Shown here: in pieces, positions 1 through 47,635 of the stretch
Numbering within the stretch: position 1 is the first letter of the stretch
Layout of the letters: every line of letters starts with the position of its first letter
Source: a virus
IMG/VR virus record: IMGVR_UViG_3300025087_000989
Coordinates: 1-47,635 of that record
Direction: 5' to 3' (one strand)
DNA length: 47,635 nt
Made by a program: the position numbers and the translations under genes
Notes under the pieces: model-generated
The model's input: only the letters and a program-made list of their open reading frames with translations
What the model was told of the DNA's origin: nothing
Database searches by the model: none

Positions 1-1685
1 ATAGAAATCTTGATATTCTGGTAATTACATCAAGTAGTGAATCTGGCCCAAGGCCGCTGATCGAGGGTCTAGCCAGTGGTTTGGTGGTATTATCAACGAA
101 TGTGGGATTGGTTCCAGAATTAAAAGATAATTGTAAGTCTTTACACGTGCTAGAATCCACAGATTCTTTCTTAAATAAAATAAAGGAAATAGATAAAAAT
201 AGATCAATACTAGATAACCACCGCGATTCAATAGAATTTATCCAAAATAACTATTCGATTAATAATGAAAAACAAAAATGGGGAGAAGTAATTAAGGTAT
301 TAGCTATTTCAAATAAGAAGGCATGTGTCCTTGTAACAACATTTAATAGACCAAGCTACCTACTTAATTTACTACACCAATTAGAAAAAGAAAGTGTTCA
401 CGTTGTGGTTTTTGACGATCAGAGTACTGTTGATTATACAGAAGTTCAAAACTATATAAAATTAAAGGGTTGGGAATTTGTTACCACAAAAATTAAATAT
501 GGAAAACTTGAATATTTACAATTTATTAAAAACTCTATAAAATATGTGTCTAAGTACACATACCAATATTATTTCTTTATACAAGATGATATAGAAATTT
601 GTAATAATTTTGTATGTAAGAGTGTAGATACGTGGAATTTAATACCTGATGTTAGAAAAGGAACGCTGTTTTTATTAAAAGACAGTACTTATAATAAATC
701 AAGGTGGGGTTCAAAAACATACAAAGAATATAAAGATTATGATGAAATCTTTTGGGTGGATTGTAATGCTTTTCTTTTTGATAATTTACTGATAAGCAAT
801 ATAGATAAAGTAGCGAAGCCGCCTGTTCAATGGTTTAAAAATAAATTAAATTCATCCGGGACAGGAAGGCAGATTTCTCATTATTTTAATGAACATAATA
901 TTGGAATGTTTAGGACTAAGGAATCTTTGGTTATACACGACACTAGTATTGAATCATTAATGAATCCAATAGTTAGAAAAGCGGACACATCTTTGGTTGT
1001 TGATTATGCCGAACGAAAAATTTACGCCTCATTAGCATCAATAGAACGAAGAAAAGAATCACTAGGTAAGACTGTTGAAAGTCTACTCCCACAAGTAGAT
1101 GTGTTGTTTGTTTATCTAAATAATTATAAAGATATTCCAAAATTTCTGATTAATAAAAAGATCACGGTTTTTCATAATCTTGGAGATTTAGGAGATAGTG
1201 GTAAGTTCTACCCATTAGATTTAATTGATAAACAAAGTTACCATCTGACCTGTGATGATGATTTTATTTACCCGCCTGGTTATGCCAGCAATATTACAAG
1301 AGAATTAAAAAAGAATGTAAAATCAATAGTTGGATTTCATGGTGTACTGTTAAATGATTCTATTAAATCTTATTATAAATCACGGAAAGTTATTCATTTT
1401 AACGAAATTTTAAAACAAACCTGGCGTGTGCATATTCTTGGAACAGGAGTGCTTGGCTATCAAAGATCAACTATTGATATTTGTTTAGATGATTTCAAAA
1501 TTCCAAATATGGCGGATATATGGTTTGCTATAAAGGCGCAAGAACAGAAAATTCCAATGCTGTGTATTCCTAGAAAAAAGAATTTGTTTACTGTTATTCC
1601 AGACAATGGTGGTTCAATATTTGAATCTGGCTTGACAGCAAAGAAACAAACAGATATTGTAAAATCCATACGATGGGAACTGTAA
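1..1685 (+). CDS. Multi-domain glycosyltransferase (GT4 C-terminus + GT2-like + second GT-A-like domain), 5' truncated
   Basis: The reading frame is open from base 3, so the gene starts left of the window. The first codons encode the end of a GT4 (GT-B fold) glycosyltransferase: the EX7E pair lies at bases 39-41 and 63-65, followed by the usual loop and strand. A GT2-like nucleotide-sugar transferase domain starts near base 318 (VLVTTFNRP, then FDDQS) with an acidic QDD motif near 587. A third GT-A-like segment begins near 1010 and carries CDDD near 1249. Three sugar-transfer modules in one chain suggest processive or sequential addition of different sugars to one glycan. Sugar donors and acceptor cannot be read from the sequence. 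The next gene starts one base after the stop. The gene is very AT-rich, like the rest of the cassette. Family assignment is firm for the first two modules and weaker for the third. Confidence 0.85.
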   Translation, partial: RNLDILVITSSSESGPRPLIEGLASGLVVLSTNVGLVPELKDNCKSLHVLESTDSFLNKIKEIDKNRSILDNHRDSIEFIQNNYSINNEKQKWGEVIKVLAISNKKACVLVTTFNRPSYLLNLLHQLEKESVHVVVFDDQSTVDYTEVQNYIKLKGWEFVTTKIKYGKLEYLQFIKNSIKYVSKYTYQYYFFIQDDIEICNNFVCKSVDTWNLIPDVRKGTLFLLKDSTYNKSRWGSKTYKEYKDYDEIFWVDCNAFLFDNLLISNIDKVAKPPVQWFKNKLNSSGTGRQISHYFNEHNIGMFRTKESLVIHDTSIESLMNPIVRKADTSLVVDYAERKIYASLASIERRKESLGKTVESLLPQVDVLFVYLNNYKDIPKFLINKKITVFHNLGDLGDSGKFYPLDLIDKQSYHLTCDDDFIYPPGYASNITRELKKNVKSIVGFHGVLLNDSIKSYYKSRKVIHFNEILKQTWRVHILGTGVLGYQRSTIDICLDDFKIPNMADIWFAIKAQEQKIPMLCIPRKKNLFTVIPDNGGSIFESGLTAKKQTDIVKSIRWEL

Positions 1686-1686
1686 G

Positions 1687-2460
1687 ATGGCCATACGATC
1701 ATTTTGGTCAAATAGTACAAATAATTTTGGAGATACTTTGACGCCTTGGTTGCTGTCGAAACTTGGTTATAAATCCAAGTGGGTTAAAAGAGGTGCCCCA
1801 AACAAACTTCTAGCGGTTGGTTCAATTATACAAAGTATCGTTAGCGGTGATATAGTATGGGGAAGTGGTAGTTTTGGAAGATTGCGTAAAGGATTAGTAT
1901 TTCTTAATATCCCCGAAAATGTTATATTTCTAGCGGTAAGAGGGCCTAAGACAAAAAATATCTTTAATCCAGAAGTACGAGACAGGATACCTAATATATT
2001 CGGTGACCCTGGATTATTAGTGAGCAGTTATTATAAACCGACTATAAAAAAGCAATATAAAATAGGAATTATACCACATGAAATTGAAAAAGATATTCAG
2101 CCGATTAATGACAGTAGTATAAAATGGATTGATATTAATAGCGGTATAAAACAAGTAATAGATGATATAAATAGCTGCGAAATCATACTCTCTTCATCAT
2201 TGCATGGTATTATTGCAGCAGAATCATACGGGATACCTACTGGATGGATAAAGATGTCAGACAAGATAATTGGAAATACTTTTAAATTCCAAGATTACTA
2301 TCTATCCACAGGTAGAAACGAACAGAAATTTATAAAATGGGAGGGAAGGAGTACATTACTTAGTGTTGATAAAAAGTTACAAGATCAGATTGATTTGAAT
2401 AAGGTATCACAAATCAAAGATGTTTTGACTACAGCATTCTATTCGCATTATAGGAGATAG
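1687..2460 (+). CDS. Polysaccharide pyruvyl transferase family protein
   Basis: The 257-residue protein has the hallmarks of the polysaccharide pyruvyltransferase family (PF04230): an N-terminal NNFGDTLTPWLL motif (residues 12-23), an FGDPGLL segment in the middle and the C-terminal SSSLHGIIAAESYGIP motif. Family members transfer pyruvate from phosphoenolpyruvate to a sugar hydroxyl, giving a ketal that adds negative charge to exopolysaccharide or O-antigen. Some relatives bind nucleotide sugars and do other chemistry. The gene follows the multi-domain glycosyltransferase with a one-base gap and precedes a GT2 gene by two bases, so all three are probably co-translated. No signal peptide or membrane segment is seen, which fits a cytosolic enzyme. 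Substrate unknown. Confidence 0.85.
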   Translation: MAIRSFWSNSTNNFGDTLTPWLLSKLGYKSKWVKRGAPNKLLAVGSIIQSIVSGDIVWGSGSFGRLRKGLVFLNIPENVIFLAVRGPKTKNIFNPEVRDRIPNIFGDPGLLVSSYYKPTIKKQYKIGIIPHEIEKDIQPINDSSIKWIDINSGIKQVIDDINSCEIILSSSLHGIIAAESYGIPTGWIKMSDKIIGNTFKFQDYYLSTGRNEQKFIKWEGRSTLLSVDKKLQDQIDLNKVSQIKDVLTTAFYSHYRR

Positions 2461-2462
2461 GT

Positions 2463-3131
2463 ATGCTTCTTTCTTATCTAATGCTAAGTCATAATAGGTT
2501 GAATTATTTGAAGGAAGCTGTTTCTTCTGTATTAAAACAATCAGTACCGGATTGGGAATTGATTATAGTTGATGATAGTAGAAGTAAAGAAATAAATAGT
2601 TTTTTAGATTCACTTATGATCTATAATAATATCGTTATTTGTAAACTATCTCAAGAAAAACAAATAGCTATTAAGCGAGATATTACATTGCATCTTGCCT
2701 CAGGGGTTCTATGCACGCCATTGGATGATGATGATCTAGCAAAACCAAATCGAACAGGGGATTTAATTAATACATATTTAAAACATAAGGTAGATTTCAT
2801 ATATGGAAAAGTTGATTATCTAAAGTTAGATAACGGAGTGTGGTCAAAGTATGAAGGTGTTTATTCTAATATAGAAGTTGGAAATACTGCTGTCGCAATA
2901 AATGGTGGGGCAATAGCGTTTACAAAAGAAATTGCAATCAGAGTAGGCGGTTATAAAGAGCGAATTGGAAGTTTACTAAATAAAGATAGTATGCGCGGAG
3001 AAGACTGGAGGCTTTATAGAAGAATTTTAAATGAAACCAAATCATATATAGAACTTAGTTCAATTATATCTACTGTACGGCGGCACGAAACGAATATAAG
3101 TCTCAGACCAAGAAAACGCATATTTAGTTAA
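2463..3131 (+). CDS. GT2 family glycosyltransferase
   Basis: A GT-A fold family 2 glycosyltransferase of 222 residues. It has the N-terminal SHNRLNYL motif (9-16), the nucleotide-binding IIVDDS strand (34-39) and a run of four aspartates at 88-91 that supplies the DXD metal-binding site. A GEDW-type motif (about residues 179-182) matches the catalytic ED region of the family. The protein is short and lacks membrane segments, so it acts in the cytosol on a nucleotide sugar and a lipid- or protein-linked acceptor that cannot be named. It starts two bases after the pyruvyltransferase-family gene. A 33-base gap with AGGAG separates it from the next, broken, gene. Confidence 0.88.
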   Translation: MLLSYLMLSHNRLNYLKEAVSSVLKQSVPDWELIIVDDSRSKEINSFLDSLMIYNNIVICKLSQEKQIAIKRDITLHLASGVLCTPLDDDDLAKPNRTGDLINTYLKHKVDFIYGKVDYLKLDNGVWSKYEGVYSNIEVGNTAVAINGGAIAFTKEIAIRVGGYKERIGSLLNKDSMRGEDWRLYRRILNETKSYIELSSIISTVRRHETNISLRPRKRIFS

Positions 3132-3164
3132 TCTATATTAATTATTTATCTAGGAGTTATATAA

Positions 3165-3643
3165 ATGTCTACAGAAAAAGAAAATATGTATTTGTTCCTA
3201 AAAAAAATAGAGCAAACTTCGATAAGACGTGCAAAATTTTGTGCTTCTATAATTAATAAATTGGATGTAACATCTGTATACGATTATGGATGTGGCTTGG
3301 CACAGCTAGGAGACTTTATTACTGATGATCTACAATATATATAGGATTTGATTTATTTGCATTTAATAATGCAAAGCAGTTGGATTTACAAAAAAATCTC
3401 CCATTAATAGATGACAAAAATAGTGTAGGAGTGTTCTTGGGAAGTTTAGAATCATTACCTAATCGAAAATTTATTTTGTGTACTCTAGTAGAGTCGCATA
3501 AATATATTTTATTTTCATATAAAGAAAATCATGATGGCTTTCAAGTAGATTCTTTTTTGGAAAGCGTTTCTTTAAAATTAGTAACAAAAGTACTACCAAA
3601 ACAAAAAAAACTATATTCTACATTATATTTAATTTCTAAATAG
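3165..3643 (+). pseudogene. Methyltransferase-like gene broken by a TA-repeat frameshift (paralogue of the next gene)
   Basis: An ATG at 3165 with AGGAG eight bases upstream opens a frame containing a SAM-binding-like motif, YDYGCGLAQL, that stops at 3342-3344. A second frame, two bases on, continues without interruption to 3643. The join lies in a (TA)4 run at 3336-3343. Removing one TA gives a continuous 158-residue protein that aligns along its length with the 159-residue product of the next gene. Shared blocks are YGCGL-QL, GxDxxxF and SVxVxLGxLE. The intact form was probably a small class I methyltransferase-like protein, shorter than typical SAM methyltransferases. The shift may be a real mutation, a phase-variation switch or a sequencing error; sequence alone cannot decide. 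Confidence 0.75.
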
Positions 3644-3669
3644 AAACTTAATATTATGAGGTGGATTAC

Positions 3670-4149
3670 ATGTCTAGGAAAAGTGATATGAGAGAATTTC
3701 TTGCATCTATATCTGAAATATCAGATATACGTGCTAAAAGGTGTGCTGCTTTAATAAATAGTTTAAATGTTGAAAACGTACATGAATATGGTTGTGGTCT
3801 AATGCAACTAAAGAATTATATATCAGAAAACAAAAAATACTTTGGTTATGACACATATAAATTCTCTAAGGATGTAATACTGTTTGATATATCCAATCAA
3901 CATCTAGTATATAAAAATGATAGTATCAGTGTCCTACTAGGGAAGTTAGAGGGTTTAGAAAATATAGTCGATATACTACTGAAAGTTATCAACTCCCATG
4001 ATTATACTATATTTTCTTATACCGCCAGTGTAAGTAGACCGTTTACTCCGGATACATTTATTAAATCAAACAACATTAAATTAATAAGTAAAGACATACC
4101 GAATACAAAAAGTAAAAACTCTATTATTTATTTAGTTGAAAAACTATAA
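3670..4149 (+). CDS. Small methyltransferase-like protein (intact paralogue)
   Basis: A protein of 159 residues. The ATG at 3670 is preferred over the GTG at 3661 because GAGG lies just upstream at normal spacing and because it matches the N-terminus of the broken paralogue before it. HEYGCGLMQL resembles SAM-binding motif I, and FGYDTYKF follows as the expected second strand. The chain then lacks much of the usual Rossmann fold, so it may be a minimal or degenerate methyltransferase. The gene sits between a broken copy of itself and a radical SAM gene, which points to a role in modifying the same glycan or its precursor. Function is inferred from one motif and context. Confidence 0.6.
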   Translation: MSRKSDMREFLASISEISDIRAKRCAALINSLNVENVHEYGCGLMQLKNYISENKKYFGYDTYKFSKDVILFDISNQHLVYKNDSISVLLGKLEGLENIVDILLKVINSHDYTIFSYTASVSRPFTPDTFIKSNNIKLISKDIPNTKSKNSIIYLVEKL

Positions 4150-4166
4150 ATTTTTAGGAAAGAAAG

Positions 4167-5453
4167 ATGAACAAACTTAAAATTTGTTTTATTAATCCGC
4201 CGCATCCATACTTAAAACAACCAAAAGCACAAGCACCACTAGGATTACTGTATGTAGCATCGGCGGCCAGGAATATTAATACTACAGATATTAGTGTTGT
4301 AGACCTCGGGGGCTTTAAGTATAACGATAATCTTTCTTTGCCAGAAGCAGATATTTACGGTTTAACAGGAACCGTTTTAGATAGGAAACCATGTTCTATT
4401 ACTGCCGAATATATACGAAGTAAATATCCAAAAGCAAAAATAATAATTGGTGGCCCAATCCATTTAGCAGCAAAAGATTTAGATACATCTTTGTTTGATT
4501 CTGTTGTGTTCGGGGAAGGAGAATACATAATCAAACAAATTATAGAAGATTTTCCTAACGTACATTCCAGTTATACAGGGGAAAGGATACATGATTTGGA
4601 TTCTCTTGCATTTCCCGCAAGAGATTTAATTGATAATATTGGTGGGAATGTGTTCGCATATAATCAAAACTATTTCAAGGGTGGGAGTTCTGTTATAATA
4701 ACAAGCCGGGGGTGTCCTTTTGCCTGTGCTTTTTGTGCATCACCTGGTATATGGGGCGGAAAACAAGTAATATTTAGAAGTGTAGAGAATGTACTAGATG
4801 AAGTAGATGTTCTAATTAATGACTTTGGTATAAAACAGTTACGATTTTCAGATGATACACTTACAGCTAATACTAAAAGACTTTTAAGATTATGCAGGGG
4901 TCTAAAAGATCGTGGTGTTGTCTGGAGAGCATCCATAAGAGTTAAACCAAATGATATTTCTATGTTTAGTGAGATGTATAAGTCTGGATGTAGAGAAGTA
5001 AGTTTCGGGATAGAATCTGGAGATCAAAAAGTTCTTGATACAATATTGAAAAAAACAACTGTCGAAGATAATATACAAGCAGTCAAAAATGCTAAGAAGG
5101 CAGGTTTAGTAGTTAGACTTTTATTTATGTGTGGTACACCGGGTGAAACTGAAACAACTGCTGATAATAATATTAAGTTTTTAGAAACAATAAAAAATGA
5201 TTATGATACAATCGCACTAACAAACTTTATTCCAATTCCTGGTTCCGCAATAGCGGATAAACCAGATCAGTTCGATTGTAAAATACTAAATGATAATATT
5301 GATGATTTTAATTTTTATATGTGGGGACCTGAAGGAGAAAATAAATGGAATAACATGATCAGTCTGAATAATCTGGATAATTCAATATTTCAAAAAAATA
5401 TACAGAAGATAAGAAACTACGTAAAATCTTGCGGGAAGAGTAATCAAGGATGA
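4167..5453 (+). CDS. B12-binding-type radical SAM enzyme
   Basis: A 428-residue radical SAM protein. The N-terminal 140 residues look like a cobalamin-binding Rossmann domain (INPPHPY at 10-16, GLLYVASAAR at 26-35, IIIGGPIHL at 92-100), though the classic DXHXXG histidine motif is not obvious. The 4Fe-4S cluster motif CxxxCxxC is at C183, C187 and C190. FSDDTLT and FGIESG follow, as in the family's TIM barrel. Such enzymes cleave SAM to a radical and often methylate or rearrange unactivated carbons, here possibly on a sugar or lipid carrier. The stop overlaps the next start by four bases (ATGA), so it is coupled to a SAM methyltransferase. Family sure, reaction unknown. Confidence 0.88.
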   Translation: MNKLKICFINPPHPYLKQPKAQAPLGLLYVASAARNINTTDISVVDLGGFKYNDNLSLPEADIYGLTGTVLDRKPCSITAEYIRSKYPKAKIIIGGPIHLAAKDLDTSLFDSVVFGEGEYIIKQIIEDFPNVHSSYTGERIHDLDSLAFPARDLIDNIGGNVFAYNQNYFKGGSSVIITSRGCPFACAFCASPGIWGGKQVIFRSVENVLDEVDVLINDFGIKQLRFSDDTLTANTKRLLRLCRGLKDRGVVWRASIRVKPNDISMFSEMYKSGCREVSFGIESGDQKVLDTILKKTTVEDNIQAVKNAKKAGLVVRLLFMCGTPGETETTADNNIKFLETIKNDYDTIALTNFIPIPGSAIADKPDQFDCKILNDNIDDFNFYMWGPEGENKWNNMISLNNLDNSIFQKNIQKIRNYVKSCGKSNQG

Positions 5454-6151
5454 CTATTTTAAATGAAACACAGTTACAGCGTGACGAAGAATTATCGCTG
5501 TATAGTGGGATACCTATAGACATCATCAAAAATTTAGTGATAGGTGCTCCTGAATCTATAAAGTTATATGAAAACATAGATGTCAATCTTCAGTCTTTTG
5601 ATTTTATATATAAGGAATTTCCACATATAAAAAACAAAATACATCTATTAAAAACATTATCCGCCTTTTCTGTTACAAGAAGGGGTTTTATGATCAAACA
5701 AATAGAAAATTATATAACGAATTGGAATAGCAAAGTAATATTGGATTTTGGTTGTGGTGTTGGAACGCACGGTATTTATTTTGCGAGTAGGTGTAATATT
5801 GTTGATTTATTAGATGTAAAAGGGCCTCTAAGGGATTATGCGGAATGGAGATGCAAAAATAGAAAATTAAATGTAAATATACTGGACCAAGATACGGAAT
5901 TAGAAAAAGATAAGTATGATATAGTAATATGTTTAGATGTATTAGAGCATATTGCCGATCCAGTTTTAGCATTTAATCGTATTATACAATCATTAAAAAG
6001 TAATGGTTTACTTTTGTTAGAGGTAAGTTCTATGATTAAACCAACATCAGGTCATTTCACCAAGTCAATAAATATATGGAAACAACATGGTGTACCTTTA
6101 TTAAATTCTTGTTTTTCTATGTTACAGACATTTTTATATAAAAAAATATGA
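5450..6151 (+). CDS. Class I SAM-dependent methyltransferase
   Basis: A 233-residue Rossmann methyltransferase. Motif I is ILDFGCGVG (97-105), the acidic strand-2 end is DLLDVKG and motif IV/post-IV is DIVICLDVLEHI (157-168), the usual signature of methyltransferase type 11/12 families. The first 80 residues are an extra helical region not typical of the core fold. It is translationally coupled both ways through ATGA overlaps, to the radical SAM enzyme before it and the hexapeptide acyltransferase after it. It is likely an O- or N-methyltransferase acting on a nucleotide sugar or growing glycan; the substrate is inferred only from the neighbours. Confidence 0.85.
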   Translation: MTILNETQLQRDEELSLYSGIPIDIIKNLVIGAPESIKLYENIDVNLQSFDFIYKEFPHIKNKIHLLKTLSAFSVTRRGFMIKQIENYITNWNSKVILDFGCGVGTHGIYFASRCNIVDLLDVKGPLRDYAEWRCKNRKLNVNILDQDTELEKDKYDIVICLDVLEHIADPVLAFNRIIQSLKSNGLLLLEVSSMIKPTSGHFTKSINIWKQHGVPLLNSCFSMLQTFLYKKI

Positions 6152-6633
6152 TTACTGCAAAATTACAACAAGGGAAGAACTGTAAAATAAGCGATACCGC
6201 GTTTATTGGTTATAAAGAACACGGTGGAGAAATAATTCTTGGTAATCATGTTACGATAAATGATAATTGCATGATACGAACATGTACTGGAATTATACGA
6301 ATTGGAAACAATTCGAGCATTGGCTATAGTTGTATTTTTCATGGGAAGGGTAATATTACAATAGGAAATTATGTTTTAATAAGCCCTTTTGTCCAGATAT
6401 ATGCTCAAAACCACGGGATAGCAAAAAATAAGATTATTTCTTTGCAGGAGCAAACATCATTTGGAATAGTTATCGAAGATGACGTTTGGATTGGTGCTGG
6501 TTCTATAATAGTAGATAATATAAGAATTAGTAAAGGCTCCGTAATAGGAGCGGGTTCAATATTAACAACAAATACTAATAATTATGAAATCTGGGCAGGT
6601 AATCCAGCAAAAAAAATAGGAGAAAGAAAATAA
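6148..6633 (+). CDS. Left-handed beta-helix (hexapeptide repeat) acyltransferase
   Basis: A 161-residue acetyltransferase of the LbH/WbbJ type. Imperfect hexapeptide repeats run through most of the chain (IGNNSSIG, ITIGNYVLI, VWIGAGSIIV, GSVIGAGSIL) and it ends with the standard AGNPAKKIGER tail. A candidate catalytic histidine is H89 in YAQNHG. The family forms trimers and transfers acetyl or similar groups from CoA to sugars of O-antigen or capsule. The start overlaps the previous stop as ATGA. The stop is TAA and overlaps the apparent AUA start of the next gene, which differs from every other junction in this operon. Confidence 0.88.
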   Translation: MITAKLQQGKNCKISDTAFIGYKEHGGEIILGNHVTINDNCMIRTCTGIIRIGNNSSIGYSCIFHGKGNITIGNYVLISPFVQIYAQNHGIAKNKIISLQEQTSFGIVIEDDVWIGAGSIIVDNIRISKGSVIGAGSILTTNTNNYEIWAGNPAKKIGERK

Positions 6634-7184
6634 GTACATTTTTATTTACAGGTATTCCAGCAATTAGCACCATAGTACATTATTGTATAGCTAATATATT
6701 AAATGAATTAAACATTAAAACTGTTTTAGATATTGGGGGTACTGCGCGATTACAAAAATTTGGAAGTTGGAATATAAAAGATGCGAATATAAAAGATAAT
6801 ATAGATGGTTGCAATTTGCCTTACGATGACGCGACATTTGATGCAGTAGTATCTATCGCTACTGCTGAACATGTGTCTGATGTAGATTTGTTTTTAAAAG
6901 AGGCGAATAGAGTAAGTAAATTTATTTCTATACATTGGTATCCAGCAGGAGATGCGGCACGTAAAGTAGAAATTCTGAAAAGAGACATTGGGCATAGTCA
7001 CCCATGTAATATACCAGACATACCAAAAAAGCCATTTGAATGTATACCTTTTATTTCGATTGAAACGCACCTACTTACATTGGCAACAATTTATCCAAAA
7101 TTGAATGTTAAGAACTTACATGATTTTATACTAAATTATGGAAAAGAACCATATGGATACTTAATGAGTTTAAAAAAGAAATGA
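6630..7184 (+). CDS. SAM-dependent methyltransferase with apparent AUA start codon
   Basis: A class I methyltransferase-like protein. If translation starts at the ATA at 6630 it has 184 residues: TVLDIGGTARL (31-41) is motif I and the segment around NLPYDDATFDAVVSIATAEH carries the strand-4 region. No ATG, GTG or TTG lies in frame upstream of motif I. The first TTG, at 6816, would delete the SAM-binding strand. The ATA has AGGAGA six bases upstream and overlaps the previous TAA as ATAA, while the five genes from 4167 onward otherwise join by ATGA. A single G-to-A change at 6632 explains both the odd start and the TAA stop. The gene may be poorly translated or silenced. Confidence 0.68.
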   Translation: MSTFLFTGIPAISTIVHYCIANILNELNIKTVLDIGGTARLQKFGSWNIKDANIKDNIDGCNLPYDDATFDAVVSIATAEHVSDVDLFLKEANRVSKFISIHWYPAGDAARKVEILKRDIGHSHPCNIPDIPKKPFECIPFISIETHLLTLATIYPKLNVKNLHDFILNYGKEPYGYLMSLKKK

Positions 7185-8092
7185 AATTACTGTATATAAC
7201 AGATCATTATGCTGAGGATGTCTGCGGAACAAAAATATCTATATTCCGTGAGTTAAAAAGGAATGGGATAAATGCTGATATTTATAAATTTAAAAAAGTA
7301 ATTAATGTAGATTATGTAGTAGATAAAATAAAAATTAATAAATATACACATGTATGGATAGCGCATTCCTGGCCTGTATTTAATAGGGTTTATAATCTAA
7401 AAGAAATAAACAGTCTTAATGCTATTGTGATTTTGTCTGGTTTTTCAGACCCAAATAATTGGAATCAAAATAAATTTGATCTGTGTAATATTTATACAAC
7501 AAATAGTAAATATATATATAATCTGTACCCCGAGAAAGCATATTATTTTCCAACCGCTTGTGATTTAAATTTTCATAAAAATTTGCATACTGATAGACCT
7601 GTAGATATTCTAGTATATGGAAAAGGAAGACATCCATTTTTTAATCCCGAAGATTATAGACAATGTGTGGTTAGGAAATTAATTCACGACTTTCCGTATC
7701 TCAAATTTCTTATTTTTGGAACTACATGGGATGATATTAAGTGTGAACCGCCAAAAACAGGGTATGACTTTATTAAAGCAATAAACCAATCAAAAATAGG
7801 ACTTGATTTAGAACAAGACAAGTCTCCACCAGCACATAGAGTGTTTGAGTTGATGAGTTGTGGTACTGTAGCAATTACGAAAGAAAGAGATGAGTTAAAT
7901 TTATTATTTCCTACAAAAGATAATATTATATATTATAATACATATGATGACATTGTAACTAATATTTATGATCTTCTATATAATGATAAATATAAAAACA
8001 TAAGTCTTATAATGGAAGATAATACTTGTAAATATCATTCAATACGAAATCGTGTTTTTCCTTTTCTTGATTTTTTAAAGGGTAGAAAATGA
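7181..8092 (+). CDS. Glycosyltransferase, GT4/CgeB-like
   Basis: A 303-residue GT-B type protein. The N-terminus (LLYITDHYAEDVCGTKIS) is the typical first strand and loop of GT4 enzymes. The C-terminal half has DILVYGKGRHPFF, a strand with a conserved glycine turn, and PPAHRVFELMSCGTVAI, which is the donor-binding E-containing motif seen in Glyco_trans_1_2/CgeB-like proteins. It probably transfers a sugar from a nucleotide donor in the cytosol. It is coupled on both sides by ATGA overlaps to a methyltransferase and a sugar epimerase, which may make its donor. The predicted acceptor is the same glycan built by the upstream genes. Confidence 0.82.
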   Translation: MKLLYITDHYAEDVCGTKISIFRELKRNGINADIYKFKKVINVDYVVDKIKINKYTHVWIAHSWPVFNRVYNLKEINSLNAIVILSGFSDPNNWNQNKFDLCNIYTTNSKYIYNLYPEKAYYFPTACDLNFHKNLHTDRPVDILVYGKGRHPFFNPEDYRQCVVRKLIHDFPYLKFLIFGTTWDDIKCEPPKTGYDFIKAINQSKIGLDLEQDKSPPAHRVFELMSCGTVAITKERDELNLLFPTKDNIIYYNTYDDIVTNIYDLLYNDKYKNISLIMEDNTCKYHSIRNRVFPFLDFLKGRK

Positions 8093-9027
8093 ATATATTA
8101 GTAACAGGTGGTGCTGGATTTATTGGTTCGCACGTATGCGAAGCTTTATTAGATCGGGGAAACGATGTTATTATTATTGATAATATAAATGATTATTATG
8201 ATACTGAAATAAAAAAGAATAATATAGAAACCTTATTGCGATATAGAAGATGCATATTTAAACAAGGGGATGTGACTGATCTGGCTTTCTTAAGTAGAAT
8301 ACACTGGGAAAGTATAAATCAAGTAGTTCATTTGGCTGGGTACGGCGGTATCCGCAATTCCTTAGAAAACCCTCATTTATATTGCAATACAAATATTATT
8401 GGAACACAAAATATGGCGTGGATTGCCAAAAAATATAAAATGCGATCTTTTGTATTTGCATCATCTAGTTCTGTTTATGGAAATAATTTGTCTGTCCCGT
8501 TTAAAGAAGATGATAATACTGATTTTGTATTGAATCCTTACGCTGCATCTAAGAAAGCGGCCGAGGCTGTACTTTATTCTTTTAATAAGTGTTTTGATCT
8601 TAATATATCTTGCTTGAGGTATTTTACTGTATATGGACCAAGACAAAGACCTGATATGGCAATAACAAAATTCGTCAATGCTATATCAAAAGATAAACCT
8701 ATAGATATATTTGGTGATGGTACTACATATAGGGACTATACATATATATCCGATATAGTAAAGGGTACTGTGTCAGCACTGGATCATTGTAATGGTTTTA
8801 ATGTCTATAACCTTGGGAACGGAAATAGTATCAATTTAAAAGACTTGGTGGTTAAGATAGGGAAAAAACTAAATAAAGAACCTATAATAAACTATACAAA
8901 TCTTCAATTAGGAGATGCTGATAGAACATTATCTGATATATCAAAAGCGAAGGTAGATTTGCATTATAATCCAAAGATTAATATTGATGACGGACTTAGT
9001 TTATTTATTGATTGGTTTAATAATTGA
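8089..9027 (+). CDS. NAD-dependent UDP-sugar epimerase, UDP-glucuronate 4-epimerase-like
   Basis: A 312-residue short-chain dehydrogenase of the extended type. The NAD site is TGGAGFIGS (6-14) and the catalytic pair is Y151 and K155 in YAASK, with serines at 125-128 upstream. The segments DNINDYYD (31-38) and RYFTVYGPRQRPDMAI are characteristic of UDP-glucuronate/UDP-galacturonate 4-epimerases and related UDP-N-acetylglucosamine epimerases. It would interconvert UDP-hexose epimers and feed a glycosyltransferase such as the one it is coupled to. It is the last gene of the AT-rich sugar operon. A promoter for the following phage genes overlaps its final codons. Confidence 0.9.
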   Translation: MNILVTGGAGFIGSHVCEALLDRGNDVIIIDNINDYYDTEIKKNNIETLLRYRRCIFKQGDVTDLAFLSRIHWESINQVVHLAGYGGIRNSLENPHLYCNTNIIGTQNMAWIAKKYKMRSFVFASSSSVYGNNLSVPFKEDDNTDFVLNPYAASKKAAEAVLYSFNKCFDLNISCLRYFTVYGPRQRPDMAITKFVNAISKDKPIDIFGDGTTYRDYTYISDIVKGTVSALDHCNGFNVYNLGNGNSINLKDLVVKIGKKLNKEPIINYTNLQLGDADRTLSDISKAKVDLHYNPKINIDDGLSLFIDWFNN

Positions 9028-9052
9028 ATTACAATTAATTTACTTCTATAAT
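9024..9052 (+). promoter_or_regulatory. Sigma70-type promoter (TTGAAT-17-TATAAT)
   Basis: TTGAAT at 9024-9029 and a perfect TATAAT at 9047-9052 are separated by 17 bases. This lies over the stop of the epimerase gene and 31 bases before the lipoprotein start at 9083. A stem-loop with 9-base arms (9039-9047 and 9056-9064) overlaps the -10 box and the start of the transcript, so it could act as operator, weak terminator or leader hairpin. The promoter would give the lipoprotein and tail-fibre genes expression independent of the sugar operon. Confidence 0.65.
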
Positions 9053-9082
9053 AGAAGAAGTAAACTACTGGAGGATCGGATA

Positions 9083-9373
9083 ATGCGGTTTATACAATTA
9101 TTGATAATTGTTCTAGTTCTTTCATCTTGCGCCGGAGTTGATTATTTTAAACAGCCGGAGAATCAACAAGTGCTAGTGGACTTGGGAATTTCTTGTATCG
9201 CGGAAAAGCCGGAGAGTGCAAAGATAGGTGCTCTTTATGTGCTTGATACACGGTTTCAAGACAATTCACTAATGGAATTTGTTGTTGGTTGTGATTACAA
9301 GCTTTATACAGTTACTTGCGACGTATCTAAAAAGGCGGCTTGTTCTGATTTAAAGGTTTACACGGGAGAATAA
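9083..9373 (+). CDS. Small lipoprotein (AT-rich copy)
   Basis: A 96-residue protein starting at the ATG at 9083, which has GGAGG at 9070-9074. It opens with a short positively charged end, a hydrophobic stretch (LLIIVLVL) and a lipobox ending SSCAG, so it is a predicted outer-membrane or periplasmic lipoprotein lipidated at Cys18. Four further cysteines could form disulphides. It resembles the GC-rich lipoprotein encoded at 47056-47388 in the CAG+L/V+D start, a VGC motif and a C-terminal TC...C pair. A role in lysis (spanin-like), superinfection exclusion or envelope change is possible but unproven. Confidence 0.75.
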   Translation: MRFIQLLIIVLVLSSCAGVDYFKQPENQQVLVDLGISCIAEKPESAKIGALYVLDTRFQDNSLMEFVVGCDYKLYTVTCDVSKKAACSDLKVYTGE

Positions 9374-9374
9374 T

Positions 9375-9845
9375 ATGGACGGACAATGGTATGTTCATGA
9401 TTTGGTTCTTTCAACTATTAAAAAGTGGTTGGAAGAGGATAGTGTTGATCCGGCGGATATAGTACAGATTTCACCTATTACCAGTACTCGGGTAATGGTC
9501 TATTACTTTCAAAGGGATGCTTATCCAATCGTACCTCTTGCCGCTGTTGCAGTGGATACTAATAGCGCCGCATATTATGTACAACATTGGAAGCAAGCGA
9601 CTGTACTGTTTGAAAAGACTGGGGCGGGAACTTGTACTGTAACGCTGGAAGGGAGAATGAAGGATGGAAACTGGTATACTATTCCTTCTTCTTACGGCGG
9701 GGTTAATGTAACAGCTAACCTCGGAGCGGGAGTACAAAATCTAGCAGTTATTGCCGATCTAACTGGTTGGTATGAACTAAGAGCAACTGTAACCAATGTT
9801 GTTGGTGTAGTTGCCGTTACCTGTACGATGGCCGGGGGTCAATAA
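9375..9845 (+). CDS. Putative phage structural protein, tail-fibre associated
   Basis: I do not recognise this 156-residue family. The N-terminal third is mixed helix and strand with acidic residues. From about residue 55 it is rich in T, V, G and Y in alternating patterns, consistent with a beta-sandwich (TGAGTCTVTLEGRMKDGNWY, then TGWYELRATVTN). Beta-sandwich modules of this kind are common in phage fibre and decoration proteins. It begins one base after the lipoprotein stop, and its own stop overlaps the fibre gene start as TAATG, so it is coupled to the fibre. It could be a fibre connector, chaperone or accessory adhesin. Confidence 0.6.
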   Translation: MDGQWYVHDLVLSTIKKWLEEDSVDPADIVQISPITSTRVMVYYFQRDAYPIVPLAAVAVDTNSAAYYVQHWKQATVLFEKTGAGTCTVTLEGRMKDGNWYTIPSSYGGVNVTANLGAGVQNLAVIADLTGWYELRATVTNVVGVVAVTCTMAGGQ

Positions 9846-11665
9846 TGGCAAACTTAGATAGAACATTCCATGCTGGTTTTGGTCCACCGCCGCATAATAC
9901 ATCCCATCAGCCAGGGGGATCAGATGTAGTTGCTGGAGTAGTTCCAGGATTACATGCCGCTTCCCATGCTCCGGGTGCAGCAGATGCAATTACTATTGTC
10001 ACTCCTCCTGTGGTTGTTGGAAATCTTACTGAACAAGCAGCCGGCGGAACATTAGTAGATGCCGGCGTAGCAGTAAATGATGCTGGTATAGCAAATACGG
10101 ATGTATGGACAGCGCAGCAAATCATTAGCGATGTTACATCAAGAATAGCAATAGCACTGTCAAACCTAGATTGGAAAAGTTCAGTAATAGACGTTACAAA
10201 TAATCCTCCTGGTGTGTTTGTAGCCGGTGATCGGTATATAGTAGATACCGTTCCAGTTGGCGCGTGGGTAGGCCATGGAGATGATATTGCAACTGCACTA
10301 GATGCTGCTACATGGTCATTTGAAACCCCAGAAGAAGGCTGGGCTGCTTGGGTGAGATCAAGTAATGTTACGGCAATATTTGATGGGGCTGTCTGGACAT
10401 ATTTAGATACAGCTTTTCTATTATCACATACACACAATGGTGCTGATTCTCCACAGTTACTACAAGCTAATACTCACCAAACTCCTGATACCGATGCTGC
10501 AACTACATCGTTACATCATACTGTTGGAACAAGCGGAACACAAGCAGCGGCAGGAAATCACATTCATGATGACCGCGTACCACTTTTGTCTAACTTAGTT
10601 CTCCCTAGAAAGTTAGCTACAAACATAACTTCCGTGGCCGATAATGGTGGCGGAAAAGCAAGATTCACTTCTGCTTCCCACGGGTTGACAAATGGCGAAT
10701 ATGTAACTATCGCCGGGTGTGTAGATATAACTTACAATGTTACAGCAGCAATTACTTATGTTACAGATAATACATTTGACATAACAACTGTTAACTATAA
10801 TGCAACTGATACAGGAACAGTACAATCTCTTAGTTCGCAACGATTGCAGTTTCAATCATTAAACGGCGCGGGAAATATTGATTATTTTCGCATGTATTCA
10901 AAATCTGTTTCCGCGACTGAGACTGCATTAACAATTGAAAAATCAACAAATGGAACTACATGGACACAGGCAGTTCAAATAAGTGATACAGGGCAGATAT
11001 TAGCTTTGGATGGTACTAATGCGTTGCCGGCTTTATCTTTTAGTCAAGACCCAATAGCAGGTATTTACCGCATCAGTACAACGTCTTTGGGTGTGGCGTT
11101 TGAGGGTGTAAAGAGAATAGAGCTAAACAAAAGCGACATAAGGACAAATACTTTAAGAGCGCTGAATACTGATGCGCGACTGAGTTTGGTAGGAAACGAA
11201 ATAGATGGTGCTGAAAAAATAAGTGTGAAGGCCAATACGTACTTGGTTGGGATAGCCAATGCTGATTATATCGTATTTCAAGCCGCTCACCAAGCTGACA
11301 CTATCTTGAACTGTAAATTAGGATCAATTGAAGCAAAGAAGCCGTTTAAAATGCAAAGTGCAGCATACGTACATGGTACGCTTGTTGATGTTGCCGCATA
11401 CGACATCTTGCCAACCGACCTGAGTATATTTGTACTCCACACTGCTACCGCGCCAGTGGCTATCCAACTGATGACCGCAGATTGCGTACTTGATAGGTAT
11501 ATCAAAATCAAGGACAAGGGATTAAATGCCTTTACAAACAATATCACAATATCAACTGAAGGTGGGGAATTGATAGACGGCGCGGCCACTTACACCGTAG
11601 CGTCAAATGGCGGTGCGGTAGCTTTGGAGTCAGATGGTTCTAACTGGTGGATAGTAGCGGGGTAA
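9845..11665 (+). CDS. Tail fibre protein with DUF2793-like domain
   Basis: A 606-residue fibre-like protein. The first 50 residues repeat the His/Gly/Asp pattern often seen in phage fibres (HQPGGSD, HAASHAPGAADAI). Residues about 105-188 match the DUF2793 pattern (GDRYIV, a TWSFETPEEGWAAWV core, then W at 184), a domain found in fibres of phages and gene transfer agents. More histidine repeats follow (SHTHNG, then a GNHIHD). The C-terminal half is long beta-strand repeat and ends in a small GGAVALESDGSNWWIV-type tip. It should form a trimer and take part in host recognition. It is the last wholly AT-rich gene before the composition change and may be the target of the upstream glycosylation genes. 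Confidence 0.8.
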   Translation: MANLDRTFHAGFGPPPHNTSHQPGGSDVVAGVVPGLHAASHAPGAADAITIVTPPVVVGNLTEQAAGGTLVDAGVAVNDAGIANTDVWTAQQIISDVTSRIAIALSNLDWKSSVIDVTNNPPGVFVAGDRYIVDTVPVGAWVGHGDDIATALDAATWSFETPEEGWAAWVRSSNVTAIFDGAVWTYLDTAFLLSHTHNGADSPQLLQANTHQTPDTDAATTSLHHTVGTSGTQAAAGNHIHDDRVPLLSNLVLPRKLATNITSVADNGGGKARFTSASHGLTNGEYVTIAGCVDITYNVTAAITYVTDNTFDITTVNYNATDTGTVQSLSSQRLQFQSLNGAGNIDYFRMYSKSVSATETALTIEKSTNGTTWTQAVQISDTGQILALDGTNALPALSFSQDPIAGIYRISTTSLGVAFEGVKRIELNKSDIRTNTLRALNTDARLSLVGNEIDGAEKISVKANTYLVGIANADYIVFQAAHQADTILNCKLGSIEAKKPFKMQSAAYVHGTLVDVAAYDILPTDLSIFVLHTATAPVAIQLMTADCVLDRYIKIKDKGLNAFTNNITISTEGGELIDGAATYTVASNGGAVALESDGSNWWIVAG

Positions 11666-11667
11666 GA

Positions 11668-12456
11668 ATGTCACATAAATTAGAGAATAGAATAGTAGTT
11701 GCTCCGGCTGGTTATGGTGGGGACTACACCTCCATCGCCGCCGCCAGCGCCGCCGTGGGCGCCAGCGGCCGCTTTTACGTCGCACCCGGGACCTACGCCG
11801 AAACCGACAACGTGACTATCGCTGATGACCAATCCTGGAATTTCGACGGAGTAACCGCCAATTTCGACGCGGGGTTTAATTTCCAAATCACCGGCAACCG
11901 CTCGCGCGCCGTCGGAAAATTGACCATCGGCGGCCAGGGAGAGGCCGTCAACAATACACTGTTGCGCTACATCGGGGCCGACAACGAATGGGATGGGTGC
12001 GACGTTATTATCAATCCCACCGTACCGACCATACCGGCTCAATGGTATCCGGTCACGGTCAGCGGGGGTGGCATTGGCGGCTCACTCAAGGTCCGGTTGG
12101 CCGATTCCGTCACCAACACGAAGCAGCTCACTGCTGTCTCAGGATTCCTCACGTTTATTGGCGCACGCACAATGGGAAAATTCAATATCCGCGTTTACTA
12201 TTGCGTTCACTCAAACGGCGCCATGGCCGTCAACTTCGGCGCGATCAACATGATCGCCGGAGCCGCCTGTTTTGGCAACTTAATCCATTCAGTATCGGAT
12301 GGAATAACGGTAGCCGGCGCTGGCACTGGCTACGGATTCATCGCGGCCGCCGGCAATAACCGCAATGAAATTGTTGGCGTTTCCGGCCCGAGCGACGAGA
12401 GCCATATCTCGGATGCCGGCACCAACAACGACACCGACGCCTACGTGAAAACCTAG
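11668..12456 (+). CDS. Beta-helix tail fibre/spike-like protein; composition changes within the gene
   Basis: A 262-residue protein whose N-terminus (VVAPAGYGGDYTSIAAA) is the usual first coil of pectate-lyase-like right-handed beta-helix proteins of phage tails. Glycine-rich strand repeats follow (YVAPGTYAETDNVTI, GKLTIGGQG). The ATG at 11668 is two bases after the fibre stop. The first 15 or so codons are AT-rich like the upstream genes and the rest are strongly GC-rich. The protein reads smoothly across the join, so either a recombination put a new front on an existing gene or the sequence was joined here by assembly. A receptor-binding or polysaccharide-binding role is likely; no catalytic residues can be assigned. 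Confidence 0.65.
   Translation: MSHKLENRIVVAPAGYGGDYTSIAAASAAVGASGRFYVAPGTYAETDNVTIADDQSWNFDGVTANFDAGFNFQITGNRSRAVGKLTIGGQGEAVNNTLLRYIGADNEWDGCDVIINPTVPTIPAQWYPVTVSGGGIGGSLKVRLADSVTNTKQLTAVSGFLTFIGARTMGKFNIRVYYCVHSNGAMAVNFGAINMIAGAACFGNLIHSVSDGITVAGAGTGYGFIAAAGNNRNEIVGVSGPSDESHISDAGTNNDTDAYVKT
11680..11740. other. Abrupt composition boundary (AT-rich to GC-rich)
   Basis: Everything left of about 11,700 is AT-rich in coding and spacer sequence, and nearly everything right of about 11,730 is GC-rich. The change happens within a few dozen bases inside one reading frame. No repeat, tRNA or insertion sequence is seen at the join. It marks a recombination joint or an assembly joint. Confidence 0.8.
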
Positions 12457-12466
12457 GAGGTCCCCC

Positions 12467-12562
12467 ATGAGCCTGACCATAGGATTATCCCTCACCGTCC
12501 TGTTAATCGGGGCCATCCTGGCGATCACCATGACCGACCATGACGACGGGGGGCGGCCATGA
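12467..12562 (+). CDS. 31-residue single-pass membrane peptide
   Basis: A very small gene with a strong AGGAGG at 12455-12460 and an ATG at 12467. The product has a hydrophobic stretch of about 18 residues (IGLSLTVLLIGAILAITM) and an acidic, glycine-ending tail. Its stop overlaps the next start as ATGA. It predicts an inner-membrane peptide, perhaps holin-like or a membrane partner of a lysis or exclusion protein. Support is the ribosome site, coupling and clean topology; there is no family match. Confidence 0.6.
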   Translation: MSLTIGLSLTVLLIGAILAITMTDHDDGGRP

Positions 12563-12741
12563 AAATCATAGTCATCCCCGCGCCCGTAGCAGGCACGGTC
12601 TGGGCATGGACGAATCTGCAATACACCACCGGCGCCCGTGTCCTGGCCGCTGGTACGGCCGGCACCGTCTGGGGATGGTACGGCCCCCCGCCGCCCGCGC
12701 CGCCCCCGGCCCCGCCGAAAGATAACGGAGGCCCCCCATGA
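12559..12741 (+). CDS. Small proline-tailed protein of unknown function
   Basis: A 60-residue product coupled by ATGA overlaps to both neighbours, which is the main evidence that it is real. It has two copies of an AGTVW-aromatic motif (AGTVWAW at 11-17 and AGTVWGW at 34-40) joined by a short strand region. It then ends in a tail made almost only of proline, alanine and glycine. The internal repeat suggests a small two-strand-pair fold with a flexible end. The place in a tail-gene string suggests a minor structural or assembly part, but I do not recognise it. Confidence 0.5.
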   Translation: MKIIVIPAPVAGTVWAWTNLQYTTGARVLAAGTAGTVWGWYGPPPPAPPPAPPKDNGGPP

Positions 12742-13481
12742 CCGCCTCACCCTTCGGCCTTGGCGGCGGCTTCGGCGCCCCGCCCCCTTCCTTCTCCGGC
12801 GACTTCTCCGAGGCCGAGTACGACCGCGCCCGCTACGTTTGGATGCGCGAAACCCACACCCTCGACACCACCATCCGCCGCTTCATGCGCCATTTCGTCG
12901 AAGACCTGCGCGCCGCCGTGGTCCGCTGGGCGCGGCTCGCCATCGTCGCCCTCGCCCCGGCCAACACACTGGACGCCCACGGCCTCACCCGAGCCATGGC
13001 CCTCTGGCCCGACGAACCGCCTGACTCCTACCGCCGCCGCCTCATGGACGCCTTCAACTGGAAGCGCTTCACCGGCTGGCTCCTTGGCCCCTACCGCGCC
13101 TTTGAATACTTTGGCGTCACCGCCGACGGCATTCACACCTACGCCGTCCCCTACGCCCTGTGGACCGCCCTGTCCTGGCAGTCCACCGCCATTGAGGAAG
13201 GCGGCGCCGTCGGGCTCCAATGGCTCATTCAGCGGGCTGACGCCCTAAGCGCCGTCACCTACAACTATTGGGACGGCGCCGCCTGGCAGACCACCGCGTT
13301 GACCCAGGCCAACATCCTCGCCCACGGCAATACCGCCGCCGAACTGGAAGCCATCGCCGCCGCCGACTGGAGCCTGCTGCTCCCCTGCGAAGCGGCGTTC
13401 GTGACCTGGTTGGAGGGTGACAATTTCAGCCTCTACCACCCCGGAATAATAATCGACGTAACAGCGGAGTTCATCGGATGA
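12738..13481 (+). CDS. Putative tail/baseplate protein (P2 gpI / Mu gp48-like position)
   Basis: A 247-residue protein. The first half is helical and rich in Arg and Ala (residues 25-75), then an RRRLMDAFNWKRFTGWLLGPYRAFEYFGV segment is followed by a strand-rich C-terminus with aromatic residues. This layout and the place before fibre genes recall the tail proteins that join baseplate wedge and fibre (P2 gpI, Mu gp48), but I see no diagnostic motif. It is coupled to the proline-tailed gene before it and to a Cys-rich gene after it by ATGA overlaps. It would work in virion tail assembly. Confidence 0.55.
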   Translation: MTASPFGLGGGFGAPPPSFSGDFSEAEYDRARYVWMRETHTLDTTIRRFMRHFVEDLRAAVVRWARLAIVALAPANTLDAHGLTRAMALWPDEPPDSYRRRLMDAFNWKRFTGWLLGPYRAFEYFGVTADGIHTYAVPYALWTALSWQSTAIEEGGAVGLQWLIQRADALSAVTYNYWDGAAWQTTALTQANILAHGNTAAELEAIAAADWSLLLPCEAAFVTWLEGDNFSLYHPGIIIDVTAEFIG

Positions 13482-13825
13482 ATGTTTGGCACATAAAAAA
13501 ACGTTGCGATAACATGGAGTTAAACCTTGGCGAATGCCTTGAGGGATCAAACGTTTTCTCATACTGCCCTCATCTGGTTATCGGCAAGCACTGGGAGAAT
13601 TGCCCCGCCGGCAATCTCCATTTTGACGCTGGGGAAAAGCAGCAGTTCGTGGTGACTGTCGATTTGGACGCCCCAAACGCAACCGTTCGGAATGACAACC
13701 AAAATTGCCCGCTGCAAAGCGCGCCGGAGTTCAAAAACTTTTTTGCGGGGTGCAACATATGCGACATTCAGGCCCCGAAAAATTGCCCGCTTCGCAGTGG
13801 GCAAATCGTGATACAGGTGAAGTGA
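13478..13825 (+). CDS. Small cysteine-rich protein, unknown function
   Basis: A 115-residue protein with eight cysteines spread over its length (RCD, GEC, SYC, ENC, NCP, GCNIC, NCP). The repeat NCPL and the CNIC pair could bind metal or make disulphides. Base composition is clearly lower in GC than its neighbours, which hints at separate acquisition. The start overlaps the previous stop (ATGA) and the stop overlaps the next ATG by one base, so it is expressed with the tail genes. No signal peptide is seen. Other small Cys-containing proteins are encoded at 14028 and 15372. Confidence 0.6.
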   Translation: MNVWHIKKRCDNMELNLGECLEGSNVFSYCPHLVIGKHWENCPAGNLHFDAGEKQQFVVTVDLDAPNATVRNDNQNCPLQSAPEFKNFFAGCNICDIQAPKNCPLRSGQIVIQVK

Positions 13826-14028
13826 TGAAGTGCGACCCCCGTTACCTCTCGGAAATGCGCTGCGGCCTGTGCGGCGAGCCGGCCGCCTCGTTCGTGGTCA
13901 GCCCGGACGGCCAGGTCATTTGCCTGGCCTGCCATGAGGCCGCGCTGCGCTGTGACCTCGCCGACGATGACGCCAGCCCTGGACCGTTGCGCGACCTCGC
14001 GCGCCAGCTTTTGAAAGGACTGATATAA
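13825..14028 (+). CDS. Small zinc-ribbon-like protein
   Basis: A 67-residue product with two CxxC knuckles, CGLC (13-16) and CLAC (33-36), 16 residues apart, which is the layout of a zinc ribbon. A short acidic stretch and an amphipathic C-terminal helix follow. The ATG at 13825 overlaps the previous TGA by one base, and its TAA overlaps the next ATG (TAATG). Small zinc ribbons in phages may bind nucleic acid or partner proteins. Position in the tail string does not tell the job. Confidence 0.55.
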   Translation: MKCDPRYLSEMRCGLCGEPAASFVVSPDGQVICLACHEAALRCDLADDDASPGPLRDLARQLLKGLI

Positions 14029-14222
14029 TGACGACAAATACAGTGTTGCGAGTGATTTTGGATAACAAACATTTCGTATTTTGCCCATTCCGGATGATGG
14101 AGAATATCTATTCCATCATTCCAGCCTGCAAAAAATGCGAGCAGCAGGATGAATGGGACCCCAAAGAATGCACACTCAAAAATGGACCTGTTATAATCAT
14201 GGCTTCCGACCAGGAGTTGTAA
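14028..14222 (+). CDS. Small four-cysteine protein, unknown function
   Basis: A 64-residue product, again less GC-rich than its neighbours. It has a CPF near residue 19 and an ACKKCEQQDEW...EC segment giving C34, C37 and C48, so four cysteines could bind one metal ion. The start overlaps the preceding stop (TAATG) and it ends one base before the fibre-like gene at 14224. General character (short, Cys-rich, strand-forming) is like the products at 13478 and 15372, though no convincing alignment can be made by eye. Confidence 0.5.
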   Translation: MTTNTVLRVILDNKHFVFCPFRMMENIYSIIPACKKCEQQDEWDPKECTLKNGPVIIMASDQEL

Positions 14223-14223
14223 A

Positions 14224-15351
14224 ATGGGCACCACCCCCTACACCGGCTCTTACCGCCGCGTTGACGGCAACTACGATCTCAATAAAATCACCGGCGAGGC
14301 GCTGACCACCATCAGCCGCTACCCGGGCGCCGGCTATTCCGGCATCGTCGCCCCGCTGGCCTTCCGCCCGCTCCAGTTGAACGAGGCGGTTGGGGTGGAC
14401 GCCTGGCCCCGCGTCTTCACCTTCCCCGGCGCGGTGGAGCTGACCCGGGTGGAGGTGGAGCCCGCCAACGCCGGCCAGTTCCGCGTCGATTACCGCACCG
14501 GGTTCATTCAGTTCCACACCGCGATTGGCGCCGGGGCCTCGTTCACCGTCGATTACTACCCGGGCGAGGAAATCCTGCGCCCGGGTGACTTCACCTCAAC
14601 CAGCGCCGGCGCCGCCGACGCCGACCTGGTGGTTGTCCTTGACGCCGGCGGCCTCATTGATGACGCCATGATCCCGGGGACCATCGTCGGCGACAAGACC
14701 ATCAGCGGGACGCTCACCCTCACCGGCGAGGGGACCGGCGATGACGGCATACTGACCGCCGTTGACGATCTCCAGGTCACCGCCGGCGGCGACCTCGCAC
14801 TCAACCCCACCGGCGATGTGAATATCGCCCCGGTCGGCGGAGACATCGGCCTCGACGGCAATATCCTGCTGGACGCCGATGATGACCTGGCGTTCGACGA
14901 TTGGGTCGGTTTCCAGCGCTGGTATCCCGCCATCGGCGGAGAGGTCGCCTTGGGCGCGGTTCAAGGCATCGCCTACACCATATTTTCCGCCGACGGACAA
15001 GTCGCGTACTTCCCCGTCATGTGCCTTCCAGACACGGAAATCAGCTCGATCATGTGCGGCTTCCAGAACGCCGACACCCAGGCCCATCAGATGACCATAG
15101 ACATCAATTGGACCAAAAGCGCTACGGGCGTCACGCCGACGCTGATTGTCTCTTTCTCCGGGGCGGTCGGCGCCGGGTCCAGCGTCGACATGACGGCGGT
15201 CGGCGGCGCCCTGCCCTATGCCTGCGATCTCGCGACCCCCACTTACGTTTACTTCAGCGTCACGTCCGGCGGCGGCAATCCCTGGCCGTTCAGCAACCTG
15301 TTCATGATCGGCTACAAAGTCAACTACCGCCGCAAGACGGTCCTGGTCTAA
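14224..15351 (+). CDS. Tail fibre-like protein
   Basis: A 375-residue virion protein. Residues 1-120 form a beta-rich head-like domain with YRTGFIQFHTAIGAG and FTVDYYPGEE, a pattern common in tail-fibre and adaptor domains. Next come short Asp/Gly repeats that alternate strands and turns (LTLTGEG, LQVTAGGDLALNPTGDVNIA, GGDIGLDGNILLDADDD), typical of triple-stranded fibre shafts. The last 130 residues make a distinct tip with aromatic strands. It probably forms a trimeric fibre for host binding. It sits between small Cys-rich genes in the tail operon. The receptor cannot be inferred. Confidence 0.7.
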   Translation: MGTTPYTGSYRRVDGNYDLNKITGEALTTISRYPGAGYSGIVAPLAFRPLQLNEAVGVDAWPRVFTFPGAVELTRVEVEPANAGQFRVDYRTGFIQFHTAIGAGASFTVDYYPGEEILRPGDFTSTSAGAADADLVVVLDAGGLIDDAMIPGTIVGDKTISGTLTLTGEGTGDDGILTAVDDLQVTAGGDLALNPTGDVNIAPVGGDIGLDGNILLDADDDLAFDDWVGFQRWYPAIGGEVALGAVQGIAYTIFSADGQVAYFPVMCLPDTEISSIMCGFQNADTQAHQMTIDINWTKSATGVTPTLIVSFSGAVGAGSSVDMTAVGGALPYACDLATPTYVYFSVTSGGGNPWPFSNLFMIGYKVNYRRKTVLV

Positions 15352-15371
15352 GTTAGGGAAAGTGAGGCCAA

Positions 15372-15668
15372 ATGTTATGCTCACCCGACAGCGTGTTCCT
15401 CGACGGAATGCTCCCCATTCCGACCACTTACAGGGCCGCCCATAATATCACCGGGGTCGCCTACGATATTGAGGTCATCCCATTATACATTGCGGACATT
15501 ACCGCGCCATTCGAGTATGATCTCATTATTCGCGACTTGGCGAACCCCTACAATGCGACGCTCTGGCAGCGCTGTCGCCAGTGCGCCATGGAGACCAAGG
15601 GCCGGCGTGATATATGCCATTTATACTATTACCACTTCGGCGGATCGGTAACGGAGGACTTTGAATGA
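15372..15668 (+). CDS. Small cysteine-containing protein, unknown function
   Basis: A 98-residue product with GTGAGG just upstream of its ATG. It contains four cysteines (C3, then RCRQC near 74-77, then IC near 87) and a strand-rich middle section (VAYDIEVIPLYIADITAPFE). The LWQRCRQCAMETKGRRDIC segment could be a small metal site. Its stop overlaps the start of the coiled-coil membrane protein gene (ATGA). It resembles the other small Cys proteins of this region in size and position only. Confidence 0.5.
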   Translation: MLCSPDSVFLDGMLPIPTTYRAAHNITGVAYDIEVIPLYIADITAPFEYDLIIRDLANPYNATLWQRCRQCAMETKGRRDICHLYYYHFGGSVTEDFE

Positions 15669-15910
15669 GCCCCGGTGAAATCAGCCAGATCGAAAACGCC
15701 CTGGGGCGGATCGAAGAGCAGGTAAAAACCCTGCAACGCGAGGTCCGGGAGTCACGCTCCTATCTGGAGACGCTGCGCCAGCAGGTCAGCGCCCTTCAGG
15801 TGGCCCACGAGGCGCTGCGCGGCCGGGTGGTCACCGTGGCCACCCTACTGGCGGTTGGCCTGGGTGGCGGCACGGGGCTGGGTTGGGTGCTCAAGGGACT
15901 GATTCAGTAG
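15665..15910 (+). CDS. Coiled-coil protein with C-terminal membrane segment (XhlA/holin-accessory-like)
   Basis: An 81-residue product. Residues 5-52 form a clear heptad coiled coil (IENALGRIEEQVKTLQREV, then LRQQVSALQ). Residues 56-79 form one hydrophobic transmembrane helix with glycines (VATLLAVGLGGGTGLGWVL). This N-terminal coil plus C-terminal anchor matches the XhlA-like proteins that help holins in phage lysis. It is the last gene of the rightward tail string and is followed by an intrinsic terminator. No endolysin is next to it, so the lysis role is inferred from topology alone. Confidence 0.6.
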   Translation: MSPGEISQIENALGRIEEQVKTLQREVRESRSYLETLRQQVSALQVAHEALRGRVVTVATLLAVGLGGGTGLGWVLKGLIQ

Positions 15911-15925
15911 CCATATTAATAACTT

Positions 15926-15941
15926 GCGGGCCAAAGCCCGC
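15926..15941 (+). other. Short perfect stem-loop
   Basis: GCGGGC and GCCCGC pair around a CAAA loop. No T run follows, so it is not a standard terminator by itself. It may help protect the 3' end of the tail transcript that ends about 70 bases later. Confidence 0.5.
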
Positions 15942-15993
15942 ACGAAAGGGAACAATCACGTAAACGCTCTGGCGAAGTGGGGACACACTTTCC

Positions 15994-16015
15994 GGCCCCC
16001 TGCGGGGCCTTTTTT
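15994..16015 (+). terminator. Intrinsic terminator of the rightward tail operon
   Basis: GGCCCC (15994-15999), loop CTGC, GGGGCC (16004-16009), then six T residues (16010-16015). It lies between the convergent tail operon and the leftward primase gene; the T run touches the primase stop codon. On the minus strand the hairpin lacks a following U run, so it mainly ends plus-strand transcription. Confidence 0.85.
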
Positions 16016-18339
16016 CATATCAGCCGCCGCTCCTCCTGGCGGCCCTCGCTCTCCAAATCCCGCCCCGTTTCGCGTATTTTTACGCCCCTCCAGCCCCGCA
16101 CGGACTCGCCGCTGTAGGGCGCGCGGATCGTTCCGTTGACGCAGCCCATCGCCCGCAGCTTTTCAACTATCGCCCGATGGAGGTATTTTGGGTCGTGTTC
16201 ATTGTCGGCGCAGTAGTCCGCAACCGCGCGCTTCAACTCCGACCCGGGCAGTTTTTCATCCTCGCCCAGGAACAACATTTCGTCGAAAAATGCGCCCACC
16301 GGATCGCTACTCTGGCGATAGTCACGGGTCGCCATCGCTACCAGGGGCGCGGTCCCGAGGCCCTCCCTGAGCCAGATTTGAGCCCCACGAACCGCCCAGG
16401 ACAGTATCCCCGGGGCTTCGGCCGCCAGCTTGTGCTCCAGATTGCGGTCGATTTGATCCGCGCCGAACTGCGCCAGAAACGGGATAAGCCGCGGCCTGTT
16501 CCACGTTCCGCCGTCCGTCTCATATATCCGAGGCTTGTCATTCACTGCGAACCAGATATGCATACACGGCCGCGCGTCAAAAAGCTCCTTGAACAGGAAG
16601 CGCATCGTGATGGTATCGCGGCCGGTCAGCCATTTCAAGAAGTTCACCGCAAGCCGTTTTGAGCCGTCACGCTCCACTGAATGCACGAGCCGCGCGTCGT
16701 AAATCGCCGCCAGATCGTTGCGCACGGTGTCCCCATCCTTGGTGTTGAATGTCTCGGGCGCGGCCGCCCGGGCGTAGGTCCCCATGATATTCTGGAGTGT
16801 GCTAATGAACGTGCTCTTGCCGTTATCGCCGCTTGCGCCATAGCAAATGAAAAAGCACTTTTCGCGCACGTCTCCGGTTAGCGTGTACCCTATCGCGCGC
16901 TGCAAATAGCGCACAGCATCTTCATCCCCCAGCATAATCTCGCTCAGGAACTGCTCCCATCGCGGGCAGGTCGCGCCAGCATCGTACCGCACTGGGCTGA
17001 TTTTTGTCAGCAAATCGGCGGCGCGATGGGGCCGGAGCATGCCAGTCTGAATGTCCACTGTACCGTTGGCGCAGTTGAGTGTAAAGGGGTCGGCGTTCAG
17101 CAGATTTGCGTCATCAATCCGCGTCACGCCCTCGTTGTGGACGATCACGGCATCAAGGTTGCGCCGGGAGCAAAGCCCCTTAAGCGCCTTGAATATCTCA
17201 TCTTTTTCGTCGGCGTCGTCTGTCGCATCAAGCCGACGCTTCGCCTCTATCCTCACCGCCCGTTCCGCCATGGGTAACATCGCATTGATGCTCGTTTGCT
17301 CCCACCGCCGCCCGGTGTAAAGCATCCAGCCATGGCCGACCACGTACCGGAACTTTTCCGGGTACACCTCTCTGAGCACCTTCGCCATGGCGGTTTCGGC
17401 CGTCCATGGGATAGCCGCCAGGGCCGCGTCATCGGCCGGCGGTGGGAGGTCCACCACGCGCGCCGCCTGTAGCGCCGTCCCCAGTTCCGCGCGGAAATCC
17501 AACCCCTCTTTGGCGCACAACAGATGCAGATCGCTGGGGTCCTTGCAGCCGCGCGGCATGACGATTGTCGCAGCTGTCCCCGCCCAGCCCAGCGTAGCCA
17601 GGTGAGCCCGAAGCGCGACCTGCATTTTCTCCCCGGCGCCGTCCGGCTCTTGTACGATGAAAAGCTCCCTGATGCCGGCCAGCATCGGCGCGGTCAGCGT
17701 CCGGGTTGTCGCCGCCCCAGGTATGCCCAGCGCCGGATAGCCATGATGCCACAGCGTCCAGCAATCCGTCTCCCCCTCGACGATGATCAGGTAGCCGTCC
17801 CCAGCCTCGCGCCAGGCGGGCAGATGCCACAGGCCATAGGGATAGATCGCGGCGTCCTGGCCGTCCCCCTCCGGCGCCCGGGTCCACCGGCTCCCCTCCC
17901 CGGCCGACATCCTGTACCGCAGCCGCTGGCGTGGCGTCGGCGCGCCATCCTCTAGTCGGTACGTGATTTTGATCCCGCCCCCGTTCATATCGGAGACGCC
18001 CCAGCCCGCTATCTCACCGGGCGGCAAACCCTTCCGCGCGGCCAGGTCTACGACCGTGCAGTCCGGCGGCAATCGGGCGGCCCGCTGTTTTTTCGGCGGC
18101 TTTTTTTCACGCGGCGGAAACAGATCGGAATATTTCAAGCCCAACCTATCGAGTACAACGATAGTCTTACAGCCCGCCATGCAGGACAGCAGGACCCGGC
18201 CATCATCCCCCTCCCGGATGCTCAGGCTGGCGTCTGTGTCTTCATGCGCCGGACATCGCGCCATCCATTTTCCCGGGCCGCTCGGGCGAGGTGCAAAACC
18301 GCGATGTTCCAGTGCCCCCAAAACATCTTGTATTCCCAT
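16015..18339 (-). CDS. DNA primase-helicase, P4/D5 type (CHC2 zinc finger, Toprim-like, SF3 helicase)
   Basis: 774 residues from the ATG at 18339, four bases after the upstream stop; a longer frame to 18399 would overlap the helicase gene by 56 bases and is less likely. A CHC2-type zinc finger uses C29, H32, C53 and C57. A Toprim-like segment follows (IIVEGETD, 185-192). The C-terminal half is a D5/P4 superfamily 3 helicase with Walker A GASGDNGKST (501-510), a SVERDG region and an IWFAVNDKPRI motif near 596-605, then a winged-helix end with RGWRGVKI. It would prime and unwind DNA at the phage origin as a ring. It is the last gene of the leftward replication operon. Confidence 0.92.
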   Translation of the reverse strand: MGIQDVLGALEHRGFAPRPSGPGKWMARCPAHEDTDASLSIREGDDGRVLLSCMAGCKTIVVLDRLGLKYSDLFPPREKKPPKKQRAARLPPDCTVVDLAARKGLPPGEIAGWGVSDMNGGGIKITYRLEDGAPTPRQRLRYRMSAGEGSRWTRAPEGDGQDAAIYPYGLWHLPAWREAGDGYLIIVEGETDCWTLWHHGYPALGIPGAATTRTLTAPMLAGIRELFIVQEPDGAGEKMQVALRAHLATLGWAGTAATIVMPRGCKDPSDLHLLCAKEGLDFRAELGTALQAARVVDLPPPADDAALAAIPWTAETAMAKVLREVYPEKFRYVVGHGWMLYTGRRWEQTSINAMLPMAERAVRIEAKRRLDATDDADEKDEIFKALKGLCSRRNLDAVIVHNEGVTRIDDANLLNADPFTLNCANGTVDIQTGMLRPHRAADLLTKISPVRYDAGATCPRWEQFLSEIMLGDEDAVRYLQRAIGYTLTGDVREKCFFICYGASGDNGKSTFISTLQNIMGTYARAAAPETFNTKDGDTVRNDLAAIYDARLVHSVERDGSKRLAVNFLKWLTGRDTITMRFLFKELFDARPCMHIWFAVNDKPRIYETDGGTWNRPRLIPFLAQFGADQIDRNLEHKLAAEAPGILSWAVRGAQIWLREGLGTAPLVAMATRDYRQSSDPVGAFFDEMLFLGEDEKLPGSELKRAVADYCADNEHDPKYLHRAIVEKLRAMGCVNGTIRAPYSGESVRGWRGVKIRETGRDLESEGRQEERRLI

Positions 18340-18343
18340 GCTG

Positions 18344-20491
18344 CTACAAATCCTTTTCGTTGGCCCGTTGCAACCACGTTCGCCGCCGGTCTGACTCAAC
18401 TTTGGCGGCGCAGTTCCGGATTCCCCAATGATCCCCGATAATTACGGCGCTCTGTTTCGCGCGCGTTACGCCAGTGTAGAGTAAGTTTCGGTGGTGCTGG
18501 AAAGAGTGAGACTTATGACACACCACAATCGCAACCGGAAACTCCGAGCCCTGCACCTGGTGGATTGTCAGTGCGTAAGCGTGGTCCAAATCGTCAAAGT
18601 GGCCGGATTCACGCGATAATTCCAGCGGCTGCGCTACGCCGTCGAACCGCACTAGCATTTTTCCCTGGCTCTCCTCACTCTCGATTGTCCCCAGTGTTCC
18701 GTTCATCACTCCCAGCGTGTAGCTGTTGTGGCGCTGAATCACCCGATCATGGCGCAAAAACTTCAATCGCGCCCGGCCCTCCGGCGGCTCCACCTGCACG
18801 TCCCAAAGCCGATCTTGGTACAGCCGCTGAAGCTGCTCATTCAGCGCGCGGACGCCCAGCGCCGATGACGTGCGCCGCGCCGGAGTCAGAATTTGAACCA
18901 CATTTGGAGTATCTTCGCCAAAGAGCAGGATGTAGCCGCCCAGCGCCCACTCCAGCCACGCCGACACGTCCGCCGGCTCCGCCAGCGCCGACACCACGGA
19001 CCAGGGCGCACTAGGACTGTAGCCGCCAGACGGGACCACCCCCTGCAATATCCGCGCGCAGCAGGCGCGCAAATTCCCGCTCTGGCGCACGATCTCCGAC
19101 AGATGGACCACCGGGACTAGCCCAGTCGAAATAATGTCTCTCAGGGCGTTTCCCGGGCCGACCGGCGGCAGTTGATTGTGGTCCCCGATGATAATCAGGG
19201 CAGTATGGGTCGGATCAAAGGCGCACAGCAGGCGGCGCAACAGCACCACGTCCACCATGCTCGCCTCGTCCACTATCACCAGGTCGGCTGCGATGGGCGT
19301 CTCGGCCAGCCATTGCTCGCCGTTGTAGCCGAGGAGGCGGTGTATGGTGCTGGCGGGCCGGCCCGTGCTCTCCTCCATGCGCTGCGCGGCTTTCCCGGTC
19401 GGCGCGCATTGGACCACGCGCCCCGCGCCGGCCGCCTCGTACATATCTATGATCGCCCGCGCTACATGCGTCTTTCCGGCCCCGGCGCCGCCCGTTATCA
19501 CCATCGCCGGGCGGCGCGCCGCCTCCGTCATCGCCTCCACCTGGCCGGCCGTCAGTCCCTCCACCACGGGCCGGAGCCCGGGGCGCGCGGGCAGGTCGCG
19601 CCACAGGGTCAGCCGCTCCAGTATCTCCGCCTCCGCCGCCCGCAGGTAGGGCAGGGCCAGGTCGCCCGCCTCCTCCAGTATCTCCCCGTCGGCCGCCGCC
19701 GCGTCGATTGCGGCGCCGATGATCTCCGCCCCGTCCGGGCGGTCTAGGCGCAGCAGCTCCCCCGCCGCGCCCAGCACGTCCCCGCGCGGCGTCCGGGTGT
19801 GCCCCTGCTGTTCCGCCGCCTCCTCCAGTACGTAGATCAGCGCCGCCCGTAGCCGGCCGGGATGGGTGGGCTCGATTCCCATTTTCAGCGCCGCCAAATC
19901 CAAGCGCTTGAAGCCGAACCCCTTGATTTCACCGGCGATTTTATAGGGGTTTTCCTTGAGGATAGAGATTGTGGAGTTGCCGAACCGCTCAACGATGGAC
20001 CGGATTTGCCAGTTTGTCAACCCGAATCCAGCCAGCCAGGTGGCCGCCTGGTTGTACGCGGCGGTTTTGCGCCATTCATCGCGCAGCAGCAGGATTGTGT
20101 CGATTTTTACACCAGCGCAGCGCGCCATTTCGGCTTGGCGAAAATCCAGGGCGTTCTCCCAGTCGGCGGCGAATTTCGCGGCTAGTTTCGCGGCCTTAGA
20201 CGGGCCGATGCCCTTCATTTTCTTGTTGCCAGCGATGTAGGCGGCGAGGGCATCTGCGCTGGCGTCGGGCATGAGGTAGGTAAGCGCTTCGGCTTTGAAC
20301 TGCCACCCATATTTAGGGTGCTCCCCCCATGATCCGGTGAGGCAAACCCGCTCGCCGACCGCCACGGCGAAAGGCCCGGCAAAATTTTGTTCTCCGAACC
20401 GAGTAGCAATTACGCCAGCGGAATATTTCGGCGAGGCGAAAAAAACGCGCTTCACCTCGCCGGATATGGTCTCGGTTGGTGCGCCGCTCAT
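18344..20491 (-). CDS. RecD2-like SF1 DNA helicase
   Basis: A 715-residue helicase of the RecD/RecD2 type. Helix-hairpin-helix-like segments lie at about residues 85-200 (KMKGIGPSKAAKL, then IKGFGFKRLD). The motor has Walker A GGAGAGKT (334-341), motif II DEAS (408-411), motif III GDHNQLPP (436-443) and a C-terminal LTIHQVQGSEF motif (641-651). RecD2 helicases move 5' to 3' on single-stranded DNA and act in repair and replication without RecBC. The gene overlaps the previous one by ATGA and ends four bases before the primase start, so helicase and primase are coupled. It likely supports recombination-linked replication. Confidence 0.9.
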   Translation of the reverse strand: MSGAPTETISGEVKRVFFASPKYSAGVIATRFGEQNFAGPFAVAVGERVCLTGSWGEHPKYGWQFKAEALTYLMPDASADALAAYIAGNKKMKGIGPSKAAKLAAKFAADWENALDFRQAEMARCAGVKIDTILLLRDEWRKTAAYNQAATWLAGFGLTNWQIRSIVERFGNSTISILKENPYKIAGEIKGFGFKRLDLAALKMGIEPTHPGRLRAALIYVLEEAAEQQGHTRTPRGDVLGAAGELLRLDRPDGAEIIGAAIDAAAADGEILEEAGDLALPYLRAAEAEILERLTLWRDLPARPGLRPVVEGLTAGQVEAMTEAARRPAMVITGGAGAGKTHVARAIIDMYEAAGAGRVVQCAPTGKAAQRMEESTGRPASTIHRLLGYNGEQWLAETPIAADLVIVDEASMVDVVLLRRLLCAFDPTHTALIIIGDHNQLPPVGPGNALRDIISTGLVPVVHLSEIVRQSGNLRACCARILQGVVPSGGYSPSAPWSVVSALAEPADVSAWLEWALGGYILLFGEDTPNVVQILTPARRTSSALGVRALNEQLQRLYQDRLWDVQVEPPEGRARLKFLRHDRVIQRHNSYTLGVMNGTLGTIESEESQGKMLVRFDGVAQPLELSRESGHFDDLDHAYALTIHQVQGSEFPVAIVVCHKSHSFQHHRNLLYTGVTRAKQSAVIIGDHWGIRNCAAKVESDRRRTWLQRANEKDL

Positions 20492-21012
20492 TGTTTTTTC
20501 CGCAGCGCTTTGGCGACGCGGGCCAGGTCCACCTCCGGGCCGCCATTAATGCGCACGGTCGCCCGGGGCTCCTGCTCCCCCAGCGGTAGCAACTGCTGCT
20601 GCTCCTGCCAGGTGTCCACCAGCACGAGGTGGCGCTGTACGCACTGCTGTAGCGCCTCGATCTGGTCAGGCCCCAGGATCGCCGCGCCAGTCATGGTCAG
20701 CCGCACGTCGGCGCGGCCAAAGTTCGGACCAGCCGGCTCGATTTTCATTTTTCGCCAGTGGATACCGGCGATAGTCACGATATGCTCGCCCTCGTGCTCC
20801 AGTACGAGGTAATCCAGCAGGGCGTAAGTGGGGACGGTGACGCCGTAGTAATCGCGCAACTCGCCGTCCGCGTCCCACAGGAGCGATGACAGTTTATCGC
20901 GCCCCGATTTGAGTATGTCCGCGATGTTGTCAGCGGTCGCGATTTTCTCGATTTTGAACGAGAACTCATTGGCGGCCTTGGTCTCGCGCTCTTGGTAACT
21001 TATGATTTTCAT
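20488..21012 (-). CDS. Hypothetical phage protein of the replication operon
   Basis: A 174-residue protein I do not recognise. It has a good AAGGAG before the ATG at 21012. The sequence is mixed alpha/beta, with ADNIADILKSGRDKLSSLLWDADGELRDYYGV near the N-terminus, a hydrophobic LLDYLVLEHEGEHIVTI stretch and a basic last 15 residues. No cysteine cluster or membrane helix is seen. It overlaps the RecD2-like helicase gene by four bases and follows the DUF5131 gene. A helper of replication or recombination is the most natural guess from context. Confidence 0.6.
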   Translation of the reverse strand: MKIISYQERETKAANEFSFKIEKIATADNIADILKSGRDKLSSLLWDADGELRDYYGVTVPTYALLDYLVLEHEGEHIVTIAGIHWRKMKIEPAGPNFGRADVRLTMTGAAILGPDQIEALQQCVQRHLVLVDTWQEQQQLLPLGEQEPRATVRINGGPEVDLARVAKALRKKQ

Positions 21013-21027
21013 TGACGTTTCTCCTTG

Positions 21028-21789
21028 TTACGGCATTTGTAGGTACTCACTCCCGCGCCACAGCCGGCCGCGCTGGCCAGCCGGCGGGCGGGCGCCCCAG
21101 GACTTGAAATACACCGGGATTTCCCGGGCCTGGCAATGCTCCATGATCGCATCCACCCAGGCGGCCTGCATCGGCCGCGCGCCGCGCCCGGTCTCGCCGC
21201 CCAGGATCACCCAGTCCGGTCGGTAGTCACCCGTCACCGCCAGGTCTATCGGCCCCAACAGCGGCTCCAGGCTCAGATAGGTGGGCCAGCCCATGGTCTG
21301 TAGATGGCCGATGTAGGACGCGCGCTCCTCCAATCGCGCCTGCGTCTCCGCCGTGGCCCCGAAGCGCAGGTGGGCGACGGGCAAACGGTCGAAAAGATGC
21401 AGCCAGGCCATGATCGGCCGCTTGGTCAGGATCAAAAACTCATGCCAGGGCTGGGCCGTCATCGCGTCCAGGGCGGCGTCGATAAAATCCGGGGCGACCA
21501 GGGTGTGGAAAAGGTCGTTCCAAACGGCATACGTGGTGGGGACCTTGCGGCGGCGGCTGGCCTCCAGCGGCTCCAGGCTTGTCCGGACCACGCTGTTGAA
21601 TGCGCCTTTTAGATTGGTCAAACCCTGGTAGCGGGCGGCGATTTTGGGGTTGGCTTGACGCTCGCGCATCGCGGCGGCGGCGGCCGCCCAGCAGTGGTCG
21701 CAGCCCTCGGAGACGGGCGAGCAGCCGTCCACCAGGACCAGGGGCTTATCCCAGTAGCGGCCAGCCAGTCGGTTTTTTTTCGTGGTCAT
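21028..21789 (-). CDS. DUF5131 (phage Gp37/Gp68) family protein
   Basis: A 253-residue member of the Gp37/Gp68 family (PF07505). The N-terminal GCSPVSEGCDHCWA segment gives C23, C30 and C33, spaced like a metal or Fe-S binding site. FLILTKRP in the middle and WVILGGETGRGARP near residues 197-210 are family signatures. The fold is thought to be radical-SAM-like, but the reaction is not established to my knowledge. Its start overlaps the ASCH gene stop as ATGA, so the two are co-translated; both kinds of protein are common in phage early regions. It probably modifies a nucleotide, RNA or DNA base. Confidence 0.85.
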   Translation of the reverse strand: MTTKKNRLAGRYWDKPLVLVDGCSPVSEGCDHCWAAAAAAMRERQANPKIAARYQGLTNLKGAFNSVVRTSLEPLEASRRRKVPTTYAVWNDLFHTLVAPDFIDAALDAMTAQPWHEFLILTKRPIMAWLHLFDRLPVAHLRFGATAETQARLEERASYIGHLQTMGWPTYLSLEPLLGPIDLAVTGDYRPDWVILGGETGRGARPMQAAWVDAIMEHCQAREIPVYFKSWGARPPAGQRGRLWRGSEYLQMP

Positions 21790-22277
21790 TGCGCCCTCTC
21801 GAACTCAATCCGGCATACCGGGTAGTCGGCCGGGATAAGTAGGCCCAGATACGGCCGCCAAAGCTTGGCCGTTTTCGCGCCTGACAGGCGCTGGTACAGG
21901 TCCATATAGGCCTCGCGGGTGGTGATCGGCTCCCCGGCCGCGTCCAGCACGCACTCTCGCGCCACGTCCTCCTCTGTGATATTTTTCAGCCGCTCAAAGC
22001 GCAGGCTCGTGATCATGATCCGGTACGGGCCGGGTGCGGTCCTGGACGATTTGACCGCGTGCTTCTGGCCGACCCACCAGTGGTCCCGCTGGTTCCGAAA
22101 AATCAGCCGCAAATCCTGCGCCGGACTGGTCACCAATGCGGCGAGGCAGCCCCATCTATCCGGCGGCTCATCTATATCGCAGAGTATATCTTCCGGGTAC
22201 AGCGCCCGGCGTGTGACGGTTTTGCGCCCGGCCAGCACAGCCTCGTAGCTCCCTGGGGCGGAAAAGATTAACGCCAT
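21786..22277 (-). CDS. ASCH-domain protein
   Basis: 163 residues from the ATG at 22277, which has AGGAGT upstream. The ASCH (PUA-like) pattern is clear: the LAGRKTVTRR motif near residues 15-24, a strand-rich centre with WWVGQKHAV, then ITSLRFERLKNITEEDVARE. ASCH domains bind RNA or nucleotides and some cleave RNA or modified nucleosides. The first residues (MALIFSAP) and 21 bases of DNA around the start are identical to those of the next upstream gene. It is coupled to the DUF5131 gene by ATGA, which suggests the two work on one substrate. Confidence 0.82.
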   Translation of the reverse strand: MALIFSAPGSYEAVLAGRKTVTRRALYPEDILCDIDEPPDRWGCLAALVTSPAQDLRLIFRNQRDHWWVGQKHAVKSSRTAPGPYRIMITSLRFERLKNITEEDVARECVLDAAGEPITTREAYMDLYQRLSGAKTAKLWRPYLGLLIPADYPVCRIEFERAQ

Positions 22278-22288
22278 TTTGCACACTC

Positions 22289-22570
22289 CTATTCTTCCTT
22301 CGCTATTCGCCGCCCCAGGTAGAGCCATGCGAGGTATTTTTCCAGCTCATTTTTCTCCTTTTCTCTCTGGAGTATCTCAGTAGCATACGGAGTCAAAATC
22401 GCGTCCCGCGCTTCCTGGTCTTCGTAGCGCGATGTGGCAGATAGGATTTTTTCAAATATTTCTTTCCTCTCTGTCAGTTGGCTTTCCAGTATTTTGAGGT
22501 ATGCTTTTTCCAGCGCGGACGTTTCCGCGTAATTTGGCCGTTGCGTCGGTGCGGAAAAGATTAACGCCAT
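22289..22570 (-). CDS. Small coiled-coil protein, start region duplicated with the ASCH gene
   Basis: 93 residues starting at the ATG at 22570 with AGGAGGTG upstream. After the shared MALIFSAP start the protein is almost all charged helix (ALEKAYLKILESQLTERKE, then EKEKNELEKYLAWLYLGRR), predicting a coiled coil. The shared 21 bases at the start suggest that either this gene or its neighbour was inserted or formed by copying a start signal. The function is unknown; a dimerising accessory protein is possible. Confidence 0.6.
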   Translation of the reverse strand: MALIFSAPTQRPNYAETSALEKAYLKILESQLTERKEIFEKILSATSRYEDQEARDAILTPYATEILQREKEKNELEKYLAWLYLGRRIAKEE

Positions 22571-22581
22571 TAGCGCACCTC

Positions 22582-22914
22582 CTATTCCACCGCCAGCGAG
22601 GTAAGCCATTCCTGGCACGCTTCCATCTCCGCGACCGTCTGGTGCCACACCAGATCGTTGTCTGCGAGGTCTGTCAGTGCGGCATTGGCGGATAGCAGGT
22701 TCATGCCGAAATGGGCAGTGAGCGCGGCATGGAGCGCGGCCAGCGCGGCTATCTGGGCAGCGATGCGGGTAGGGTCAGGCGGCGGTTGCGTCGCCCGGAT
22801 GCACTCCTTGCAGCGTATTTTTCCGTCAGGCTCTATCGCCATGATGCCCAGCGCAAATAGCTCGGCGGTCACGTCGGCGCCGCAATACGAGCAATATTTT
22901 TCCTTCATGGTCAT
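22582..22914 (-). CDS. Zinc-ribbon protein of the early operon
   Basis: 110 residues. The N-terminal CSYC (C8, C11) and CKEC (C35, C38) pairs form a probable zinc ribbon. A proline-rich link and a long Ala/Leu helix follow (residues 50-75), then a small acidic end. The start overlaps the stop of the nuclease gene by ATGA. The mix of zinc ribbon and helix would fit a small DNA- or protein-binding partner of the ERCC4 nuclease encoded just upstream, but this is inference. It is not similar to the Lar-like proteins beyond the cysteine pattern. Confidence 0.6.
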   Translation of the reverse strand: MTMKEKYCSYCGADVTAELFALGIMAIEPDGKIRCKECIRATQPPPDPTRIAAQIAALAALHAALTAHFGMNLLSANAALTDLADNDLVWHQTVAEMEACQEWLTSLAVE

Positions 22915-23402
22915 TCCTCAACCTCCTGTTTTGATTGTTGTTTTCCCCCACGGCCTCGCGGCCTGAGCGCTTCAAACCCCTGGAGCAAAAACCGCGCGGC
23001 CCACTCGATGCAGACGTGGCGCGGCCCCCCGAAAATCACCGGATAGCCGTAGTCACGAGTGATGGCGAACGTGGCGCCCATGACAGACGCCGGGTGCGCC
23101 TGTGACTGGTAGTAGTGGCGATACACGTCCTCGGCCGTCCCCTCGATGATGATGCAGCCGTAGGCGCTGGAGTCCAGTCCCCGTTGTAACTCCGCTAAAA
23201 AGCGCTCCCTTTGGAGTATGACCGACCCCACGAAATCATCGAGGTTTTTGCGCTCGACGAACAGGCGGTCCTCATATCCGGCGAGCGAGTAGTCTCCCAC
23301 CGGGAGGGCCGCCCGGACCGGGCCGTCGAACGGCCCGCCGGCGGGGAACGCCCATGGGTGCTGTTCCCGGGTGTCTATGATTATGATCGGCTTACTCTTC
23401 AT
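22911..23402 (-). CDS. ERCC4-domain nuclease
   Basis: A 163-residue protein made of one ERCC4/XPF-type nuclease domain. The core residues are visible: D10 with TREQ (11-14), GDYS (36-39) and ERK (50-52), a match to the GDXnERKX3D signature (D55 in LDDF). A strand-helix end follows and the C-terminus is basic. Stand-alone ERCC4 nucleases occur in phages and may cut branched DNA such as recombination intermediates. It lies in one operon with RecE-like, RecT-like and RecD2-like genes, which supports a recombination role. The start overlaps the upstream repeat protein gene by 11 bases. Confidence 0.88.
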   Translation of the reverse strand: MKSKPIIIIDTREQHPWAFPAGGPFDGPVRAALPVGDYSLAGYEDRLFVERKNLDDFVGSVILQRERFLAELQRGLDSSAYGCIIIEGTAEDVYRHYYQSQAHPASVMGATFAITRDYGYPVIFGGPRHVCIEWAARFLLQGFEALRPRGRGGKQQSKQEVEE

Positions 23403-23958
23403 TGGAGTAATACTTTCTGTATATCACCGCTGCTTTTTTCCAGGCGGCGGCCCTGGCGGCGGTCCAGGCGGCGGCCCAGGCGGCGGCCCTGGCGGCGTCC
23501 CAGGCGGCGGCCCTGGCGGCGGCCCTGGCGGCGGCCCCGGCGGCGTCCCAGGCGGCGGCCCTGGCGGCGGCCCCGGCGGCGTCCCAGGCGGCGTCCCTGG
23601 CGGCGGCCCCGGCGGCGGCCAGCTCCAATGCCGTCGCCGCTCCAGCGGCGTACCGCCGCGAGGTCTCCACTGCCACTCGGGGCCTGGGGTCATCTGGGTA
23701 TATTTTCTCCCACACGGTGAGCGCAATCTGCTCCACCAAATCGCAAGAGAAAAGCCTCGCCGTTTTTTCGGCGTCCGGGTGCAGGTCCGCCCGCAGCGCC
23801 CAGACCGCATCCTGTATCCCGTTGATCTCCAGTATCCGCGAAAGCAGGATCGGCGCATCATCGCCCCAGTCAGGGCCGAGCGCGGCAACCAGATGCTCGT
23901 ATCGATCCCGGCAGGCTTTTTTTTCGCGCAGTTGCGCCAACGTCGTGTAATGATTCAT
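23392..23958 (-). CDS. Alanine/tryptophan/arginine tetrapeptide-repeat protein
   Basis: A 188-residue protein with two parts. Residues 1-120 are a normal helical domain (RDRYEHLVAALGPDW, then VEQIALTVWEKIYPDDPRP). Residues about 113-175 are a run of four-residue units of the form AAA-R/W/G or DAA-W/R, encoded by a 12-base tandem repeat. The repeat should form long helices with stripes of tryptophan and arginine. Similar AAW/AAR repeats occur in many phage and bacterial proteins, some of them annotated as putative immunity proteins. Role here is unknown. The repeats are likely to change copy number. Confidence 0.7.
   Translation of the reverse strand: MNHYTTLAQLREKKACRDRYEHLVAALGPDWGDDAPILLSRILEINGIQDAVWALRADLHPDAEKTARLFSCDLVEQIALTVWEKIYPDDPRPRVAVETSRRYAAGAATALELAAAGAAARDAAWDAAGAAARAAAWDAAGAAARAAARAAAWDAARAAAWAAAWTAARAAAWKKAAVIYRKYYSNEE
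23443..23620. repeat. 12-base tandem repeat, about 15 units (GGCGGCGGCCCT type)
   Basis: The unit GGCGGC(G)(G/T)(C/T)CC(A/T/C) repeats about 15 times with few changes. It encodes alanine-rich four-residue units on the minus strand. The length is a multiple of three, so unit gain or loss keeps the reading frame. Changes are concentrated at the positions that switch Arg, Trp, Gly, Ala and Asp codons. Confidence 0.9.
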
Positions 23959-24148
23959 CTTTCCTCGCTTTGCTCCTTGAAAAACCAGTCGCAGCAGGTA
24001 CAGGACACGTACTGCCTATATCCGCCCCCGGCCAGGCCGAACCCCAGGTCCACCGGCGAGCCGCACAGCGGGCAGTAATCGCCAGTAGCGGCGGCCCCTG
24101 CGGCCAGACCTGCTCGTACCGCTCTATGTAATCCGGCTGGCGTATCAC
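23955..24148 (-). pseudogene. Small zinc-finger protein with an apparent one-base frameshift
   Basis: A GTG at 24148 overlaps the RecT stop as GTGA and begins IRQPDYIERYEQVWPQG. The cysteine-rich end, CPLC then CTCC with CDWFFKEQ, lies in another frame with no start codon of its own after the RecT stop. Adding one base at the C-run at 24095-24098 joins both into a 64-residue four-cysteine zinc protein that ends four bases into the repeat-protein gene start. So this gene is probably a short zinc ribbon broken by a homopolymer slip, or by a sequencing error. It resembles the restriction-alleviation (Lar-like) type in size and cysteine spacing. Confidence 0.6.
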
Positions 24149-24975
24149 TTGAACACCTCGCCGGTCTCGGGGTTGTTGCCGGCCGCATCCTCCTGCGCCC
24201 GATGAAACACCGCGTCCAGTGCGTCATCATCGTTGTTTTCCAGCGCCGCCCGCGCCGCAACCGAAGCGGCCGGTAGGTCCACCAACGCCCCCACAGCGCT
24301 GATTTGTTGAATGATCTCAAGGCTAAGCGGCATGTCCTTGGCCAGCTTCCGCACCGCTGTTTTTTTCCACATTTCCGCCGGCGCCGTCTGCCACGGCGAG
24401 GAGTCAGAGCCGCTCAGTTTGTTGTATTTTCGATGCCGCTCCACCTCGGCGGCGTCGCACCAAACATAGTGAATCGGCTCCCCGTTCTTAATCGCAACGG
24501 CGTAGGCCAGCACCATGGCGCCACGGTCCGCGACCGCCAGATTGGGCTTGTGCGTCAGCTTCGGCGGAAGCCCCGCAACGAAACCCCATTCGTCGTTGGA
24601 GTAAATCACATCCGGGTATACCGAATCCACCACGCCAGACCGGCGCATGAGGTCCATGAGCCCGCGATACATGATCATCAGCGTAGCCTTACCGCCGCGC
24701 GGGACAATCGCACACCGCCCCAGTTGCGGGTCCAGAGGCAGGCCCACCCGGGCCGCCTGCACCGCCGCCATCAGCAGGCTGGCCGGCTCGCAGCGGCGCG
24801 GATTGAGCAGATCGGGGAATTGAGCGGTCAACAGAATCAACCCCTGGACAATCGTTTCTGCGTTGATTCCGGCGGTTTTTGGAATCACCTCATCCATCTG
24901 CGCGCGCAAAATCGGCGCGTATCGGCGCAGGTCCTTGGGTGTCGAAAATACCAGCGCCGTGCTTTTGTTCTCCAT
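24145..24975 (-). CDS. recT: RecT family single-strand annealing protein
   Basis: A 276-residue RecT family recombinase. Characteristic segments are LLTAQFPDLLNPRRCEPASLL near the N-terminus, VQAARVGLPLDP, a MYRGLMDLMRRSG motif and the late KTAVRKLAKDMPLS motif (about residues 205-218). RecT proteins bind single-stranded DNA made by an exonuclease and anneal it to a complementary strand, forming rings or filaments. It lies directly after the RecE-like exonuclease gene, with TAGGAGGC between them, the usual pair of the RecET system. The acidic tail (NNDDDALDAVF) may bind partners. Confidence 0.92.
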   Translation of the reverse strand: MENKSTALVFSTPKDLRRYAPILRAQMDEVIPKTAGINAETIVQGLILLTAQFPDLLNPRRCEPASLLMAAVQAARVGLPLDPQLGRCAIVPRGGKATLMIMYRGLMDLMRRSGVVDSVYPDVIYSNDEWGFVAGLPPKLTHKPNLAVADRGAMVLAYAVAIKNGEPIHYVWCDAAEVERHRKYNKLSGSDSSPWQTAPAEMWKKTAVRKLAKDMPLSLEIIQQISAVGALVDLPAASVAARAALENNDDDALDAVFHRAQEDAAGNNPETGEVFK

Positions 24976-24988
24976 TTCTTACTGCCTC

Positions 24989-25825
24989 CTAGATCGTGTC
25001 GTTGTTTTTGTTGAATACCCAGCGAGAGACGGAAAAACGCTCCACCCGCGCCTCATCGCTCCAGTCCTGGGTTTTGCGGCATTGCGCAAACGTCACCAGG
25101 TCTCGGTTGTATTCCATGCGGCCCAACTCCTTGGAGTCCGGATCAAGGTAGAGCGTGCGAATCTGAATGGGCCGCGTGGTGGACACCACCGCGAAATGAA
25201 ACGACGGATGGACGCCAGTGAGCGCCCGCCACCCGGCGCTGTAAAATGCATCCTGTACGTAGTAGCGAAGCCGGTCGCAGGTGCGCTCGAACTCGCTGAC
25301 GTTGCCGATGGTTTTGAGTTCGACGATTGAATTTCCCTTGATGTAATCCAATCTGGCGCGACATAATTCGCCGGTGATTTCATCCTGCCAGGCGATGGAC
25401 ACCTCGGATTGCCCACCCTGGAACATCCGCGACGCTAGAGGGTGCGAGAAAATCGCCGCGCGAATATCCCGAATCAGGCACTCTTCATCCGGCGTGAGCA
25501 CCTCCTGGCCGGCCGCCGCCGCTTCAGCCTCCAGCGCCGCCAGCGCCTCTTTGTACTCCTTGTAGGCGGGGCCTTTGCCCTTAGCCTGCATGTCCGCCAC
25601 CAGGGCCGCCGCGCTCAACGTGGCCCACGCCCAGCGGTCGGGCTCCAGTACAGCGAGGTGGACCAGAGACCCCAGACGCATGGCCGCCGACGGCTTGATC
25701 GGGTTGCCCTCTATCACCACGTGGCGATAGACCGACGGCCCTTTTGCGATTAAATTCAATCCCGATCTGGATATTCCAGGCGCGGCGTGGTACTGCGCCG
25801 CCGGCATATCGTAGATGATCGTCAT
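24989..25825 (-). CDS. RecE-like PD-(D/E)XK exonuclease (DUF3799)
   Basis: 278 residues from the ATG at 25825, chosen because a GGAGGAGGAGGAG block lies just upstream. The exonuclease core has GSLVHLAVLEP with H56, E141, D160 in RARLDYIKG and E169-L-K171, the PD-(D/E)XK metal site. The family (DUF3799/RecE C-terminal) chews the 5' strand of duplex ends to give 3' overhangs for RecT. It is followed at once by recT, so the two should act together in phage recombination and concatemer formation. It is much shorter than E. coli RecE and holds only the nuclease part. Confidence 0.88.
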   Translation of the reverse strand: MTIIYDMPAAQYHAAPGISRSGLNLIAKGPSVYRHVVIEGNPIKPSAAMRLGSLVHLAVLEPDRWAWATLSAAALVADMQAKGKGPAYKEYKEALAALEAEAAAAGQEVLTPDEECLIRDIRAAIFSHPLASRMFQGGQSEVSIAWQDEITGELCRARLDYIKGNSIVELKTIGNVSEFERTCDRLRYYVQDAFYSAGWRALTGVHPSFHFAVVSTTRPIQIRTLYLDPDSKELGRMEYNRDLVTFAQCRKTQDWSDEARVERFSVSRWVFNKNNDTI

Positions 25826-25913
25826 GATTTGCTCCTCCTCCTCCAAAAAGGTTATCAGCATTCAATCCCCCGGTTGGTGTCCCGCCATCCGCTCACTTCA
25901 TATCTCCGGGTGC

Positions 25914-26363
25914 TCATTCATTTGTTGCTCCTATGTAGTTATTATAGTATTCTTCATGTATGAATCTTTTCCACGTTTCAAGGCGCTCCGTGTCATCCCC
26001 AAACCAACTGTCCAGTACGGTATACGATAGGCGGATACGGGAGGCATTGATATTGGCGGCGAGTGTTGGACTACTTTTTAATATCACTTTATCGAAATCT
26101 AACTTTGGCGATTCCGACCTGCGCTCCATCTGGCAATCGAAGAGCTTGTAATTACAATGGTAATTCCAATTTTCCACGCACTCTGCTATGCTTAATCTGC
26201 CCGGATTGCTTACGCCACACTTTAGGCACTTGATGGAATATAACATCTCAAACGTTTTGAGTGTGTTCCATTTCAACACTTCTGTTTGTGTTATCAAGTG
26301 TGTTGAATTGCATACAGAGCAACGAACAGCATTTTTTAAGCACGCCTGCCGCGCTTTACTCAT
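25914..26363 (-). CDS. Lar-like zinc-finger protein (AT-rich)
   Basis: A 149-residue protein with CSVC (C15, C18) and CLKC (C46, C49) pairs followed by SIAECVENWN, the layout of Lar restriction-alleviation proteins, where an AWN-like motif follows the second cysteine pair. The C-terminal 80 residues are a helical extra part. Lar proteins change host type I restriction toward self-DNA. The gene is strikingly AT-rich between GC-rich neighbours and lies 88 bases from the exonuclease gene, which suggests separate acquisition. A CGGTATACGAT site (26018-26028) like the promoter core occurs within it. The restriction role is inferred from the motif. Confidence 0.6.
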   Translation of the reverse strand: MSKARQACLKNAVRCSVCNSTHLITQTEVLKWNTLKTFEMLYSIKCLKCGVSNPGRLSIAECVENWNYHCNYKLFDCQMERRSESPKLDFDKVILKSSPTLAANINASRIRLSYTVLDSWFGDDTERLETWKRFIHEEYYNNYIGATNE

Positions 26364-26976
26364 GATGATCCACCTCCTCCAGCGCCTCTAGGAGGCCGAT
26401 CAGCGTCATACCCGCCTCGGAGGCCAGGCGCACCAGTGCCTGGCAGGCGTGGATCAGCGCGGCATCGTAGCGGACAGCATACCCCTGTTCCTGCTCGGTA
26501 TCGAGCCGGATCATCCACAGTACGCCGGGGCCGGCGGGGACGAACCGCAGCGGCCTGGGAGCGCTGGACACCGCCTGACCGGCGGGCCGCCTGGCCACCG
26601 GCTCGGCGGGCAGGGTCAAGTCCGCTACACCCGTCATGGTCAGCGGCTCGGAGGACGCCGCTACCTCCGCCGTGGTCAGGACCGATTCGACGGCCGGCTC
26701 CGGCGGCTCCGGCTGGCATATCGCCGTGGGGGCAGATCGCGGCGCGCCGTCCCGACGGGCAAGACTCGCCATCCGCTCCCCCGTGGCCATGATATTTTCA
26801 ATGGCGGTGGCCAGCGCGACTGCATCGCTCGCCGCAAGGTCTGCCCCGGTCTTGCAATTGGCGCAGCGTTTGTATACGCCAGTCATCTGGTTCATCATAC
26901 ACTCGCTTCTTGGGATTTTTGGCGGCGGACCGCAGAGTCCGGGCCGCTCGCACTTGATCATGCTATCAGTCGGCAT
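26356..26976 (-). CDS. Hypothetical early protein with N-terminal Cys cluster
   Basis: 206 residues from the ATG at 26976, which follows AGGAGGAG at close spacing and overlaps the previous gene by 11 bases. An N-terminal KCERPGLC...EC...CANC segment (residues 9-38) could bind zinc. A low-complexity middle rich in Pro, Ala and Glu follows (residues 70-140). The C-terminal 60 residues are folded-looking, with LRFVPAGPGVLWMIRLD and a helical end. It does not match a family I know. Its stop overlaps the start of the Lar-like gene by eight bases, so the two are coupled. Confidence 0.6.
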   Translation of the reverse strand: MPTDSMIKCERPGLCGPPPKIPRSECMMNQMTGVYKRCANCKTGADLAASDAVALATAIENIMATGERMASLARRDGAPRSAPTAICQPEPPEPAVESVLTTAEVAASSEPLTMTGVADLTLPAEPVARRPAGQAVSSAPRPLRFVPAGPGVLWMIRLDTEQEQGYAVRYDAALIHACQALVRLASEAGMTLIGLLEALEEVDHHE

Positions 26977-27355
26977 CGCGCTCCTCCTTATATTCGATTT
27001 GTGGTGGGGCCAGCCACCCCAGTTTTTGCGCGTCGGCGACCATGCGGCGCAGCAGATCGCGGCACTCGTCCGCGCACTGATCATGGCCGCCGGCGACGCC
27101 AGTGCGCCAACTGGTGATATGTTTTTCCCATATGTACTCGCCGGTCTTCTGATTGATTCTCTGAATGCCGGCGCTGCACACCGCCGTTGGCGCGCCGGGC
27201 GCCAGGAAATAGTCCAGTCGCACGACGACATCGGAAAACAGAATGTCGCCGGTGGTGTGCATATACCCCTTTCCGGTCGCGGGCAAAAATGACCGGGTGG
27301 CCAGGCCGCCGACGGCCAGGCACTCCAGTAGCGTTTTCCGCGGCTCCTTCTCCAT
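26966..27355 (-). CDS. Hypothetical early phage protein
   Basis: 129 residues from the ATG at 27355 with AGGAGGAGGAG upstream. The product is mixed alpha/beta with GDILFSDVVVRLDYFLAPG, IQRINQKTGEYIWEKH and a helical DECRDLLRRMVADAQKLGW near the end. Three cysteines are spread and do not form a clear metal site. No family match is evident. It is transcribed with the early operon and overlaps the following gene, so it is probably expressed, but no job can be assigned. Confidence 0.6.
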   Translation of the reverse strand: MEKEPRKTLLECLAVGGLATRSFLPATGKGYMHTTGDILFSDVVVRLDYFLAPGAPTAVCSAGIQRINQKTGEYIWEKHITSWRTGVAGGHDQCADECRDLLRRMVADAQKLGWLAPPQIEYKEERDAD

Positions 27356-27409
27356 CGTCGCTCCTCCTCCTAAAAAGTGTTGTGAAATCGCCACGTTGCG
27401 CAGCGAGCC

Positions 27410-27688
27410 CTATAAAGCTGGCTCCGCTCCAGTCCCCACAGGCCCGCCGCTAGGCGTTGGCGTCGGCGTCGGAGCATCCGCCAGGTCAGCCCGGCCGTCC
27501 GCCAGCGCGATGATCCAGGCCAGTTCGGCGGCGTGCCTCTCGGCCGTCTCCTCCCGCGTCGGCGGCCTGGTATCGGTGAGCAGCCGCGAGACGTAGGCGT
27601 CGGTCTTGCCCATCGCGGTCGCTATCGCCCGCTGGGTGATTCCGCGCCGGTCCAGTGCGGCGCGTAAGTCGTGGACATCGTTGAACAT
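27410..27688 (-). CDS. XRE/Cro-type helix-turn-helix regulator
   Basis: A 92-residue protein. Residues 5-42 fit an HTH_XRE fold (LRAALDRRGITQRAIATAMGK, then AYVSRLLTDTRPP). The rest is a short Ala-rich helix and a Pro/Thr-rich tail. Such proteins bind palindromic operators and often switch phage lysis and lysogeny or turn early genes off. It is the fourth gene after the leftward promoter at 28363-28391, so it could repress that promoter in an autoregulatory loop. The operators are not proven. GGAGGG precedes its ATG. Confidence 0.75.
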   Translation of the reverse strand: MFNDVHDLRAALDRRGITQRAIATAMGKTDAYVSRLLTDTRPPTREETAERHAAELAWIIALADGRADLADAPTPTPTPSGGPVGTGAEPAL

Positions 27689-27689
27689 T

Positions 27690-27869
27690 TCAAATCCCTC
27701 CTCTCAGGTAAAGCGCCAGTCCGGCGGGCGCGGCGAAAAGCAGGCCCGCAGCCTTCAGCGCAATTAATTCCGGGATGCACCATTCGCCGCCGGCGGCGGG
27801 CTCCGCTAGGAGGGCCAGCCCCCCCGCAACGAACAGCGCCAGCAGCAGGAAATTCGTCAATCTTTTCAT
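27690..27869 (-). CDS. Small two-helix membrane protein
   Basis: 59 residues from the ATG at 27869, with an upstream GAGGAGGAG. Two hydrophobic segments are seen, NFLLLALFVAGGLALLA (6-22) and LKAAGLLFAAPAGLALYL (38-55), with a short loop that has one Cys and acidic residues. It predicts a small inner-membrane hairpin protein. Its stop is one base before the HTH gene start, so the two are tightly coupled. A superinfection-exclusion or membrane-signal role is possible, but there is no family match. Confidence 0.65.
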   Translation of the reverse strand: MKRLTNFLLLALFVAGGLALLAEPAAGGEWCIPELIALKAAGLLFAAPAGLALYLRGGI

Positions 27870-27874
27870 GGGGT

Positions 27875-28090
27875 TTACTCCTCCTCCTCGTGTCCGGCGC
27901 ACTCGCCGGACCGCAGTGCGCTGCACAGGCTCTCCCTGCACAGCCGCCAGTCACCGCGATCATCCCGCTCCTCCCGGCATTGCTCAATCAGAGAATCAAC
28001 CGCGCCGGCGTAATCAAACCAAAACCGCGCCCGGCGGGTGGGCCATGGCGCCACCTCAGAGCGCGCCTCAATCGCCTCATTGTACCTCAT
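27875..28090 (-). CDS. Small acidic-tailed protein, unknown function
   Basis: 71 residues with AGGAGG upstream of the ATG at 28090. It is charged throughout, with alternating Arg and Glu, has three cysteines in its second half (QCREE, LCRESLC, GEC) and ends in four glutamates. It has no membrane helix. It lies between two other very small early genes. Composition is typical of small phage early proteins that bind host factors; nothing more can be read from it. Confidence 0.55.
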   Translation of the reverse strand: MRYNEAIEARSEVAPWPTRRARFWFDYAGAVDSLIEQCREERDDRGDWRLCRESLCSALRSGECAGHEEEE

Positions 28091-28134
28091 GGCATATCCT
28101 CCTGCGTTTGGTGGGGGCCGGAGCCCCCGGTTGA

Positions 28135-28311
28135 TTAAAATCCTCGCTCTCGCAGCGCGAACCCCATCACCGCGTCGACCTCCTCCTCGTCATACTCGCC
28201 GAACATGTGCCGGATGTTCTGCTCAGAGAAATACTCTACGATCTCATCATAGGTATTTCCGGGGTCTCCGTAGACATTCAGCCATTCGTGTCGTAATAAT
28301 TCGATCCTCAT
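28135..28311 (-). CDS. Small acidic protein, first gene of the early operon
   Basis: A 58-residue product running from the ATG at 28311 to the TAA at 28135-28137, with GAGGAGAG upstream. The protein is helical and acidic (GNTYDEIVEYFSEQN, then EYDEEEVDAVMGFALRERG). Being the first gene after the leftward promoter, with a strong ribosome site, it is likely made early and in quantity. Small acidic phage proteins often inhibit host enzymes or mimic DNA. There is no family match. A GC-rich hairpin separates it from the next gene. Confidence 0.65.
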   Translation of the reverse strand: MRIELLRHEWLNVYGDPGNTYDEIVEYFSEQNIRHMFGEYDEEEVDAVMGFALRERGF

Positions 28312-28362
28312 CGTCTCTCTCCTCGGTTTTTGTTTTCAGTTTCTCTCGCTCCATCTTTTTTA

Positions 28363-28391
28363 ATCGTATACCATCGGTTATCCGCTGTCAA
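28363..28391 (-). promoter_or_regulatory. Leftward early promoter (TTGACA-17-TACGAT)
   Basis: Read on the minus strand, TTGACA (28391-28386) is 17 bases from TACGAT (28368-28363), about 50 bases before the first early gene. The 16-base ACCGATGGTATACGAT core is shared, with one change, by the promoter at 45549-45577. TTGACA and TTGTC copies just upstream (28396-28428) form candidate operator arms. It probably drives the whole leftward operon. Confidence 0.75.
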
Positions 28392-28764
28392 CTGTTTTCG
28401 ACAACTATTTTCGGTTTTTATTTGTCAACAATTTCCAGTGGTTACGCCAAACTGGCGGTCTTTCAGCCGGCCAGGTGGAGAAAAAATCGGCGCCGCCAGG
28501 GCCGAAAACCGCCCGGCTGGGGCTCCACCGGGCCGGATCCGACCCGGATTTGACGCCAAGACCGGTAACCACCCGGAATCTCTGGCGTTTTCCCGGCCGG
28601 AGCGCTCCGAGGGGGCGGAAGACGTGGCAAAATGAATGAGATTCATCACATCGTCACGTCGTTGTGATAATTTTTTGACGCCAAAATTCTCAACGAATAC
28701 GCCAAGTTACGGAGTTGGAGACCCGTTTGTGATGGACGTGATGAAAAAATCTAGTACTTACCGC

Positions 28765-28800
28765 GCCTGCGCGCGCTCGCGTACGCGCGCACGCACAGGC
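28765..28800. other. GC-rich imperfect hairpin with alternating purine-pyrimidine tract
   Basis: GCCTG at 28765-28769 pairs with CAGGC at 28796-28800, and most inner bases pair with a few mismatches. Bases 28779-28797 alternate purine and pyrimidine without a break, a sequence prone to the left-handed Z form under supercoiling. It sits between the direct repeats of the control region. Confidence 0.6.
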
Positions 28801-28807
28801 AACAGGT

Positions 28808-28837
28808 TTCCGTGATAATCATCACAATATCACGGAA
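28808..28837. promoter_or_regulatory. Perfect 10-base inverted repeat, candidate operator
   Basis: TTCCGTGATA and TATCACGGAA are exact reverse complements around a 10-base centre that contains a second GTGAT/ATCAC pair. GTGATA also heads the two longer direct repeats on either side. This nested dyad is a good candidate for a repressor or initiator site. Confidence 0.65.
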
Positions 28838-29075
28838 TCGGTCAACCACCCGGAATCACTCAAGAAAAGTACGTGATAATTTTTGTGGCGGTGACTAGAA
28901 ATTCTCAAAATGATACAAAAAAACCAAAACGGCCGGATATGCGTGCGTTACACCCTCCGTCACGCCCCACTGAAAAATACGCCTAAAAACAAACACTTGC
29001 AAACTAAGGATAACAGAACTGGATACAAACAAATCGGCGGGATACGCCAAAAAAACAAATACGTTGCGTTTTTTG

Positions 29076-29104
29076 TTGCGCGGCGAAAAAATATCGCATA
29101 TAAT
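29076..29104 (+). promoter_or_regulatory. Rightward promoter (TTGCGC-17-TATAAT)
   Basis: A perfect TATAAT at 29099-29104 lies 17 bases after TTGCGC at 29076-29081, which is a weak -35. It is 57 bases before the gene at 29162. A CATCCG/CGGATG hairpin (29118-29134) lies in the predicted leader. It may drive the rightward genes starting with the small winged-helix-like gene. Confidence 0.55.
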
Positions 29105-29117
29105 CATGAGTATTGGT

Positions 29118-29134
29118 CATCCGCGCAACGGATG
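29118..29134 (+). other. Leader stem-loop
   Basis: CATCCG (29118-29123) and CGGATG (29129-29134) pair around a CGCAA loop, between the rightward -10 box and the start codon at 29162. It may be an operator dyad or an mRNA leader hairpin. Confidence 0.5.
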
Positions 29135-29161
29135 GTGAAACAAAAACGAGTGGAGTAAATA

Positions 29162-29491
29162 ATGGACGCTGAAAAAATCAAAACCATCCAGGCTCTGGCC
29201 CGCAAAATCATCGTGCTGTGCGGGGAGTGCGACACGCCGGCGGTGGGGCGATGGGACGAACAGTTCGCGCGCTCCTGCCTCGTGTACATCCCTGGGGCGG
29301 AGGCGTCCTCCAGTGAGATATTATATGCGTTGTTTGCATGGTCGCAAGATCAGGCGATCCCGATCCCGATAGGCAAAAGTCTGCCGCGCGAAATTTGCAA
29401 AACGCTCAGACGAGCCGGATGCCGCTCCATTACCGCCCGGATCGAGAGAGGTGATACCCGCCGCGTCTGGCGAGGCGTAAAAGTCATCTAA
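29162..29491 (+). CDS. Stand-alone D5-type C-terminal winged-helix-like protein
   Basis: A 109-residue protein with GTGGAG upstream. The C-terminal half (SSSEILYALFAWSQDQ, IGKSLPREICKTLRRAGC, then RRVWRGVKVI) closely resembles the end of the primase-helicase in this window, which finishes with a similar helix-helix-wing layout and RGWRGVKI. That end is the winged-helix domain of D5/P4 primases, thought to bind origin DNA. So this looks like that domain set free, placed beside the candidate origin. The N-terminal 50 residues are helical with three cysteines (LCGEC and SCL). It may guide the primase or act as a regulator. Confidence 0.6.
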   Translation: MDAEKIKTIQALARKIIVLCGECDTPAVGRWDEQFARSCLVYIPGAEASSSEILYALFAWSQDQAIPIPIGKSLPREICKTLRRAGCRSITARIERGDTRRVWRGVKVI

Positions 29492-29514
29492 ACTTCCCCC
29501 TTGACAACTCTCCC

Positions 29515-29542
29515 CCTCCTGGCGCACTATTACGTCAGGAGG
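29515..29542 (+). promoter_or_regulatory. Hairpin that covers the ribosome-binding site of the small terminase gene
   Basis: CCTCCTGGCG (29515-29524) can pair with CGTCAGGAGG (29533-29542) over ten positions, with one G-U pair, around an eight-base loop. The 3' arm holds the whole AGGAGG of the terminase gene at 29548. In this form the ribosome site would be hidden. A TTGACA at 29501 lies just upstream, but its -10 is weak (CACTAT at 18 bases). Confidence 0.6.
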
Positions 29543-29547
29543 CTTCA

Positions 29548-30003
29548 ATGAACCCGCGCGGCCGTGAAACCAAATACAACCCCGATCTGGTCAAGGTTTT
29601 GTGCGAGCATCTCGAAGACGGTTTCACCGTTGGAGTTTCCTGCGCCGAGTCGGGCATTTCGACCTCGTGCCTGTACCGCTGGCTGGCGGACGACAAGCCG
29701 GAACATGATGATTTAAGGGATAAATTCGCGCGGGCTACCGCTAGAGCGCAACGGCGATACGAAGAAATGCTCAAGGTTGCAGTCGCTTCAAAAAAAGACC
29801 CGACGGTTATACTGAGCATCCTCAAGCTGCGCTATCCGAAGGACTGGCATGATCCCAAGCGGGAGATCGAACTGTCCGGCGGTCTGGCGATCACCAACAA
29901 CGACGAATCGGCGCTTGAGAAGCTTGCGAAAAAATTCGGCAAGAATACCGCCGACTTGCGCGCCGAACTGGAAAAAAAAATGGGCGGTGACGATGGCTCG
30001 TAG
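29548..30003 (+). CDS. Terminase small subunit
   Basis: A 151-residue DNA-binding subunit of the packaging motor. The N-terminal helix-turn-helix (residues 10-48: LVKVLCEHLEDGFTVGVSCA, then STSCLYRWLA) fits terminase small subunits that recognise the phage packaging site. A middle helix with ATARAQRRYEEML and a LKLRYPKDWHDP segment follow, typical of the family. The Lys-rich C-terminal helix should bind the large subunit. Its end overlaps the large-subunit gene by 11 bases, so the two are co-translated. A hairpin may limit translation of both. Confidence 0.85.
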   Translation: MNPRGRETKYNPDLVKVLCEHLEDGFTVGVSCAESGISTSCLYRWLADDKPEHDDLRDKFARATARAQRRYEEMLKVAVASKKDPTVILSILKLRYPKDWHDPKREIELSGGLAITNNDESALEKLAKKFGKNTADLRAELEKKMGGDDGS

Positions 30004-31351
30004 CAGCCGCGCCGCCCTGGCGCTCATGGAGATCGAACTTCAACTGCGCGCCGAACAGCGCGCTTCCCGTCCTGGCCCGCTGCAAGAGCATCAACTCCCC
30101 CCTCCTGGCGACTGGTCCACCTGGCTATTTTGCGGTGGACAAGGCACAGGGAAAACTCATACGGGAAGCGTGAGTGTAATCAACCACTTGCGCCAATATG
30201 GAAAAGGCGCTCGTGTAATTATTGCGGGCGCGACGCGCGATGACGTGCGCAAAGTGTGCCTCGAAGGGCTTTCGGGAATTATGACTCTAGCCGCACCAGA
30301 CGAGATCAAACTGAACCGCTCCACCCTGGAGGGGTGGCACGAGGATGGCGGCCGCATCTATGCGCTGGGTGCGGAGGTTCCTGAGCGTTTCCGGGGACCA
30401 GAGGCGACATTGCTCTGGGCGGATGAAATCCGGTCCTGGAACCCGGACTCCTGGGATGTGGCCGTACTGCGTGCGCGCTTGGAGCCGGCTCCGGGTGTGG
30501 GGCCGCGCAAGATCGTGACTAGCACGCCGCGCCCGTGTGCGCTCATGCAGGACATGATCGCAGACGCAAAAAGTCATCCTGAAAGAACAGTGGTCTCCTA
30601 TGGCGCCATGGCCGATAATATTTACTTGTCTCCCAAAGCGCGCGCTGAATATTACGAAAAGTTCGGCGGAACAAAGATGGCGGCCCAGGAGCTATTCGGG
30701 CAAATGACCTATGAGGATGATGGGGCCATGTGGCGGTCAGGGATGATAGACCCGCATCGGCGCAGTAATCCCGCCGACTGGCCCGAGTGGCGGCAGACCG
30801 TGCTGGCGATTGACCCGGCGGTGACCACCGGCCCGCGTTCGGATGAGACGGGCCTGGCCGTGGCCTCGGTCGGCGCGGACGGCCACTATTACCTGAGACA
30901 CTCGGATGGCGGGCGGTGGGAGCCGGAGAAATGGTCAAGCTTGGCCTTGACATTGTTCCGGGAATATGCTTGTGATTACATAGTGGTCGAAACAAACCAA
31001 GGCGGCCAGATGGTAAAATCGACGCTGGAAAACGCTTGCAGGCAACTCGATACACGGCTCCCGCCGACCAAGGATTTTTCGGCGATAAAGAGCAAGCCCC
31101 AGCGCGCGCTCCCGATTTCCTTGCTCTATCAGCAGGGGCGCGTTCACCATTGCGGGGTATTCATCGAATTGGAATCGCAGATGATGCAGCTAAAACCGGA
31201 CCATGATGATCGGCTTGATGCTGCTGTTTATGCGTTGGCGGAAGTGTCCTGTCCAGCGCCGGACTTCTCGAAGGTGACCACGCTCCGGCCCCGGCTGTTT
31301 GATCCGCGCGGTAGGCGAGACGGCTTAACCGCGTGCAACTTGAGGATGTAA
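29993..31351 (+). CDS. Terminase large subunit (ATPase-nuclease)
   Basis: 452 residues from the ATG at 29993, inside the end of the small-subunit gene. The ATPase half has Walker A GGQGTGKT (48-55) and Walker B LLWADE (140-145), with a VTSTPR motif (175-180). The RNase-H-like nuclease half has D274 in LAIDPAV, E333 in IVVETNQGG and the HDDRLDA motif (404-410). It drives DNA into the prohead and cuts the concatemer. The layout is that of the Mu gp28/Terminase_6-like group. The stop overlaps the portal start as TAATG. Confidence 0.93.
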   Translation: MARSSRAALALMEIELQLRAEQRASRPGPLQEHQLPPPGDWSTWLFCGGQGTGKTHTGSVSVINHLRQYGKGARVIIAGATRDDVRKVCLEGLSGIMTLAAPDEIKLNRSTLEGWHEDGGRIYALGAEVPERFRGPEATLLWADEIRSWNPDSWDVAVLRARLEPAPGVGPRKIVTSTPRPCALMQDMIADAKSHPERTVVSYGAMADNIYLSPKARAEYYEKFGGTKMAAQELFGQMTYEDDGAMWRSGMIDPHRRSNPADWPEWRQTVLAIDPAVTTGPRSDETGLAVASVGADGHYYLRHSDGGRWEPEKWSSLALTLFREYACDYIVVETNQGGQMVKSTLENACRQLDTRLPPTKDFSAIKSKPQRALPISLLYQQGRVHHCGVFIELESQMMQLKPDHDDRLDAAVYALAEVSCPAPDFSKVTTLRPRLFDPRGRRDGLTACNLRM

Positions 31352-33684
31352 TGGCGCGACGACGCAAACGATACGCAGTTGAGGGGACGGCTCCAGTGAT
31401 GGCGACCATGCCGCGCGCCGACCTGCGCCCGCTGCCGTTGCGCCTATCGGTTGACCCGTACATCATGCGCCTGTTCGGCGAATCGGTTCGTATCGACACG
31501 GACTATCAACTCTACTACGGCGGTAAGAGCTGGTCGGACCTGTACGATGTATTGCGGGACCCGCAGTGGCTGGCGGCGTGGACTCAGCGGCGGGCGGAAT
31601 CATGCCAGGCCGAATGGGAGGTCCGGGCGTGGGACCCGGGCGATGAGCGGGAGCAGGAAATCGCCGATGCGGTGTGGGATATGCTGCAACGCCTACATCT
31701 GGAGACGGTCCGGGAGGCGGTGGTGCAGGCGGTGCCCTGTGGCTACAGCGTGCAGGAGGTCATGTGGGCGCGGCGCGGCGGGATGATCGTCCCCGGGGAG
31801 ATACTGAGCAAGCCGCCCTGGTGGTTCGACTTTGATATAAACGGCGCACTGTTGTTCAACGACGGCGGCGTAACTTATCGGCCGGTTGCGGACCGGAAAT
31901 TCCTACTGTCGCAGCATGGAGCCGATGAGAATAATCCTTACGGCAACAAGCTGGCGTCGGTTTTGTACTCGTTGGTCTGGGTGAAGCGTCACGCCTGGAA
32001 ATTCGGCGCGGTGTTCCTGGAAAAGTTCAGCGTTCCCGCGATCTTAGCGCACTACGCCAGGACGGTTAGCGAGCAGGACCGGGCGGCGCTGCAGGACGCG
32101 ATTGAGCAATGGGGCGTAGACCAGGCGCTGTTGATTCCCGAGGAGGCGAAAGTCTCCATTTTGGCCAACAGCAACGCAAGCGGCCAACATCTGCCTCATG
32201 CGCAGATGATAGCAGAGGTAGACCGGATAATCGCCAAGGTGGTATTGGGCGGGTCGCTGACTCTGGAGGCGGGGAGCGATGGCGGGCGCGGGACGCGGGC
32301 TCTGGGCGGCGTACACCGAGAGTCGCTTGACCTGCTTGTGTCGGCTGATTCGCGCTTGATAGAGCAGACGTTGGGGACGCTGATCCGGTGGATTGTCGAT
32401 TACAACTGGGGGCCTCAAGAAAACTACCCAGAATTTCGTAACATCGTTGACCGCGACGAATTGGATACTGAGCGCAACGAGAATTTGCGGGAGTGGTACA
32501 AACTGGGTCTGCCCGTGGCGCTGGAATCGATCTACGAGGCGGCGCAGCTTGATCCGCCAGCCGATGACGCCGAGATACTGGAGCCTCCCCCGTCGCCTCC
32601 TCCTCCTCCTCCCGACGGCGTGGCCCTGGCCCGTGGTCCGGGGGGCTCCAGTTTGTCGGCGTTCGCGGCTGGCCCTGGCCCTGGCCCGATAGAGCGGGCT
32701 GCGCGGGCTGCGGAGGCGTACTCGGAGCGAGTACGGGTGCGGGCGGAGGACGTGGTCCTGGCGGCCCACGCCGGGGCGTTCGAGCCGCTGGTGGCCGACT
32801 TCCGGGCCATGAGCCGTGCGGCTGATGGACTGGACGCCATGGCGCAGGCGGTCGGAGCCTACGAGATAGAGCTACAGACGGATCAGATGCAGCAGGCGCA
32901 CGCGATGCCGGCGGTCGCGGGCGTCGGGGCCGCGCTGGGCAACGTGCGGTTGCTGGGGCGGCTGTACGGACTGGGCCGGATGCGGGCGGAAATCCAAGCG
33001 CAGGTGGACGCGGAGAAATTTTCGGGCCGGCTCCAGTACGATGATCGGGCGGAGCTAGTGGCCGATGTGGCGTGGGACCAGGACCCGCAGGCGGTGCTAG
33101 ATCGGCTGGCGGCGCGATACGACGTGGCCCCGGAGGCGTGGGCGACCATGCAGGGTGTGGAGCGTGCGGCGGTCTGGTCCTACGCCTACGCCCCATGTGC
33201 AGAACTGGTGACGGAAGTCAAGGGGATGATCCAGAACGCGGCGGCGCGGGGGACCAGCTTCTACGATTTTCAAGTTGAACTCGAAGACGCATATATCAAG
33301 CGCGGTCTGATTGCTCCGCTGGCGGAAGGCGGCCGGCTGGGCCAGGTCCTGGCGCCCTGGTATGTGGAGACGGTTTTCAGGACAACGCTTTTTGACGCAT
33401 ACGGGGCGGCCCGCTGGCGGCAAATGCGGGAGTCGCGGGACTATATTCATTATTGCGAATGGGTAACGGCTGGGGACCAACGGGTGCGGCCGTCTCATGC
33501 GGCGCTGGAAGGTGTGTACCGAATTGACGACATTCCAGCGCGGCCGCCGATTGATTACAAGTGCAGGTGTCTGCTGATTGGCATAACCGAGGGGCGGCGC
33601 GGGGAGAACAACTACACCATCCGGGAGGATGCGGATTTGATCGGTTCGACGGCGCGCGGCGGATTTGGAGGGCTTGATGATTAA
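31351..33684 (+). CDS. Portal protein fused to MuF-type head protein
   Basis: 777 residues. Residues 1-400 match Mu gp29-like portals (DUF935), with YYGGKSWSDLYDVLRDPQ, the VPCGYSVQEVMW and HGADENNPYGN motifs. A proline-rich linker spans about 411-430. Residues about 500-765 match Mu gp30/MuF minor head proteins, with the FRTTLFDAYGAARWRQM region and a final RPSHAALEG ... YKCRCLLI segment. In Mu these are two genes; here they are one chain. The portal forms the ring through which DNA passes and MuF helps prohead assembly. The protease gene starts inside its last codons. Confidence 0.9.
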   Translation: MARRRKRYAVEGTAPVMATMPRADLRPLPLRLSVDPYIMRLFGESVRIDTDYQLYYGGKSWSDLYDVLRDPQWLAAWTQRRAESCQAEWEVRAWDPGDEREQEIADAVWDMLQRLHLETVREAVVQAVPCGYSVQEVMWARRGGMIVPGEILSKPPWWFDFDINGALLFNDGGVTYRPVADRKFLLSQHGADENNPYGNKLASVLYSLVWVKRHAWKFGAVFLEKFSVPAILAHYARTVSEQDRAALQDAIEQWGVDQALLIPEEAKVSILANSNASGQHLPHAQMIAEVDRIIAKVVLGGSLTLEAGSDGGRGTRALGGVHRESLDLLVSADSRLIEQTLGTLIRWIVDYNWGPQENYPEFRNIVDRDELDTERNENLREWYKLGLPVALESIYEAAQLDPPADDAEILEPPPSPPPPPPDGVALARGPGGSSLSAFAAGPGPGPIERAARAAEAYSERVRVRAEDVVLAAHAGAFEPLVADFRAMSRAADGLDAMAQAVGAYEIELQTDQMQQAHAMPAVAGVGAALGNVRLLGRLYGLGRMRAEIQAQVDAEKFSGRLQYDDRAELVADVAWDQDPQAVLDRLAARYDVAPEAWATMQGVERAAVWSYAYAPCAELVTEVKGMIQNAAARGTSFYDFQVELEDAYIKRGLIAPLAEGGRLGQVLAPWYVETVFRTTLFDAYGAARWRQMRESRDYIHYCEWVTAGDQRVRPSHAALEGVYRIDDIPARPPIDYKCRCLLIGITEGRRGENNYTIREDADLIGSTARGGFGGLDD

Positions 33685-34690
33685 GTCGGATTGGATAGAA
33701 ATTGCGCGGAGCGGGCACTATCCGGGGAAGGTGCCCTTGACCCGGGGCATGTTCGAGGAAATGGTCGCGGCGTTGCCTCGTCTCACGGACGGCGTACCGC
33801 TGACCATCGGCCATCCGGATGGGGAGGCTCTAGCCTGGGGCTGGGTGACCGCGTTGGACGTGCGCGAAAATGGGGAGAGCGGCCCGGACCGGGGTTGGTC
33901 ATTGTGGATGCAGGCCGACTTGCAGGATGAACTCGCCGAAATGGTCCGGTCCGACAAACTGCGCAATCGGAGCATCGGGATAGACCAGGACCCGACTGGC
34001 GCGTGGTACCTGTGGCATGTGGCGTTCCTCGGGGCGGTTGCCCCGGCGGTTCCCGGCATGGAGAAAATCAAAATGAGCGCTGATAAGAGTAAGCAGCGCT
34101 GCGAGGTTTTTGAGTTCGCCGCAGCGGGCGGCGATGGTGATACGAAACAGTCCAGAAAAGGAGATAACATGCTGGACAAAAAAAGCGCGCCGCCCGCACC
34201 TGGCGGCAACGATCCGGCCCCGGGGATGCAGGAGCACACCCCGGCCCCGGTGAACGAGGACTACTCCTACGCCGCCAGCGCCGAACTGGCCAAGCTGCGG
34301 CAGGAGTTGGAGGCGGAACGGCGTCTGCGCCGGGTGAGCGAGGCGTCGGCGTTCTGCGAGCGGCTGGCGGCCGAGGGGCGACTGACCCCGGCCATGTCGG
34401 CGGGGCTGCCTGAGCTACTGGCGGCCCTCCCGGATGGTGAGGCGTCTGCGTTCAGCTACTCGATTTCGGGCGCGGAGAAAAAGACCAACCCGGCGGCGTT
34501 CATGCGCGCGTTTCTGGCGAGTCTGCCGATCGCGGTGGATTTCTCCGAGCGGGCGAAACGGCCGGCCGGTCAGGGCGCCATGCCCCCGGGCGGCGATGGA
34601 ATCGAGGCGCAGATTAACGCCTATCTGGCGAGCAACCCGGGTGCGTCCGTCGTCACGGCGGTCCACGCCCTGTCCCAAAAGGAGGACTAA
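33677..34690 (+). CDS. Mu gpI-like prohead protease with C-terminal scaffold region
   Basis: 337 residues from the ATG at 33677 (GGAGGG upstream; the TTG at 33665 is less likely). The N-terminal 130 residues are a Mu gpI-like protease domain, with LTRGMFEEMVAALPRL, PLTIGHPDG and a RNRSIGIDQDP motif leading to LWHVAFLGA. The C-terminal half is low-complexity Pro/Ala, then a charged helix and Ala-rich helices as in scaffolds. A second start inside the gene makes the scaffold alone. The protease would mature the prohead after assembly. Confidence 0.85.
   Translation: MIKSDWIEIARSGHYPGKVPLTRGMFEEMVAALPRLTDGVPLTIGHPDGEALAWGWVTALDVRENGESGPDRGWSLWMQADLQDELAEMVRSDKLRNRSIGIDQDPTGAWYLWHVAFLGAVAPAVPGMEKIKMSADKSKQRCEVFEFAAAGGDGDTKQSRKGDNMLDKKSAPPAPGGNDPAPGMQEHTPAPVNEDYSYAASAELAKLRQELEAERRLRRVSEASAFCERLAAEGRLTPAMSAGLPELLAALPDGEASAFSYSISGAEKKTNPAAFMRAFLASLPIAVDFSERAKRPAGQGAMPPGGDGIEAQINAYLASNPGASVVTAVHALSQKED
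34169..34690 (+). CDS. Nested scaffold protein (Mu gpZ-like), internal start
   Basis: An in-frame ATG at 34169 has AAGGAG at 34158-34163, better than most ribosome sites here. It gives a 173-residue product: a Pro-rich start, the charged helix LAKLRQELEAERRLRRVSEA and an Ala-rich end. In phage Mu the scaffold gpZ is made from an internal start in the protease gene in the same way. The protein would form the core around which the head assembles and be cut by the protease. Confidence 0.7.
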   Translation: MLDKKSAPPAPGGNDPAPGMQEHTPAPVNEDYSYAASAELAKLRQELEAERRLRRVSEASAFCERLAAEGRLTPAMSAGLPELLAALPDGEASAFSYSISGAEKKTNPAAFMRAFLASLPIAVDFSERAKRPAGQGAMPPGGDGIEAQINAYLASNPGASVVTAVHALSQKED

Positions 34691-34692
34691 AC

Positions 34693-36528
34693 ATGACCGC
34701 AACCAACATACAAGCCTCTCGGGGTGGGATACGGGTCTCGGTCCCGACCGCGACGACCACCTTGGTCAAGGGCCGGTTTATCACCCCGGCCGGCGCCTAT
34801 GCCGGCGCGGGCGAGCACGCCAGCCTGGTCTCCGTGGACGATTACTCCACCGATGGGTACATCGCCTGTCAGCAGGGCGGGGAGTGCATGGTGGAGACGG
34901 CCGGCGTCATCGCGATTGACGCCGAGCTCGCGCTTGCCGCCAACGGGCGAGTCAAAACGCGCGAAACGGAAGATTATTGCAACGGGTACGCGCGACAGGC
35001 GGCCGGCGGGGCCGGGGAATTCATCCTGGTCAACCTGGAGCACGGCTACAGCATCAGCGCCGATGACGCCCTGGCCGCGCATATCGCCGACACGACCGGG
35101 GCGCACGCGGCGAGCGCCATCAGCGTACTGGATACCGCCACCCGGTACACCGGCGCGGATGTGGAGACCTGCCTGGCCGAGATCGCCGGCGCCGGCCGGA
35201 CCACTGAGACGATCAAGGCCAACGCCACGGCCATCGCCGGCCACCTGAGCGACACGACCGACGCCCATGCTGCGAGCGCGGTGAGCGTAGTGACAAGCGC
35301 GTTTGCGGGCGTCCTGAGCGCGGCTGACGACACTGTGCAAAAGGCCCTGGACACGATCGACGATCATGGGCATACCGCAGCCGCCATCCCCGTGGTGGAC
35401 GCCGGTAATTTATACACGGAAACGAATATCGAAACGGTGCTGGCTGAAATAGCGGGCGTCGGGCGCACCACGGAGACCCTGAAAAGCATTTCCGATCACA
35501 CCGGCGCGGCATCTGCGGCTCATGCGGGCAGCGCCATCGCCGTCACCTCGGCCGGGTTCACCGCCGCCCTGCTGGCGCTGGCCCCGGGGCCGACCACCGT
35601 GCAGGCAGTGGCCGTCGCGATGGACGCCATCGCGGACGGGACGACCATCGATGCGACGGCCGTCACCGGAAAATTAAAAATCGCGGACGGTGGAGTCGGT
35701 GTCTCCAAGTTGGGCGCTGGCGCGGTGGGCGTGGGCCTGGAACTGAACGCGGGCGCGGCTCGCGTCGCGGCTCCGGCTGCGGCCTCGGGCCTGGGCGGCG
35801 GCGCGGGCGTGTCGCTCGTGGTCAACCCGGACAACTCCACCATTGAGCTTACCGCTGTCACCGGCGAGGTGAAGGTCAAGGACCTCGGAATCACCACCGG
35901 CAAGATCGCGCTGCTGGCGGTGGACACGCCGCAATTGGCGCTGCTGGCGGTGGAAAACGCGCAAATCGGATTGCTCGCCGTGGACTCCCCGCAGATCGCG
36001 GCCGGAGCAATCGACTTGGGGCACATGTCGGCCGACTCCGTGGACTCCGACCAGTACGTCGATGGTTCAATCGACCTGGTGCATATGTCCGCCGATTCGG
36101 TTGATTCGCCGCAGTATGTGGACGGCTCTGTCGACGTGATACACTTGGCCGTCGCCGCCAAGCCGCTGGTCCAGATTCCGTTCGAGGTCGATCTGGCCGA
36201 CATCGTGGGCGTGCAGGACATCATCACCGACTATCTGCCCGGATTCGCGTTCGAGATCGTCAAGTTCGACGCGGTGGTCACGAAGGCGGTCACCACGCCG
36301 GCGAAGGACATCACCTGCGTGCTGGACATCGGAGCCAATCCGGTCACCGGCGGCTCGTTGCAGCTGGCCGGAACGTTCACGCTGGGCGCGCGCCAGGCGT
36401 CCACCGACATCACGGCCGCCAACACGGGCAACGCCGCAGCCGTGCTGACCATCAAATGCAGCGTGTGCACGGCCGCCTTTGTCGAGGGCCGCGCGTCGTT
36501 CCATTTGACCCTGCGGCAGACCGACTAA
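34693..36528 (+). CDS. Head decoration protein (DUF2190-like) extended into a fibre-like repeat protein
   Basis: 611 residues starting two bases after the protease stop. The first 115 residues look like a head-decoration or capsid-cement protein (VKGRFITPAGAYAGAGEHAS, the ARQAAGGAGEFILVNL end). The rest is fibre-like: two copies of an AHIADTTGAHAAS-type block, several RTTET(I/L)K segments, then LLAVD(T/S)PQ repeats and DSVDS(D/P)QYVDGS repeats before a C-terminal beta domain from about residue 490. Typical decoration proteins are near 120-140 residues, so this one carries an extra 480-residue arm that may stick out of the head. It could bind host cells or mucus; this is inference. Confidence 0.7.
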   Translation: MTATNIQASRGGIRVSVPTATTTLVKGRFITPAGAYAGAGEHASLVSVDDYSTDGYIACQQGGECMVETAGVIAIDAELALAANGRVKTRETEDYCNGYARQAAGGAGEFILVNLEHGYSISADDALAAHIADTTGAHAASAISVLDTATRYTGADVETCLAEIAGAGRTTETIKANATAIAGHLSDTTDAHAASAVSVVTSAFAGVLSAADDTVQKALDTIDDHGHTAAAIPVVDAGNLYTETNIETVLAEIAGVGRTTETLKSISDHTGAASAAHAGSAIAVTSAGFTAALLALAPGPTTVQAVAVAMDAIADGTTIDATAVTGKLKIADGGVGVSKLGAGAVGVGLELNAGAARVAAPAAASGLGGGAGVSLVVNPDNSTIELTAVTGEVKVKDLGITTGKIALLAVDTPQLALLAVENAQIGLLAVDSPQIAAGAIDLGHMSADSVDSDQYVDGSIDLVHMSADSVDSPQYVDGSVDVIHLAVAAKPLVQIPFEVDLADIVGVQDIITDYLPGFAFEIVKFDAVVTKAVTTPAKDITCVLDIGANPVTGGSLQLAGTFTLGARQASTDITAANTGNAAAVLTIKCSVCTAAFVEGRASFHLTLRQTD

Positions 36529-36536
36529 CCATTTCC

Positions 36537-36552
36537 GGGGGCTCCAGCCCCC
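36537..36552 (+). other. Perfect GC-rich stem-loop before the major head gene
   Basis: GGGGGCT and AGCCCCC pair around a two-base centre, followed by ATTTTG rather than a full T run. It sits in the 46-base gap before the major head protein gene. It may be a leaky terminator, or an mRNA end that raises head-protein mRNA stability. Confidence 0.55.
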
Positions 36553-36574
36553 ATTTTGAAAGGTATACGCAAAA

Positions 36575-37660
36575 ATGAGCAGAATAGAATTTGGAAGGAA
36601 CGATCAACGCGGGTCGGCTTACACTTTGGCCGCCGACGCTGGGCTCGCCGATAGGCTGTGGAGCAAATTCGCGCGTGACTATCAGCGCAAATCCATCGCG
36701 GCCCGGGTGGCCCGCTCGTTCGCCGACCGGGCCGATTCCCTGCGCCTGGTTGATCCGGTGCTGACCAATATCGCGCAGGAGTACAGGGGACAGGACTACA
36801 TCGCCGACATGTTGTTCCCGACGATACCCGTTTCGGCGCGCGCCTTCGAGTATCCGATATTCGGAAAAGAGGCGTGGATCGACAACAGGGCAATCGCCCT
36901 GCGCGTCGCCGGGGAGGAGCCGCAGGTGCTCCTGAGCAACGTCACCACGGGGTCCGCCACCACCATCGATCGCTGGATTGCGACCGCCGTGGACGATACT
37001 GAGATGCAGGAGGCCACGCCCGGGACCGAGCGGCTGACCACTATGGCCGGCCTGGTCGAGTACCTCATGGAGCAGAAAATGCTCTGGCTGGAGGCAGACG
37101 CGGCCGAAATAGTCATGAACTCCGGTTTGTACGTAAGCGGAAACACCAGCTCGCCCGGAACCAAGTGGGACGCTGCGGGCGGCGATTTCCAGGGCGATTT
37201 CGTGGGCGCGTTGGAGGTCATCAGCGGCAATGTGGGCGCGAAAGCGAATACCGTTCTGATGAGCCCGGGCGTCTGGTATTCGATGCTCAAAAATTCGCAA
37301 TTCCTGGCGCCGAACGCCAACGCGGCCGTCGTTGGTCCTCCCGATGTGCGCACTTGGTTTGCGCAGTTTGGAATCAACCGCGTCCTGGTGGGCGAAGCGT
37401 TCAAAATGCTGCCGGCCGACTCCTCGGTTGAGCGCCTGTGGGGAACCGAGTATTTCTGGCTCGGCTACGTCGCACAGAGCGTCCAGGCCAACATCCGGCG
37501 TCCCTCATTTGGGTACAAATTCGCGAGGTCGAGCTATCCGCAGATTGTCCCCGAGCGGAACGCCTACGGCGGATGGACCAAGGTTCGCGTTTGGTCTTGC
37601 GAACGGCCGGTCGTGACCTCCTATCCGGCGGCCTACCTGTTCTCCAACGTGCTGGCGTAA
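36575..37660 (+). CDS. Major head (capsid) protein
   Basis: 361 residues. Position right after protease/scaffold and decoration genes, the length, and the run of segments such as YIADMLFPTIPV, FEYPIFGKEAW, then TMAGLVEYLMEQKMLWLEADAAEIV and the late MSPGVWYSML fit the HK97-fold major capsid proteins of Mu-like and related phages. The C-terminus ends in strand-rich ERNAYGGWTKVRVWSCE. AAAGG precedes the ATG. It should form the icosahedral shell. No conserved motif can be read by eye, so the call rests on order, size and overall pattern. Confidence 0.82.
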   Translation: MSRIEFGRNDQRGSAYTLAADAGLADRLWSKFARDYQRKSIAARVARSFADRADSLRLVDPVLTNIAQEYRGQDYIADMLFPTIPVSARAFEYPIFGKEAWIDNRAIALRVAGEEPQVLLSNVTTGSATTIDRWIATAVDDTEMQEATPGTERLTTMAGLVEYLMEQKMLWLEADAAEIVMNSGLYVSGNTSSPGTKWDAAGGDFQGDFVGALEVISGNVGAKANTVLMSPGVWYSMLKNSQFLAPNANAAVVGPPDVRTWFAQFGINRVLVGEAFKMLPADSSVERLWGTEYFWLGYVAQSVQANIRRPSFGYKFARSSYPQIVPERNAYGGWTKVRVWSCERPVVTSYPAAYLFSNVLA

Positions 37661-37670
37661 GGTACTCTTC

Positions 37671-38129
37671 ATGGCCTACTGCACCTATGCGGACCTCGAA
37701 ACATACAGGCTGAACGCGGACAAGCTGGCGGAACTGAGCGCGCATGACCCCGACGGGACGGTCAACACCGCGCGTATTACGGCCGCCTGCGAGGATGTAT
37801 CCTACCGCATCGACTGTTACATCCGGGGCCGCGCCACGCTGCCAGTGACGGACGCCGACACGCTGGCGTTCCTGCGGGGAATAGCTCTCGACCTTGCAGT
37901 GTGCGCTCTTTTTACGCGGTACAGCGTACCGAGTGAGGAGACGACGAAAGAGTGCGATAGGGCCGTGGACATGCTTGAGGCCATCCGGGACGGAAAGATG
38001 TTGCTCCCCTCTGGCGGCGCGATTGCTGCGCCCCCAGGGGTGTGGGCCAAATCGAATCTGCGCACTTTGACGATTGGCGGCGACACCTCGGATTCTGAAT
38101 CCGAGGGTAACCTGGACTATTTCCCATGA
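37671..38129 (+). CDS. DUF1320 family head-tail connector (Mu gp36-like)
   Basis: 152 residues with MAYCTYADLETY at the N-terminus, the classic start of DUF1320 proteins (first a Y-A/S-T-x-x-D-L/E-E helix). Helices DSYRIDCYIRG-like at about 43-53 and LRGIALDLAVCALFTRY at about 67-83 follow. Mu gp36 lies at the same place, between major head and gpG genes, and is thought to join head and tail. The stop overlaps the next start by four bases. Confidence 0.85.
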   Translation: MAYCTYADLETYRLNADKLAELSAHDPDGTVNTARITAACEDVSYRIDCYIRGRATLPVTDADTLAFLRGIALDLAVCALFTRYSVPSEETTKECDRAVDMLEAIRDGKMLLPSGGAIAAPPGVWAKSNLRTLTIGGDTSDSESEGNLDYFP

Positions 38130-38647
38130 GCGAGTTGGATCAATGGCGCAGGTTCATGCGTGACTTCACTCGGAGAGTATCCGATTTGGGGCCGGTCTTG
38201 CGTGAAATCGGGGAAGAGGGCATTGCCGACAGCGTGACGAATGTGCGGCGGGCGGAGACGCCAACCGAGCGGCCGTGGGCTGAGCTGCGGCCGAATACCG
38301 TGCTCAATAAAGCGCGGCTGGGGAAGACGCGGCCCGGGATCATGAGTGGGCAGATGCTGCGACTCTTGATGAAGGTGGACGTGGGCGCGGCGGTTGTGCA
38401 TTGGGGAACCAATGTGCTGCATGGCGCATACTTCCACAAGGGGACCAAGAAACATCCGATAGAGGCTAAGCGGCGCAAGACGCTGGCCTGGTTCGGCGCG
38501 GGGGGATGGCATTTCCCGCGCGCTGTCGAACATCCCGGCCAGGTGGGGCGTGAGTGGGTGGGGATTGGACCGCGACTGGAGCGGCTGATTTCCAAAATCC
38601 TGCATCGCCATATCGATGAGGCGGCGCGGCGCGGGGGGTCAGCATGA
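38126..38647 (+). CDS. Phage virion morphogenesis protein (Mu gpG-like)
   Basis: 173 residues of the phage virion morphogenesis family (PF05069). The REIGEEGIADSVTNVRR helix, the ERPWAELRPNTVLNK motif, the middle MSGQMLRLLMKVDVG region and the HWGTNVLHGAYFHKGT segment with its conserved aromatic residues are all present. In Mu this protein acts in joining the head and tail or in tail completion. It is coupled at both ends by four-base overlaps. Confidence 0.88.
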   Translation: MSELDQWRRFMRDFTRRVSDLGPVLREIGEEGIADSVTNVRRAETPTERPWAELRPNTVLNKARLGKTRPGIMSGQMLRLLMKVDVGAAVVHWGTNVLHGAYFHKGTKKHPIEAKRRKTLAWFGAGGWHFPRAVEHPGQVGREWVGIGPRLERLISKILHRHIDEAARRGGSA

Positions 38648-39255
38648 CCCGCTGGCGCGAAACGATTTACTCCTACCTGGAGACAGTTTTGAAAACGGCG
38701 GCGCCGACCGGCCCGGGTTGCAACCGGGTGGAGCGGCGACGGCTGTTCGAGGAACTGCTGACTGAAACCAAAGAGGGAAAAATCGCGCTACCGGCCGCCT
38801 GGGTTCCGCCGTTCGGGGCAATCGACACCGAGGTCGCGGAAGTTTTCTCGCCGTCGGGGATAGTTGAGGCGCGGGCGATATTCTCCGCCGATGCGGGCGC
38901 AACTTACTATCGGCGCCAGTGGAGGCGGGTGGACAACTGCGAATGGACGCCGCAAATCCTGCTGTGCGTCAAGGACTTCGCGGCGGCCGATGCCGTGCTA
39001 CCCAAGCTGCGCGCGCTCCTTCCTGGCTACATAACGCAAACGTACACCATGGCCCGACCGGACCAGGCCGAAGACGATGTTGTGGCGTTGCGCGCATACA
39101 TTGACTGGCGCACGAGCGGCCAGGTGTACATGAAGAATTTTCAGGCGCAATACGTTTTTTGGAGTATCATGATCCGGTTCAGTTACGGGATTTACGCCCT
39201 GACGGACCGCTTGGTTAAACCGTTCTCCGTCGCGCTGGCGGAGCCTGCTGCTTAA
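38644..39255 (+). CDS. Putative tail terminator or tail completion protein
   Basis: 203 residues in the position of Mu gp37, between gpG and the tail sheath. It has a helical start (WRETIYSYLETVLKTAA), a strand-rich centre and the helix FAAADAVLPKLRALLPG, then a strand end. This arrangement suits tail terminators, which cap the tube and set tail length. There is no clear motif, so assignment is by order and size. It overlaps gpG by four bases and ends 13 bases before the sheath gene, which has its own GGGAGG. Confidence 0.6.
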   Translation: MTRWRETIYSYLETVLKTAAPTGPGCNRVERRRLFEELLTETKEGKIALPAAWVPPFGAIDTEVAEVFSPSGIVEARAIFSADAGATYYRRQWRRVDNCEWTPQILLCVKDFAAADAVLPKLRALLPGYITQTYTMARPDQAEDDVVALRAYIDWRTSGQVYMKNFQAQYVFWSIMIRFSYGIYALTDRLVKPFSVALAEPAA

Positions 39256-39268
39256 GGGAGGCTACGAA

Positions 39269-40753
39269 ATGGGTATCGCTTACGGCGCGTTTGACATGAA
39301 CGTCGCCGACGCCTCCGCGCCGGTCAACCCCACCGCGCGGATCAACAACTTTGGCGTGCTGGGCTATTGCACGGCGATGAGCGCCAACAGTTGGAAGAAG
39401 GTCAACGGCTACTCCGACCTTGACACCGAGATCGGGAAGGGGCCGTTGCGGGAGTTCCTCAACCAGTTTTACACCGAGGCGACCAAGAAATCGCGGTCGA
39501 TCACGGTCATCTGCGCCACACAGGGGACCGCCGGGTACAATTCGGCGGTGACGCAGGTGGGCACCGGCGACAGCGAACTGGTAGTCACCGGATCAGCCAA
39601 GTGGCATGTCGAATGCGTCGTGACCATCGTTTTGGGTGCGCTGGTTTCGGGAGGCACCTCCACGGCGAAAATCAGCTATGACGGCGGCGAGACCTACGAG
39701 GATACGGTGACCATTCCGGCTACCGGCATCATGCCTATCGACGCCGACTTGGGGCTGACCCTAACGTTCGAGCACGCCGCCGAACTGACCGCAACCGGAG
39801 ACACCTACAGCTGGGGATGCATCCCCAAGTCCATTCCGCTGGGCGACGCCGACACCGCCGGAAGCATTCTGGGCGAGCTGGCCGCGTACTTCGACGAGGG
39901 GACCGCCCCCTGGCCCGAGGCCATCCATATCTGCGACAAAATCGCCCCGGCCGGCGTGACCGCGCTCAACACCCTGGCGGGGACGCGGCTCGACCTCAAG
40001 GCCCCCTGCATGTTCACCGGCGAGTTCCGGCGCAACCACGATTCGGGCGCCGCCTACATCGCGGAGACCGTCGCGGAATACGTCTCCGACATTCAGGGCG
40101 CCACCGAGGGCTATGCCCACGCCAGCGCGACCTCGAAGAAGTGGTTCGGCTGGATATTGGGCTACCCGGTCATCACCGGCTGGGACGCCACAATCCGCGC
40201 CGAAAGCCCGGCCGGCTCCATCTACGGCGTCATGGCGCGGCTCTCCAAATTGTCGGACTCCGCTGGAGCGACCTACATCAACGGCGCCAGCAACAAGCTC
40301 TCCGGCACGGTCCATTCCCTCCAGTTCACCGACGCCCAGAACCAGACGCTGAATGAGCTGGGCGGCTCACTCATACGCGGCTACCAGGGCGCCCAGGGCT
40401 ACTGGCCGAGCCGCATGGGCACCAACGCCGGCAACACCAGCGCCTACCAGATGTTCGACCGGATGCGGGTCATGATCCTGGCCTGCGGCGAGGTCTTCGC
40501 CCGGCTGTTCCCCTATATCGACGTGGATATGAGCGGGGCCGAAGCGACCGCTATGGAGCCGGCGACCCTTTCCGCCGACCTGACCGCCTGGTTGACCTCG
40601 CGGCTGAGCCAGTACGTGACCAGCATCGCCGCAGAGGTTGTTGACGACCCGGAGGTCCTCGACTCCCTCGAAGTGGACATAACCCTGACCGCGCTGTCGA
40701 AGGCCAGCGAGATCACCGCCAACCTGACCATGACCGAGCGCGTGGCGGCATAA
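39269..40753 (+). CDS. Tail sheath protein (Mu gpL-like, DUF2586)
   Basis: 494 residues with the features of contractile sheath proteins of the Mu type: NFGVLGYCTAMSANSWKKVNGYSDLDTEIG at the N-terminus, repeated beta domains at about 85-190, a variable middle domain (LGELAAYFDEGTAPWPEAIHIC) and the C-terminal SRMGTNAGNTSAYQMFDRMRVM with QYVTSIAAEVVDDPEVL. The sheath forms the outer contractile tube and its presence shows a myovirus. It is followed by the tube gene, as expected. Family assignment is firm in overall pattern. Confidence 0.85.
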   Translation: MGIAYGAFDMNVADASAPVNPTARINNFGVLGYCTAMSANSWKKVNGYSDLDTEIGKGPLREFLNQFYTEATKKSRSITVICATQGTAGYNSAVTQVGTGDSELVVTGSAKWHVECVVTIVLGALVSGGTSTAKISYDGGETYEDTVTIPATGIMPIDADLGLTLTFEHAAELTATGDTYSWGCIPKSIPLGDADTAGSILGELAAYFDEGTAPWPEAIHICDKIAPAGVTALNTLAGTRLDLKAPCMFTGEFRRNHDSGAAYIAETVAEYVSDIQGATEGYAHASATSKKWFGWILGYPVITGWDATIRAESPAGSIYGVMARLSKLSDSAGATYINGASNKLSGTVHSLQFTDAQNQTLNELGGSLIRGYQGAQGYWPSRMGTNAGNTSAYQMFDRMRVMILACGEVFARLFPYIDVDMSGAEATAMEPATLSADLTAWLTSRLSQYVTSIAAEVVDDPEVLDSLEVDITLTALSKASEITANLTMTERVAA

Positions 40754-40772
40754 CGCCAAAAGGAGCAATAAA

Positions 40773-41210
40773 ATGGGCGCCGAAGTGAACGGCAAAATGT
40801 ATGATTGGGGCGACCTGGAAATCTCTGGGATGCCCGGGGTCAACGTGGGATTCACCACGCTGACCTATGAGGACGAGATGCCGGTGGAGTTGCAGCACGG
40901 CAAGGGCCGGTTGCCGCGCGGCTACACCCAGGGCGGGTTCTCGGGCTCCGGGAGCCTGGAAATGCACGAGGACAGCTACCTTCGGCTGAATCTGGCGGCG
41001 ACGGCTCTGGCGGGCAGCGTCTACGGGTTGGAGCCGTTTCCGCTCATCGCAACGTTGTATGATGCGGGCGCGGTGGCGGCCACGCTGACCCTGCCGCGCG
41101 TGAAATTTGAGCGGCGTTCTCGCAGTCTGGGCAGCGCTGGCAGCGCCGACGCGGCCAAGGTAACGTTGGCCTTCAAGTACATGGGTGAACCAATTGAGGT
41201 GGGGGTATAA
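40773..41210 (+). CDS. Tail tube protein
   Basis: 145 residues just after the sheath gene with AAGGAG upstream. It is all-beta with one helix (MHEDSYLRLNLAATALAG) and starts with MGAEVNGKMYDWGDLEI, like Mu gpM-type tube proteins. It should assemble as stacked hexamer rings to make the inner tube for DNA delivery. Position and size make the call; no single motif is decisive. Confidence 0.8.
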   Translation: MGAEVNGKMYDWGDLEISGMPGVNVGFTTLTYEDEMPVELQHGKGRLPRGYTQGGFSGSGSLEMHEDSYLRLNLAATALAGSVYGLEPFPLIATLYDAGAVAATLTLPRVKFERRSRSLGSAGSADAAKVTLAFKYMGEPIEVGV

Positions 41211-41211
41211 T

Positions 41212-41850
41212 ATGCGCTACATGGAGGAGCCAGAACTGATTCTCGCGGGTGAGAAACTGGGCCGGGAAATCCGCGAGCAAACCAGCAACGATGGGACCGT
41301 GGTGGTCTATTGGGCTTATCCCGCCAACAGGCCGCTACAGGCGTTCGCGCGGTCCGCGATGGTGACCAAACCAGCCAAGATGCTGGATTCCTTGGCGGAA
41401 ATGGTTTTTCCGGACGGCGCGCTGCGGAATCAGTGGGAGCGGGCGATCACGGACCATCCGCTGTTGGAGTCCGACGTTCTGGGCGAAATTCTCGTTGACC
41501 TCGGGTTCAACGCCGATCAGATCACCAGGGACCTGGCCATTGGCGAGTCCGTGCAGGGACCGCTACGGATGTTTTTACCGGGTGTCGCCGACCCGGTGGA
41601 GTTCCGGCGTTTCACCCGGGCCGACCTCGCCCGAACGCGCAACGCCAACTCCGAACGGATGATGGACACGATGTTTGTGATTTGCGCGGACTGTGCCAAA
41701 CCGAGTGATATTGCCGCTTGGCTGGGTGAGAAGCCGGGTCATGCGATCAGCCTTTACGCGGCGCTGGCGCGGGAGCAGGTCGTTGGCGGTGGGGGTTTCC
41801 GCGCCTCAAAAAAATTCATTCCGTCGGGGACGATGACGCCGAAACCCTAG
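41212..41850 (+). CDS. Tail assembly chaperone, short form
   Basis: 212 residues from the ATG at 41212 (the 41185 start would lie within the tube gene). It lies between the tube and the tape measure, the constant place of the tail chaperone. The second half is helical (VEFRRFTRADLARTRNANS, then DIAAWLGEKPGHAISLYAALA). Near its end an A-AAA-AAA heptamer (41808-41814) allows a -1 shift into a longer form, the arrangement known in many tailed phages. It helps tape-measure folding and tube start. No GGAGG is seen directly upstream, but a G-rich run lies there. Confidence 0.8.
   Translation: MRYMEEPELILAGEKLGREIREQTSNDGTVVVYWAYPANRPLQAFARSAMVTKPAKMLDSLAEMVFPDGALRNQWERAITDHPLLESDVLGEILVDLGFNADQITRDLAIGESVQGPLRMFLPGVADPVEFRRFTRADLARTRNANSERMMDTMFVICADCAKPSDIAAWLGEKPGHAISLYAALAREQVVGGGGFRASKKFIPSGTMTPKP
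41808..41814 (+). other. Programmed -1 frameshift site A-AAA-AAA
   Basis: The zero-frame reads TCA AAA AAA TTC, so the heptamer A-AAA-AAA has the right phase for tandem tRNA slippage. In the -1 frame an open frame runs from here to 42128 and overlaps the tape-measure start. Position and frame match the conserved tail-chaperone frameshift of tailed phages. Confidence 0.85.
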
Positions 41851-42128
41851 CGCTACCGCCATTTGGCGACCCCGACGATGACCCGGTTGCGTGGGATGAT
41901 TGGCTGACCTGGCGGATTACCGGCATTGATCCGCGGGTGATTGACTACCAGGAGGATTACGAAGCGTTGCAGAAGACCGCCGCCAAAGCCATTGAAATGC
42001 TTAGGGATATTATCGCTGGCGGCGTTGGGCTGGGCTTTGGCGGTGGTAAGAAGGGCGGCAAGAGCGGGGGCGGCAGCCGGGCCGCCAGTGCTCCACCGGG
42101 CGGAAGGAGGGCCAGACGACGTGGATAG
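41814..42128 (+). CDS. Frameshift extension of the tail assembly chaperone (-1 frame)
   Basis: After the slip the protein continues KIHSVGDDDAETLALPPFGD, a tryptophan-rich acidic stretch (VAWDDWLTWRI), a helix (EALQKTAAKAIEMLRDII) and a Gly/Lys/Arg-rich tail of about 40 residues ending RRARRRG. The full product is about 305 residues. It has no good start codon of its own before 41937. The basic tail may bind the tape measure or RNA. The stop lies just after the tape-measure GTG start. Confidence 0.8.
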   Translation: MHSVGDDDAETLALPPFGDPDDDPVAWDDWLTWRITGIDPRVIDYQEDYEALQKTAAKAIEMLRDIIAGGVGLGFGGGKKGGKSGGGSRAASAPPGGRRARRRG

Positions 42129-44094
42129 TATCTACAAATTAGGCGTCTGGTTGCAGTTAAAGGACGGCTTGACGCACGGCCTGGACAGCATCAACAAGCT
42201 GGGCGAGAAGGTTTTCGGGCGCTTCAAAGATATTCGCATGGCCGTACTGGGCGTAGGTGCGGCCTTCACCATCATGGGGTTCGCCGCGTTGGGGGTGGGC
42301 AATCGACTGGCCGACAAGTTCGGCGAGTTCGAGAAGATCATGGCGCTTACACGAGGCGCAATCGGTGCGAATGCTCAGGAATTTAAGGCGATGGAAAAAG
42401 CGGCGTTGGCCGCCGGCATCGCTACGCAATTCAGCCCAACAGAAGCGGCTGCCGGGATGAGAGATATTGGTCTGGCCGGTTTTCGGCCGGACGATATAAC
42501 AAAACTACTACTCCCATCGTTAGACTTGGCCGCAGCATCCGGTGGACTCATGAGCGTAGCGGAGTCGGCGGGCATGGTCGTTAAGGCGATCAAATCATAT
42601 GGGACGGCTGTTGAAGACGCGGGTTTGGCTACGGATCAGATTATAAAAATGAGCAACAGTTTTTATGTGTCAGCCGGAGAGCTTCCATTGCTTTTCGCTA
42701 CGGCCGCGCGTGGAGCCCACAGCCTCAGTCAGTCGCTAAGTGAGACCGCCATTGCGCTAGGATTCGTCAAAAACACCGGACTGCGAACGGAGACGGCCGC
42801 GACTGCGGTTGCCGTGTCGATGGAGCGGATGGTCAGCAGCCGAGTGCAAAATAAGCTGATGAAACTTGGGAAGGGGATTGCCGTTGATACGAATGGAGTA
42901 TTTAGACCATATTTGGACATTGTCTTGGATATTCGCTCTGCTATGGAGGGTATGTCCGACGCTGCGGCAAAAAACAAGCTCCAATATATTTTTGGGCGGT
43001 ATGGCGGCGGCGCGATCAACGCGATAATCAAGCAAATCAATCAGGGTATCACCACCAGCACGGGCGAGATTTTGAAGGGCGCTGACGCGATAAATTATTA
43101 TCGCCACGAACTGGCCAATGCTGAGGGCACAGCCAAGAAAATGGCTAAAATCCTGCTGGACACCTGGAGCGGCCAGAAAATATTGCTTCAAGGCTCGGTT
43201 GAAACTCTTCAGATTGTGCTGGGCCGCACTTTCGCGGAGATTTTCAGGCCGGCGATTGAGGCAACTATCGTCGCGGTGAACGCCCTGATTTACGCCTGGG
43301 AAGGCTTATCGCCACAGGCGCGGCAGTTCCTCGTACTGATTCCGCTGATTGGCGGAGCGCTGGGCGGTCTGGTGGTTGGAATTTTCGCGGCCAAGGTCGC
43401 CTGGTTGGCGCTCAACGCCGTGTTCGTGGCGACTCCGCTGGGGTGGATTGCGCTGGCCATGGGCGCCATCGCCGTCGCCGTCGCCGGGGTGATTGTCTAC
43501 TGGGACAAGCTGGGCGAGGTGATTAAGCGTTCATGGGCGCTGTTGCACGACATGTTCCCTGCCCTTTTCAGCGCCGTCGATTGGCTGGGCGAAGTAGCCC
43601 AAAAAATCCCCGGGATGTTTTCCACAGCGGTAACCGGAATAAAAGAGATTTTTACTCGTGCTATCAAGTGGATAGTTTCCCTGATTGAATCAACACCGCT
43701 GGGAAAAAGCCTGCTGAAGGCGCTTGGTGTCCCGAACGCCGCGCTGTTTGATGCTGCTGGCAAGTTGTGGGACAAGAATGTTGCGCATGACAAAGCGCTC
43801 TTGAGTAAACACTTTGGCGATTTCAGTTGGTCGGACCCTGAAAAGCCGGGTGAAGAAGGCGCGCCCAAGCCATCCTTCCTTCAGCGCACCATGGCGACCA
43901 TCGCAGGCAAGGGCGCAGATGCTACGGGCGCGGGCGGGGGCGCAGCCGGGGGCGGCGGGACTGGTGGCGGCGAGCACTACGACACCAAAATTGAGTTCAA
44001 CGGAACACTGATTGTTCAGGCGGCGGACTTGTTCGAGGCCCGCAAGGCATCTGACATTCTGGTCGCCGAACTGCTGGGGGCCGCCCATGCCTGA
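42121..44094 (+). CDS. Tail tape measure protein
   Basis: 657 residues from the GTG at 42121, which has AAGGAGGG upstream and overlaps the chaperone extension. It has long helices through the first half (DSINKLGEKVFGRFKDI, then the AGIATQFSPTEAAAGMRDIGLAG region, a feature of TP901-type tape measures), several hydrophobic segments at about 395-470 (FLVLIPLIGGALGGLVVGIF and others) and a Gly-rich end. Its length sets the tail length, here short for a myovirus. It also helps DNA pass the inner membrane. Confidence 0.9.
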   Translation: MDSIYKLGVWLQLKDGLTHGLDSINKLGEKVFGRFKDIRMAVLGVGAAFTIMGFAALGVGNRLADKFGEFEKIMALTRGAIGANAQEFKAMEKAALAAGIATQFSPTEAAAGMRDIGLAGFRPDDITKLLLPSLDLAAASGGLMSVAESAGMVVKAIKSYGTAVEDAGLATDQIIKMSNSFYVSAGELPLLFATAARGAHSLSQSLSETAIALGFVKNTGLRTETAATAVAVSMERMVSSRVQNKLMKLGKGIAVDTNGVFRPYLDIVLDIRSAMEGMSDAAAKNKLQYIFGRYGGGAINAIIKQINQGITTSTGEILKGADAINYYRHELANAEGTAKKMAKILLDTWSGQKILLQGSVETLQIVLGRTFAEIFRPAIEATIVAVNALIYAWEGLSPQARQFLVLIPLIGGALGGLVVGIFAAKVAWLALNAVFVATPLGWIALAMGAIAVAVAGVIVYWDKLGEVIKRSWALLHDMFPALFSAVDWLGEVAQKIPGMFSTAVTGIKEIFTRAIKWIVSLIESTPLGKSLLKALGVPNAALFDAAGKLWDKNVAHDKALLSKHFGDFSWSDPEKPGEEGAPKPSFLQRTMATIAGKGADATGAGGGAAGGGGTGGGEHYDTKIEFNGTLIVQAADLFEARKASDILVAELLGAAHA

Positions 44095-44677
44095 GTTCCC
44101 TCAATCCACCATCGCCCAAATCGCCACTGTTAATTTTCTTTACTACACGGATAAGCTTGACGATCTGGCGGAAATTTCGCTCTATCCGAGCGACGCGCCA
44201 AACACGCCGATCAAGCTTCCGGGCCTCTGGGCGGGTGAGGACGTGACGGATTCTTGGCGCGCCGACGCTATCCAAATCCTGGGAGCGGACGGCGTGCTGC
44301 TACAGGAGCGGGGTCGCGCCCCGTTGCGCATTCGACTGCGGCGGCTGCTGCTCTCCGACCGGACGATTGAAAATCTCACGTCTGGCGCACTGGTAGAGGG
44401 CGGCCTGGCGCTGGCGGAAGCGATGGGGCTGGAGGTCGGCAACCGGACCTGCTACGACGAACTGCGGGATATTGTTGATATTTTCAGGCGGTTTGACTCC
44501 ATAAGCGGAGCCCGGGCCATCTGGCGCATCGACTCCGAGCTTGCGAACATTTACGGCCTAGACAAAATCGTCTTCGTGTCGCACAACATGCGCAACCCGC
44601 CCGGCGCCGAGTGGATGGAGGTCTCCCTGGACTTCGAGGAGTATACTGAATTTAACATTGATTTCTCCTCGCCATGA
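44087..44677 (+). CDS. Tail/baseplate protein in the Mu gpN position
   Basis: 196 residues from the ATG at 44087, eight bases inside the tape-measure end. It is mixed alpha/beta: IATVNFLYYTDKLDDLAEIS, then the strand LQERGRAPLRIRLRRLLLSD, a helix with VEGGLALAEAMGLEVG and a C-terminal beta part. In Mu this place is held by gpN (DNA circularisation or baseplate protein), but the sequence gives no clear match. It is likely a baseplate hub or plug part. It overlaps the next gene by four bases. Confidence 0.55.
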   Translation: MPEFPQSTIAQIATVNFLYYTDKLDDLAEISLYPSDAPNTPIKLPGLWAGEDVTDSWRADAIQILGADGVLLQERGRAPLRIRLRRLLLSDRTIENLTSGALVEGGLALAEAMGLEVGNRTCYDELRDIVDIFRRFDSISGARAIWRIDSELANIYGLDKIVFVSHNMRNPPGAEWMEVSLDFEEYTEFNIDFSSP

Positions 44678-45552
44678 GCCGCATATCCCTACGCCGCCCC
44701 TACGCCACGGTGACAGTGGCCGGCCGCGCGCTGCCTATCGTTGGCGTTGACCTGACCGTCGGGAGATACCACAAGGCGGACTTCGGGTCGTTTCAACTTC
44801 CCGACGATTTCCGCTGGGCGGCCGATGAGACGTACCCGGCGCCCTACAGCCCGGTGACCGTGGAAATGGGATATGCCGATGAGCCCACTACTGTACGCCA
44901 GTTCAGCATGTTCACAAGCGACACGCCTGCGCGCAATGGGATGATCGACATCAAGGACAAGTGGTTTGAACTGGGCGCCAAATTCATGCTCTTGACCGGC
45001 AAAGTTTCTTACAAAAACGTTACCCTGGATCAGGTTGTTCGTCATGTTTTAACTTTCGCCGGAGTTCGGGATATTTATGTCGGCCAATACGCTATAGTCA
45101 AGCCAATGTGGAATGGCTACAACATGACCGTTCAGCAGGCGATTGAGCAGGCGTCGCAGGACTGGGGCGTCCAGCCGCCGATATTTTTTGACCGCGCCGG
45201 GGGGTTCTTTTTCGGCGCGGAAATATCCGCATCCGCGTTCAGTAAGCCCACAACCACCACGTTCGTCGAGCGCCAGAATATCATGGGGCAACCTGAAGCG
45301 GATACACGCCGCCTCTCCTACGATATGATCGAGACGGGTGCGGAGCCGACGATTGGCCAGCAGTGGGATGAGGCGCACCAGGAGCAGGAGATACCCTACT
45401 GGCGGCTCCCCGTGGTTTTCGCGCCATGGATATGGCATGGCGATACCGTGCGGGTGGACCACTCTCGGCTGTCGGGGACGTTCCGGGTCGCGTCGGCGTC
45501 GCACGGCTCTAGGCCCTGGGGGACCGTATTGGAGCTTGAAAAAATAGCTTGA
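44674..45552 (+). CDS. Baseplate hub protein (Mu gp44/P, gpD-like)
   Basis: 292 residues with the arrangement of late-control gpD/Mu gp44 hub proteins: N-terminal beta domain (VTVAGRALPIVGVDLTVG), FGSFQLPDDFRWAA, a central YKNVTLDQVVRHVLTFAGV helix, and a QQAIEQASQDWGVQP segment, then a beta end with WHGDTVRVDHSRLSG. The hub links the tube to the spike. Its last codons hold the -35 box of the promoter for the next HTH gene. ATGA overlap with the previous gene. Confidence 0.8.
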   Translation: MSRISLRRPYATVTVAGRALPIVGVDLTVGRYHKADFGSFQLPDDFRWAADETYPAPYSPVTVEMGYADEPTTVRQFSMFTSDTPARNGMIDIKDKWFELGAKFMLLTGKVSYKNVTLDQVVRHVLTFAGVRDIYVGQYAIVKPMWNGYNMTVQQAIEQASQDWGVQPPIFFDRAGGFFFGAEISASAFSKPTTTTFVERQNIMGQPEADTRRLSYDMIETGAEPTIGQQWDEAHQEQEIPYWRLPVVFAPWIWHGDTVRVDHSRLSGTFRVASASHGSRPWGTVLELEKIA

Positions 45553-45577
45553 CAGGCGCATACCGACGGTATACGAT
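45549..45577 (+). promoter_or_regulatory. Promoter inside the tail operon (TTGACA-17-TACGAT), same core as the early promoter
   Basis: TTGACA at 45549-45554 overlaps the hub stop. TACGAT follows 17 bases later at 45572-45577, about 20 bases before the HTH gene start. The bases from ACCGA to TACGAT equal those of the leftward promoter at 28363-28391 except for one T/C change, and 23 of 29 match overall. This repeat points to a shared regulator or a phage-specific promoter. Confidence 0.75.
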
Positions 45578-45596
45578 GGAGCGGACTGGAGGTTTT

Positions 45597-45896
45597 ATGG
45601 ACGCAAAAATCACGGTCCTGACCATCCCCGGGCAGCCGCCCATCGTCTGGGACGTGGCGCGGGCGGAATGGCAATCCGATCTGTATGCTGGTCTGGACTC
45701 CACCCGCGTCCAGGCCGACGCCTGGGAGCGGGTCATCAAGGCCGCCGGCGGGGCGGCGCATATCGCCCGGGAGCTTGGGGTCTCCCCCGTCACCGTCTAC
45801 CGCTGGCGGCGCCAGGAGCGCCACCCAAAGGCGATCTATATCAGGGATGGTCTGGCGCGGCTGATACGGGAGAGGGGGGGCCGTCATGAGCGCTGA
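45597..45896 (+). CDS. Small helix-turn-helix DNA-binding protein within the tail operon
   Basis: 99 residues from the ATG at 45597 with GGAGG upstream; a TTG at 45549 is unlikely as it is the promoter. Residues 47-73 form a helix-turn-helix (IKAAGGAAHIARELGVSPVT, then VYRWRRQ) of the Cro/YdaS or MerR-like short type, and the end is basic. The N-terminal 40 residues are a small beta part. It has its own promoter, which shares its core with the early promoter, so it may control both. A DNA-binding protein between the hub and spike genes is unusual. Its stop overlaps the spike gene start by 11 bases. Confidence 0.75.
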   Translation: MDAKITVLTIPGQPPIVWDVARAEWQSDLYAGLDSTRVQADAWERVIKAAGGAAHIARELGVSPVTVYRWRRQERHPKAIYIRDGLARLIRERGGRHER

Positions 45897-46488
45897 CCCC
45901 CAGTCCCTGCGACGGGCGTTTTATCACCTCGCCGTCTCCGTTTTCCCGTTTCTGGAGTCACATTTTCCGCGTCGTTTCACGGGCCGCGCCCGGGTTGTTT
46001 CATCCTATTCGGGTACTGCTACTGTCCAGCCGCTGAAAAAAACCGGCGAGGATGATACATCCCAGCCGGTCCTCTCCGAAATTCCGCTTCCTGCCTACCT
46101 CGCCTCACTCGGGGTAGGCTCCATCGTGCGCATCGCCTATGATTGGTGGGACGCCGGTTTCCCGTATGTGCAAGACGTGGTAACGGCTGTCACCCCGCAC
46201 TGGCAAATGAATACAGCCGGCTCCGAATTGGTCACCTGGGGCAACAGGGTGAATATGACGGCGGCCACGTCCACCGAGGTTGACTGCCCGGACATCAAGC
46301 TGGGAGGGTCTGGCGCGGCCGCGCTACCAGTATTGTATGCTGGCCTGATTGAGGCGATCACGGCGGCGGCGACTGCGATGGGCGACGGCGGCGCGGCGTT
46401 CAAGGCTAACTTGTTGATTGAACTGGCGAAAGTTCCGCCAGTGGAGTGTTTGGAGCCGCGGAAAACCACCAAGGTCAAGGCGGAATAA
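45886..46488 (+). CDS. Baseplate spike/assembly protein V (Mu gp45-like)
   Basis: 200 residues. An N-terminal helical segment is followed by an OB-fold-like region (RARVVSSYSGTATVQPLK, then GVGSIVRIAYDWWDAGFPYVQDVV) and a short beta-helix part (AGSELVTWGNRVNMTAATSTEVDCPDIKLGG), the layout of Mu gp45/P2 gpV spikes. It ends with a helix rather than the HxH iron tip, so the metal-tip motif is not seen. The spike would pierce the outer membrane. It starts inside the HTH gene end. Confidence 0.75.
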   Translation: MSADPQSLRRAFYHLAVSVFPFLESHFPRRFTGRARVVSSYSGTATVQPLKKTGEDDTSQPVLSEIPLPAYLASLGVGSIVRIAYDWWDAGFPYVQDVVTAVTPHWQMNTAGSELVTWGNRVNMTAATSTEVDCPDIKLGGSGAAALPVLYAGLIEAITAAATAMGDGGAAFKANLLIELAKVPPVECLEPRKTTKVKAE

Positions 46489-46490
46489 TA

Positions 46491-46793
46491 ATGTTTCGGA
46501 TACCAAAATTAATATGGTCACCTCTGGAGATAATCACGACTCAGTATTCAAGAAATCGTATCACAAAACCATGTTTTTGTGATTTTAGATCCTTTGTTTT
46601 CCAGGGGCAATTTCGTGTCGCCGAATGCCTGGAAGATTATCATCCCGAGGTGCGGCAGAAATGTGATTACCTGCGGGACGGGTTGACGTGGCTTGAATGT
46701 GAGAGTGGAGGCGCAGACGACGTAAACATGAACAATTTCCATAAGGTGGAAAAGTACGTCGATGAAGGTTTGGACTTTGGTCCCTATTTTTAA
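46491..46793 (+). CDS. Small cysteine-containing protein, unknown function
   Basis: 100 residues from the ATG at 46491, two bases after the spike stop. It has a CFC pair near residue 28, then three more cysteines (AEC, QKC and ECE). It is less GC-rich than the spike gene, like the small Cys-rich proteins encoded at 13478 and 14028. There is no signal peptide. It may be a metal-binding accessory protein. Its ribosome site is weak, so it may rely on coupling to the spike gene. Confidence 0.55.
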   Translation: MFRIPKLIWSPLEIITTQYSRNRITKPCFCDFRSFVFQGQFRVAECLEDYHPEVRQKCDYLRDGLTWLECESGGADDVNMNNFHKVEKYVDEGLDFGPYF

Positions 46794-46804
46794 GGAGAGA
46801 AAAA

Positions 46805-47059
46805 ATGCCGATAATCTACGACAAAAATGATCCGCGCGCGCGCCGCTTGATCCCGCGCAACGCCTTCCGGGAGCCCATGAATGTCGCCGATCTGGCGACC
46901 ACGGCGATCCAGCTGGCCGCCGTCATCGGCGGGATCGTGCTCTGCTTCACCGGCCAGCCGGTGGTCGGGGCGGGCCTGGTGGCGGCCGGCCTGGCCGGCG
47001 GGAGCCGGGGTGATTTGGTCCGGGATGTTATAAGCAATTTAAAGGAGAAAAAACAATGA
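46805..47059 (+). CDS. Small membrane protein (holin-like size)
   Basis: 84 residues with AAGGAG upstream of the ATG. A charged N-terminal 25 residues is followed by two hydrophobic segments (TAIQLAAVIGGIVLCFTG and VVGAGLVAAGLAGG) and a basic end (SNLKEKKQ). The size and two helices fit a holin or a small membrane regulator. It overlaps the lipoprotein gene by ATGA. Together with the next two genes it forms a group of membrane-related proteins which may be the lysis or exclusion group, but no endolysin is seen. Confidence 0.65.
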   Translation: MPIIYDKNDPRARRLIPRNAFREPMNVADLATTAIQLAAVIGGIVLCFTGQPVVGAGLVAAGLAGGSRGDLVRDVISNLKEKKQ

Positions 47060-47388
47060 GCAGATTTGCCGCCGCGCTTGGCCTGTGCGCCATTTTCTCC
47101 GGCTGCGCCGGGCTCGACAAGGCTTTCATCGCCGAATCAAGCCGCGCCGCGTTTTCGGCCGCTGGCGACTATCTGAGCGGCTGCACTGTGCTCACCGTGG
47201 CGCCGGCATTCACCGTCGATTGGACCGCTGGCGGCGGCGACGCCGTGGGCTACGCCGGCGGCCTGTTCGTCGGCTGCCCCGACGGCCGCCTGGTGGAGTT
47301 CACCTGCGGCGATGACCCGGCCCAACCCGAGGCCGGCCTGGTCTGCCAGCTGCTCCGGGGCTGGCAGGCGGTGGCGGAGAAGCCATGA
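47056..47388 (+). CDS. Small lipoprotein (GC-rich copy)
   Basis: 110 residues with a short signal peptide and a lipobox ending FSGCAG, so Cys17 should be lipidated. The mature part has five more cysteines and a late VEFTCGDDPAQPEAGLVCQL segment. It resembles the AT-rich lipoprotein encoded at 9083 in the CAG-L/V-D start, the VGC motif and the late Cys pair. The two copies lie in regions of opposite base composition. Genes on both sides encode membrane proteins coupled by ATGA overlaps. A spanin or exclusion lipoprotein is possible. Confidence 0.75.
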   Translation: MSRFAAALGLCAIFSGCAGLDKAFIAESSRAAFSAAGDYLSGCTVLTVAPAFTVDWTAGGGDAVGYAGGLFVGCPDGRLVEFTCGDDPAQPEAGLVCQLLRGWQAVAEKP

Positions 47389-47585
47389 GAGTCGTTATCT
47401 GGACATTGACCCTAGTGGTGTGCCTTTTCGGGTTCTGTTTATTGGGATTGGTTTTGGTTCTGGCCGGTGGCCTGATTGTTGCCGCCGCGATCCCGCTCGC
47501 CATTTTGGTGGCGAGCGGCAAATCGGCGCAGCCGGTCATTACCGAAATGGTCGCCGATTTCACCAATAGGGCGGTAAACCATTGA
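47385..47585 (+). CDS. Small two-helix membrane protein
   Basis: 66 residues, coupled to the lipoprotein gene by ATGA. Two hydrophobic segments run nearly together (VVIWTLTLVVCLFGFCLLGL and VLVLAGGLIVAAAIPLAILV), then a polar end of about 20 residues. It predicts an inner-membrane hairpin with its tail in the cytoplasm. With the lipoprotein and the gene at 46805 it could form an envelope-spanning lysis or exclusion complex; this is inferred from topology. Confidence 0.65.
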   Translation: MRVVIWTLTLVVCLFGFCLLGLVLVLAGGLIVAAAIPLAILVASGKSAQPVITEMVADFTNRAVNH

Positions 47586-47590
47586 TTGCC

Positions 47591-47635
47591 ATGGACCTAT
47601 CCCATATTGCCCAGCCGTGCCGCCACATGGCCATC
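47591..47635 (+). CDS. Partial gene, 5' end only (possibly ParB-like)
   Basis: Fifteen codons from an ATG at 47591 run off the window (start MDLSHIAQPCRHMAI). The pattern DLSHIAQP-x-R-x-x-A-I recalls the start of phage ParB-like/DNA-modification proteins (IAEPLRxLAVPI), but the piece is too short for a firm call. No strong ribosome site is seen; the stop of the previous gene is five bases away. Confidence 0.3.
   Translation, partial: MDLSHIAQPCRHMAI

Follow-up and report, generated by a model that had tools for sequence, protein, structure and literature searches.

A radical SAM-containing glycan-synthesis cassette on the low-GC tail-fibre arm of a viral contig

We read positions 1-9027 of the window (the whole stretch of DNA analysed here, which is an entire IMG/VR record of 47,635 bases) as a phage-borne module for glycan synthesis and decoration. 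The module would sit on the tail-fibre arm of a low-GC phage and act on a virion protein, and the arm is likelier to have been joined in assembly to the 61%-GC phage represented by the contig G001. This reading is tentative, and taken as a whole we put it somewhat short of an even chance. Phage sugar clusters beside fibres are already known. The literature searched, a limited test, contained no radical SAM-centred core shared by unrelated viral contigs, and we regard the core as a new variation on known phage glycan clusters.

Gene content of the cassette and the fibre arm

The GC content was 28-34% over positions 1-9000, 41-49% over 9-12 kb and mostly about 57-68% beyond, and no tRNA genes were found across the window. 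Eleven closely spaced cassette genes, including one broken frame, lay between positions 3 and 9027, and neighbouring genes overlapped by 4 bases at five junctions from 5453 to 8092. Pfam matches above the cut-off were obtained for Glycos_transf_2, Glycos_transf_1, PS_pyruv_trans, Radical_SAM, Methyltransf_11/23, Hexapep, Glyco_trans_1_2 and Epimerase. The frames, families and base composition agreed with an earlier sequence-only reading, which had described an AT-rich glycan-synthesis set of at least eleven packed genes. All genes given below with coordinates up to 12456 lie on the + strand.

The first gene (3-1685), cut at its 5' side by the contig end, encodes a fused glycosyltransferase (PF00534, 1.1e-6; PF00535, 5.1e-7) in which the end of a GT4-type domain (residues 2-67) precedes a GT2-type domain, starting at residue 108, and a C-terminal region. 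Residues 97-560, C-terminal region included, matched the viral contig L054 at 35%, and residues 1-74 matched LR756500 at 43%. The next gene (1687-2460) encodes a polysaccharide pyruvyl-transferase-family protein (PyrTr; PF04230, 8.5e-9), which scored 36.1 bits against a cut-off of 25.3 and covered only profile positions 127-276. The relatives of PyrTr carry mixed annotations (pyruvyl or galactosyl transferase), and its transfer of pyruvate to a sugar is putative. A GT2 glycosyltransferase (2463-3131; PF00535, 1.7e-17) is followed by a tandem pair of genes with methyltransferase-like motifs. Copy one (3165-3643), which has a methyltransferase-like glycine motif, carries a frameshift within a TATATATA run near 3340, and its two halves matched copy two at 48% and 37%. 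Copy two (3691-4149) is intact and has a glycine-rich methyltransferase-like motif; it gave no family match, and its AF2 model (pLDDT 46) was too poor for use.

The B12-type radical SAM enzyme (4167-5453; PF04055, 1e-21) has a CxxxCxxC motif at C183/C187/C190, and these cysteines were invariant in a six-sequence alignment. A match to the B12-binding family PF02310 was present, weak and under its cut-off; the enzyme may bind cobalamin. The AF2 model (pLDDT 84) was nearest in fold to AprD4 (PDB 6fd2; TM 0.76-0.78), which was also the top sequence match in the PDB. AprD4 is a diol dehydratase on a sugar-like substrate, and the methylases CysS, TsrM and MgmA scored shortly behind it. Because AprD4 was the closest fold with methylases shortly behind, the enzyme would carry out deoxygenation or C-methylation of a sugar. 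Despite the similar overall fold, identity to AprD4 was 17-18%, and the substrate of AprD4 is paromamine, in antibiotic synthesis.

Downstream of the radical SAM gene lie a class I SAM methyltransferase (MT1, 5450-6151; PF13489, 1.3e-12), a left-handed beta-helix (hexapeptide) acyltransferase of WcaF/NeuD-like type (LbH, 6148-6633; PF00132, 7.3e-13; NCBIfam WcaF family 1.7e-16, under cut-off) and a small class I methyltransferase (MT2, 6630-7184; PF08241, 4.7e-8) that lacks a canonical start codon (ATA at 6630). The cassette is completed by a glycosyltransferase (GT1_2, 7181-8092; Glyco_trans_1_2, PF13524, 1.2e-15) and an NAD-dependent sugar epimerase/dehydratase (8089-9027; PF01370, 6.5e-56). 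The presence of several small methyltransferases, claimed earlier, was supported by the methyltransferase family matches, with the qualification that one small methyltransferase-like gene is frameshifted.

As the sequence-only reading had stated, the cassette leads into lipoprotein and fibre genes. A small lipoprotein with an LSSC lipobox was recognised from its sequence and start (9083-9373; GC3 0.32). The gap between lipoprotein and fibre holds a gene (9375-9845) whose product had no match in Pfam, PHROG or viral contigs, and the tail fibre gene (9845-11665; GC3 0.25-0.36) carries a DUF2793 domain (PF10983, 5.1e-14) and matched PHROG tail fibre families. The tetranucleotide profile of the fibre was closer to the cassette (0.44-0.48) than to the backbone of the 61%-GC phage (0.22-0.36). 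Since GC3 and tetranucleotide profiles group cassette, lipoprotein and fibre together and apart from the backbone, we treated the three as one low-GC arm. Another lipoprotein gene, at 47056, has in common with that at 9083 only a lipobox-like start (pairwise E 0.001); this was insufficient, and homology of the two was dropped.

The join to a 61%-GC phage

Positions 12223-47632 carry the backbone of a 61%-GC contractile-tail phage and were 100% identical to the complete circular contig G001 (IMGVR_UViG_3300025117_000137; 40,996 bases), the sole other contig recovered when viral contigs were scanned with the tail protein encoded at 12738. Genes right of the join included terminase, Mu-type portal and F, a DUF2586 sheath-type protein, tape measure, primase, a RecD-like helicase and RecT. 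The ends of G001 are an exact 126-base repeat, and it was therefore read as circular and complete at ~40.86 kb. In the alignments of the two sequences, 27817-47632 was 100% identical and 12223-28051 contained zero mismatches.

G001 lacks the cassette, and a baseplate J gene (PF04865), a spacer and its own 436-residue fibre gene occupy the place of the arm. The C-terminal half of the G001 fibre is the counterpart of window positions 11716-12456. DNA alignment placed this stretch in a hybrid gene (11668-12456), whose AT-rich start gives way near 11716 to a high-GC receptor-type domain that the G001 fibre has in the same frame. The two sequences were unrelated to the left of about 11716. The GC content stepped from 0.43 to 0.73 at 11701, and the shared domain had a GC3 of 0.71, against 0.25-0.36 for the tail fibre gene. 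The low-GC arm and the 61%-GC phage meet in a join zone, 11716-12222, which was defined by the GC step and the list of mismatches. Mismatches fell at 11718, 11724, 11757, 11784, 11787, 11808, 12027 and 12222, with none from 12223 to 47632. All eight were synonymous third-position changes, and they grew sparser in steps away from the join (5 in 85 bases, next 2 in 414, finally 0 in about 35,400). This gradation suggests that a real second allele of the receptor-type domain exists.

Because G001 lacks the cassette and GC3 steps at an in-frame join, the cassette arm was assigned to a low-GC phage. Given the complete sister and the composition step, stable membership of the cassette in the 61%-GC phage was thus not supported. 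We consider an assembly join of two phages sharing a recently exchanged domain more likely than a viable single genome. The arm together with the remaining G001 sequence amounts to at least about 51.6 kb, or 126% of the 40.9 kb sister, and the capsid genes are identical. Phage heads usually tolerate far less than 126% of genome length, and the need to pack at least about 51.6 kb into an identical capsid therefore favours the assembly join.

The alternative is a real single genome, in which the 61%-GC phage gained the low-GC fibre arm and the cassette by recombination in the receptor domain. We hold this to be distinctly possible, at clearly less than an even chance, and rank an assembly join a little higher. 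The join is in frame at the start of a homologous domain, among tightly packed genes, and the stepwise, all-synonymous differences suggest exchanged alleles rather than a blunt misjoin; such a gradation also fits genuine repeated recombination. Against these points stand the genome length with identical capsid genes and the composition step, which falls at the edge of homology. No second contig with the low-GC arm appeared in the viral-contig scans, although near-identical records were possibly left out of them. The single-genome reading concerns the join and not the function, and is compatible with any functional reading. More generally, a glycan cassette at the end of a viral contig may stem from a second phage sharing only a receptor domain, and joins of this kind affect the assignment of auxiliary genes to phages.

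Relatives of the core and known phage clusters

Single-query scans of viral contigs with the radical SAM enzyme, the 9375 protein and the fused glycosyltransferase returned no relatives, and only an alignment of phage pyruvyl-transferase-family proteins reached any. The alignment found 294 relatives in viral contigs, 80 of which were fetched; the best of the 294 stood at 47%. Contig L045 carries PyrTr, radical SAM, MT1, LbH, MT2 and GT1_2 in the order of the window. L043 has the same order minus LbH, and L040 and L041 are identical to L043 and were therefore counted with it once. The core was reduced or rearranged in L068, L090 and L051. Across the relatives, identity to the window ranged from 22 to 64%: MT1 was 38-39% and MT2 37-39% identical to their counterparts in L043 and L045, LbH was 57-64% identical to those in L068 and L045, and GT1_2 was conserved in L040-L045, L068 and L090. 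At E 1e-20, 50 other records of the PyrTr family were without the radical SAM enzyme.

In L090 an epimerase relative follows the glycosyltransferase, as in the window, and head, tail and tape-measure genes come directly after the cassette on the same strand. In L068 three tail genes lie upstream of the cassette on the same strand, with one small gene between. Both L090 and L068 are small contigs. Core-bearing viral contigs reach 277 kb, and two of the large ones, G003 and G004, were taken as phages because both carry a terminase. In the 277-kb phage the cassette is distant from the sole DUF2793 gene found. Among isolate phages, the radical SAM enzyme gave weak matches only (26% or less), and a distant blastn search with window positions 1-8000 gave no match. 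The combination of a B12-type radical SAM enzyme with small methyltransferases had been called unusual for a phage; this stands for isolate phages, but the combination recurs in metagenomic viral contigs. It also recurs in bacterial gene sets of surface-glycan type.

Several known systems resemble the window in part. The host-recognition clusters of pelagimyophages and cyanophages combine tail fibres with several glycosyltransferases and sugar-modifying enzymes and are hypervariable between relatives (PMC7029224); the window likewise has glycan genes beside a tail fibre (DUF2793, 9845). Unlike the window, those clusters belong to T4-like phages and are GT8-rich, and in the part of that paper drawn on here a core of radical SAM, pyruvyl transferase, hexapeptide protein and paired methyltransferases is undescribed for pelagimyophages. 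The P-SSM2-type polysaccharide cluster of jumbo cyanophages contains epimerases, multiple glycosyltransferases and O-methyltransferases (PMC7824862, section 3.4.10). Such clusters also have NDP-sugar-making sugar kinases and nucleotidyltransferases, none of which was seen in the window. In the huge phage LR756500, relatives of PyrTr (42%) and of the GT4 end (43%) lie about 3 kb apart. By ORF inspection its cluster is centred on KDO-type genes, unlike the window, and it is without a radical SAM enzyme of the window family at E 1e-20. In mycobacteriophages, subunits of both the capsid and the tail tube are glycosylated (Freeman 2023, as cited in PMC12619734); in contrast to the genes of the window, radical SAM and pyruvyl transferase go unmentioned in the part of PMC12619734 used.

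Possible targets of the glycan

The families for the flippase Wzx C-terminal domain (PF14667), the polymerase Wzy (PF04932) and the initiating transferases Bac_transf (PF02397) and Glycos_transf_4 (PF00953) were absent from the window as seen and from nine related records, with positive controls, even in the records of 277 kb and 429 kb. The earlier remark that the seen part has no flippase or polymerase was thus confirmed. The window stops short of the left flank, where export genes could be located, past base 1. No membrane-anchored Gtr-type trio was seen among the cassette genes, and the analysis identified neither an oligosaccharyl nor a protein-glycosyl transferase whose protein acceptor is known. 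Because virion genes adjoin the cassette and the export families searched for are absent, we favour a cytoplasmic chain placed on phage proteins. In such a scheme, the genes would be expressed late, and the epimerase and radical SAM enzyme would supply an unusual sugar, either deoxy- or C-methylated. A short oligosaccharide would be assembled in the cytoplasm by the glycosyltransferases. Caps would be added by the methyltransferases and the acyltransferase, with a pyruvyl group as a further possible cap. The acceptors would be structural proteins of the phage, the neighbouring fibre being the likeliest. The arm bearing these genes would have been joined to the G001 phage at 11.72-12.22 kb, inside a receptor-type domain of both phages. 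A core that decorates virions would constitute a dedicated glycosylation pathway of phages, one that relies on radical chemistry, and would bear on adsorption, host range and phage recognition.

Virion glycosylation and a change of the host surface, both proposed from the sequence at the outset, are the right candidates, since related clusters in viral contigs adjoin tail or head genes. The change of the host surface is the main rival to virion decoration. Here the cassette would change the glycan on the host surface in the course of infection, as superinfection exclusion or a switch of serotype, with the modified sugars exported by the lipid-linked pathway of the host, whose own flippase and polymerase could serve such a glycan. 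The phage clusters described that come closest are read in this way, namely the pelagimyophage host-recognition clusters (PMC7029224) and the P-SSM2 cluster (PMC7824862), and a bacterial relative of the radical SAM enzyme on a Lawsonia plasmid sits among glycosyltransferases, GalE and methyltransferases. The missing initiating transferase, flippase and polymerase, which extend to the two largest records named above, and the missing Gtr-type trio speak against it, and we judge it possible though on the unlikely side. If it were correct, the core would be a new superinfection-exclusion cassette. Rather more doubtful is a specific form of virion decoration, in which a mobile module, with a conserved core of radical SAM enzyme, methyltransferase, acyltransferase and glycosyltransferase, would make a radical-derived sugar and build it directly on virion tail proteins without a lipid carrier and be exchanged with fibres between unrelated phages.

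Two further explanations were given very little weight. In DNA hypermodification, the glycosyltransferases and decorating enzymes would target the bases of phage DNA. Phage glycosyltransferases can modify DNA (cited in PMC12619734), and thymidylate-synthase-like genes (PF00303) occur in five large records, G002-G005 and G010. PF00303 is, however, absent from the window and the small records, and the NAD-sugar epimerase and the pyruvyl-transferase-family protein better suit a sugar chain, which makes this explanation quite improbable; a search for TET/JBP (PF12851) gave no match, and its controls were also silent. Marginally less probable still is that assembly linked the phage to an O-antigen or capsule locus of the host chromosome, the case that the sequence-only reading had set against its own proposal. 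Low GC and the types of gene are as usual in O-antigen loci. This origin was nevertheless set aside, since the cassette continues through the lipoprotein to the low-GC3 DUF2793 fibre and its core is found again in viral contigs, several of which have terminase or tail genes. Moreover, the closest relatives found of the radical SAM enzyme were viral (32-44%), as against 29% or less for plasmid-borne ones among the matches listed; a scan of genomes, in which chromosomes were sampled lightly, gave one match at 26%. An assembly join as such is plausible, but the partner looks like a low-GC phage.

Irregular reading frames in the glycan cassette

Of the two unknown genes in tandem, the first (window 3165-3643) is broken by a frameshift inside a TATATATA run, which may reflect a sequencing error, decay or switching. 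At window 6630, the small methyltransferase begins with ATA and has no canonical start codon, and its neighbours are joined by ATGA-type overlaps. This ATA is possibly a second sign of decay, or possibly an unusual start. In L068, a viral contig with a reduced or rearranged version of the cassette core, a single open frame (6707-7651) holds the N-terminal part of a methyltransferase together with a hexapeptide acyltransferase, as in a fusion or deletion.

Sugar gene sets in a huge phage and a Lawsonia plasmid

In the huge phage LR756500 there is a sugar gene cluster of 23% GC (L006 13897-24335), in which glycosyltransferases and a pyruvyl-transferase relative lie beside ORFs that were read by eye as KdsD-, KdsB- and KdsA-like, i.e. 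as putatively KDO-type. The Lawsonia intracellularis plasmid stretch (L109 5001-11170) contains two radical SAM genes and a row of class I methyltransferases adjoining glycosyltransferases and GalE.

Backbone gene and contig ends

A small cysteine-rich protein with no match in PHROG is encoded directly after the tail protein (window 13478-13825). The final three bases of the window (47633-47635), at the start of a D12-class adenine methyltransferase gene, mismatch the related circular genome G001, probably as contig-end noise. The opening nine bases of G001 (L002 1-9) do not match the 126-base repeat shared by its two ends; they are apparently an artefact of assembly at the contig end.
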